From Streptomyces pseudogriseolus (GTDB taxonomy: Bacteria; Actinomycetota; Actinomycetes; Streptomycetales; Streptomycetaceae): a stretch of 38,526 bases of DNA. Below, in pieces: positions 1-38,526 of this stretch; position 1 is the first letter of the stretch; each line of letters starts with the position of its first letter. The position numbers and the translations under genes were made by a program. Location of the stretch: NCBI GenBank assembly GCA_002154585.1, contig MUNG01000082.1, positions 1-38,526 on the forward strand, in the 5' to 3' direction. Below the pieces are notes generated by a model. It saw nothing but the letters and a program-made list of their open reading frames with translations. It did not search any database and had not been told where the DNA came from.

Positions 1-484
1 GCTGGCGCATGCCGCCGGAGAGCTGGTGCGGGTACTCCTTGAGCCGCCGGGTCGGGTCGGGGATGCCGACCCGGTCCAGCAGGTGGGCGGCCTCCTTGCG
101 GGCGGCCTCCCCCTTCATCCCGCGGTGACGCTCCAGGATTTCGGTGACCTGCACGCCGATCGGGACGACCGGGTTCAGCGAGGACAGCGGGTCCTGGAAG
201 ATCATCGCCATCTCGCTGCCGCGCAGGTCGCGGCGCGCGGACGGGTTCATCGTGAACAGGTCCGTGCCGTCGAACTCGGCACGGCCGCCGATGGTGAGAC
301 CCTTCGCGGGCAGCAGGCCCATCAGGGCCAGGGAGGTGACGGACTTGCCGCAGCCGGACTCGCCGACCAGGCCCACGACCTGGCCCTGGTCGACCTCGAA
401 GGAGATGCCGTCGACCGCCCGGGACTCCTTGCGGCCGCGGCCGCCGAAGGTGACGGTCAGTTCGTCGACAGTGAGCAGAGACAT
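1..484 (-). CDS. Oligopeptide/dipeptide ABC importer ATP-binding protein (DppD/OppD type), C-terminus cut by window edge
   Basis: ATPase subunit that would power the peptide importer encoded just upstream on the same strand. The ATG lies at 484, 6 bp after the permease stop, and about 161 codons are present before the window ends. Visible motifs are Walker A GESGCGKS at about residues 42-49, the Q-loop [10 protein letters not shown], and the start of the signature LSGGMRQ right at the edge. The [10 protein letters not shown] sequence is typical of the Opp/Dpp/Nik ATPase family. Walker B, the H-loop and the family's C-terminal oligopeptide domain lie outside the window. Short spacing to the two permeases and the binding protein supports one operon. 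Family assignment is firm; the transported peptide class is not known from sequence. Confidence 0.95.
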
Positions 485-490
485 GGTGGT

Positions 491-1450
491 TCAGCCCCTC
501 AGCTTCGGGTCGAGGGCTTCCCGCATGGCCTCGCCGAGGAGGGTGAAGCCGAGGGCGGTGATGATGATGCCGACGGCGGGGTAGACCGCCATCGCGGGGG
601 CGTAGCTGAAGAAGCGCTGCGCCTGGGCGAGCATGACGCCCCACTCGGGGATCGCCGGGTCGGGGTTGCCGAGCCCCAGGTAGGACAGGGCGGCCGCCTC
701 GATGATCGCGGTGGCCAGGGAGAGCGTGGCCTGCACGATCACCGGGCTGAGCGAGTTGGGCAGGATCTGCGAGAGCACGATGCGGCGCTTGCGCACACCC
801 AGGGACTGGGCCGCGAGGACGTAGTCCGCGCTGCCCTGGGCCAGCATCGAGCCGCGCAGCAGGCGGGCGAACACCGGCACCTGCACCACACCCACGGCGA
901 TCATCACCGTGGTCAGCGACTGCCCCATGACGGCGGCGATGGAGACCGCCAGCAGCAGCGACGGCAGCGCCAGCATCATGTCGATGAAGCGCATGATGAC
1001 GGAGTCGACGCGCCGTCCGGTGTCGCCGCCGAGGGTGGCCGCGGCGCCGGAGACGATGCCGATCACGAAGCCGGCGACCAGGCCGATCAGCGTGGCGACG
1101 ATGCCGACGAGCAGGGTCTGCCGGGCGCCGACGAGCATCCGGGAGAACAGGTCGCGGCCGAGGTGGTCGAGGCCGAACCAGTTGCCGTCGCGGGCCCCGA
1201 CGAACTTGCCCTGGTTGGGGAAGACCTCGCTGCGCCAGGTCTGCGCGCTCGGCGAGTAGGGCGCGAGGAACGGCCCGACGACCGCGATGAGCACGAACAG
1301 GACGATGATGACGGCGCCGACGATGGCCATCTTGCTGGACTTCAGCCGGCGGAAGGCCTCCCGCCAGAGGCTGGCGCCGGTGCTGGTCTCGCTGACGGCC
1401 GTCAGTTCCGCGAGACGCTGGATCTTCTCGGACTTGGTGGCGACAGCCAT
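491..1450 (-). CDS. Peptide ABC importer permease (DppC/OppC type)
   Basis: Inner membrane permease of 319 aa, the usual length for DppC. A cytoplasmic N-terminus of about 40 residues precedes the first hydrophobic helix (AIVGAVIIVLFVLIAVVGPFL), followed by the OppC-type extracytoplasmic segment and the transport domain. The EAA coupling loop is visible as EAAALSYLGLG followed by PEWGVML, the contact for the ATPase. The ATG at 1450 is one base after the stop of the DppB-like permease, so the two are probably translationally coupled. It pairs with the 1452-2456 product to form the translocation pore. Function as a peptide importer is inferred from family and operon; substrate is unknown. Confidence 0.95.
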   Translation of the reverse strand: MAVATKSEKIQRLAELTAVSETSTGASLWREAFRRLKSSKMAIVGAVIIVLFVLIAVVGPFLAPYSPSAQTWRSEVFPNQGKFVGARDGNWFGLDHLGRDLFSRMLVGARQTLLVGIVATLIGLVAGFVIGIVSGAAATLGGDTGRRVDSVIMRFIDMMLALPSLLLAVSIAAVMGQSLTTVMIAVGVVQVPVFARLLRGSMLAQGSADYVLAAQSLGVRKRRIVLSQILPNSLSPVIVQATLSLATAIIEAAALSYLGLGNPDPAIPEWGVMLAQAQRFFSYAPAMAVYPAVGIIITALGFTLLGEAMREALDPKLRG

Positions 1451-1451
1451 G

Positions 1452-2456
1452 TCAGTGCACCCGCACTCTCGGGTCGATGATGCTGTACGCCAGGTCCACC
1501 AGCAGGTTGATCAGGACGTACACCATCGCGATGAACATGATGAACCCGACCAGCACCGGGTAGTCACGGCCGTCGATCGACGTCTTGATGAAGTTGCCGA
1601 TGCCGTTGAAGGAGAACACGGACTCGGTGAGGACGGCTCCGGACAGCAGGGAGCCGGTGAGCAGACCGACCGACGTGATGACGGGCAGCAGGGCGTTGCG
1701 CAGCACGTGACGGCCGCGGACGACACGGCGCTTGAGGCCCTTGGCCTGGGCGGTGCGCACGTAGTCCTCGTCCTGCACCTCGAGCACGCTGGCGCGGGTC
1801 ATACGCACGATGACCGCGAGCGGGATGGAGGCGAGGGTGACGGCCGGCAGGAACAGGTGGTGGATGGCGTCCCACGAGGCGTCGAACTCGCCGGTGAGGA
1901 CGCCGTCCAGCACCGCGAAGCCGGTCACCTCGGTGGCGTTGATGCCGGTGTCCAGGCGTCCGTAGCTGGGGAAGAAGCCCAGCTTCACGGCCAGGATCTC
2001 CTTGAGGATCAGGCCCAGGAAGAAGACGGGGATGCAGATGCCCACGAGCGAGCCGGAGACCGCGCCGACGTCGAGCCAGCCGCCGCGCTTGCGGGCGGCG
2101 AGGTAACCGAGGGGGATGCCGACGGCCACCGCGATGATCATGGCCAGCAGGGACAGCTCCACCGTGGCCGGGAACCGGAGGAAGAACTCGTCCGTGACGG
2201 GCTGTCCGGTCTGGACGGAGGTTCCCAGGTCGCCCTGGAAGATGCGCTTGAGGAAGCGCCAGTACTGGACGTAAATCGGCTGGTCCAGTCCGAGCGCACG
2301 GTTGATGCGCGCCACTTCGGCGTCGGTGGCCCTCTCCCCCAGGATCGCTGAGGCGGGTCCACCGGGCAGCCGGTCGAGCCACAGGAAGAGCAGAACCGAC
2401 AGGCCGAGCAGCGTGGGTATGAGCTGGAGCAGTCTTCGTACGACGAGACGCAGCAC
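1452..2456 (-). CDS. Peptide ABC importer permease (DppB/OppB type)
   Basis: Inner membrane permease of 334 aa with the DppB-type N-terminus (LRLVVRRLLQLIPTLLGLSVLLF), an extracytoplasmic loop rich in charged residues at about 45-95, and the core transport domain. The DppB-family coupling-loop sequence LTESVFSFNGIGNFI is present near the C-terminus. The start is GTG at 2456 preceded by AAAGGGGC on the minus strand. It follows the binding-protein gene after a 107-bp gap that holds an 11-bp hairpin, an arrangement often seen where the binding protein is made in excess over the membrane parts. Partner of the DppC-like permease. Confidence 0.95.
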   Translation of the reverse strand: MLRLVVRRLLQLIPTLLGLSVLLFLWLDRLPGGPASAILGERATDAEVARINRALGLDQPIYVQYWRFLKRIFQGDLGTSVQTGQPVTDEFFLRFPATVELSLLAMIIAVAVGIPLGYLAARKRGGWLDVGAVSGSLVGICIPVFFLGLILKEILAVKLGFFPSYGRLDTGINATEVTGFAVLDGVLTGEFDASWDAIHHLFLPAVTLASIPLAVIVRMTRASVLEVQDEDYVRTAQAKGLKRRVVRGRHVLRNALLPVITSVGLLTGSLLSGAVLTESVFSFNGIGNFIKTSIDGRDYPVLVGFIMFIAMVYVLINLLVDLAYSIIDPRVRVH

Positions 2457-2498
2457 CCCGCTTGCCCCTTTCTTGCGTGTTGTCTTACATGAACGGAC

Positions 2499-2531
2499 CC
2501 GCCCGGCCGCCGAGTTGCGACGGCCGGGCGG
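2499..2531 (-). repeat. Intercistronic hairpin between binding-protein and permease genes
   Basis: Perfect 11-bp inverted repeat, CCGCCCGGCCG at 2499-2509 and CGGCCGGGCGG at 2521-2531, with an 11-base loop. It sits 33 bases after the binding-protein stop and 43 bases before the permease start in the transcript. There is no run of T after it, so a mRNA-stabilising or partial-termination role is more likely than full termination. This would fit higher expression of the binding protein, but that is inference. Confidence 0.6.
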
Positions 2532-2563
2532 ACCCCCCCGTTATCGGTTTTCTGCCGGTTCGC

Positions 2564-4234
2564 CTACTTGAAGGAGGCTTCGGCGAAGATCTCCTGCGTC
2601 AGCGGCGACACCTTCGGCGGGTTGACGTTCTTGGCGAAGGCGATGGCCGGCGGGGACGACGAGATCGGGACGCCGGGCAGGTAGTCCATGATGACCTCGT
2701 TGGCCTTCTGGTAGGCCGCGGTGCGCTCCTCGGCCTTGCCCAGCTTCGAACCGGCGTTCACCGCGTCGAAGACCTTCTTGTCCCGGAAGCCCCACTGCTT
2801 GTCGAACCCGGCGAACCAGGTGCCGATGAAGTTGTAGCCGTCGTTGAAGTCACCGGTCCAGCCGAGCATGTGCAGGGCGCAGGAACCGGCCTCGGTGGCG
2901 TCCAGGTAGTCCGGGGCCCACTTCATGGCCTTCGGCACGACCTTGATGCCGGACTTCTCCAGGTCGGCCTTCATCAGCTCGAACAGGTCCTGCGGGGCAG
3001 GCATGTACGGGCGGGTGACCTCGGTCGGGTAGCAGAACTCGATGGTCAGGTTCTGCGCGCCGGCCTTCTTCAGCAGCTGCTTGGCCTTGGCGGGGTCGTA
3101 CGGGTACTGCGTGACGTTCTTGGAGTAGCCCGCGATCGTGTCCGGCATGAACTGGTCGGCCACCTTGCCGCCCTCGGGCAGCTGGGTCTTGACCAGGTTC
3201 TCCTTGTCGATCGACTGCGCGATCGCCTGGCGGACCTCCTTCTTCTTCAGGGCCGGGTTCGCCGACTGGCTCATGCCCACGTAGAAGAGGTTGAAGACGC
3301 CACGGGTCGGGACGACGTAGCCCTCGTTCTCGAGGGTCTTGACGTCGGCCGGGGCGACGAGGTCGTAGCCGTCGATGTCACCGGCCTGGAGCGCCTGGCG
3401 GCGGCCCTCCTCGGTGTCGATGGTACGGAAGACCAGGTTCTTGATCTTGGCCTTCTCGCCCCAGTAGTCGTCAAAGCGCTCAAGGGTGACTTCCTTGTTG
3501 CCCTTGTTCCACTTGACGATCTTGTACGGGCCGGTGCCGGCGACCGTGCCAGCCTCCTGGCTGTACTTGGGGTACGTGATGGCGTCGCCCTTGGCGGTCG
3601 CGTCCTGCTTCTCGTACTCCTTGAGCGCCTTCGGCGAGTGGATCGCGAGGGCGTTCAGCGAGAAGCCGCCGGGGAGGTTGGCGGTGGGCTTCTTGACCTC
3701 GATGACGGCGGTGTTCTCGTCCTTGGCCGTGCAGCTCTTGTAGTTGGCCTCGGGCGTCTCCGGGTCCTCGTTCTTCGCGAACCCGCCCATGACGGTCTGC
3801 CAGTAGTACGAGACCGCGCTCGACTGGTAGGTGCCCTTCCAGTTGAACCAGTGGTCGTAGTTGGCGCAGACCGCGGCGGCGTTGAACGCCTCGCCGTCGT
3901 GGAACTTCACGCCCTTGCGGAGGTTGAAGGTCCAGACGGTGCCCGCGTCGTTGCTCGACCAGGTCTCGGCGAGGCCGCCGACCAGCTTGGTGCCGCCGGG
4001 CTCGTGCTCGAGGAGGGCCTCGAACGCCTGGCGGGTCACACGGAAGGTTTCACCGTCACTCGCGAGGGCAGGGTCCAGGGAGCCCGGGTCGCCTGCACCG
4101 GCGAAGACGAAGGTGTCCTTCGCGCCGCCGCTCTCGTTGTCACTGTCCCGCTCGCTGGCGCAGCCCGTGGCGATCAGGCCGACCGCGACCGCGGCCGTGA
4201 TCGCCCGAGCGGCTCGGGTCTTGAATATGCGCAT
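2564..4234 (-). CDS. Extracellular oligopeptide-binding lipoprotein (SBP family 5)
   Basis: Substrate-binding component of the importer, 556 aa. The N-terminus MRIFKTRAARAITAAV has Arg/Lys then a hydrophobic stretch ending in ATGC, a lipobox variant with the modified Cys at residue 26, followed by a Ser/Asp/Glu-rich linker. The mature part shows family-5 features: FVFAGAGDPGSLDPAL near the start, then VWTFNLRKGVKFHDGEAFNA (about residues 100-120), and the GTGPYKIVKW segment near residue 235. The ATG at 4234 has CGGAGTGG eight bases upstream. First gene of the transporter operon. The long upstream region (4235-4664) holds inverted repeats that may control it. Likely anchors to the outer face of the membrane and delivers peptides to the permeases. 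Confidence 0.95.
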   Translation of the reverse strand: MRIFKTRAARAITAAVAVGLIATGCASERDSDNESGGAKDTFVFAGAGDPGSLDPALASDGETFRVTRQAFEALLEHEPGGTKLVGGLAETWSSNDAGTVWTFNLRKGVKFHDGEAFNAAAVCANYDHWFNWKGTYQSSAVSYYWQTVMGGFAKNEDPETPEANYKSCTAKDENTAVIEVKKPTANLPGGFSLNALAIHSPKALKEYEKQDATAKGDAITYPKYSQEAGTVAGTGPYKIVKWNKGNKEVTLERFDDYWGEKAKIKNLVFRTIDTEEGRRQALQAGDIDGYDLVAPADVKTLENEGYVVPTRGVFNLFYVGMSQSANPALKKKEVRQAIAQSIDKENLVKTQLPEGGKVADQFMPDTIAGYSKNVTQYPYDPAKAKQLLKKAGAQNLTIEFCYPTEVTRPYMPAPQDLFELMKADLEKSGIKVVPKAMKWAPDYLDATEAGSCALHMLGWTGDFNDGYNFIGTWFAGFDKQWGFRDKKVFDAVNAGSKLGKAEERTAAYQKANEVIMDYLPGVPISSSPPAIAFAKNVNPPKVSPLTQEIFAEASFK

Positions 4235-4308
4235 ACTGGGGCCACTCCGGGTCCGCTATGTGGATGCATCTTGACCGGCCGAACACTACAGACGTTCGCG
4301 CTGAGTCA

Positions 4309-4372
4309 GGAACAGTCCGGATAGCGGTGATACCTACCTGAGATCTGAACACTTGACATAAGGGACTGTTCC
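4309..4372. repeat. 10-bp perfect inverted repeat flanking the importer promoter region
   Basis: GGAACAGTCC (4309-4318) and its exact reverse complement GGACTGTTCC (4363-4372), separated by 44 bp. Centre-to-centre distance is 54 bp, close to five helical turns, so two protein dimers or a loop could bind on one face. Overlaps the candidate -35 of the peptide importer. Operator role is inferred. Confidence 0.5.
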
Positions 4373-4572
4373 GGCGTCCTCGCGCGTTGATTTAACGCCC
4401 CGGACACATCTGACGCCCTCACAAGTGCCGTTCGCGAGGCCTGGGATGACGTGGAGACGCGGTGAAACCGCAGGTGACAGGCGGTCAACGGAAGGTAGCT
4501 GACCGCACTCGTCGGAATCTGACGCAAAATCAGCGCTGAACGACTCAGAACATGGGCCCTCTTGGCCACCCC

Positions 4573-4606
4573 TGTCCACATGCTGGACACGGTCACGCTG
4601 CGTGAC
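4573..4606. repeat. Two adjacent palindromes downstream of the SseB-like gene
   Basis: TGTCCA-N5-TGGACA at 4573-4589 and GTCACG-CTG-CGTGAC at 4592-4606, only 2 bp apart. Both are exact. They are about 340 bp upstream of the importer start and just beyond the terminator-like hairpin of the preceding gene. They could be regulator binding sites or part of a longer termination structure. Confidence 0.4.
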
Positions 4607-4617
4607 GCAACGGACAA

Positions 4618-4645
4618 CCCCCGGCAGCGGGTCCGCCGCCGGGGG
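4618..4645 (-). terminator. Terminator-like hairpin after the first SseB-like gene
   Basis: CCCCCGGC at 4618-4625 pairs with GCCGGGGG at 4638-4645, with an inner GCG/CGC extension past one mismatch. It begins 20 bases after the stop of the minus-strand gene ending at 4665. There is no T-run, as is common for Streptomyces terminators. Confidence 0.5.
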
Positions 4646-4664
4646 CCTCGGGAGTACGTACCGG

Positions 4665-5447
4665 TCAGAGGCGGTGCGCCGGCGGATAGCCGTAGCCCGT
4701 GGCGGGGGCCTGGGCGTGCGCCTCACGGTCGTAGAAGGGGCGCGCGTTGACGCGCAGCCACATCGCCACCGGGTCGTGCGCGTCGGCCATGGCGACGGTG
4801 GAGACGGGCAGCCCGTCGGGCACCGCGGACAGCGACTGCCGCATCATCGCCCGCACCGACTCCACGGCGGGCGGCGAGGTGTCGTAGACGTCCAGGCCGA
4901 TGGCGAGGTACGGGGCGCCGAGGGCGGGCTGCACCCAGGCGCGGCGCAGCGCGCGCACGGCCGGGGTGCGGTGGGCGTTCTGCGCGAGGAGGGCGTAGAA
5001 CTGCGGGATCTCGATGGCCGGTTCGGACAGCCGCAGCGGCCCGGCGGGCTGCTGGTCGAGCCCGCCGGCGATACGGCGCAGGTCCAGCCAGGGGATGCCG
5101 ACGCCGCCGCCGGGCGCGTGCGGGTTGAGCCAGAGGCCGTAGCGGTCCGGGTAGAGCGCCCGGGCCACCTCGAGCCCGTCGACCACCTCGTACGAACGGT
5201 TCCAGCCGCTGGCGGACAGCTCCTGGGCGGAGGTCACGCAGGGCGCGTAGCCGTGGCCGTCGACCTCCATGGTCCCGTACTGGGCGTCGGGCGAGCCGGC
5301 CTGGCCCTGCCAGAGCAGCATCCAGACCCGGCCGGACGAGGGGGTGGCGAGGGCGCGCAGCAAGGCCTCGTAGGCGTCGTAACGCCCGGGCGTCACCTGG
5401 CGCAGCATGTGCTCGACCTGTCCGGCCGCCGCGGTGCCAGCGCTCAC
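4665..5447 (-). CDS. SseB-like protein, first of a tandem pair
   Basis: Predicted soluble protein of 260 aa resembling the SseB (enhanced serine sensitivity) family, whose biochemical role is poorly defined. I place the start at GTG 5447 because GGAGGGG lies 8 bases upstream; an ATG 36 bases further up (5483) lacks a clear site. N-terminal part EHMLRQVTPGRYDAYEALLRALA is followed by an SseB-type alpha/beta region, and the C-terminus carries DPVAMWLRVNARPFYDREA, which matches the tail DPVADWLRHKVRPFYQ of the next gene. The two proteins are therefore divergent paralogs. No signal peptide or membrane helix seen. The tail after residue 245 is Pro/Ala/Tyr-rich. Confidence is good for family, low for function. 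Confidence 0.75.
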   Translation of the reverse strand: MSAGTAAAGQVEHMLRQVTPGRYDAYEALLRALATPSSGRVWMLLWQGQAGSPDAQYGTMEVDGHGYAPCVTSAQELSASGWNRSYEVVDGLEVARALYPDRYGLWLNPHAPGGGVGIPWLDLRRIAGGLDQQPAGPLRLSEPAIEIPQFYALLAQNAHRTPAVRALRRAWVQPALGAPYLAIGLDVYDTSPPAVESVRAMMRQSLSAVPDGLPVSTVAMADAHDPVAMWLRVNARPFYDREAHAQAPATGYGYPPAHRL

Positions 5448-5567
5448 TTGTATCGCCCCTCCGTACAACACCCTGCCGGCCAATGCCCCTAGCTTAAGCC
5501 GACGGCCCCCGCCGGTCTGCGGTCAGTGCGCGGAAGGCGGGGGTCCGCGGCGGATCGGGCGGGTGCG

Positions 5568-6344
5568 TCAGGCGTGCTGGTAGAAGGGGCGGACCTTGTG
5601 GCGCAGCCAGTCGGCGACCGGGTCCTGGGCCACGTCGAGGACGACGAGGTTGACCGGCCAGCGGGCGGGGCTGCGGCCCAGGGCGCGGCCGAGGGCGTCC
5701 AGCGGCAGCGCGCGGGGGTCGCCCTCCCAGTGCAGCAGCTCCACGCCGACGAACAGCACCGGGTCGGCCGTCTCGACGGCGGCCAGACAGCGGCGGGCGG
5801 TCGCCACCACGCCGAGGGCCTCGAACTCCTGGGAGGCGGCGGCGAGGAAGTCCACCGGGTCGTCCTGCCAGTCCGGTTCGAACAGCCGGACCCGGCCGCC
5901 GCCCGCCGGGCCGTCCAGCGGGGAGCGCCCGGCCCGGCACAGGTCGGCCACCGCGGCGGGCGGCAGCGGGACGGCGACCGTGCCGCCCGGGTTGACCACG
6001 ATGCCGGCCTGCGGGGGCAGTCCGCGGGCGAACTCCACGGCGGGCGCGATGGTGCAGCCCATGTGGGAGCCGACGACCTGGCGGAACTGCTCCTCGGAGC
6101 TGAACACCGGCACGTACACCTGGCCGTCCAGGTCCATGGTGGGCAGGTCGAGGGGGCCGCTGTGCGGGCCGCCGCCGTTGGGCAGCGGCACCCACAGGAA
6201 GCTGCGGCCGAGCACCTCCACGATCCGGGCCCCCGCCGAGGGGACGCCGAGGGAGGCGGAGAGCGCCTCCTCCAGTTCGTTGCCGGGCCACCCGCCGTGC
6301 GGGTGGAAGTGCGTCCGGTCCGGGATGTCCGCCGGGAAGTCCAT
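5568..6344 (-). CDS. SseB-like protein, second of a tandem pair
   Basis: Predicted soluble protein of 258 aa, paralog of the 4665-5447 product. It starts at ATG 6344 with GGTGGG upstream. Features: N-terminal PGNELEEALSASLG, then FLWVPLPNGG and TMDLDGQVYVPVFSSEEQF, the SseB N-domain pattern in which a value is compared with a threshold-like strand-rich domain, then IVVNPGGTVAVPLPP, and the shared C-terminal motif DPVADWLRHKVRPFYQ. A 120-bp gap separates it from its paralog, so they may share a transcript. Function is unknown; serine sensitivity in E. coli gave the family its name. It is notable, but perhaps coincidental, that glyA and sdaA lie close by. Confidence 0.8.
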   Translation of the reverse strand: MDFPADIPDRTHFHPHGGWPGNELEEALSASLGVPSAGARIVEVLGRSFLWVPLPNGGGPHSGPLDLPTMDLDGQVYVPVFSSEEQFRQVVGSHMGCTIAPAVEFARGLPPQAGIVVNPGGTVAVPLPPAAVADLCRAGRSPLDGPAGGGRVRLFEPDWQDDPVDFLAAASQEFEALGVVATARRCLAAVETADPVLFVGVELLHWEGDPRALPLDALGRALGRSPARWPVNLVVLDVAQDPVADWLRHKVRPFYQHA

Positions 6345-6395
6345 CTGTCGCCCACCGTCTGCCTGGTACCACTGCTTGGCGGAAAGGCTAGCCGG

Positions 6396-7064
6396 TCAGC
6401 CGGCGAAGCCGATCCGGCGCAGGGCGTTCGCGGCGTCCCGGTCGACGAGCACCGCCGAGGCGCAGCCCGCCGGCACCCGGCCGGACTCCACCGCCTCCAG
6501 CAGCCGGCCGCACGCGGTGCGGTGCCGGCGGAAGGCGTACCGCGAGACGCCCCGGCCCCGCTCCAGCTGGCCGGCCAGGGCCTCCTCGGCCGGGACGTCC
6601 AGCACCAGCAGATGCAGTGCGGCCCCGCGGCGGCGGGCCTCGCGGGCCAGCCAGCGCCGCACCCACGCCTGGGTGCCGCAGTCGTGCACGACGACCGGCC
6701 GGCCGGAGCGCAGCACGCGGCGCAGTCCCGCGTAGTGGGCGAGCCGGACCAGCGGGCGGTAGACCGCGTAGGGCACCAGGCGGGGCATGCGGCGGTCCCA
6801 GCGGTCGCGGGCGTCCTGGGAGTCGACGCGGGCGTCGCGCACCGCGCGCCGCATCAGCGTGGACTTGCCGCTGCCGGGCAGCCCGGTGACCACGACGAGG
6901 TCACGGGGCCCGAACAGCAGGGCGCGCGGGCTGCGTCCGGAGCGGGCCCGCAGGTCCTGGACAAGGGGGGCGGGCGCCGCGTCGCGGGCGCCGCCGGCCC
7001 CGAGCGCGTGCTGCCGCGGCAGCGCCACGCCTGAGGTGCCGGCGTACGCCGTGGGCCTGTTCAC
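6396..7064 (-). CDS. P-loop ATPase/kinase-like protein
   Basis: 222-aa protein with Walker A GLPGSGKS at residues 61-68 after a hydrophobic strand LVVVT. The layout (P-loop, then SQDARDRWDRR, a basic helical segment, VVHDCGTQ, and a LLVLDVPAEEALAGQLERGRG lid-like region) resembles small metabolite or polynucleotide kinase-like and zeta-toxin-like P-loop proteins. The short lid with RGVSRYAFRRH carries several Arg that could bind phosphate. The start is GTG 7064 behind GGGGAGGA. The 60-residue N-terminus is Ala/Arg-rich and probably disordered. It diverges from the glycine riboswitch operon. The substrate cannot be named from sequence. Confidence 0.75.
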   Translation of the reverse strand: MNRPTAYAGTSGVALPRQHALGAGGARDAAPAPLVQDLRARSGRSPRALLFGPRDLVVVTGLPGSGKSTLMRRAVRDARVDSQDARDRWDRRMPRLVPYAVYRPLVRLAHYAGLRRVLRSGRPVVVHDCGTQAWVRRWLAREARRRGAALHLLVLDVPAEEALAGQLERGRGVSRYAFRRHRTACGRLLEAVESGRVPAGCASAVLVDRDAANALRRIGFAG

Positions 7065-7173
7065 CGTGGTCGTCCTCCCCTGGGGCCGGATATGGAGGTC
7101 CCGTCCCCGCCGCGTGTAAAGAGAAGGTAATGCCGGGTCGCTCTCGGTTGCGTGTTCATACCGCTACAGGCCT

Positions 7174-7191
7174 GTCACAGCTCCCTGTGAC
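7174..7191. repeat. Perfect 7-bp inverted repeat in the divergent promoter region
   Basis: GTCACAG (7174-7180), CTCC, CTGTGAC (7185-7191). It lies between the P-loop gene (minus) and gcvT (plus), about 40 bp upstream of the best gcvT -35 candidate. Sequence and symmetry suggest a dimeric regulator site. A second, shorter repeat TGCAC-N5-GTGCA follows at 7198-7212. Confidence 0.5.
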
Positions 7192-7230
7192 CGAGCCTGC
7201 ACGAACGGTGCACCCCCGGCAAGGGTCCCC

Positions 7231-7260
7231 CTGACGGTGTCCCGCGATGCGTGCAATGAT
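7231..7260 (+). promoter_or_regulatory. Candidate promoter of the gcvT transcript
   Basis: -35 CTGACG (7231-7236), 18-base spacer, -10 AATGAT (7255-7260). Transcription would begin near 7267, about 30 bases before the first riboswitch aptamer. Each hexamer matches the vegetative consensus at about four of six positions, so the call is tentative. Confidence 0.35.
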
Positions 7261-7293
7261 GTGCGCGCCTAACTGCATACCGGCCGTTTGAAT

Positions 7294-7512
7294 CCGCGCG
7301 GGAGAGTCCCCGGCACCGTGTGCCGCCGGGGCGCCGAAGGAGCAAGTCCCTCCCTTGAATCTCTCAGGCACCGTTACCGCGCGGGCGAGGCACATCTGAA
7401 AAGCGGGCCGCCGTCGCAGTGCTCCGGCGGCCCCACCCAAGGTGCAAGTCCTGACCGCCGTCCGCCGGTGGTCATGGCGAACCTCTCAGGTTCCGATGAC
7501 AGATGGGGAGGA
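7294..7512 (+). ncRNA. Tandem glycine riboswitch (two gcvT-type aptamers)
   Basis: Two glycine aptamers in a row, recognised from conserved segments. Aptamer 1: GGGAGAG at 7300, GCGCCGAAGGAGCAAG at 7331-7345 and TGAATCTCTCAGGCACCG at 7356-7373, closing with ATCTGAAAAG near 7394. Aptamer 2: CCACCCAAGGTGCAAG at 7432-7447, CCTCTCAGGTTCCGATGACA near 7482-7501 and AGATGGGG. The linker is short, as in the cooperative tandem class. The end of aptamer 2 lies about 39 bases before the gcvT ATG. Glycine riboswitches before gcv genes have been reported in Streptomyces griseus as glycine-activated. No clear Rho-independent terminator with a T-run follows, so the expression platform is not evident. Confidence 0.95.
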
Positions 7513-7550
7513 ACGACCTCGCTGTCATGCCGTCTCTGGGAGACCGACCG

Positions 7551-8669
7551 ATGAGCAGTACCGAACCCCGTCGCACCGCGCTCGATGCCCTGCACCGGTC
7601 GCTCGGCGCGACCATGACCGACTTCGCCGGCTGGGACATGCCCCTGCGCTACGGCTCCGAGCGCGACGAGCACAACGCCGTGCGCACGAGGGCCGGCCTC
7701 TTCGACCTCTCGCACATGGGCGAGATCACCGTCACGGGACCGGGGGCCGCCGCGCTCCTCGACTTCGCGCTGGTGGGCAACATCTCCGGCGTGAAGCCGG
7801 GCCGCGCCCGCTACACGATGATCTGCCGCGAGGACGGCGGCATCCTGGACGACCTGATCGTCTACCGGCTCGGCGACACCGAGTACATGGTCGTGGCCAA
7901 CGCCTCCAATGCCCAGGTCGTGCTGGACGCCCTCACCGGGCGCGCCGCCGGCTTCGACGCCGAGGTCCGCGACGACCGTGACGCGTACGCGCTGCTGGCC
8001 GTGCAGGGCCCCGAGTCCCCGGCGATCCTCCAGAGCCTCACCGACGCCGGCCTGGACGGCCTGAAGTACTACGCCGGCCTGCCGGGCACCGTGGCCGGGG
8101 TCCCCGCCCTCATCGCCCGCACCGGCTACACCGGCGAGGACGGCTTCGAGCTGTTCGTGAAGCCCGAGCACGCGGTCGAGCTGTGGCAGGCGCTGACCAA
8201 GGCGGGCTTGGGCCACGGCCTGGTGCCGTGCGGTCTGTCCTGCCGGGACACGCTCCGCCTGGAGGCCGGCATGCCGCTGTACGGCAACGAGCTGAGCACC
8301 TCCCTCACGCCGTTCGACGCCGGTCTGGGCCGGGTGGTGAAGTTCGAGAAGGAGGGCGACTTCGTCGGCCGCGCCGCCCTCGCCGAGGCCGCCGAGCGCG
8401 CCGCGCAGAACCCGCCGCGCGTCCTGGTCGGCCTGGTCGCCCACGGCCGCCGGGTGCCGCGCGCCGGGTACGCGGTGGTGGCCGGCGGCGAGAAGATCGG
8501 CGAGGTCACCTCCGGCGCCCCCTCCCCGACCCTGGGCAGGCCGATCGCCATGGCCTACGTCGACGCGCGCCACGCGGAGCCGGGCACCGAGGGTGTCGGC
8601 GTGGACATCCGCGGCAGCCACGAGCCGTACGACGTCGTGGCGCTGCCGTTCTACAAGCGGCAGAAGTGA
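7551..8669 (+). CDS. gcvT: Glycine cleavage system aminomethyltransferase (T protein)
   Basis: 372 aa, normal length for GcvT. It transfers the methylene group from the aminomethyl-lipoyl arm of H protein to tetrahydrofolate and releases ammonia. N-terminus [29 protein letters not shown] is the family hallmark; [11 protein letters not shown] and the later [12 protein letters not shown] and [18 protein letters not shown] follow in order, the last containing the folate-site region. I choose ATG 7551 because GGGAG lies 8 bases upstream and the protein then begins at the usual place; in-frame ATGs at 7503 and 7527 would overlap or abut the riboswitch and lack good spacing. Controlled by the tandem glycine riboswitch. 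The C-terminal GCV_T domain ([24 protein letters not shown]) is complete. Confidence 0.98.
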
Positions 8670-8675
8670 CACCGT

Positions 8676-8701
8676 CGTGGACGGCCTCCGGGCAGTCCAC
8701 G
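8676..8701 (+). repeat. Hairpin between gcvT and gcvH
   Basis: CGTGGAC (8676-8682) and GTCCACG (8695-8701) with a 12-base loop, starting 7 bases after the gcvT stop. No T-run. It could tune the relative amount of gcvT and gcvH message. Confidence 0.4.
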
Positions 8702-8805
8702 GCAGTCCTCGCGCGTGTGTGCGGCGCGGGCGTTCCACCCGTCCGGCCGCGTTCCGCGCCGTCCCCGTTCACCAGCAGTTTCCCGCGTACAGGAGAATTC
8801 AGGCC

Positions 8806-9183
8806 ATGAGCAACCCCCAGCAGCTGCGCTACAGCAAGGAGCACGAGTGGCTGTCGGCCGCCGAGGACGGCGTGTCGACGGTCGGCATCACGGAGCACGC
8901 GGCCAACGCGCTCGGCGACGTGGTCTTCGTGCAGCTCCCCGAGGTGGGTGACACCGTGAGCGCGGGCGAGACCTGCGGCGAGCTGGAGTCCACCAAGTCC
9001 GTCAGCGACCTGTACTCCCCCGTCTCCGGCGAGGTCACCGAGGTCAACGAGGACGTGGTGAACGACCCGGCGCTGGTGAACTCGGCCCCCTTCGAGGGCG
9101 GCTGGCTGTTCAAGGTGCGGGTCGCCGAGGAGCCGGCCGACCTGCTGTCCGCCGCCGAGTACGACGCGTTCGTCGCGGGCTGA
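8806..9183 (+). CDS. gcvH: Glycine cleavage system H protein
   Basis: 125-aa lipoyl carrier that shuttles the aminomethyl group between P, T and L proteins. The lipoylation motif [10 protein letters not shown] puts the modified lysine at K64. The N-terminus [10 protein letters not shown] and the C-terminal GGWLFKV are family hallmarks. The ATG at 8806 has AGGAG 10 bases upstream. A 136-bp gap with a hairpin separates it from gcvT, and glyA follows 14 bp later. It needs GcvP and lipoamide dehydrogenase, which are not encoded in the window. Confidence 0.98.
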
Positions 9184-9197
9184 GGAGCCGTAGCCGC

Positions 9198-10457
9198 ATG
9201 TCGCTTCTGAACACGCCTCTGCACGAGCTCGACCCGGCGGTGGCCGCCGCGGTCGACGCCGAGCTGCACCGGCAGCAGTCCACCCTCGAGATGATCGCCT
9301 CGGAGAACTTCGCCCCGGTCGCGGTCATGGAGGCCCAGGGCTCGGTCCTCACCAACAAGTACGCCGAGGGCTACCCCGGCCGCCGCTACTACGGCGGCTG
9401 CGAGCACGTCGACGTGATCGAGCAGATCGCCATCGACCGGGTGAAGGAGCTGTTCGGCGCCGAGCACGCCAACGTCCAGCCGCACTCGGGCGCCCAGGCC
9501 AACGCGGCCGCGATGTTCGCGCTGCTCAAGCCCGGCGACACGATCATGGGTCTGAACCTCGCGCACGGCGGGCACCTGACCCACGGCATGAAGATCAACT
9601 TCTCCGGCAAGCTCTACAACGTGGTCGCCTACCACGTGGGCGACGACGGCCAGGTCGACATGGCCGAGGTCGAGCGCCTCGCCAAGGAGAACAAGCCGAA
9701 GCTGATCGTCGCCGGCTGGTCGGCGTACCCGCGTCAGCTGGACTTCGCCGCGTTCCGCCGGATCGCGGACGAGGTCGGCGCGTACCTGATGGTCGACATG
9801 GCGCACTTCGCCGGTCTGGTCGCCGCGGGCCTGCACCCGAACCCGGTGCCGCACGCCCATGTCGTGACCACCACCACCCACAAGACCCTCGGCGGTCCGC
9901 GCGGCGGTGTGATCCTCTCCACGGCCGAGCTGGCCAAGAAGATCAACTCCGCGGTGTTCCCGGGCCAGCAGGGCGGACCGCTGGAGCACGTGGTCGCCGC
10001 CAAGGCGGTCGCCTTCAAGGTCGCCGCGAGCGAGGACTTCAAGGAGCGCCAGCGCCGCACCCTGGAGGGCGCCCGCATCCTGGCCGAGCGTCTGGTCCGG
10101 GACGACGTCAAGGCCGTGGGCGTGGACGTGCTGTCCGGCGGCACGGACGTGCACCTCGTCCTGGTCGACCTGCGGAACTCCGAGCTGGACGGCCAGCAGG
10201 CCGAGGACCGGCTCCACGAGGTCGGCATCACCGTCAACCGGAACGCGATCCCGAACGACCCCCGCCCGCCGATGGTCACCTCGGGCCTGCGCATCGGCAC
10301 GCCCGCCCTCGCCACCCGCGGCTTCACCGCCGAGGACTTCGCCGAGGTCGCGGACGTGATCGCCGAGGCGCTGAAGCCGTCGTACGACGCCCAGGCGCTC
10401 CGGGGCCGGGTCGCGGCGCTGGCCGCCAAGCACCCGCTGTACCCCGGTCTGAAGTAG
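9198..10457 (+). CDS. glyA: Serine hydroxymethyltransferase
   Basis: 419-aa PLP enzyme interconverting glycine plus methylene-THF with serine plus THF. The PLP lysine is K229 in [14 protein letters not shown]. Other marks are [10 protein letters not shown] near residue 31, [14 protein letters not shown] at 54-67 and the [16 protein letters not shown]-site strand at 199-211. ATG 9198 is preceded by GAGGAG and lies 14 bp after gcvH, so it should be on the same riboswitch-controlled transcript. In that setting it would use the methylene-THF made by GcvT to convert a second glycine to serine. Streptomyces often hold more than one glyA, so this may be the glycine-inducible copy; that point is inference. 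Confidence 0.98.
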
Positions 10458-10458
10458 T

Positions 10459-10482
10459 TCCGTACGCTTTCGTTCGTACGGA
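10459..10482 (+). terminator. Hairpin directly after glyA
   Basis: TCCGTACG (10459-10466), 8-base loop, CGTACGGA (10475-10482), starting 2 bases after the glyA stop. No T-run. It may end part of the gcvT-gcvH-glyA message or protect its 3' end; sdaA begins 131 bp further on. Confidence 0.5.
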
Positions 10483-10613
10483 CATCCGGGGCATCGCGCA
10501 CACTGGGTCAGTGGGCGCGGTGCCCCGTTCCGTGCCGCGCGCCTCCCGCGCGCTCCCTGTACCACCCTCCCCAGGCGGACAGCGCCGTCCGTCACACGCT
10601 TAGGAGTCCTCCC

Positions 10614-11981
<1,368 letters not shown>

Positions 11982-12063
11982 ACAGGGCTTTGCGTCAGGC
12001 AGGTTGAAACGGGGAACAATACAACTCCCGTCCCCCCACACTGCACCACACGGGAGAACCTGC

Positions 12064-12618
12064 ATGCTGCGTGGCATCGACGTCAGTTCCCACCAGTCCT
12101 CCTCGTACGACACGGACGGCCTTTCCTTCGTCTTCGTGAAGGCGACGGAAGGCCGTTCGTACGTGAATCCGAAACTGGCCGCCCAGACCAAGCGGGGCCG
12201 GGACGCCGGTCTGGTGGTCGGGTTCTACCACTTCCTCTGGCCGGGAAATCTCACCGACCAGGCCGAGTACTTCGTCGCCAAGACGCCCGAGAAGCGGGGC
12301 GACATCCTCGCGGTGGACTGGGAGACGACGGGGGACGGCTCGCACGCGAGCAATTCCGAGAAGGACCGCTTCATCCGCAAGGTGAAGCAACTGCGCCCCC
12401 ACCATAAAGTCGTTCTGTACTGCAATCGCCATTTCTGGCTGAACTACGACACCACCTCCTACGCCGGCGACGGTCTCTGGATCGCCGATTACGTCACCGC
12501 CGGGAAGCCGCGCATCCAGGCGGACTGGCGTTTCCACCAGTACACCGACGACCCGCTGGACAAGAACGTGGCGGACTTCTCCAGCGAGTCGGCGCTGCGG
12601 GAATGGGCCGGGGGCTGA
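12064..12618 (+). CDS. GH25 muramidase, minimal catalytic domain without signal peptide
   Basis: 184-aa Chalaropsis-type lysozyme fold that hydrolyses the MurNAc-GlcNAc bond of peptidoglycan. Catalytic residues are D6 in GIDVSSHQ and D85/E87 in LAVDWETT. FVKATEG, GFYHFLWPG and WIADYV complete the barrel. ATG 12064 has GGGAGA 7 bases upstream; the protein begins straight at the first strand, so no secretion signal, lipobox or cell-wall-binding repeat exists. An in-frame upstream ATG at 12004 would add 20 residues that are not signal-like (KRGTIQLPSPHTAPHGRT). Such minimal GH25 proteins look like phage endolysins, but no phage genes flank it. Convergent with the next gene, 27 bp apart. Confidence 0.88.
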   Translation: MLRGIDVSSHQSSSYDTDGLSFVFVKATEGRSYVNPKLAAQTKRGRDAGLVVGFYHFLWPGNLTDQAEYFVAKTPEKRGDILAVDWETTGDGSHASNSEKDRFIRKVKQLRPHHKVVLYCNRHFWLNYDTTSYAGDGLWIADYVTAGKPRIQADWRFHQYTDDPLDKNVADFSSESALREWAGG

Positions 12619-12645
12619 GGCGCCCGGACCTCTCGGCGTGACGGC

Positions 12646-13308
12646 CTAGCCGCGGAATTCCTCCTGGCGTTCCGGAGAGGCCTCGGCGAGGGCGCGGGTG
12701 ACGGCGTCGACGTCGCCGCGCAGGCCGTAGACGGGGGTGCCGGGCTGCTGGCGCCAGGAGTCGTCGATGCCGCCCGCGTCGACGGTGTCGAAGCCCAGTT
12801 CCTCGATCAGGTCGCGGACCTTGCGCTTGGCCGCCTCGTCGTCGCCCGCGACAGGGAGGGCCATGCGCTCGGGGTCGCCCTTCGGGCGGTGCCGGTCCAG
12901 CAGGTCCTGGGCGTAGGTGCCGTTGAACGCCTTGACGACGGGGTGGCCGATCCGGCCCTCGGTCCAGCGGCTCTCCGTGACGCCCTCGTCCTCGATGCCG
13001 GCGATCCTGCCGTCGCGCCCGCGCGGGTAGTAGTTGCCGGTGTCGATGACGGCCAGGCCCTCCGCGGCCTCGTCGAACAGTCCGGCGGGCAGGTCCGGCA
13101 CGGCCTTGAGCGGCACGGTGACGACGGCGATCTCGGCGCCGCGGGCGGCCTCCTCGACCCTCACCGGGGTCGCGCCGGTCTCCTCGGCCAGCTCCTTCAG
13201 CGTGTGCGGGCCGCGGGAATTGGCGACGGACACGTCGTGGCCGAGGGCCGTGAGCCGCCGTGTCAGGTTTCCGCCGATGTTGCCCGCGCCGATGATGCCG
13301 ATCTTCAT
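12646..13308 (-). CDS. NADP/F420-dependent oxidoreductase-like protein (FNO family)
   Basis: 220-aa Rossmann protein. The N-terminus MKIGIIGAGNIGGNL is a dinucleotide-binding motif, and VANSRGPHTL right after the second strand is typical of the F420:NADP oxidoreductase family, where the S/R pair binds the NADP phosphate. AVVTVPLKAV and VIDTGNYYPRGRDG follow, then HPVVKAFNG and a C-terminal ELGFDTVDAGGIDDSW. This architecture is also used by predicted NAD-binding proteins with non-F420 substrates, so whether F420 is the partner is open. The gene is first in a run of minus-strand genes, with its promoter presumably in 13309-13460. Confidence 0.85.
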   Translation of the reverse strand: MKIGIIGAGNIGGNLTRRLTALGHDVSVANSRGPHTLKELAEETGATPVRVEEAARGAEIAVVTVPLKAVPDLPAGLFDEAAEGLAVIDTGNYYPRGRDGRIAGIEDEGVTESRWTEGRIGHPVVKAFNGTYAQDLLDRHRPKGDPERMALPVAGDDEAAKRKVRDLIEELGFDTVDAGGIDDSWRQQPGTPVYGLRGDVDAVTRALAEASPERQEEFRG

Positions 13309-13459
13309 GTCTGTTCGCCTCGCCCTTTCGGTGGGTCGGTGTCGCCGAGGTTCCAGGGAACTCCGACGAGCACCTCCAACACCGGGCGCGGGCAGACCAT
13401 TCCGGGGCTTTCACCCGTACGGCCTCGTACGGCCCTGCGGGGCGGGCGGGGCGGGGCGC

Positions 13460-13496
13460 GGATTCCCGGCGCCGGAATCCCGGCGCCGGGGAATGT
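13460..13496 (-). terminator. Palindromic GC-rich element downstream of the EF-hand gene
   Basis: GGATTCC (13460-13466) and GGAATCC (13474-13480) enclose a CGGCGCC core; a second CCCGGCGCCGG copy follows at 13479-13489, flanked by GGGAAT. The region can form alternative stems. It begins about 20 bases after the minus-strand EF-hand stop and likely serves as its terminator. The same 208-bp gap must also hold the oxidoreductase promoter. Confidence 0.45.
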
Positions 13497-13516
13497 CCTG
13501 TTCCGCGGATGCGGGC

Positions 13517-13729
13517 CTACTTGTTCAGGTGGGCCCAGAACTCGTCGAACGACAGGAGCTTGTCGCCGTCGAGGTCCCGCGACTTGATGACGGCCTCGGC
13601 GACCGCCTCGGTGACGTTCCAGTCACCGCCCTGGGCGAGCGCGGTCTTGAACTCGGCAGCGGTGATGAACCCGTCCCCGTTCGTGTCGATCCGCTCGAAC
13701 TGCTTACGTGCTTCCTCGATGTCCGCCAC
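13517..13729 (-). CDS. Two-EF-hand calcium-binding protein
   Basis: 70-aa acidic protein with two canonical EF-hand loops: DTNGDGFITAAE and DLDGDKLLSFDE, each with Asp at loop positions 1, 3 (Thr-Asn or Leu-Asp variants) and 5 and Glu at 12. Helices flank both loops (IEEARKQFERI, EFKTALAQ, EFWAHLNK). I start at GTG 13729, which has AGGGGCGG upstream; the in-frame ATG five codons earlier (13744) lacks a site. Small EF-hand proteins occur in several Streptomyces and some affect development. Lies 43 bp downstream of the MerR gene on the same strand, so the two may be cotranscribed. Cytosolic, no signal peptide. Confidence 0.93.
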   Translation of the reverse strand: MADIEEARKQFERIDTNGDGFITAAEFKTALAQGGDWNVTEAVAEAVIKSRDLDGDKLLSFDEFWAHLNK

Positions 13730-13772
13730 CGATCCGCCCCTCATTGTCGTGCTGGTAGTGACGCGGGCAAGA

Positions 13773-14687
13773 TTATCCGGCCACCCTCGCCTCCAGCGCG
13801 GCGACCACCCACCCGAACTCCTCGGCGTGGGTGGAGGGCCGTTCCACGCCGTTCACCACGGCGGCCAGCTCGCGGTAGCGGTTGAGGCGCGGGTCGGCCA
13901 CCGCCGCGAGACGCTCCAGCACGGCGGCCGGGTCGGCGTCGCCGATCAGCTCGCGCAGGACGGCCGCGGCGCGGGGCGAGCCGGGCTCGACGCCCTCGCG
14001 CAGGGCGTCGCCCGCGCTGCGGATCAGCCGGCTCATGAACCACAGGGAGCTGCCGCTGGGCACGTCCGGTCCCCGGTCCGCGGCGTTGAACTCGATCATC
14101 CTGCGCATGGTGGTCCGGAACTCCGGGTCCTGGATCAGCTCGACCAGTTCCACCCAGGCGTCCACCTGCTCGGGCGTGGGGTCGTCGGGCAGGTCGGCCG
14201 CGGCGAACCGCAGACGGCTGCGGATGTCGGGGTCCGCGGTGTCGAGGCCCTCGAAGATCTCGGTCATGAAGTCGTCGAGGATGCGGGCGCGCTCGGCGGC
14301 GGACAGTCGGGCCAGTCGGTTCATCAGGGTCGTCTCCTCGGCGGTCGAGCCTCGTCGGGCCACGGTCGACAGCACCGCGCGGGTCACCTTCAGCGACCGG
14401 ATCCGCGCGTCCAGGGCGGTCACGTGCGCGGCGGCGACCTGGGCGACCGTGGTCTCGCCGGTGAGCACCCGGCGTACGTCGTCGAGGCCGAGGCCCAGTT
14501 CGCGCAGGGTGCGGACCAGTTCCAGGCGGGCGACGGAGCCGGCGTCGTAGAGCCGGTAGCCGCCCGCGGACCGCGCCACGGGCGGCAGGGCGCCCTCGTC
14601 GGACCAGTAGCGGATGGTGCGCACGGACAGGCCGGTGGCGCGGGCGAGCGCCCCGATGGTGAGGAGCCCGGTGCCGTCGTGGGTCAT
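13773..14687 (-). CDS. MerR-family transcriptional regulator with large C-terminal domain
   Basis: 304 aa. N-terminal winged helix-turn-helix at residues 8-77: LTIGALARATGLSVRTIRYWSDEGALPPVARSAGGYRLYD, then the LELVRTLRELGLGLDDVRRVL helix, all typical of MerR. A coiled helix (ALDARIRSLKVTRAVLS) for dimerisation follows. The C-terminal 190 residues, predicted all-helical and acidic (ERARILDDFMTEIFEGLDTADPDIRSRLRFAAADLPDD), are not a metal-binding loop and contain no Cys, so a small organic ligand or protein partner is more likely than a metal. ATG 14687 lies 7 bases after a -10-like hexamer, which suggests a leaderless message and autoregulation through the site at 14695-14725. Confidence 0.92.
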   Translation of the reverse strand: MTHDGTGLLTIGALARATGLSVRTIRYWSDEGALPPVARSAGGYRLYDAGSVARLELVRTLRELGLGLDDVRRVLTGETTVAQVAAAHVTALDARIRSLKVTRAVLSTVARRGSTAEETTLMNRLARLSAAERARILDDFMTEIFEGLDTADPDIRSRLRFAAADLPDDPTPEQVDAWVELVELIQDPEFRTTMRRMIEFNAADRGPDVPSGSSLWFMSRLIRSAGDALREGVEPGSPRAAAVLRELIGDADPAAVLERLAAVADPRLNRYRELAAVVNGVERPSTHAEEFGWVVAALEARVAG

Positions 14688-14694
14688 GTCGGCG

Positions 14695-14725
14695 AGTGTG
14701 GGCCTTCCAGCGGGTGGAGACTCAA
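14695..14725 (-). promoter_or_regulatory. MerR-type promoter with 19-bp spacer and internal dyad
   Basis: Reading the minus strand: -35 TTGAGT (complement of 14720-14725), a 19-base spacer, -10 CACACT (complement of 14695-14700), then 7 bases to the ATG. Spacers of 19-20 bp are the hallmark of promoters activated by MerR proteins through DNA twisting. The dyad TCCA-N5-TGGA (14706-14718) is nearly centred in the spacer, where MerR dimers bind. Confidence 0.55.
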
Positions 14726-14753
14726 GCCGGCGCCCGCGTGCCGGGCGTGTGCC

Positions 14754-15416
14754 TCAGCGGTCCACCACGCGCATCTCGAACCAGGTGGTCTTGCCGTGGG
14801 AGAGGAGGTCGACGCCCCAGCGGTCGGCGAGCTTGTCGACGAGGAACAGGCCGCGCCCGCTGATGTCCAGGTCCTGCACCGGCATCAGACAGGGCAGGGC
14901 GCGGGACGGGTCGCGGACCTCGACGCGGATCCAGCCCCGGCGGTGCCGCATGCGCAGGCCGAAGGCGCGGGCGCCGGTGTGGCGTACGGCGTTGCCGACG
15001 AGTTCCGACACGAGCAGCACGGCGTCCTCGGTGAGCTGCGGGGTGAGGCCCCAGCGGCGCAGGACGACGATCTGGACCAGCCGGCGGGCGACGGCGGCGG
15101 ACTCGGGAAGGGACGGGAGCGGAACTTCACCCTCCGAGGGGTCCCCGTGCACCTCCAGTGCGTGCACGGCACGTTCGTCCTCGACCGTCGGCGACCAGCG
15201 TGACGCGATGGCGCGTCCGTCTCCCCGCGGCTGTTCCATGCCCTCCAGCCCCGCCATGACCCCATCATGGCCGCCCACCGGGGCGGCGGGGGCCGTCTCG
15301 AGGGAATACGCCCCCCGTGCGCCCCTGTCCGACGCCGGTCCTCCGGCATGTGCCACAGGCATGTCGATGCCCTCGAAAGCCTGCTCGACCTGCGACAACG
15401 ACTCACGCTCGGGCAA
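14754..15416 (-). CDS. HATPase_c ATP-binding protein, RsbW/anti-sigma-like
   Basis: 220-aa protein with a C-terminal GHKL ATPase domain (about residues 90-218). N-box is DAVLLVSELVGNAVRHTG with the conserved Glu and Asn; the G1 region is VRDPSRALP and the G2 region is SGRGLFLVDKLADRWGV. This is the short Streptomyces family of RsbW-like serine kinases that act as anti-sigma factors or switch partners. No membrane segment or sensor domain. The first 90 residues are Gly/Ala/acidic and probably disordered. I use TTG 15416, which has GAGGGGGC six bases upstream; ATG 15362 with GAGGGC is an equally reasonable start. No sigma factor or anti-anti-sigma gene is adjacent, so the target is unknown. Confidence 0.88.
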   Translation of the reverse strand: MPERESLSQVEQAFEGIDMPVAHAGGPASDRGARGAYSLETAPAAPVGGHDGVMAGLEGMEQPRGDGRAIASRWSPTVEDERAVHALEVHGDPSEGEVPLPSLPESAAVARRLVQIVVLRRWGLTPQLTEDAVLLVSELVGNAVRHTGARAFGLRMRHRRGWIRVEVRDPSRALPCLMPVQDLDISGRGLFLVDKLADRWGVDLLSHGKTTWFEMRVVDR

Positions 15417-15540
15417 TCGACGGGCCCCCTCGACGGAAACGGCTTAAGGGTGCGTTAAGGCTCCCATAATGCGTACCGCCGAGGGGACCGGATGAGACAT
15501 GACGTCAACTGCAAGCCCCGTGCGGGAATTTCATCCGCTC

Positions 15541-15590
15541 GTCACGTAGGCGCGCTGGTCACGCGTGTCACGCCAGTCACGCGCGTCACA
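15541..15590. repeat. 9-bp-phased GTCAC direct repeat at the end of the enoyl-CoA hydratase gene
   Basis: GTCAC occurs at 15541, 15558, 15567, 15576 and 15585; the last four are exactly 9 bp apart and read GTCACGCGT, GTCACGCCA, GTCACGCGC, GTCACAGG. The last unit contains the stop codon of the minus-strand gene ending at 15586. A 9-bp period keeps the reading frame. See the findings for a possible plus-strand small gene reading through it. Confidence 0.75.
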
Positions 15591-16353
15591 GGAACTTGGC
15601 CTTGCCGGGGCCCTCCTCCACGAAGCTGCGCATGCCCCGCTCGCGGTCCTCCGTGGCGAACAGGCCCGCGAACCAGTTGCGCTCCACCGCCAGGCCGGTG
15701 TCGATGTCCGTCTCCAGCCCGGTGTCGACCGACTCCTTGGCCGCCCGCAGCGCGATCGCCGGCCCCTGCGCCAGCTTCGCCGCCCAGGCGTGCGCCTGCG
15801 CGTAGACCTCGTCGGCCGGGACCACGCGGTCCACCAGACCGAGGGCGAGCGCCTCGTCGGCCTTCACCTGGCGGCCGGTGAAGATCAGGTCCTTGGCCTT
15901 GGACGGGCCGATCAGCCGGGCCAGCCGCTGGGTGCCGCCCGCGCCGGGGATGAGCCCGAGCAGGATCTCGGGCTGCCCCAGCTTGGCGTTCTCCCCGGCG
16001 ATCCGGTAGTCGGCGCAGAGCGCCAGCTCGCACCCGCCGCCGAGCGCGTACCCGGTGACGGCGGCCACGACCGGCTTGGGGATGCGGGCGACGGCGGTGA
16101 AGGAGTCCTGGAGGGCACGGGCCCGCAGCACCATGGCCGCGTGATCCATGGCCTGCATCTCCTTGATGTCCGCGCCCGCCGCGAACACCTTCTCGCCGCC
16201 GTAGATCACCACGGCGCGCACGTCGTCGCGCCGCGAGGCCTCCTCGGCGAGCTCCTTGAGACGGTCCTGCGTGGCGACGTCCAGCGCGTTCATGGGCGGC
16301 CGCTCCAGCCGCAGCGTGCCGACGCCTTCGGCGACTTCGAGATGTACGGTCAT
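15586..16353 (-). CDS. Enoyl-CoA hydratase/isomerase family protein
   Basis: 255-aa crotonase-fold enzyme, likely hydrating trans-2-enoyl-CoA. Markers: LRLERPPMNALDVATQDRL near the N-terminus; FAAGADIKEMQ (about residues 56-66), which forms part of the oxyanion hole; the helix VAAVTGYALGGGCELALCADYRIA (about 95-118), with Glu positioned as a catalytic candidate; and GLIPGAGGTQRLARLIG. The GGCELAL and GAGGTQRL motifs match canonical hydratases. The upstream site on the minus strand (GCGGGGC) is weak. Could take part in fatty acid or amino acid degradation; no other beta-oxidation genes are nearby. Confidence 0.93.
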   Translation of the reverse strand: MTVHLEVAEGVGTLRLERPPMNALDVATQDRLKELAEEASRRDDVRAVVIYGGEKVFAAGADIKEMQAMDHAAMVLRARALQDSFTAVARIPKPVVAAVTGYALGGGCELALCADYRIAGENAKLGQPEILLGLIPGAGGTQRLARLIGPSKAKDLIFTGRQVKADEALALGLVDRVVPADEVYAQAHAWAAKLAQGPAIALRAAKESVDTGLETDIDTGLAVERNWFAGLFATEDRERGMRSFVEEGPGKAKFL

Positions 16354-16468
16354 GCCCCGCAGGTTAGCGGTCGTTCACACCCGGGGGCACCGCGGGCGTC
16401 GACCCGGCTCCGATGACGCCCTCACCAGTCGGGACGCAGCCGCCGGATTCGTGGGCTCCCGGCCAGGT

Positions 16469-17986
16469 CTACGGCCGGGGCACCAGATCCGACATCACCG
16501 TGCGCGGCAGCGAGGGATTGGCGGCTGCCGCCTCCGCCACTCGCCGGTCGGCGTCGTTGAGCAGTTGCTCGATGACCGGAGGCGGAAGGGCCGGGTGGGC
16601 GGCTGCCAGGGGTCTCGCCCGTGTGTCCGCCAGGCAGGCGAGCAGTGCCGGTGCCGGCGCACGGGGGTGCCTGGCGATCTCACGGAGTGCCTTCCGTGCC
16701 GTCCGCGGTTGGCGGGCGAGGTGCTCCAGGAGGGCCGCGGTCGCGTCCGGGTTGGCGGCCACCTTGGCGGCGACCTGGACTCCGTGCCGGTCGAGCATGG
16801 TGCGCAGTTGGATCTCCGAGAGGCCCGGGTGCGGGGCGACGGACGTGACCACCTTCGCGTCGGAGTCGGCGGCCAGCGCGTCGCGCAGGGCGGGTGGCAA
16901 GTCCCGTCGCTGGGCCATGAGCGTCCGCGCGGCCGGGTTCGGCGATCCGGCCAGCTTCTCGGCCTCCTCGGGGGACGCCGAGGCGATGCGGGGCAGCAGG
17001 GTGGCGCCGATTCGCGTGGTGCCGGCGAGGTGGGTCAGTACGTCGAGCGGTACGTGGGGGTGGCGGGCGAGCCGGCGCCGCACTTCGTGGTCACGGTCGG
17101 TGGCCAGTACGCGGATCAGGGACTCGTCGATCGCCGGATTATCGGCCAGGTCGGCTCGTACACCGGGGTTCGGGTCCGTGGCGAGTCGGGCGCAGACCTG
17201 CGACGGCAGATCGGGGCGGCCGGCCAGCGCCCGGCGCAGGAGCAGCGACGGGTGGTCGACGAAGTTCACGACGGCGTCGGTTGGTGTGGCCGGGTTCCGG
17301 ATCGCCATGAGCCGCGTGTCGTGCCTGGCGGACTCGTGGGAGCCGTCGCAGGAGGCACCGGGCGGCAGGCCGCAGTCGAGTCGCGGGCACTGCGGACCGT
17401 GCGCGAACGGCACCTCCTCACGGTCGCAGACGAGGCACCGCCGCGCGGGCGGCAGCCCTTCCCCGGTGAGCAGCGCCACCAGCACGGCCGGCGGCGTCGC
17501 CTCGTTGGCCGCCACAGCACGGCGGACCTCGGCATGCGGATGCGCGGCGAGCCGGGCGGCCACCTCAGGCGTCGTCCACAACGCGAGCTCCGCGACGACC
17601 CGTACGTCCGGGTCGGCGGCCAGCGTCTCCACCACGTCGGCCGGGAGGCCGGGGCAGCCGGCCAGCCTCTCCCGGCGCTCGGCGTCCGGGTCCGCCGCGA
17701 AGAGGCGTCCCCACTCCGGGTGTCCGGCGCGCTCGGCGAGCAGGGCGAGCGCGGCGTCCGGCCGGGTCACGGGATCGATGTCCGCGGCGGTCAGCCGGCC
17801 CGCGTACGCGAGCCGTGCCGCGCTCTCCTCGACCCGCGAGGCCAGCGCCACCGCCTGCGCATGGCTGAGGTCCGCCCGATCGGCGAGGTCCGCGGCGATC
17901 TCCTCGTCCGCGAGCGCGATCAGACGGTCGGTCAGCTCGGACGGCAGACTCACGTTGGCGGCAAGCCCGCACAGGACATGGTTCAC
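16469..17986 (-). CDS. Leucine-rich-repeat-variant/HEAT-like solenoid protein with a Cys cluster
   Basis: 505 aa from GTG 17986 (GGCAGGAT upstream). Most of the chain is a degenerate helical repeat of about 24-26 residues, with phrases such as VRRAVAANEATPPAVLVALL, RRALAGRPDLPSQVCARLA and VRRRLARHPHVPLDVLTHLA, the pattern of LRV proteins. In the middle, CLVC-N13-C-N4-C-N7-C (RRCLVCDREEV and QCPRLDCGLPP) forms a compact five-Cys insertion that could bind Zn or an iron-sulfur cluster; the described Azotobacter LRV protein has an N-terminal [4Fe-4S] cluster. No signal peptide. A strong hairpin (18011-18044) insulates it from the L,D-transpeptidase upstream. Function is unknown; solenoids usually bind proteins. 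Confidence 0.85.
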   Translation of the reverse strand: MNHVLCGLAANVSLPSELTDRLIALADEEIAADLADRADLSHAQAVALASRVEESAARLAYAGRLTAADIDPVTRPDAALALLAERAGHPEWGRLFAADPDAERRERLAGCPGLPADVVETLAADPDVRVVAELALWTTPEVAARLAAHPHAEVRRAVAANEATPPAVLVALLTGEGLPPARRCLVCDREEVPFAHGPQCPRLDCGLPPGASCDGSHESARHDTRLMAIRNPATPTDAVVNFVDHPSLLLRRALAGRPDLPSQVCARLATDPNPGVRADLADNPAIDESLIRVLATDRDHEVRRRLARHPHVPLDVLTHLAGTTRIGATLLPRIASASPEEAEKLAGSPNPAARTLMAQRRDLPPALRDALAADSDAKVVTSVAPHPGLSEIQLRTMLDRHGVQVAAKVAANPDATAALLEHLARQPRTARKALREIARHPRAPAPALLACLADTRARPLAAAHPALPPPVIEQLLNDADRRVAEAAAANPSLPRTVMSDLVPRP

Positions 17987-18010
17987 GGAGGCATCCTGCC
18001 GGAGAGAAGC

Positions 18011-18044
18011 GGCGACGGCGGGGTCGCAGGACCCCGCCGTCGCC
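18011..18044 (-). terminator. Strong hairpin terminator after the first L,D-transpeptidase gene
   Basis: Perfect 15-bp stem, GGCGACGGCGGGGTC (18011-18025) with GACCCCGCCGTCGCC (18030-18044), and a GCAG loop; C-G at 18010/18045 extends it. It begins 28 bases after the minus-strand stop at 18073 and is followed by GCTTCTCTCC, moderately pyrimidine-rich. It lies just upstream of the LRV gene's GTG. Confidence 0.8.
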
Positions 18045-18072
18045 GTTCGGGCACCACGTGCTCCGTGGACGC

Positions 18073-19314
18073 CTACGCCTTCCACTGCTCCCACGGCATG
18101 TTCCAGCCGTTGAGGCCGTTGTCCGGGGCGATGACGGCGTCGTCGCTCTTCTTGACCTCGACCACGTCGCCGATCAGGGAGTTCTCGAAGAACCAGGCCG
18201 CCGGGGCCTTCTTGTCCCAGCCGCCCTTCACATCGCGCAGGCCGACGCAGCCGTGGCTGGCGTTGCGGTTGCCGAAGGCGTCGCCGCCCCAGTAGTTGCC
18301 GTGGATGAAGGTGCCGGAGGTGGACAGGCGCATGGCGTGCGGGACGTCCTTGATGTCGTACTCGCCGCCGTAGCCGACCGTCTCGCCGTTCATCCGGGTG
18401 ACCGTCAGCTTCTCGCTGATGACCATCTTGCCGTTCCAGGTCTCGTAGCCCGGGGCGCCGGTGGTGACCGGGATGGTCTTGATCACCTTGCCGTCGCGCA
18501 TCACCTTCATGGTGTGCTTCTTGGCGTCGACCACGGAGATCTGGCTGCGGCCGACGGTGAAGGAGACGGTCTTGGACTGCTCGCCGTAGACGCCGTCGCG
18601 GCCCTCGACGCCGTCGAGGTCGAGGGCGACGGTGACCTTGGTGCCGGCCTTCCAGTAGGTCTGCGGGCGGAAGTCCAGGCGGTCGTTGCCGAACCAGTGG
18701 CCCTCGACCTCGACGGCCGGCTCGGTGGTGATGCGGATGGCCTTCTCGACGTCGTCGGGGTTGGTGATGCCCCGGGTGAAGTTGAGGGAGAAGGGCATGC
18801 CGACGCCGACGGTGGAGCCGTCCTCGGGGGTGAAGTGCCCGACGAACGTCTCCTTCGGCGTCAGGGTGGTGAAGCGGGAGTCCTGCGCGGTGGTGCGGCC
18901 CTCGGCGTCCTTGGCGACCGCGTGCACCGTGTAGGCGGTGTCGGCGGCGAGGTGGGTGGACGGCGTCCAGGTGGCGCCGTCCTTCGATATCGCGCCCTCG
19001 ACGGCCTTGCCCTTGGCGTTCTTGACGACGACCTCGGTGAGCTTGCCCTTGGTGGCCGTCACCTTCAGCTCACCGCTGGTGTCGACCGCCTTGGCGCCGT
19101 CGCGCGGGGCGATGGTGACCTGGGCCTCGGACCGCGTGCTGCGCGCCGCCGTGGAGTCCTTGTCCTTGCCCTTGCCGTCGTCCCCGCCGGACCCCGGCTC
19201 CGATCCCCCGCCGCAGGCGGTGACCGCCAGCATCACCCCGAGTGCCAGCGCCGCCAGCTTCCTGCCGCCGCGCCGCGCGCCCACCGACGCCCCCGATATC
19301 GGCCCCACGTTCAC
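18073..19314 (-). CDS. L,D-transpeptidase lipoprotein (YkuD family), first of a tandem pair
   Basis: 413 aa from GTG 19314, chosen because GGGGAGAAACAA precedes it and a signal peptide then starts at the right place. It has KLAALALGVMLAVTAC, with a lipobox VTAC and modified Cys34, and a Gly/Ser/Asp-rich tether. Two Ig-like domains (about 65-255) precede the YkuD catalytic domain. The catalytic motif is HGNYWGGDAFGN followed by SHGCVGLRD, with Cys as nucleophile. Such enzymes form 3-3 cross-links in peptidoglycan and are penicillin-tolerant. The full architecture matches Streptomyces and mycobacterial Ldt proteins (LdtMt2-like). Next to a paralog with the same layout and terminated by a strong hairpin. 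Confidence 0.95.
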   Translation of the reverse strand: MNVGPISGASVGARRGGRKLAALALGVMLAVTACGGGSEPGSGGDDGKGKDKDSTAARSTRSEAQVTIAPRDGAKAVDTSGELKVTATKGKLTEVVVKNAKGKAVEGAISKDGATWTPSTHLAADTAYTVHAVAKDAEGRTTAQDSRFTTLTPKETFVGHFTPEDGSTVGVGMPFSLNFTRGITNPDDVEKAIRITTEPAVEVEGHWFGNDRLDFRPQTYWKAGTKVTVALDLDGVEGRDGVYGEQSKTVSFTVGRSQISVVDAKKHTMKVMRDGKVIKTIPVTTGAPGYETWNGKMVISEKLTVTRMNGETVGYGGEYDIKDVPHAMRLSTSGTFIHGNYWGGDAFGNRNASHGCVGLRDVKGGWDKKAPAAWFFENSLIGDVVEVKKSDDAVIAPDNGLNGWNMPWEQWKA

Positions 19315-19466
19315 TTGTTTCTCCCCTCGGCGGGTCTGACCGGACCCGGCCCCCCAGCGCGCCTCTCGCGCACACGGCGAATGGTAACCACAGGCCAGGA
19401 GCCTGGGAGGCGGAGGTTGTGTCACCGTTCCGTTCCAAGTTCAACGGTCCGGCCGAGGGGGTTCGG

Positions 19467-20693
19467 TCAGCGGCGGTTCACCGCGCTGCCCGCCTTCCAC
19501 TCCTTCCAGTTCATGTTCCAGCCGCCGAGCCCGTTGTCCGGCGCGACCGTGCGGTCCTTGCTGTTGACCACCTCGACGACGTCGCCGATCAGGCTGCGGT
19601 CGAAGAACCAGCCCGCCGGGGTGTCCGCGCCGCCGCCCTTCACGTCGCGCAGGCCGACGCAGCCGTGGCTGACGTTGTCGCTGCCGAACACCTCCGGGTC
19701 GGCCCAGTAGTTGCCGTGCAGGAAGGTGCCGGAGCTGGTCAGCCGGATGGCGTGGGGCACGTCGGGGATGTCGTACTCGCCGCCGAAGCCGACCGTGCGG
19801 CCGTTCATGCGGGTCACCTCGAGCATCTCGGTGATCACCATCTTGCCGTTGTACGTGGGTGTCTTCGCCGCGCCCGCCGTGACCGGCACGGTGGCGAGCA
19901 GCTCCCCGTCCCGCCGCACCCGCATGGTGTGCGCGGCGGCGTCGACCACGGTCACCTGGCTGCGGCCGACGGTGAAGGTGAAGGTGCGCCGCTGGAGGCC
20001 GTAGACGCCGGGCGCGCCCTCGACGTCGCGCAGGTCCAGCTCGACGGTGACCTCGGTGCCGGGCTTCCAGTAGTGCTCGGGACGGAAGTCCAGGCGCGTT
20101 TTCCCGAACCAGTGGGGGCGGATCTCGACGGCGGGGCGCGCGGTGACCCGGACGGCGCGCTCCACGGCGGCCCGGCGGGTGATCTTCCGGTTGAACTCCA
20201 GGGAGACGATCGCCCCGGTGCCGACGGTGGAGCGGTCCTCGGGGGCGACGTAGCCGATGAAGCGTTCCTCCGGGACGTGCGTGGTGAACGTCGTGTGCCG
20301 GGCGGAGCGGCGTCCGGAGCCGTCCACGGCGACCGCGTCGACGGTGTACTTCGCGGCGAGCGCCAGCCGTTCGTCGTCGGGCCGCCAGGTGCGCCCGTCG
20401 CCGGAGATGCGGCCAGGGACCGGTGACTCGCGCGCGTCCTGCGACACGACCGCCTTGACCGACTCCAGCCGGCCCTCCGTGACCCGCACCCGCAGCTGCT
20501 CGCCGGGGCGTACGCCCTTGCTGCCGTCGCCGGGGGACACCTGGATGACGTCCCCCCGTCCCGGCGGCCCGAACGCCCCCGGGACGGGGCCCTCCGGACT
20601 GCACCCGGCGGTCGCGGTCAGCAGTCCTGCCCATGTCACTACGGCGGCCAGCGCGGCCCTCGCGCGCCGTGCGCGCCCTTGTACGTGCCTCAC
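19467..20693 (-). CDS. L,D-transpeptidase lipoprotein (YkuD family), second of a tandem pair
   Basis: 408 aa, same layout as its neighbour: signal peptide with lipobox TAGC (Cys31), Ig-like domains at about 45-250, then the YkuD domain with HGNYWADPEVFGSDNV and SHGCVGLRDVKGG. Alignment by eye shows conservation across the Ig domains (VGTGAIVSLEFNRKI against VGVGMPFSLNFTRGI) and the catalytic core (PHAIRLTSSGTFLHGNYW against PHAMRLSTSGTFIHGNYW). The start is GTG 20693, with a weak upstream site, so expression may be lower or promoter-driven. The enzyme should cross-link peptidoglycan from the outer face of the membrane. Divergent from glgX. Confidence 0.95.
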   Translation of the reverse strand: MRHVQGRARRARAALAAVVTWAGLLTATAGCSPEGPVPGAFGPPGRGDVIQVSPGDGSKGVRPGEQLRVRVTEGRLESVKAVVSQDARESPVPGRISGDGRTWRPDDERLALAAKYTVDAVAVDGSGRRSARHTTFTTHVPEERFIGYVAPEDRSTVGTGAIVSLEFNRKITRRAAVERAVRVTARPAVEIRPHWFGKTRLDFRPEHYWKPGTEVTVELDLRDVEGAPGVYGLQRRTFTFTVGRSQVTVVDAAAHTMRVRRDGELLATVPVTAGAAKTPTYNGKMVITEMLEVTRMNGRTVGFGGEYDIPDVPHAIRLTSSGTFLHGNYWADPEVFGSDNVSHGCVGLRDVKGGGADTPAGWFFDRSLIGDVVEVVNSKDRTVAPDNGLGGWNMNWKEWKAGSAVNRR

Positions 20694-20880
20694 GCGGTAC
20701 CCAACGACGGGCCTCGCCTCCGGGAAACGACCGTGCCGCCCCCCGGGGAAACGTGAGTGCGAGGCGCGCTCTGGGCAGAACTGTGGGAGGACGACGCACC
20801 GGGGGGCCGCGGCCGGAGCCGCACGGGCCGTGGCTCACCCGTCCGCCGTCGTCCCTCCACGAGCCGCGGGAGGCTGACAG
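20694..20880. promoter_or_regulatory. Divergent promoter region between the second L,D-transpeptidase and glgX
   Basis: 187 bp without a gene. It contains two near-identical direct repeats, CCGGGAAACG (20720-20729) and CCGGGGAAACG (20743-20753), 23 bp apart (about two turns), and a long-range inverted repeat GGACGACG (20789-20796) with CGTCGTCC (20847-20854) in the glgX leader. I could not identify convincing -35/-10 pairs. Confidence 0.35.
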
Positions 20881-23133
20881 GTGTCCAGCGCAGCCGAGCA
20901 GGAGGCGGTGGCCGGAGAGCGGGCCACCGGGGACGGGCGCCCGGCCGTCGTCGTGAACGGCGCGCGGCCGGCGCCGCCCGTGCCCACGGTGCCCGTCCGG
21001 CCGGGCCGGCCGACGCCGCTGGGCGCCCGGTTCCGCACCGGCCCGGACGGGGTGGCGGGGACCAACTTCGCGCTCTGGGCGGGCGGAGCGGAGGGCGTGG
21101 AGCTGTGCCTGTTCGACGAGCACGGCCGGGAGAGCCGGGCCCGGCTGACCGAGCTGACGCACGGCATCTGGCACGGCTTCGTGCCGGGGGTGATGCCGGG
21201 GCAGCGGTACGGCTACCGGGTGCACGGCCGCTGGGACCCGTGGACCGGCGGGCGCTGGAACCCGGCGAAGCTGCTGCTCGACCCGTACGCCCGGGCCGTG
21301 GACGGCGACTTCGTGCTGCCGCCCGAGGTGTACGGGCACGTCCGGGACTGGCCGGAGCAGCATGTCGCGGACACCGTGCGGGACGACCGGGACTCGGCGC
21401 CGTACGTGCCGAAGGGGGTGGTCGTCCATGACGACGACGACTGGGCGGACGACCGGCGGCCGAAGACGCCGTGGTCCGACTCGGTCATCTACGAGCTGCA
21501 CGTACGCGGCTTCACCCGGCGGCACCCGGACATCCCGGAGGAGCTGCGCGGCACCTACGCGGGACTCGCGCATCCGGCGGCGATCGAGCACCTGGTGCGC
21601 CTCGGCGTCACGGCGGTCGAACTGCTGCCGGTGCACCAGTTCGCGCACGAGGACCATCTGCTGCGCCGGGGCCTGCGCAACTACTGGGGCTACAACTCCA
21701 TCGGCTACTTCGCCCCGCACGCCGGCTACGCGGCCTCCGGGACGGCCGGGCAGCAGGTCGGCGAGTTCAAGCGGATGGTGCGCGCGCTGCACGCGGCCGG
21801 CATCGAGGTGATCCTCGACGTGGTCTACAACCACACGGCGGAGGCGGGCGAACTGGGCCCGACGCTCTCCCTGAAGGGCATCGACAACCGCGGCTACTAC
21901 CGCCTCCAGCCCGACGCCCGCCGCTACGCCGACTACACCGGCTGCGGCAACACCCTGCACGTGGTGCAGCCGCACGTGCTGCGACTGATCACCGACTCGC
22001 TGCGCTACTGGGTGACCGAGATGGGCGTCGACGGCTTCCGCTTCGATCTCGCGGCGGCGCTGGCCCGCTCCATGCACGACGTCGACATGCTCTCCCCGTT
22101 CCTCGCGGTGATCGCGCAGGACCCGGTGCTGCGCCGGGTGAAGCTGATCGCCGAGCCGTGGGACGTCGGCTCGGGCGGCTACCAGGTGGGCGCCTTCCCA
22201 CCCCTGTGGACGGAGTGGAACGACCGCTACCGGGACGCCGTACGGGACTTCTGGCGCCACGCGCTGCCGGACGTACGGGAGATGGGCTACCGGCTGTCCG
22301 GCTCCAGCGACCTGTACGCCTGGGGCGGCCGGCGGCCGTACGCCTCGGTCAACTTCGTCACTGCGCACGACGGTCTCACCCTGCGCGACCTCGTGTCGTA
22401 CGACCGCAAGCACAACGAGGCCAACGGGGAGGGCAACCGCGACGGCACGGACGACAACCGGTCCTGGAACTGCGGCGCGGAGGGCGACACCGACGACCCG
22501 GACGTCCGCGCCCTGCGACGGCGGCAGCTGCGGAACCTGCTGACCACGCTGCTGCTGTCGACGGGCGTGCCGATGCTGGTCGCGGGCGACGAGATGGGCC
22601 GCACCCAGCGCGGCAACAACAACGCGTACTGCCAGGACAACGAGACCGGCTGGGTGGACTGGAGCCTGCGGGACGACCCGGAGTGGCGACCGCTGCTGGA
22701 GCTGACCTCACGGCTGGTCGCGCTGCGCCACCGGCACCCGGTGCTGCGCCGCCGCTCCTTCTTCTCCGGCCGCGCGCACTCCGCGGACGGTCTGCGGGAC
22801 CTTGCCTGGTTCACCCCGCACGGCCGGGAGATGACCGAGGGCGACTGGTACGCACCGGCCGCGACCCTCGGCATGTACCTCTCCGGACGGGACATCCCGG
22901 GCCGCGACGAGCAGGGCGCGCCGGTCCTCGACGACAGCTTCCTGGCGGTTCTGCACGCGGGCGCGGACCCGGTGGACTTCGTCCTCCCGGGCCCGCCGTG
23001 GGCGGAACGGTACGAGGTGGTCGTGGACACGGCGCGGGAGGAACAGGACGGTGCGCCCGGCGTGGTGCACGGGGCGGGGGCGCCCGTCACCCTGACGGGC
23101 CGGTCGGTGCTGCTGCTGCGGGTGCTGCCCTGA
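20881..23133 (+). CDS. glgX: Glycogen debranching enzyme
   Basis: 750-aa GH13 enzyme hydrolysing alpha-1,6 branch points of limit dextrins left by glycogen phosphorylase. Start is GTG 20881 with GGGAGG upstream. An N-terminal Ala/Pro-rich tail of about 45 residues precedes the CBM48 domain (ARFRTGPDGVAGTNFALWAGGAEGVELCLFD). Catalytic machinery is GFRFDLAAALAR (nucleophile D389), LIAEPWDVG (acid/base E425) and NFVTAHDGLTLRDLVSY (D497). DVVYNHTAEAG and the GlgX-typical DNRSWNCGAEG and NNNAYCQDNETGWVDW are present. It acts with glgP, encoded at the other end of the window, although the genes are not in one operon. Confidence 0.96.
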   Translation: MSSAAEQEAVAGERATGDGRPAVVVNGARPAPPVPTVPVRPGRPTPLGARFRTGPDGVAGTNFALWAGGAEGVELCLFDEHGRESRARLTELTHGIWHGFVPGVMPGQRYGYRVHGRWDPWTGGRWNPAKLLLDPYARAVDGDFVLPPEVYGHVRDWPEQHVADTVRDDRDSAPYVPKGVVVHDDDDWADDRRPKTPWSDSVIYELHVRGFTRRHPDIPEELRGTYAGLAHPAAIEHLVRLGVTAVELLPVHQFAHEDHLLRRGLRNYWGYNSIGYFAPHAGYAASGTAGQQVGEFKRMVRALHAAGIEVILDVVYNHTAEAGELGPTLSLKGIDNRGYYRLQPDARRYADYTGCGNTLHVVQPHVLRLITDSLRYWVTEMGVDGFRFDLAAALARSMHDVDMLSPFLAVIAQDPVLRRVKLIAEPWDVGSGGYQVGAFPPLWTEWNDRYRDAVRDFWRHALPDVREMGYRLSGSSDLYAWGGRRPYASVNFVTAHDGLTLRDLVSYDRKHNEANGEGNRDGTDDNRSWNCGAEGDTDDPDVRALRRRQLRNLLTTLLLSTGVPMLVAGDEMGRTQRGNNNAYCQDNETGWVDWSLRDDPEWRPLLELTSRLVALRHRHPVLRRRSFFSGRAHSADGLRDLAWFTPHGREMTEGDWYAPAATLGMYLSGRDIPGRDEQGAPVLDDSFLAVLHAGADPVDFVLPGPPWAERYEVVVDTAREEQDGAPGVVHGAGAPVTLTGRSVLLLRVLP

Positions 23134-23190
23134 CGCCCGGCAACACAGGTCGTAGGACCCGCGACCGAGGCGGACCGGGCCGGAATTCGG

Positions 23191-23219
23191 TGGGCAGCGT
23201 CAGTGGCGAACCGTACTCT
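23191..23219 (+). promoter_or_regulatory. Candidate leaderless promoter of the exporter operon
   Basis: -35 TGGGCA (23191-23196), 17-base spacer, -10 TACTCT (23214-23219), then 8 bases to the ATG at 23228. No Shine-Dalgarno sequence precedes that ATG, so a leaderless mRNA fits. The -35 matches the consensus at four positions. Confidence 0.4.
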
Positions 23220-23227
23220 CACTGCTG

Positions 23228-25015
23228 ATGCCCACTACACCTTCTCCGCGGGAGCCCCGCTCCACCGTGCGGACGCTGCTGCGGCTGTGGCCGTACGTGC
23301 GTCCCGTGCGGGCGCGCCTGTTCTCCGCCGCGTTCATCGCCGTCCTGGCGTCCTGCATCGGGCTGGTCATCCCGCTCGTCCTGAAGTGGATGGTCGACGG
23401 CCCGATCGCCGACCGGGACCCGGCGGGGGTGTGGCTCGGCGCGCTGTACCTGCTGCTGCTCGGGCTCGCGGAGGCGCTGCTGTTCGGGTTCCGGCGGTGG
23501 CTGGTGGCGCGGCCGCTGTCGCACGTCGAGGCGGAGATGCGGGCCGGTCTGTACCGGCACCTCCAGCGGCTGCCGATCGCCTTCCACGACCGCTGGGCCT
23601 CGGGCCAGCTGCTGTCCCGGGCCACCGGGGACCTGGCGCTGCTGCGCATGTTCTTCGCGTTCCCGCTGACCTTCCTGCTGGTCAACGGGGTGACGATCCT
23701 GGTCGGCGTGATCATCATGCTGGTGCAGGACTGGGCGCTGGGGCTGGTCATCCTGGTGCCGGCGGCGCCCGTGCTGATCACCTGCGTGGTGTTCGAGAAG
23801 CGGTACTCGCTGGCCGCGCGACAGGCGCAGGACCAGGTGGGCGACCTGACGACGGTGGTCGAGGAGAGCGTGCTCGGCATCCGGATCATCAAGGGGTTCG
23901 GCCGGCACCGCAGCCAGGCGCGGGCGTTCCGGGAGCTGTCGGGGAAGCTGCGGGGCACGGAGCTGCACAAGGCGCGGCTGCTGGCGACGATCCTCGGCAT
24001 CATCGTGACGCTGCCCGAGTTCGCCATCGGGGCGGCGCTGGTGCTGGGCGCGGTGCAGGTGGCGGACGGCACGCTGTCGGCGGGCACGCTGGTGGCGTTC
24101 CTGTCCACGACACTGGCGCTGCGCTGGCCGGTGGACTCCATCGGCTTCCTGCTGGCGATGAGCCAGGAGGCGGCGACGGCCACGGAACGCTACTTCGAGG
24201 TGATGGACGCGGAGCCGGAGTCGGGGACGACGGCATCCGCCGGGAGGCGCGACGCCCGACGGGAGGGCGGACTGCGGTTCGAGAACGTCACCTTCCGCTA
24301 CCCCGACGCGCCACAAGACTCACCCCCCGTCCTGAACCGCATCGACCTCCACATCCGCCCCGGCGAATCCCTCGCCCTGGTCGGCGCGACCGGTAGCGGC
24401 AAGACCACCCTCACCGCCCTCGTCCCCCGCCTCCACGAGGTCACCGAGGGCCGCATCACCCTCGACGGCCGGGACATCACCGAGATGTCAAGGGAAGAAC
24501 TGCGCTCCCGCGTCGCCGTCGCCTTCGAGGAACCCACCCTGTTCTCCGCGACCGTCGGTGAGAACGTCCTGATGGGCGGCGGCACCGGCGAGGAGGACCT
24601 GGAGCGCGCCCTGGCCGTCGCCCAGGCCGACTTCGCCCACGCCCTGCCCCAGGGCACCGCCACCCAGGTCGGCGAGCAGGGGCTGAGCCTCTCCGGCGGG
24701 CAGCGGCAGCGGCTCGCCCTGGCCCGCGCGGTCGTCGGGCGCCCCGACTTCCTGGTGCTGGACGACCCGCTGTCCGCGCTGGACGTGCACACCGAGGCCG
24801 CGGTCGAGGCCGCTCTGCGCCGGGTGCTCGCCGACACCACGGCGCTGATCGTGGCGCACCGCCCGTCCACCGTGCTGCTCGCCGACCGGGTGGCGCTGCT
24901 GTCCGGCGGGCGGATCACGGCGGTCGGCACCCATCACGAACTGCTGCGCGGCAATGCCGAGTACGCCCACCTCATGTCGGGCGACCCGGCGGAGGAACTG
25001 GAGGAGCAGCGATGA
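23228..25015 (+). CDS. ABC exporter half-transporter 1 (permease-ATPase fusion), degenerate catalytic Glu
   Basis: 595-aa type IV ABC exporter subunit: six-helix transmembrane domain (about 20-320) fused to an NBD (about 350-595). Walker A is GATGSGKT (386-393, K392) and the signature is LSGGQ (488-492). Two catalytic positions are altered: the Q-loop residue is Glu434 in place of Gln (FEEPTLF), and the Walker B motif FLVLDDPLSALD has Asp513 where the catalytic Glu is expected. The H-loop His544 is kept. In a heterodimer these changes would make this subunit's own ATP site weak, while its LSGGQ serves the partner. It overlaps the next gene by 4 bp. No Shine-Dalgarno site precedes ATG 23228. 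Substrate unknown. Confidence 0.95.
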   Translation: MPTTPSPREPRSTVRTLLRLWPYVRPVRARLFSAAFIAVLASCIGLVIPLVLKWMVDGPIADRDPAGVWLGALYLLLLGLAEALLFGFRRWLVARPLSHVEAEMRAGLYRHLQRLPIAFHDRWASGQLLSRATGDLALLRMFFAFPLTFLLVNGVTILVGVIIMLVQDWALGLVILVPAAPVLITCVVFEKRYSLAARQAQDQVGDLTTVVEESVLGIRIIKGFGRHRSQARAFRELSGKLRGTELHKARLLATILGIIVTLPEFAIGAALVLGAVQVADGTLSAGTLVAFLSTTLALRWPVDSIGFLLAMSQEAATATERYFEVMDAEPESGTTASAGRRDARREGGLRFENVTFRYPDAPQDSPPVLNRIDLHIRPGESLALVGATGSGKTTLTALVPRLHEVTEGRITLDGRDITEMSREELRSRVAVAFEEPTLFSATVGENVLMGGGTGEEDLERALAVAQADFAHALPQGTATQVGEQGLSLSGGQRQRLALARAVVGRPDFLVLDDPLSALDVHTEAAVEAALRRVLADTTALIVAHRPSTVLLADRVALLSGGRITAVGTHHELLRGNAEYAHLMSGDPAEELEEQR

Positions 25016-26865
25016 CGGCGGCCACGACCGCACCGGTCCGCGACGAGGACGACGACCAGGCGACGCACAAGGACGGCGACCCCTTCGACCGGGACGTGCT
25101 GCCCACTCCCCCGGGCGCCACCGGCGCGCTGCTGCGCTCCCTGCTCGCGCCGATGCGCGGCCGGGTCGCCGTGGCCGCGCTGTTGCTGCTGCTCCAGCAG
25201 GCCGCCGTGCAGGCGGGCCCGCTGCTGGTGGCGTACGCGATCGACCGGGCGGTGCCCGCCTTCCGCGGGGACGACCACGGGCCGCTGATCGCGGTGGCGG
25301 TGGGCTATCTGCTGTGCGCGTCGGCGGCCGGGGCGCTGCAGTACGCGTTCATCACCGTCTCCGCGCGGGTCAGCCAGGACGTGCTGCTGGACCTGCGCGG
25401 GCGGATCTTCCGGCACGCGCAGGCGCTCAGCGTGGACTTCCACGAGCGCTACACCTCCGGGCGGCTGATCTCCCGCTCCACCACCGACGTCGAGTCGCTG
25501 CGGGAGCTGCTGGAGGAGGGCCTTCAGGAACTGGTGATGACGATCCTGTCGGCCGTGTACATCTCGGTGCTGCTGCTCTGGCTGGACCTGGGTCTGGGCG
25601 CGGTGGCGGTGGCGTCGTTCGTGCCGCTGTACCTGCTGGTGCGGTCCTACCAGCGGCGGGCGCAGCGGGTGTACCGGAGGCGGTCGACGGCGATCGCCGC
25701 GGTGATCGTGAAGTTCGTCGAGACGATGAACGGCATCCGCCCGGTGCGCGCCTTCCGCCGCGAGCAGGCCAACGACGCCGACTTCGCGGTGCTGAACCGG
25801 CGGCACGAGAAGACCAACGGCGACGCGCTGCTGGAGATGGCGCGCTACGTCGTGGGCTCCCGGGTGACCGCCAACACCACGGTCGCGCTGATCGTGCTGT
25901 GGGGCGCCTACCGGGTGGCCGGTCAGACGCTGGCGCTGGGTGTGCTGGCGGCGGCCGTGCTGTATCTGCGGCGGCTGTACGACCCGATCGACCGGCTCGG
26001 CATGTTCCTCAACTCCTACCAGTCGGCGGCGGCCTCGCTGGAGAAGATCGCCGGGCTGCTGGCGCAGACCCCGTCCGTGCCCGAGCCGACGTCCCCCCGC
26101 GAGCTCCCGGAGCGGCGCCCCGGACTCCCCGGCCGGGAGGTCGTCTTCGACGACGTGCGGTTCGCGTACCGCACCGGCGGCGAGGTGCTGCCCCGCTTCG
26201 GCCTCACCCTGCCGGCCGGGCAGACGGTCGCGGTCGTCGGCTCCACGGGCGCGGGCAAGTCGACGCTGGCTAAGCTGCTCGCCCGGTTCTACGACCCCTC
26301 CGACGGGCGCGTGCTGCTCGACGGCGTGGACCTGCGCGACCTGACGGGGCGGGATCTGCGGCGCGAGGTGGTGATGGTGACCCAGGAGGCGTTCCTGTTC
26401 TCCGGGACGGTCGCCGAGAACATCGCGATCGGCCGTCCGGAGGCCGGCCGGGAGGAGATCGAGCGGGCCGCCAAGGAGATCGGCGCGCACGACTTCATCG
26501 CCGCGCTGCCCGACGGCTACGACACCGACGTCCGCAAGCGCGGCGGCCGGATCTCGGCCGGTCAGCGCCAGTTGGTCGCCTTCGCGCGGGCGCTGCTCGC
26601 GGACCCCGCGGTGCTCATCCTCGACGAGGCGACCAGCTCGCTGGACATCCCCGGCGAGCGGGCGGTGCAGCGGGCCATGGCGACGGTGCTGAAGGGCCGT
26701 ACGGCGGTGGTGATCGCGCACCGGCTGTCGACCGTGGAGATCGCCGACCGGGTGCTGGTGATGGAGCACGGGCGGATCGTCGAGGACGGCACCCCGGACG
26801 AACTCATCGGTGGCACGGGCCGGTTCGCCGACCTGCACCGTGCCTGGCGGGACAGCCTGGCCTGA
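25012..26865 (+). CDS. ABC exporter half-transporter 2, partner of half-transporter 1
   Basis: 617-aa permease-ATPase fusion, translationally coupled to its partner by an ATGA overlap. It has a longer acidic cytoplasmic N-terminus (about residues 1-50) before the six-helix domain. The NBD is complete: Walker A GSTGAGKS (410-417), Q-loop Gln458, Walker B ending in Glu539 ([12 protein letters not shown]) and His570. The signature is ISAGQ (514-518), lacking one consensus Gly. Paired with half-transporter 1, the site made of its own Walker motifs and the partner's LSGGQ would be the hydrolytic one. The heterodimer likely exports a lipid, drug or peptide; nothing local identifies which. Confidence 0.95.
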
Positions 26866-26917
26866 CGACCGCCGTCGCGGGTCCGCGGGGTCCGCGCCCA
26901 GGGGGAGGGGAACCGAC

Positions 26918-28639
26918 GTGATCGACGCCTACGAGGACCCCGGCACGCCCGACGGGCGTGGCGGGGCCCGTTATCTGTGGTGGCTGGTGCGCCGGCAGCC
27001 GGGGCGCTGCGTGGCGGGGGCGGTGTACGGCAGCGTGTGGATGGTGCTGCTGGCGTCCACGCCGTACCTGATGTCCCGGGCGGTGGACGACGGGCTCCAG
27101 ACCGGCGACATGGCGGCGCTGGCCGACTGGGCCGCCGCCCTGGTCGGGGTGACCGCGTTCACCGCCTGGGTGAGCATGATGCGGCACCGCACCATGACGA
27201 AGGTCCGGATGGACGCCAACTTCCGCACGGTGAAGGTGGTCGTCGGGCACACGGTGCGGCTGGGCGCGGCGCTGGAGCGGCGGGCGGCGGCCGGGGAGGT
27301 CGTGACGATCGGCGTGGGCGACGTGCAGGTGATCGCGCAGGCGCTCACCGCCGTCGGGCCGGGGATCGGTGCGGTCGTGGCGTACGCGGCGGTGGCGGGG
27401 CTGCTGCTGGAGGTGTCGCCGCTGCTGGCCGCGGTGGTGCTGCTGGGGGTGCCGGTGATCGCGCTGGTGGTGGGGCCGCTGGCCGGGCGGCTCCAGGGCG
27501 CGGAGACGGAGTACCGGGAGCGGCAGGGTGTGCTGACCGCGCGGATCGGGGATCTCGCGGGCGGGCTGCGGGTGCTGAGCGGGCTCGGCGGCAAGGGGCT
27601 GGTCGCGGACGCGTTCCGCCGGGACTCGGGGCGGCTGCGGGAACAGGGCTACCGGGTGGGGGCGGTGACGAGCTGGATGCAGGCGCTGTCCGCGGGCCTG
27701 CCGACGCTGTTCCTCGCGGTGGTGACGTGGATCGCGGCGCGGCAGGCCGCGCAGGGGGACATCAGCATCGGCGAACTGGTCTCGGTGTACGGGTACGTGA
27801 CCATGCTGGTGTGGCCGGTGATGTTCCTGATCGAGTCCGGCTACTACCTCAGCCGGGGCGTGGTCGCGGCCGGCCGGGTGGCGGCCCTGCTGCGGATCCA
27901 GCCGCCGCCGGACGCGGCCACCGCCGACCCGCCGGCGGAGCCGTCCGCGCTGGAGGACCCGGAGTCCGGGGTGCGGGTGCTGCCGGGGCGGCTGACCGCG
28001 CTGGTGTGCGCCCGGCCGGCGGACGCGGCGGCCGTGGTGGACCGGCTGGGCCGGTACGCGCCGTCGGAGGTCACGTGGGGCGGGGTCCGGCTGGACGAGA
28101 TGGCGCTCGCCCGGGTGCGGGAGCGGATCCTGGTCGCCGATCCGGAGGCCGCGCTGTTCGCGGGCCCGCTGCGCGAGGTGGTCGCGGGCGGGTGCGAGGC
28201 GTCCGACGAGGAGGTGCTGGGCGCCCTGCACGCGGCGGCCGCCGACGACGTGGTGCGCGGGCTGCCCGGGGGACTGGACTCGGTGGTGTCGGCGCAGGGC
28301 CGCAGCCTGTCCGGCGGTCAGCGGCAGCGGGTGCGGCTGGCGCGGGCGCTGCTGGCCGGCCCGGAGGTGCTGCTGGCGGTGGAGCCGACCTCGGCGCTGG
28401 ACGCGCACACCGAGGCCCTGGTCGCCGGCCGGCTGCGCGCCGCGCGCGAGGGCCGTACGACGGTGCTGGCCACCACCTCGCCGCTGGTGCTGGACCGGGC
28501 CGACCGGGTGCTGTTCCTGGTGGACGGCAAGGTGGCGGCGAGCGGCGCCCACCGCGATCTGCTGGACGGCGAACCGGAGTACCGGCGCCTGGTGGCGAGG
28601 GACGCCGAGCAGGGCGTCGCCGAGGAGGTGGCGGGATGA
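26918..28639 (+). CDS. ABC exporter half-transporter 3 with dead ATP-binding motifs but intact LSGGQ
   Basis: 573 aa from GTG 26918 (GGGGGAGGGG upstream), 52 bp after the previous stop. The six-helix transmembrane domain covers about residues 20-320. In the NBD, the Walker A segment is VCARPADAA (363-371): the glycines and the P-loop Lys are missing. No Gln sits at the Q-loop (LVADPEAALF). Walker B is LLAVEPTSALD, with Val488 replacing the Mg-binding Asp while Glu489 remains. The H-loop position is Thr519 (LATTSPLV). Only the signature LSGGQ (464-468) and the D-loop SALD are preserved. This subunit should not bind ATP normally but can still complete its partner's site. It ends in an ATGA overlap with gene 4. 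Confidence 0.95.
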   Translation: MIDAYEDPGTPDGRGGARYLWWLVRRQPGRCVAGAVYGSVWMVLLASTPYLMSRAVDDGLQTGDMAALADWAAALVGVTAFTAWVSMMRHRTMTKVRMDANFRTVKVVVGHTVRLGAALERRAAAGEVVTIGVGDVQVIAQALTAVGPGIGAVVAYAAVAGLLLEVSPLLAAVVLLGVPVIALVVGPLAGRLQGAETEYRERQGVLTARIGDLAGGLRVLSGLGGKGLVADAFRRDSGRLREQGYRVGAVTSWMQALSAGLPTLFLAVVTWIAARQAAQGDISIGELVSVYGYVTMLVWPVMFLIESGYYLSRGVVAAGRVAALLRIQPPPDAATADPPAEPSALEDPESGVRVLPGRLTALVCARPADAAAVVDRLGRYAPSEVTWGGVRLDEMALARVRERILVADPEAALFAGPLREVVAGGCEASDEEVLGALHAAAADDVVRGLPGGLDSVVSAQGRSLSGGQRQRVRLARALLAGPEVLLAVEPTSALDAHTEALVAGRLRAAREGRTTVLATTSPLVLDRADRVLFLVDGKVAASGAHRDLLDGEPEYRRLVARDAEQGVAEEVAG

Positions 28640-30402
28640 ACGGGGAGCGGCTGCCGGTGGCGGAACCGGCCGATGTGCGCCGGGCGGCGGGCGAGCTGGT
28701 GCGGGCGGACGGCCGGGCCTTCGCGGGCGTGCTGGCGCTGAACGGGGCGGCGGCGCTCGCCGGTCTGGCCGGGCCGTGGCTGCTCGGGCGGATCGTCGAC
28801 GAGGTGCGGGCGGGCGGCGGGACCGCGGTGGTGGACCGGCTGGCCCCGGTCATCCTGGCGTGCGCGGTGGCGCAGCTGCTGCTGTCCCGCTGGGCCCGCT
28901 ACGTGGGGCACCGGTTCGGGGAGCGGACGCTGGCGCGGGTGCGGGAGCGGTTCGTGGACCGGGTGCTGGCGCTGCCGTCCGCGGTGGTGGAGCGTGCGGG
29001 CACCGGCGATCTGACGACGCGGGGCACGGCGGACGTGACGTCCGTGGGCACGACGCTGCGGGACGCCGGGCCGTCGCTGCTGGTCAACCTGGTGCAGTCG
29101 CTGTTCGTGGGGGCCGCGATCCTGGTCGTGGACCCGCTGCTGGGCGCGCTGGGGCTGCTGTGCCTGACGCCGATCCGGCTGGTGCTGCGCTGGTATCTGC
29201 GGCGGGCCCGGGACGCGTATCTGGCCGAGGGCGCGGCCAGTTCGGACGTGGCGGAGGTGGTCGCGTCGACGGCGGCCGGCGCCCGGACGGTGGAGGCGCT
29301 CCGGATGGAGGAGCGGCGGATCCGGGCGAGCCGGGAGGCGCTGGAGACGTCCCGCCGCACCCGTATGCGCACGCTGTTCCTGCGCTCGGTGTTCTTCCCG
29401 GTGGTCGAGCTGTCGTACATCGTGCCGGTGGCCGGGGTGCTGCTGTGCGGCGGCTGGCTGCACGAGCGGGGCGCGGTGAGCCTGGGCGCGGTGGTGGCGG
29501 CCTCGCTGTATCTGCTCCAGCTGAGCGGTCCGCTGGACGAGGTGCTGATGCGGATGGAGCAGCTCCAGTCGAGCGGCGCGTCGTTCGCGCGGGTGGAGGG
29601 TCTGGCCCGGGCGCCGCGCGCGGCCGGGCGCGGCGACGCCCCGGACCCGGCGGACGACCGGATCGACGTGACCGGCGTGCGGTACGCGTACGACGGGGGC
29701 GGCGAGGTGCTGCGCGGGGTGGATCTGACGGTGACGCCGGGCGAGCGGCTGGCGGTGGTGGGGCCGTCGGGCGCGGGCAAGACCACGCTGAGCCGGCTGC
29801 TGGCGGGGGTGGACGCGCCGGCCGCCGGGAGCGTGACCGTGGGCGGGGTGCCGGTGGCGTCGCTGGACCCGGAGCGGCTGCGCCGGCAGGTGGTGCTGGT
29901 GACGCAGGAGCACCATGTCTTCCTGGGGTCGGTCCGGGACAATCTGCGGATCGCCGCGCCGGACGCCGGGGACGAGGAGCTGTGGGCGGCGCTCGCGGTG
30001 GTGGGCGCGGACGGCTGGGTGCGGGAGCTGCCGCGCGGTCTGGACACCGAGCTGGGCGAGGGCGGTCACCCCACCGACGGCCCGCGGGCGCAGCAACTGG
30101 CGCTGGCGCGCGTGGTGCTGGCCGATCCGCACACGCTGGTCCTCGACGAGGCGACCGCGCTGCTCGACCCGGCGACCGCCCGGCACACCGAGCGCGCGCT
30201 GGCCGCCGTGCTGGAGGGCCGTACGGTCGTCGCCGTCGCGCACCGGCTGCACACCGCGCACGACGCGGACCGGGTGGCGGTGATGGAGGACGGCCGGCTC
30301 TCCGAACTGGGCACGCACGACGCGCTGGTGGCGGCGGACGGGGTGTACGCGGCGCTGTGGCGGTCCTGGCACGGGGACGGGCCGGCCGGCGGCACGCCGT
30401 AG
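28636..30402 (+). CDS. ABC exporter half-transporter 4 with intact ATP-binding motifs but destroyed signature
   Basis: 588 aa, coupled to half-transporter 3 by ATGA at 28636-28639. A six-helix transmembrane domain (about 30-320) leads to the NBD. Walker A GPSGAGKT (376-383, K382), Gln424, Walker B LVLDEATALLD (Glu505) and His536 are all present. The signature is PTDGPRAQQ (479-487), where LSGGQRQ is expected: Leu, Ser, one Gly and Gln are changed. The loss is exactly complementary to half-transporter 3, so the pair can form one complete ATP site and one empty site. Immediately followed by a 9-bp-stem hairpin, which ends the four-gene operon. Confidence 0.95.
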   Translation: MNGERLPVAEPADVRRAAGELVRADGRAFAGVLALNGAAALAGLAGPWLLGRIVDEVRAGGGTAVVDRLAPVILACAVAQLLLSRWARYVGHRFGERTLARVRERFVDRVLALPSAVVERAGTGDLTTRGTADVTSVGTTLRDAGPSLLVNLVQSLFVGAAILVVDPLLGALGLLCLTPIRLVLRWYLRRARDAYLAEGAASSDVAEVVASTAAGARTVEALRMEERRIRASREALETSRRTRMRTLFLRSVFFPVVELSYIVPVAGVLLCGGWLHERGAVSLGAVVAASLYLLQLSGPLDEVLMRMEQLQSSGASFARVEGLARAPRAAGRGDAPDPADDRIDVTGVRYAYDGGGEVLRGVDLTVTPGERLAVVGPSGAGKTTLSRLLAGVDAPAAGSVTVGGVPVASLDPERLRRQVVLVTQEHHVFLGSVRDNLRIAAPDAGDEELWAALAVVGADGWVRELPRGLDTELGEGGHPTDGPRAQQLALARVVLADPHTLVLDEATALLDPATARHTERALAAVLEGRTVVAVAHRLHTAHDADRVAVMEDGRLSELGTHDALVAADGVYAALWRSWHGDGPAGGTP

Positions 30403-30413
30403 GAACCGGTGTT

Positions 30414-30440
30414 CCGGGTCCGTCAAGGCGGCGGACCCGG
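30414..30440 (+). terminator. Terminator hairpin of the exporter operon
   Basis: CCGGGTCCG (30414-30422), 9-base loop, CGGACCCGG (30432-30440), starting 12 bases after the last exporter stop. No T-run. Confidence 0.6.
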
Positions 30441-30713
30441 CCGCCCGGAGCACGTCCCGCCCGCCGTCGTCCGATTGCCGGACACCCCCTCCCGCACACC
30501 GGACGGAATCCGGCCAACTTCTTGACGCGCTCCTGACAGAAAGCGCACTCCCCTGCCACTCTTCCCACGGCCGCTTCACAGCAACCCCACAGCCTCGGCT
30601 GCCCGTTGTGCGGCGGTCACTGCTCGAAGCACTTCCGTTCTGCCCGGCCGGCTGACCCGCCGGCCGGTCTCCCCAGGCCGCGCAACCCCGCGGCCCCGCA
30701 GAAGGAGTCAGCG
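30441..30713 (+). promoter_or_regulatory. Upstream region of the first metalloprotease, with conserved promoter
   Basis: No gene seen. It holds a promoter: box CGGCCAAC (30511-30518), 11 bases, CTCCTGACA (30530-30538; -35 CTGACA 30533-30538), 18 bases, CACTCTTCCC (30557-30566; -10 CACTCT). The same three blocks with the same spacings occur upstream of the second protease. A leader of about 150 bases would precede the TTG at 30714. Confidence 0.7.
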
Positions 30714-32759
30714 TTGAGAAGCAGGACGTCCCACAGACGCACCCCCCGCACCACGCAGCGCCGCGTCGCCGCCGTCGCCCTCGCCGGCGTGGCCGCGCTG
30801 ATCGCCACAGCCGTGCAGTCCGGCGCCGCCACCGCCGCCCCCGGCACGGCGCCGCGGACCGCGGGCTCCGCCGCGTCCGCCTCGGAGTCGGTCACGCTCA
30901 CCCCCGCCCAGCGTGCCGCGCTGATGCGCCAGGCGGACTCCGTCAAGGCCGAGACCGCCAAGGACCTCGGCCTCGGCGCGAAGGAGAAGCTCGTCGTCCG
31001 CGACGTCCTCAAGGACCGCGACGGCACCGTGCACGTCCGTTACGAGCGCACCTACGACGGGCTGCCCGTGCTCGGCGGCGACCTGGTCGTCCAGGGCGAC
31101 ACGGCCGGCGAGGCCGACAAGGTCGTGAAGGCCACCCGCGCCGCGGTGAAGCCCGCCACCACCGCCGCGACGGTGCCGGCCGCCAAGGCCGAGCAGCAGG
31201 CCCTGTCCGCCGCGAAGGCCGAGAAGGCCGCGGGCGCCGACGTCGACCGGGCCCCGCGCAAGGTGATCTGGGCGGCGGACGGCACGCCGGTCGTCGCGTA
31301 CGAGACGGTCGTCGGCGGCCTCCAGCACGACGGCACCCCGCAGGAGCTGCACGTCGTCACCGACGCCACCACCGGGGAGAAGCTGTACGAGTGGCAGGCC
31401 GTGCAGAACGGCACCGGCCACACCGTCTACAGCGGCACCGTCGACCTGACGACCACCCAGTCCGGGTCGTCGTACAACCTCACCGACGGGGCGCGCGGCG
31501 GGCACAGGACGTACAACCTCAACCGCGGCACCTCCGGCACCGGGACGCTGTTCTCCGGCTCCGACGACGTCTGGGGCAACGGCAGCCCCTCCAACGCCGA
31601 GTCGGCCGGCGCGGACGCCCACTACGGGGCGGCGCTGACCTGGGACTACTACAAGAACGTGCACGGCCGCAGCGGCATCCGCGGGGACGGCGTCGGCGCC
31701 TACTCCCGGGTCCACTACGGCAACAACTACGTCAACGCCTTCTGGTCGGACAGCTGCTTCTGCATGACGTACGGCGACGGCTCCGGCAACGCCAACCCGC
31801 TCACGTCCATCGACGTGGCCGCGCACGAGATGTCGCACGGCCTCACCTCGGCCACCGCGGGCCTGGTCTACAGCGGCGAGTCCGGCGGCCTCAACGAGGC
31901 GACCAGCGACATCTTCGGCTCGACCGTCGAGTTCTACGCGAACAACTCCTCCGACGTCGGTGACTACCTCATCGGCGAGGAGATCGACATCAACGGCGAC
32001 GGCACCCCGCTGCGCTACATGGACAAGCCGAGCAAGGACGGCCGGTCCAAGGACTCCTGGTACTCCGGCATCGGCTCGATCGACGTGCACTACTCGTCGG
32101 GCGTGGCGAACCACTTCTTCTACCTGCTGAGCGAGGGCAGCGGCACCAAGACCATCAACGGGGTCACCTACGACTCCCCCACCTCCGACGGCCTGCCGGT
32201 CACCGGCATCGGCCGCGCCAAGGCGGAGAAGATCTGGTTCCGCGCGCTCACCACGAAGTTCACCTCCACCACCAACTACGCGGCCGCCCGCACCGGCACC
32301 CTGGCGGCGACCGGTGAGCTGTACGGCACGGACGGCGCCGAGTACAAGGCGGTGCAGGACGCCTGGGCGGCCGTCAACGTCGGCGCCCGCTCCGGCGGTC
32401 CCGGGGGCGGCGGCACCACCTTCGAGTCCTCCGCCGACGTGGCGATCCCGGACGCCGGCGCCGCGGTGACGTCCCCGATCACCGTCACCGGCCGCACCGG
32501 CAACGCCCCGGCCAACCTCCAGGTCTCGGTGGACATCGTGCACACCTGGAGCGGTGACCTGGTGGTCGACCTGGTGGCCCCGGACGGCACGTCGTACCGG
32601 CTGCGCAACCGCACCGGCGGCTCCGCGGACGACATCAACGAGACGTACACGGTCAACGCGTCGTCGGAGACGGCCAACGGCACCTGGCAGCTGCGGGTGC
32701 AGGACGTGGCCCGTTACGACACCGGCTACATCAACGGCTGGAGCCTGACCTTCCCGTAG
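30714..32759 (+). CDS. Secreted M4 (thermolysin-family) metalloprotease with C-terminal P domain
   Basis: 681-aa prepro-enzyme. I start at TTG 30714 because GAAGGAG lies 5 bases upstream and a signal peptide follows (RRVAAVALAGVAALIATAV, cleavage near ATAAP). An FTP/PepSY-type propeptide of about 180 residues precedes the catalytic domain. Zn ligands are H371 and H375 in HEMSH, with E372 as base, and E395 in GGLNEATSD; the catalytic His is H459 in SIDVHYSSGVANHF. A Cys pair (SCFC, C348 and C350) may form a disulfide. A Gly-rich linker (561-567) leads to a P/Homo-B domain (about 570-681: VDIVHTWSGDLVVDLVAPDG). The paralog downstream lacks that domain. Extracellular protein degradation is the likely role. 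Confidence 0.95.
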   Translation: MRSRTSHRRTPRTTQRRVAAVALAGVAALIATAVQSGAATAAPGTAPRTAGSAASASESVTLTPAQRAALMRQADSVKAETAKDLGLGAKEKLVVRDVLKDRDGTVHVRYERTYDGLPVLGGDLVVQGDTAGEADKVVKATRAAVKPATTAATVPAAKAEQQALSAAKAEKAAGADVDRAPRKVIWAADGTPVVAYETVVGGLQHDGTPQELHVVTDATTGEKLYEWQAVQNGTGHTVYSGTVDLTTTQSGSSYNLTDGARGGHRTYNLNRGTSGTGTLFSGSDDVWGNGSPSNAESAGADAHYGAALTWDYYKNVHGRSGIRGDGVGAYSRVHYGNNYVNAFWSDSCFCMTYGDGSGNANPLTSIDVAAHEMSHGLTSATAGLVYSGESGGLNEATSDIFGSTVEFYANNSSDVGDYLIGEEIDINGDGTPLRYMDKPSKDGRSKDSWYSGIGSIDVHYSSGVANHFFYLLSEGSGTKTINGVTYDSPTSDGLPVTGIGRAKAEKIWFRALTTKFTSTTNYAAARTGTLAATGELYGTDGAEYKAVQDAWAAVNVGARSGGPGGGGTTFESSADVAIPDAGAAVTSPITVTGRTGNAPANLQVSVDIVHTWSGDLVVDLVAPDGTSYRLRNRTGGSADDINETYTVNASSETANGTWQLRVQDVARYDTGYINGWSLTFP

Positions 32760-32771
32760 ACGGACCCCGTC

Positions 32772-32820
32772 ACGGCGCCGTCCCGGGTGGTCATCGCCAC
32801 CCGGGACGGCGCCGTTTTTT
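32772..32820 (+). terminator. Rho-independent terminator of the first metalloprotease
   Basis: Perfect 19-bp stem (32772-32790 with 32797-32815), 6-base loop TCATCG, followed by a six-T run (32815-32820). The stem is 12 bases after the stop. It is the clearest intrinsic terminator in the window. Confidence 0.9.
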
Positions 32821-33031
32821 GCCGACCCCATACGCACCGCGGGTTGCCCCTTTGCCGAGGTCACGCGGGTTCACACGCACGCAATGTTCATCCGGACGTC
32901 GATTTTCGGCCAACGTCATCCACCCCTCCTGACATGTACGCGTCGCGGATGTCACTCTTCCCTCGCTCGGTGCACCACCCGGACGGCCCCCCACCGTCCG
33001 CATCCCCCACTCACCCCACGAGGAGCTTCGA
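32821..33031 (+). promoter_or_regulatory. Upstream region of the second metalloprotease, with conserved promoter
   Basis: Same promoter as for the first protease: CGGCCAAC (32907-32914), 11 bases, CTCCTGACA (32926-32934), 18 bases, CACTCTTCCC (32953-32962). The -35 is CTGACA (32929-32934) and the -10 CACTCT (32953-32958). The leader to GTG 33032 is about 70 bases. The surrounding sequence differs, so conservation is limited to the functional blocks. Confidence 0.7.
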
Positions 33032-34687
33032 GTGACTCCCCTCTACGCGCGTCGCCGTACCGCCCTGGCCGCCGCCACCGCGGTCGTGGCCGGCGCCCTG
33101 CTCACCACCGGACTGGCCACCGGCACCGCGACCGCCGGCTCCGCCCCCGCCGGCACGCCGGCCCTGGGCGGCGCCCCCGTGCTGCTGTCCGCCGCGGCCC
33201 GCACCTCCCTCATCCAGGAGCAGCAGGCCACGGCCGCGGACACCGCCGAGGCGATAGGCCTCGGCGCCCGCGAGAAGCTGATCGTCAAGGACGTGGTGCG
33301 GGACGTCGACGGCACGGTCCACACCCGCTACGAGCGCACCTACGCCGGACTGCCCGTGCTCGGCGGCGACCTGGTCGTCCACCAGCCGGAGGGCGGCGCC
33401 AGAACCGTCACCAAGGCCGTGCGGACGGCCGTCGCGGTGCCCTCCGTGACGCCGAAGGTCGGCGCGGCCAAGGCCGAGGCGCAGGCGCTCGCCGCCGCCG
33501 CCGCCGGGAAGGCCGACGCGGAGCGCGCCGAGGCCGGCTCCGCGCCCCGCCGGGTGATCTGGGCCGCCGAGGGCACGCCCGTCCTCGCCTACGAGACCGT
33601 CGTCGGCGGCCTCCAGGAGGACGGCACCCCGAACGAGCTGCACGTGATCACCGACGCCACCACCGGCGAGAAGCTGCACGAGTGGCAGGCCGTGCACACC
33701 GGCACCGGCCGGAGCCTGTACTCCGGCACCGTCACCCTCGGCACGTACAAGTCCGGCTCGACGTACCAGCTGTACGACACCGCGCGCGGCGGGCACAAGA
33801 CCTACAACCTGGCGCGCTCCACCTCCGGCACCGGCACCCTGTTCACCGACGCCGACGACACCTGGGGCACCGGCACCGCCTCCAGCTCCTCGAGCGACCA
33901 GACCGCGGCCGTGGACGCCGCCTACGGCGCCCAGATCACCTGGGACTTCTACAAGAACACCTTCGGGCGCAACGGCATCAGGAACGACGGCAAGGCCGCC
34001 TACTCCCGCGTCCACTACGGCAGCAACTACGTCAACGCCTTCTGGCAGGACAGCTGCTTCTGCATGACCTACGGCGACGGCACGGGCAACGTCAACCCGC
34101 TGACCTCGCTGGACGTCGCCGGCCACGAGATGAGCCACGGCGTCACGTCCGTCACCGCAGGCCTGCGCTACAGCGGCGAGTCCGGCGGCCTCAACGAGGC
34201 GACCAGCGACATCTTCGGCACGGGCGCGGAGTTCTACGCGGCCAACTCCGCCGACGCCGGCGACTATCTCATCGGCGAGAAGATCGACATCAACGGTGAC
34301 GGCAGCCCGCTGCGGTACATGGACAAGCCGAGCAAGGACGGCGCGTCCCGGGACTACTGGTCCTCCAACCTCGGCTCGGTCGACGTGCACTACTCGTCGG
34401 GCCCGGCCAACCACTTCTTCTTCCTGCTCAGCGAGGGCAGCGGCGCCAGGACCGTCAACGGCGTGAGCTACAACTCGCCGACGTACGACGGCTCCACGGT
34501 CACCGGCATCGGCCGCGCGAAGGCGCTGCAGATCTGGTACAAGGCGCTGACCACGTACTTCACCTCGACGACCAACTACAAGGCGGCCCGCACCGGCACG
34601 CTGAGCGCGGCGTCGGCGCTGTACGGGTCGGGCAGCGCGGAGTACAAGGCGGTCGAGGCGGCCTGGAAGGCGGTGAACGTCAGCTGA
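33032..34687 (+). CDS. Secreted M4 (thermolysin-family) metalloprotease without P domain
   Basis: 551-aa paralog of the preceding protease. Start is GTG 33032 behind GAGGAG. A signal peptide (RRRTALAAATAVVAGALLTTGL) is followed by a propeptide with EKLIVKDVVRDVDGTVHTRYERTYAGLPVLGGDLVVH, nearly the same as in the paralog. Zn site: H365, E366, H369 (HEMSH) and E389. Cys pair SCFC at C342/C344 is shared. The protein ends at AAWKAVNVS, exactly where the paralog continues into its linker and P domain. It has its own copy of the conserved promoter, so the two enzymes are probably co-regulated although separated by a terminator. Confidence 0.95.
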   Translation: MTPLYARRRTALAAATAVVAGALLTTGLATGTATAGSAPAGTPALGGAPVLLSAAARTSLIQEQQATAADTAEAIGLGAREKLIVKDVVRDVDGTVHTRYERTYAGLPVLGGDLVVHQPEGGARTVTKAVRTAVAVPSVTPKVGAAKAEAQALAAAAAGKADAERAEAGSAPRRVIWAAEGTPVLAYETVVGGLQEDGTPNELHVITDATTGEKLHEWQAVHTGTGRSLYSGTVTLGTYKSGSTYQLYDTARGGHKTYNLARSTSGTGTLFTDADDTWGTGTASSSSSDQTAAVDAAYGAQITWDFYKNTFGRNGIRNDGKAAYSRVHYGSNYVNAFWQDSCFCMTYGDGTGNVNPLTSLDVAGHEMSHGVTSVTAGLRYSGESGGLNEATSDIFGTGAEFYAANSADAGDYLIGEKIDINGDGSPLRYMDKPSKDGASRDYWSSNLGSVDVHYSSGPANHFFFLLSEGSGARTVNGVSYNSPTYDGSTVTGIGRAKALQIWYKALTTYFTSTTNYKAARTGTLSAASALYGSGSAEYKAVEAAWKAVNVS

Positions 34688-34701
34688 GGCCGACCGGTGC
34701 C

Positions 34702-34725
34702 GGCGGTGGCCGCGAGGCCACCGCC
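34702..34725 (+). terminator. Hairpin after the second metalloprotease
   Basis: GGCGGTGGCC (34702-34711), loop GCGA, GGCCACCGCC (34716-34725): a perfect 10-bp stem 14 bases after the stop. It abuts TAGGCT (34726-34731), a -10-like hexamer 8 bases before the next ATG, so one 24-bp element may end one gene while forming the upstream edge of the next promoter. Confidence 0.65.
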
Positions 34726-34731
34726 TAGGCT
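34726..34731 (+). promoter_or_regulatory. Candidate -10 element of a leaderless promoter for the DUF1990-like gene
   Basis: TAGGCT, 8 bases upstream of ATG 34740, with no Shine-Dalgarno sequence. The -35 region would fall inside the hairpin and has no good hexamer. Confidence 0.35.
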
Positions 34732-34739
34732 TGGGTCCC

Positions 34740-35261
34740 ATGTCTTCGGCGGACTTCACCTACGACCACGTCGGCGCGAGCCGGGATCCCGACTACTGCC
34801 CTCCGGGTTTCCACCACCTGAGGGAGCGCACCCGGCTCGGCGAGGGCGAGAAGGTGTTCCGCCAGGCCGCGGACGCGCTGTTCGGCTGGGAGATGCACCG
34901 GGAGATGGGCGTCGGCGTCGACGCGTCCGCGGAGCGGGCGGCGTCCGACGTCGACGTGACCGTCACCCTGGCGGGGGTGGTGCGGGCGCCCTGCCGGGTG
35001 GTGTGGGCGGAGGAGGAGTACCGCCGGGCCGGCTGGGCGTACGGGACGCTGGCGGGGCATCCGGAGAGCGGGGAGGAGGCGTTCGTCGTCCACCGGACGG
35101 GGGACGGGACGGTGTGGCTGACCGTCTCTGCCTTCAGCAGGCCGGCGCGCTGGTACGCGCGGGCGGGTGGGCCGGCCACGCGGACCTTGCAGCACGCTTA
35201 CGCGCGCCGCTGCGGCAGGGTGCTGCGGCGGCTCGCGACCCGGGGGGTCACGGACGCCTGA
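34740..35261 (+). CDS. DUF1990/UPF0548-like protein
   Basis: 173-aa protein of the DUF1990-type fold as far as can be judged by eye. Start is ATG 34740. Recognisable segments are FTYDHVGASRDPDYCPPGFHHLRERTRLGEGEKVFRQAADALFGWEMHREMGV, in which YDHVGAT-like start and LG-EGE---AADAL are family features, then VVWAEEEYRRAGWAYGTLAGHPESGEEAFVVH, where AYGTLxGHPExGEExF is the conserved core. The C-terminus is WLTVSAFSRPARWYARAGGP followed by a basic helix. No signal peptide. Cellular role is unknown. Probably leaderless (see TAGGCT element). Convergent with glgP across a repeat array. Confidence 0.85.
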   Translation: MSSADFTYDHVGASRDPDYCPPGFHHLRERTRLGEGEKVFRQAADALFGWEMHREMGVGVDASAERAASDVDVTVTLAGVVRAPCRVVWAEEEYRRAGWAYGTLAGHPESGEEAFVVHRTGDGTVWLTVSAFSRPARWYARAGGPATRTLQHAYARRCGRVLRRLATRGVTDA

Positions 35262-35696
35262 CGGGTGCGCGGGGGTGCCGGGGGCTGTTGGACGCCGGGT
35301 GCGGGCCACACGTGGCGGGTCGCGCAGTTCCCCGCGCCCCTGAAGGGGCGCTGCCCCTGCCGTCTGCGGGCAGTCGTGCCGCTAGGGGCGGCACGGGTGG
35401 GCGCAGGCGGCACCCCTCCAGCGGGCCCGCGCCCCACCCCGTACGGCCACCGGGGTGCCGGGAACTGTTGCACGCCGGGTGCGGGCCGCACGGGGCGGAT
35501 CGCGCAGTTCCCCGCGCCCCACCCCGTACGGCCACCGGGGTGCCGGGAACTGTTGCACGCCGGGTGCAGGCCGCACGGGGCTGGTCGCGCAGTTCCCCGC
35601 GCCCCTGGAGGCCACCGGGGTGCCGGGAACTGTTGCACGCCGGGTGCAGGCCGCACGGGGCTGGTCGCGCCGTTCCTCGCGCCCCTGGAGGGGCGC
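35262..35696. repeat. Intergenic repeat array: four 69-bp units plus a separate palindromic element
   Basis: No gene. Four related 69-bp units lie at 35272-35340, 35452-35520, 35537-35605 and 35617-35685. Units 2-4 differ at only a few positions; unit 1 is more diverged. Units 2 and 3 begin with GGGAACTG and end with CAGTTCCC, so each can fold on itself. Units 1 and 4 are followed by a GCGCCCC/GGGGCGC hairpin (35334-35351 and 35679-35696), the latter ending one base before the glgP stop. A different element with GTGCCGC-N5-GCGGCAC (35376-35394) sits between units 1 and 2. From memory both sequence types recur in Streptomyces intergenic DNA. Confidence 0.85.
35679..35696 (-). terminator. Hairpin directly after glgP
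   Basis: GCGCCCC (35679-35685), TGGA, GGGGCGC (35690-35696). It begins immediately after the glgP stop codon on the minus strand. It is the last part of the repeat array and probably terminates glgP. Confidence 0.6.
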
Positions 35697-38315
35697 TCAG
35701 CGCATCAGGAGGCCCGCTGCCTCCGCCACCGCCTCCGACGGGACCGCCAGCAGCCCCAGCTCCGCGCCCGACGCCAGCAGCCGATGACTGGGAAGCACCC
35801 GCACCGTGTAGCCGAACGGCCCCGTCCGGTCCAGGGACAGCGGGCCCTCGTAGACCCACTCACCCCCCGCCCCGTGCGCCCCCACCGGCTTCAGCGGCAC
35901 AGCGGCCGCATCCGTGATGCGATCCTCCTCGTCGACCCGCCCCGCGACCGCCTGCACCTCCACGTCCTCCGGCCGCAGACTCCCCAGCCCCACCCGCACC
36001 CGGAGGGCCAGCGTGCTGCCCAGTTCCGCGGTGGCCGAGGCCACGGACGTCTCGACGTGGTCGACGGTCACCCCGTGCCACGCGCCCCGTACCGTCGCCT
36101 TCCACTCGGCGAGCTCCCGGGCGGCGTCGGCGCTCATCGTCCGGTGCGCGTGCGCGGCGGGCGTGTAGAGCCGCTCCACGTACTCCCGCACCATGCGCCC
36201 GGCCAGCACCTTCGGCCCGAGCAGGCTCAGCGTCCGCCGGACCATCTCGATCCAGCGGTCCGGCAGCCCGCTGCGCCCGCGCTCGTAGAAGGCACGGGTC
36301 ACCCGCTGCTCCAGCAGGTCGTACAGCGCCGCGGCCTCTATGTCGTCGCGCCGGTCCGCGTCGGTCCCGACGCCGTCCGCCGTGGGGATCGCCCAGCCGA
36401 AGTCGGGCTGGAACCACTCGTCCCACCAGCCGTCCAGCACGGACAGGTTGAGACCGCCGTTGAGCGCGGCCTTCATCCCGCTGGTGCCGCACGCCTCCAG
36501 CGGCCGCAGCGGGTTGTTCAGCCAGATGTCGCAGCCGGGGTACAGCTTCTGCGCCATCGCCATGCCGTAGTCGGGCAGGAACACGATCCGGTGCCGTACG
36601 CGCGGATCGTCGGCGAAGCGGACCAGCTCCTGGATGAGCCGCTTGCCGCCGTCGTCGGCCGGGTGCGCCTTGCCCGCGACCACGATCTGCACCGGCCGGT
36701 CGGGGTGCAGCAGCAGGTCCATCAGCCGGTCCCGGTCGCGCAGCATCAGCGTCAGCCGCTTGTACGACGGGACGCGCCGGGCGAAGCCGATGGTGAGCAC
36801 GTCCGGGTCGAGCACGCCGTCGATCCAGCCCAGTTCGGCGGTGCCGGCGCCGCGCTGCCGCCAGGAGGCGCGCAGCCGTCCCCGCACCTCCAGCACCAGC
36901 AGTTCGCGCAGCGACCGGCGCAGCTCCCAGATGTCCTGGTCGGGGATGTCGGCGACGGAGTCCCAGCGGTCGGAGTCGCCGACGCTGAGCGCCTCCTCCG
37001 CGCGCTGCGTGCCGATCTGCCGGGCGCCGAGCCGGTACACCTCGGGGGCGACCCAGGTGGGCGCGTGCACCCCGTTGGTGACGGAGGTGATCGGCACCTC
37101 CTCGGGGTCGAACCCGGGCCACAGTCCGGCGAACATCTCCCGGCTGACCTGGCCGTGCAGCAGGGAGACGCCGTTGGCCCGCTGGGCCAGGCGCAGACCC
37201 ATCACGGCCATGTTGAACAGGTTGGGCTCGCCGCCCGGGTAGGTCTCCATGCCGAGCCGCAGGATGCGGTCGACCTCCAGGTCCGGCAGCTCCGCGTGCG
37301 GGCCGAAGTGCCGGGCGACCAGTTCGCGGTCGAAGCGGTCGATGCCGGCCGGCACGGGCGTGTGCGTGGTGAACACGGTCCCGGCGCGCACCGCCTCCAG
37401 GGCCGCGTCGAAGTCGAGCCCCCCGGCGCGCAGCTCCGCCATCCGCTCCAGGCCGAGGAACCCGGCGTGCCCCTCGTTGGTGTGGAACACCTCCGGCGCC
37501 GCGTGCCCGGTGAGCCGGCAGTACGTGCGGACCGCGCGGACACCTCCTATGCCGAGGAGCATCTCCTGGAGCAGCCGGTGCTCGCTGCCGCCGCCGTAGA
37601 GCCGGTCGGTCACCCCGCGCTCGATGAGGTCGTTCTCCTCGATGTCGGAGTCGAGCAGGAGCAGCGGGATCCTGCCCACCTGGGCGACCCAGACGCGGGC
37701 GCGCAGGGAGCGGTCGCCGGGCAGGGCGAGGGAGATCTGGGCGGGGGCGCCGTCGGCCTCCTTGAGCTGGTCCAGGGGCAGCTCGTGCGGGTCGAGGACG
37801 GGGTAGTGCTCCTGCTGCCAGCCGTCCCGGGACAGGGACTGGCGGAAGTAGCCGTGCCGGTAGAGCAGGCCGACGCCGATCAACGGGGCGCCGAGGTCGC
37901 TGGCGGCCTTGAGGTGGTCGCCGGCCAGGATGCCGAGCCCGCCGGAGTACTGCGGCAGGGCGGCGGTGATGCCGAACTCGGGGGAGAAGTAGGCGACGGC
38001 CGCGGGCAGTCGGCCGCTCTGCCGCTGGTACCAGCGGTCGCCGGTCATGTAGGCGTCCAGGTCGCCCGCGACCGCGGCGAGGCGGTCGAGGAAGTCGCGG
38101 TCGCCGGCCAGTGCGGCGAGCCGCTCGCCGGGCACGCTGCCCAGCAGGCGTACGGGGTCGCCGCCGGCCGCGGCCCAGCGTTCGGGGTCGACGGAGCGGA
38201 ACAGGTCCCGGGTCCCGGCGTGCCAGGACCAGCGCAGATTGCGGGCCAGATCGCTCAGCGCCCGGAGGGGTTCGGGGAGCACGGGTCGGACGGTGAATCG
38301 ACGGATAGCCTTCAC
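35697..38315 (-). CDS. glgP: Alpha-glucan (glycogen) phosphorylase
   Basis: 872-aa PLP enzyme releasing glucose-1-phosphate from alpha-1,4-glucan ends. It belongs to the longer bacterial phosphorylase type with an N-terminal DUF3417-like domain (RRFTVRPVLPEPLRALSDLARNLRWSWH). Landmarks are YFSPEFGITAALPQYSGGLGILAGDHLKAASDLG (about 109-142), VFHTNEGHAGFLGLER, TTHTPVPAGIDRF, SVTNGVHAPTW and the PLP segment EACGTSGMKAALNGG with K615 as Schiff base. The GTG start at 38315 has GAGGTGG upstream. The enzyme complements glgX at 20881. The C-terminal 120 residues form a beta-rich domain seen in this subfamily. Transcribed toward a repeat array that separates it from a DUF1990-like gene. Confidence 0.96.
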   Translation of the reverse strand: MKAIRRFTVRPVLPEPLRALSDLARNLRWSWHAGTRDLFRSVDPERWAAAGGDPVRLLGSVPGERLAALAGDRDFLDRLAAVAGDLDAYMTGDRWYQRQSGRLPAAVAYFSPEFGITAALPQYSGGLGILAGDHLKAASDLGAPLIGVGLLYRHGYFRQSLSRDGWQQEHYPVLDPHELPLDQLKEADGAPAQISLALPGDRSLRARVWVAQVGRIPLLLLDSDIEENDLIERGVTDRLYGGGSEHRLLQEMLLGIGGVRAVRTYCRLTGHAAPEVFHTNEGHAGFLGLERMAELRAGGLDFDAALEAVRAGTVFTTHTPVPAGIDRFDRELVARHFGPHAELPDLEVDRILRLGMETYPGGEPNLFNMAVMGLRLAQRANGVSLLHGQVSREMFAGLWPGFDPEEVPITSVTNGVHAPTWVAPEVYRLGARQIGTQRAEEALSVGDSDRWDSVADIPDQDIWELRRSLRELLVLEVRGRLRASWRQRGAGTAELGWIDGVLDPDVLTIGFARRVPSYKRLTLMLRDRDRLMDLLLHPDRPVQIVVAGKAHPADDGGKRLIQELVRFADDPRVRHRIVFLPDYGMAMAQKLYPGCDIWLNNPLRPLEACGTSGMKAALNGGLNLSVLDGWWDEWFQPDFGWAIPTADGVGTDADRRDDIEAAALYDLLEQRVTRAFYERGRSGLPDRWIEMVRRTLSLLGPKVLAGRMVREYVERLYTPAAHAHRTMSADAARELAEWKATVRGAWHGVTVDHVETSVASATAELGSTLALRVRVGLGSLRPEDVEVQAVAGRVDEEDRITDAAAVPLKPVGAHGAGGEWVYEGPLSLDRTGPFGYTVRVLPSHRLLASGAELGLLAVPSEAVAEAAGLLMR

Positions 38316-38526
38316 AAGCCACCTCGGCGCGTTCGTGAGAGACGCGGTGTGCGTCCGGGTATCGCAGCCGACAGTACCGGCGCGGACACCGTCCGCGGGG
38401 GAAGCCGGAAGACACGGGTACCTCGCCTGCCCTGTCCAAACGATTCACCGCACAGTGGACATGGCCGATTCCGGCCCCATGTACGGCCTTGTCGTACTTC
38501 CCCCCGCGCGTCGCGCCGCCCCGCCC
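38316..38526 (-). promoter_or_regulatory. Upstream region of glgP with candidate operator
   Basis: No gene is visible to the window edge. A perfect 7-bp inverted repeat CGCGGAC-ACC-GTCCGCG lies at 38381-38397, just upstream of a -10-like TACTGT (complement of 38371-38376) on the minus strand; no good -35 is present. A second repeat, GGCCG-ATTC-CGGCC, is at 38463-38476. Either could bind a regulator of glgP or of a divergent gene beyond the window. Confidence 0.4.

What the first reader, a model, noticed from the sequence alone, without database searches (positions are those of the whole stretch)
26918..30402. ABC exporter pair with fully complementary loss of ATP-site motifs
Seen: half-transporter 3 has lost the P-loop Lys, Q-loop Gln, Walker B Asp and H-loop His but keeps LSGGQ. 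Half-transporter 4 keeps all of those and has lost LSGGQ (now PTDGPRAQQ). Known: in ABC dimers each ATP site uses Walker motifs from one NBD and the signature from the other, and heterodimers such as TM287/288, BmrCD and TAP have one degenerate site. Inference: this pair has one intact site and one that likely cannot bind ATP at all, more extreme than the usual degenerate site, and must work with a single ATP per cycle.
Basis: partly seen in the sequence, partly recalled or inferred. Interest (0 to 1): 0.72.

Follow-up and report, generated by a model that had tools for sequence, protein, structure and literature searches.

The report
Pump with one ATP site erased
A widespread family of two-part export pumps in Streptomyces and related bacteria has kept one of its two ATP sites whole and lost the key parts of the other, each half carrying the losses that complement its partner, so these pumps may run on a single ATP.

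Summary
Half 3 (26918-28639) lacks the A-loop aromatic, P-loop, Q-loop Gln, Walker B Asp and H-loop His but keeps LSGGQ and the D-loop Asp; half 4 (28636-30402) is the mirror image. Among 127 half-3-like (T3) and 126 half-4-like (T4) proteins from the phylum, no T3 has a Walker A Lys, A-loop aromatic or H-loop His and all keep SGG; all T4 keep A-loop Tyr, Walker A and Q-loop, and none of 125 readable ones has SGG. 126 of 127 T3 have a T4 in the same fetched region. Each type is one clade in a tree from the membrane domain only. Ten named pairs agree. Walker B Asp and Q-loop Gln vary among T3, so those losses came separately. AlphaFold2 keeps the half-3 NBD fold but gives a two-residue turn where the phosphate loop should be. 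dN/dS speaks against decay. Best reading: an obligate heterodimeric exporter with one working ATP site and one stripped of its nucleotide contacts. That the second site is empty is inferred, not measured. Substrate unknown; some relatives lie beside siderophore or NRPS genes.

The parts
26918..28639 (+). Half-transporter 3 (P0001, 'T3' type): TMD + NBD without nucleotide-binding parts, with intact signature and D-loop
28636..30402 (+). Half-transporter 4 (P0002, 'T4' type): TMD + NBD with all Walker-side parts, without signature
27950..28051 (+). Half 3, residues 345-378: where A-loop, P-loop and the following helix should be; A-loop strand shortened, P-loop predicted as a 2-residue turn (A365-R366) before a helix starting at P367
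28127..28159 (+). Half 3 Q-loop region ILVADPEAALF (Gln lost)
28304..28330 (+). Half 3 intact signature SLSGGQRQR (belongs to the working site)
28367..28402 (+). Half 3 Walker B/D-loop VLLAVEPTSALD: Asp lost, Glu kept, D-loop Asp kept
28457..28489 (+). Half 3 H-loop region TTVLATTSPLV: His replaced; SP conserved in 127 of 127 T3
29677..29790 (+). Half 4 A-loop Tyr352 to Walker A GPSGAGKTTL, intact
29890..29922 (+). Half 4 Q-loop VVLVTQEHHVF, intact
30067..30096 (+). Half 4 lost signature HPTDGPRAQQ
30133..30168 (+). Half 4 Walker B and D-loop TLVLDEATALLD, intact
30226..30252 (+). Half 4 H-loop VVAVAHRLH, intact
23228..25015 (+). Half-transporter 1 (P0003) of the neighbouring, conventional asymmetric pair (Walker A intact, Walker B LDD, Q-loop FEE)
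25012..26865 (+). Half-transporter 2 (P0004) of that pair (Walker A intact, ISAGQ signature)

Best explanation
Halves 3 and 4 form an obligate heterodimeric ABC exporter of the MsbA/TM287-288 type. The one working ATP site is made of the A-loop, Walker A, Q-loop, Walker B and H-loop of half 4 and the signature and D-loop of half 3. The second site is made of parts that have lost their main nucleotide contacts: half 3 has no A-loop aromatic, no phosphate loop and no H-loop His, and half 4 has no signature. A homodimer of either half would have no complete site, so the heterodimer is obligatory. Most likely cycle: one ATP binds and closes the working site; the other side of the NBD dimer is held by protein contacts (a standing hinge), not by an occluded ATP; hydrolysis in half 4 resets the pump. 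Shown: the motif states, their fixation in the clade, gene adjacency, one clade for each half type, purifying selection. Predicted: loss of the loop. Inferred: heterodimer formation, an empty second site, one ATP per cycle, and export as the function. Substrate unknown.
Against: Nucleotide occupancy was not measured. Pdr5, among the most degenerate cases in the review passages, still binds ATP there. Walker B Asp (25/127) and a Gln in the Q-loop stretch (26/127) survive in some T3, and the Glu in 93/127, so the site is not uniformly stripped. One T3 (L168) has no T4 within the 11.7 kb fetched. The exact P-loop deletion depends on the alignment. No heterodimer model could be made.
Confidence: 0.76

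Rival explanations
1. Pdr5-like: the second site still holds a nucleotide by unorthodox contacts, which glues the NBDs as proposed for CFTR, TAP and MRP1. The pair is then only a more degenerate version of the usual asymmetric exporter.
For: Pdr5 has Lys to Cys, Glu to Asn, His to Tyr and LNVEQ (PMC7756269, passage), yet ATP is seen in its degenerate site, helped by a linker (PMC8421411, passages). The catalytic Glu is kept in 93 of 127 T3 and Walker B Asp in 25 of 127.
Against: Here the A-loop strand is shortened and the phosphate loop has no glycine pattern left and is predicted as a short turn, so the loss goes beyond single substitutions.
Confidence: 0.14
2. The two halves are not partners: half 3 pairs with another half-transporter (for example 1 or 2), or acts as a regulator.
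For: Two other halves lie just upstream; all four were found in 66 of 80 named Streptomyces loci.
Against: In the first set halves 1 and 2 were seen beside the pair in 12 of 102 sources (flanks of about 5 kb, some contigs cut), while T3 and T4 stay together; the losses complement each other between T3 and T4; T3 and T4 identities covary.
Confidence: 0.04
3. Half 3 is a decaying gene.
For: It has lost catalytic motifs; some matches elsewhere are partial, two of them with a stop inside (G079, G009).
Against: 127 of 127 T3 keep SGG and the D-loop Asp; dN/dS 0.067 over signature to D-loop and 0.33 over the NBD; found in 39 of 103 genera sampled in the class.
Confidence: 0.01
4. The complex is ATP-gated but not a pump (channel, sensor or signalling complex), the single site serving as a switch.
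For: One ATP site with a standing interface on the other side recalls a gate; transport is untested.
Against: Half 4 keeps the catalytic Glu (124/125, one ambiguous) and H-loop His (124/124), and some relatives lie beside siderophore or NRPS genes, where an exporter is expected.
Confidence: 0.05

Closest known systems
Heterodimeric exporters with a degenerate site: TM287/288, BmrCD, TmrAB/TAP, PatAB, MsRv1273c/72c
   Same: Two half-transporters of TMD-NBD order; one consensus and one degenerate composite site, split as Walker side of one half and signature of the other. TmrAB, BmrCD and MsRv1273c/72c are among the listed structural matches for both halves, TM287/288 for half 3.
   Different: Their losses are mild (PatAB: Glu to Asp, His to Gln, SGGQ to SAGQ; PMC9541285 passage) and MsRv1273c/72c binds ATP in its degenerate site through Walker A (PMC12038006 passage; that the others keep Walker A there is recalled). 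Here A-loop, P-loop and signature are gone, while the catalytic Glu is mostly kept.
Pdr5 and other PDR full transporters of fungi
   Same: All motifs of the degenerate site changed, opposite signature lost, canonical site intact (PMC7756269 passage)
   Different: One chain of reverse domain order; Lys to Cys substitution; ATP still seen in the site (PMC8421411 passages)
Halves 1 and 2 of the same window (conventional asymmetric pair)
   Same: Tandem neighbours, same domain order
   Different: Both keep Walker A; changes are Q-loop FEE and Walker B LDD in half 1 and ISAGQ in half 2
Exporter pair beside a LANC_like protein in the same genome (contig C366; RamA/RamB-like by recall)
   Same: Two adjacent half-transporters, one with a changed Walker B and Q-loop
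   Different: Both keep the P-loop (L180); not T3 or T4 by score
TCDB 3.A.1.119 Drug/Siderophore Exporter-3
   Same: Name, and six S. coelicolor proteins in a table (PMC3924187, passage), would fit three such pairs
   Different: Whether those six are T3/T4 proteins was not tested

Membership tests
MsbA/ABCB-type ABC exporter half-transporter | ABC_membrane domain followed by ABC_tran domain | tested here: met
Heterodimeric exporter with one degenerate site | One composite site complete, the other incomplete | tested here: met
Heterodimeric exporter with one degenerate site | Catalytic Glu next to Walker B replaced in the degenerate site | tested here: not met
   Half 3 of the window keeps Glu; 93 of 127 T3 do
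Heterodimeric exporter with one degenerate site | Walker A kept in the degenerate site | tested here: not met
   0 of 127 T3 have it
Heterodimeric exporter with one degenerate site | Degenerate site holds ATP | not testable with these tools
   Needs binding data or a structure
Heterodimeric exporter with one degenerate site | The two halves assemble with each other | not testable with these tools
   Only adjacency and covariation; single-chain models only
Pdr5-type PDR transporter | Full-length chain, NBD before TMD | tested here: not met
   Two chains, TMD before NBD
A named NCBIfam family | Score over the family's cut-off | tested here: not met
   The 25 best of 153 (P0001) and of 175 (P0002) families are shown and all lie below their cut-offs
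TCDB 3.A.1.119 | Homology to its members | not tested
   No member sequence was at hand

The most novel reading that the evidence does not exclude
A clade of one-site ABC exporters: the second composite site was converted, once and long ago, into a nucleotide-free structural hinge, with SP in place of the H-loop, a helix starting almost directly after the strand in place of the P-loop, and TPAQ-like or DGxxAQ sequences in place of LSGGQ. Such a pump would work without the occluded ATP 'glue' that current models give the degenerate site, so it would show that the glue is dispensable.
Probability: 0.65. Interest if true: 0.75.

Novelty: new variant of a known kind. Interest (0 to 1): 0.62.

Why it matters
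What the non-hydrolysing site does in asymmetric ABC transporters (CFTR, TAP, MRP1, many drug pumps) is an open question; the review passages read here treat ATP held there as the glue between the NBDs (PMC7756269). A natural family in which that site has no phosphate loop, no A-loop aromatic and no signature offers a direct test: it should bind one ATP per dimer and still transport. It is common in Streptomyces and found in 39 of 103 sampled genera of the class, in part beside siderophore and natural-product genes, and I saw no solved structure or described function for it in the searches named below.

Tried and rejected
Decay of half 3: rejected by conservation and dN/dS. Pairing of half 3 with halves 1 or 2: made unlikely by adjacency outside the four-gene loci. 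Kinship with RamAB: the smaller of two LANC_like matches in this genome lies beside an exporter pair that keeps both P-loops. A hidden P-loop elsewhere in half 3: none in 127. A signature elsewhere in half 4: 19 of 126 T4 hold SGG followed by Q, E, R or H somewhere; the column aligned with the signature holds no SGG or SAG in 125, and most of the 19 lie around residues 482-501 of the trimmed sequences, by eye in the X-loop before it.

Search bias: the first 100 regions came from searches with half 3, so I searched again with half 4. Of 21 regions fetched from that search (L143-L162, L182), 17 hold a T4 and all 17 have a T3 partner with the same losses; four (L154-L157) are ordinary pairs by score and motif. 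T3 and T4 are recognised by likeness to known T3 and T4, so a very distant member could be missed. Rows moved: three weak T4-like exporters of the window's own genome were put among the 'other' exporters before the count (129 to 126; cut-offs 250 bits for T3 and 350 for T4, applied to the second set only). Two of the ten named plasmid T3 (L266, 234 bits; L269, 163 bits) lie under that cut-off and were taken because they adjoin a T4. In one search the locus with two pairs (L054) had one T3 matched to the wrong T4.

Neighbours against the siderophore lead: of 30 neighbouring ORFs sent to Pfam, 8 were siderophore- or NRPS-type (one of these two in L144), the rest other or unknown functions, among them helicases, an aldehyde dehydrogenase, peptidases and a sugar-type binding protein.

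Not conclusive: promoter and terminator scan of 22800-30900 found nothing. SCO5451 is listed among WblC-activated ABC transporters (PMC7157823, passage) and among genes raised by chromosome relaxation (PMC6637917, passage); that it is one of these four halves is my recollection of gene order. Models are single chains from shallow alignments (mean pLDDT 67 for half 4, 72 for half 3). The P-loop alignment differs by method: MAFFT gives no gap; hhalign gives a 3-residue deletion in it against other exporters but not against T4. Paper searches gave no title or abstract start describing such a family; most hits were seen as listings only, and the library holds open-licence papers only.
Full report
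WHAT IS THERE. The window is contig C755 of a 7.26 Mb, 773-contig assembly. The nearest named relatives found for half 3, S. albogriseolus, S. cellulosae, S. althioticus and S. griseoincarnatus, are 91-92% identical, so it is a Streptomyces or very near one. Four half-transporter genes follow each other on the + strand: halves 1 and 2 (23228-25015, 25012-26865) and halves 3 and 4 (26918-28639, 28636-30402). All four hold ABC_membrane and ABC_tran domains. Halves 1 and 2 are a conventional asymmetric pair with both Walker A motifs intact.

THE OBSERVATION. Half 3 lacks the P-loop, Q-loop Gln, Walker B Asp and H-loop His and keeps LSGGQ; half 4 keeps all of these and lacks the signature. Two additions: half 3 keeps the Glu beside Walker B, and it has lost the A-loop strand with its aromatic residue. 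hhalign of NBD profiles puts a 12-residue deletion at the A-loop, against other exporters and against T4 alike; inside the P-loop it puts a 3-residue deletion against other exporters but not against T4, and MAFFT shows no gap there. The loss of the loop's sequence is certain, its exact shortening is not.

SURVEY. Half 3 was searched in whole genomes: matches in 88 of 101 same-genus genomes at E <= 1e-60, 102 of 119 drawn from the order and 96 of 246 from the class, 39 of 103 genera, both at E <= 1e-55, and 16 of 198 from the phylum at E <= 1e-45. These draws overlap, and the weakest matches of the phylum search include ordinary exporters (L167, L169, L170). Half 4 was searched on its own in 148 genomes of the class: 71 match at E <= 1e-85. 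I fetched 100 regions from the first searches; 21 from the half-4 search, 10 from the phylum search and nine stretches of the window's own genome as controls; and one own-genome region with a paralogous pair. Not all matches were fetched.

RESULT OF THE SURVEY. 127 ORFs are T3 (half-3-like), 126 T4 (half-4-like) and 57 other exporter halves. Parts of the lost site: A-loop aromatic 0/127, Walker A 0/127, Gln at the exact Q-loop position 1/127 (anywhere in the 9-residue stretch 26/127), Walker B Asp 25/127, Glu 93/127, H-loop His 0/127 in T3; SGG or SAG 0/125 and D-loop Asp 96/125 in T4. Parts of the working site: A-loop Tyr 126/126, Walker A 126/126, Q 126/126, Asp 125/125, Glu 124/125 (the exception is an ambiguous letter), His 124/124 in T4; SGG 127/127 and D-loop Asp 127/127 in T3. 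Other exporters: Walker A 57/57, SGG or SAG 54/55, A-loop aromatic 55/57, H-loop His 52/55; 24 of the 57 are halves 1 and 2 or their orthologs. The D-loop result matters because the D-loop serves the opposite site (established for ABC dimers): it is untouched in T3, where it serves the working site, and lost in 29 of 125 T4, where it serves the dead one. Of 127 T3, 126 have a T4 in the same fetched region; the order is T3 then T4 in 124, reversed in L153, and called reversed in L054 only because that locus holds two pairs; L168 has a T3 alone.

NAMED PAIRS. From 7 plasmid records matched by half 3 and 63 matched by half 4 I read 12 regions. Ten hold a T3-T4 pair with the same complementary loss (L263-L269, L272-L274: Streptomyces, Arthrobacter, Pseudonocardia, Tsukamurella, Rhodococcus, Embleya; reversed order in L272); two are ordinary exporters by score and motif (L270, L271). 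Among close orthologs, half 3 has no P-loop pattern in 81 of 81 and SGGQ in 81 of 81; half 4 has GPSGAGK(S/T), LDEAT and AHR in 76 of 76 and a signature in none (window included; other motifs were not scored there).

ORIGIN. In a tree from the membrane domain only (60 T3, 61 T4, 24 others) T3 is one clade (SH-aLRT 99) and T4 one clade (98) (quick method, long branches among the others). So each kind of loss is best read as having one origin, and no intermediate was met. Walker B Asp needs at least 6 changes on a T3 tree without the motif columns, the T4 D-loop 2. The paralogous pair in the same genome (C323, L009; 41% and 48% identical) has the same pattern but still has Walker B Asp and a Gln in the Q-loop stretch. 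Loss of A-loop, Walker A and H-loop in T3 and of the signature in T4 is the fixed core; Walker B Asp and the Q-loop vary apart from it.

SELECTION. Median dN/dS of the window against orthologs (simple counting method): half 3, TMD 0.34, NBD 0.33, replaced A-loop/P-loop stretch 0.30 (80 orthologs), signature to D-loop 0.067 (77); half 4, TMD 0.33, NBD 0.20, A-loop to Walker A 0.077 (75), lost signature 0.26 (74). The parts of the working site are held hardest. The replaced parts are constrained about as much as the rest of half 3. They are not random: SP stands in place of the H-loop in 127 of 127 T3 (in 8 of the 10 named plasmid pairs, read), and a Pro at the start of the new helix in about 78% by weight.

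MECHANISM. Shown: site-wise complementarity, its fixation, and selection. Inferred: neither half can make a complete site with itself, so the pair is obligate; the second site probably binds no nucleotide; the NBDs stay joined there by protein contacts; one ATP is used per cycle. The review PMC7756269 (passages) describes ATP kept in the degenerate site as glue, and MsRv1273c/72c (PMC12038006, passages) and Pdr5 (PMC8421411, passages) hold nucleotide there. If the inference holds, this family does without it.

FUNCTION. Unknown. Neighbours of relatives: L-ornithine monooxygenase and FecCD (L144), FecCD (L132, L165), a periplasmic binding protein of family Peripla_BP_2 (L137, L171), NRPS (L130 tested; L128, L132, L135 and five others by clustering), chorismate-binding plus condensation domain (L150); isochorismate genes (L267, L268), a SidA/IucD/PvdA monooxygenase (L273), dpgABC (L274), a TetR regulator just upstream (L264). 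These neighbours were chosen by hand; 8 of 30 ORFs sent to Pfam were of this kind and 22 were not, so this is a lead, not a rate. For the clade of the window itself no substrate clue was found.

NOVELTY. The NCBIfam families shown (best 25 of each list) all lie below their cut-offs. The best sequence matches among solved structures are general exporters (Ste6, ABCB19, P-glycoproteins; E 4e-51 for half 3, 3e-90 for half 4), so no close relative with a solved structure was seen. The paper searches named in Tried and rejected gave no account of such a family. It is a new variant of a known kind, the asymmetric heterodimeric exporter, at its extreme end.

Noticed in passing
window 7289-7512: Two adjacent glycine riboswitch aptamers (Rfam RF00504, 71 and 36 bits), running into the start of an ORF at 7503 that looks like gcvT (by reading).
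   Followed up: partly
window 35246-35675: Four copies of an 85-nt direct repeat (69-100% identical) between a metallopeptidase-like gene and a glycogen phosphorylase-like gene (by reading).
   Followed up: partly
window 18073-20693, - strand: Two adjacent similar ORFs that look like L,D-transpeptidases (by reading, not tested).
   Followed up: no
window 30606-32759 and 33032-34687: Two tandem thermolysin-like metallopeptidase ORFs; only the first seems to carry an extra C-terminal domain (by reading, not tested).
   Followed up: no
L168: A T3 half with no T4 half within 11.7 kb: it may have a partner elsewhere or be an orphan.
   Followed up: partly
L054: The two kinds of Streptomyces pairs (window type and paralog type) lie in tandem in one locus.
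   Followed up: no
T4 of L127, L128, L130-L137 and others: A T4 subgroup has also lost the D-loop Asp (AEAG or ADAG in place of SLLD); several of these lie beside siderophore genes.
   Followed up: partly
L105:3561-4694 and 14 other loci between L090 and L138: A conserved ORF upstream of the pair in 15 loci; the one copy tested has no Pfam match.
   Followed up: partly
G079:C1:5932511-5933329, G009:C1:6880528-6881178, G064:C1:6070602-6072440: Half-3 matches that are partial with a stop inside (G079, G009) or split in two (G064): broken copies, or split alignments.
   Followed up: no
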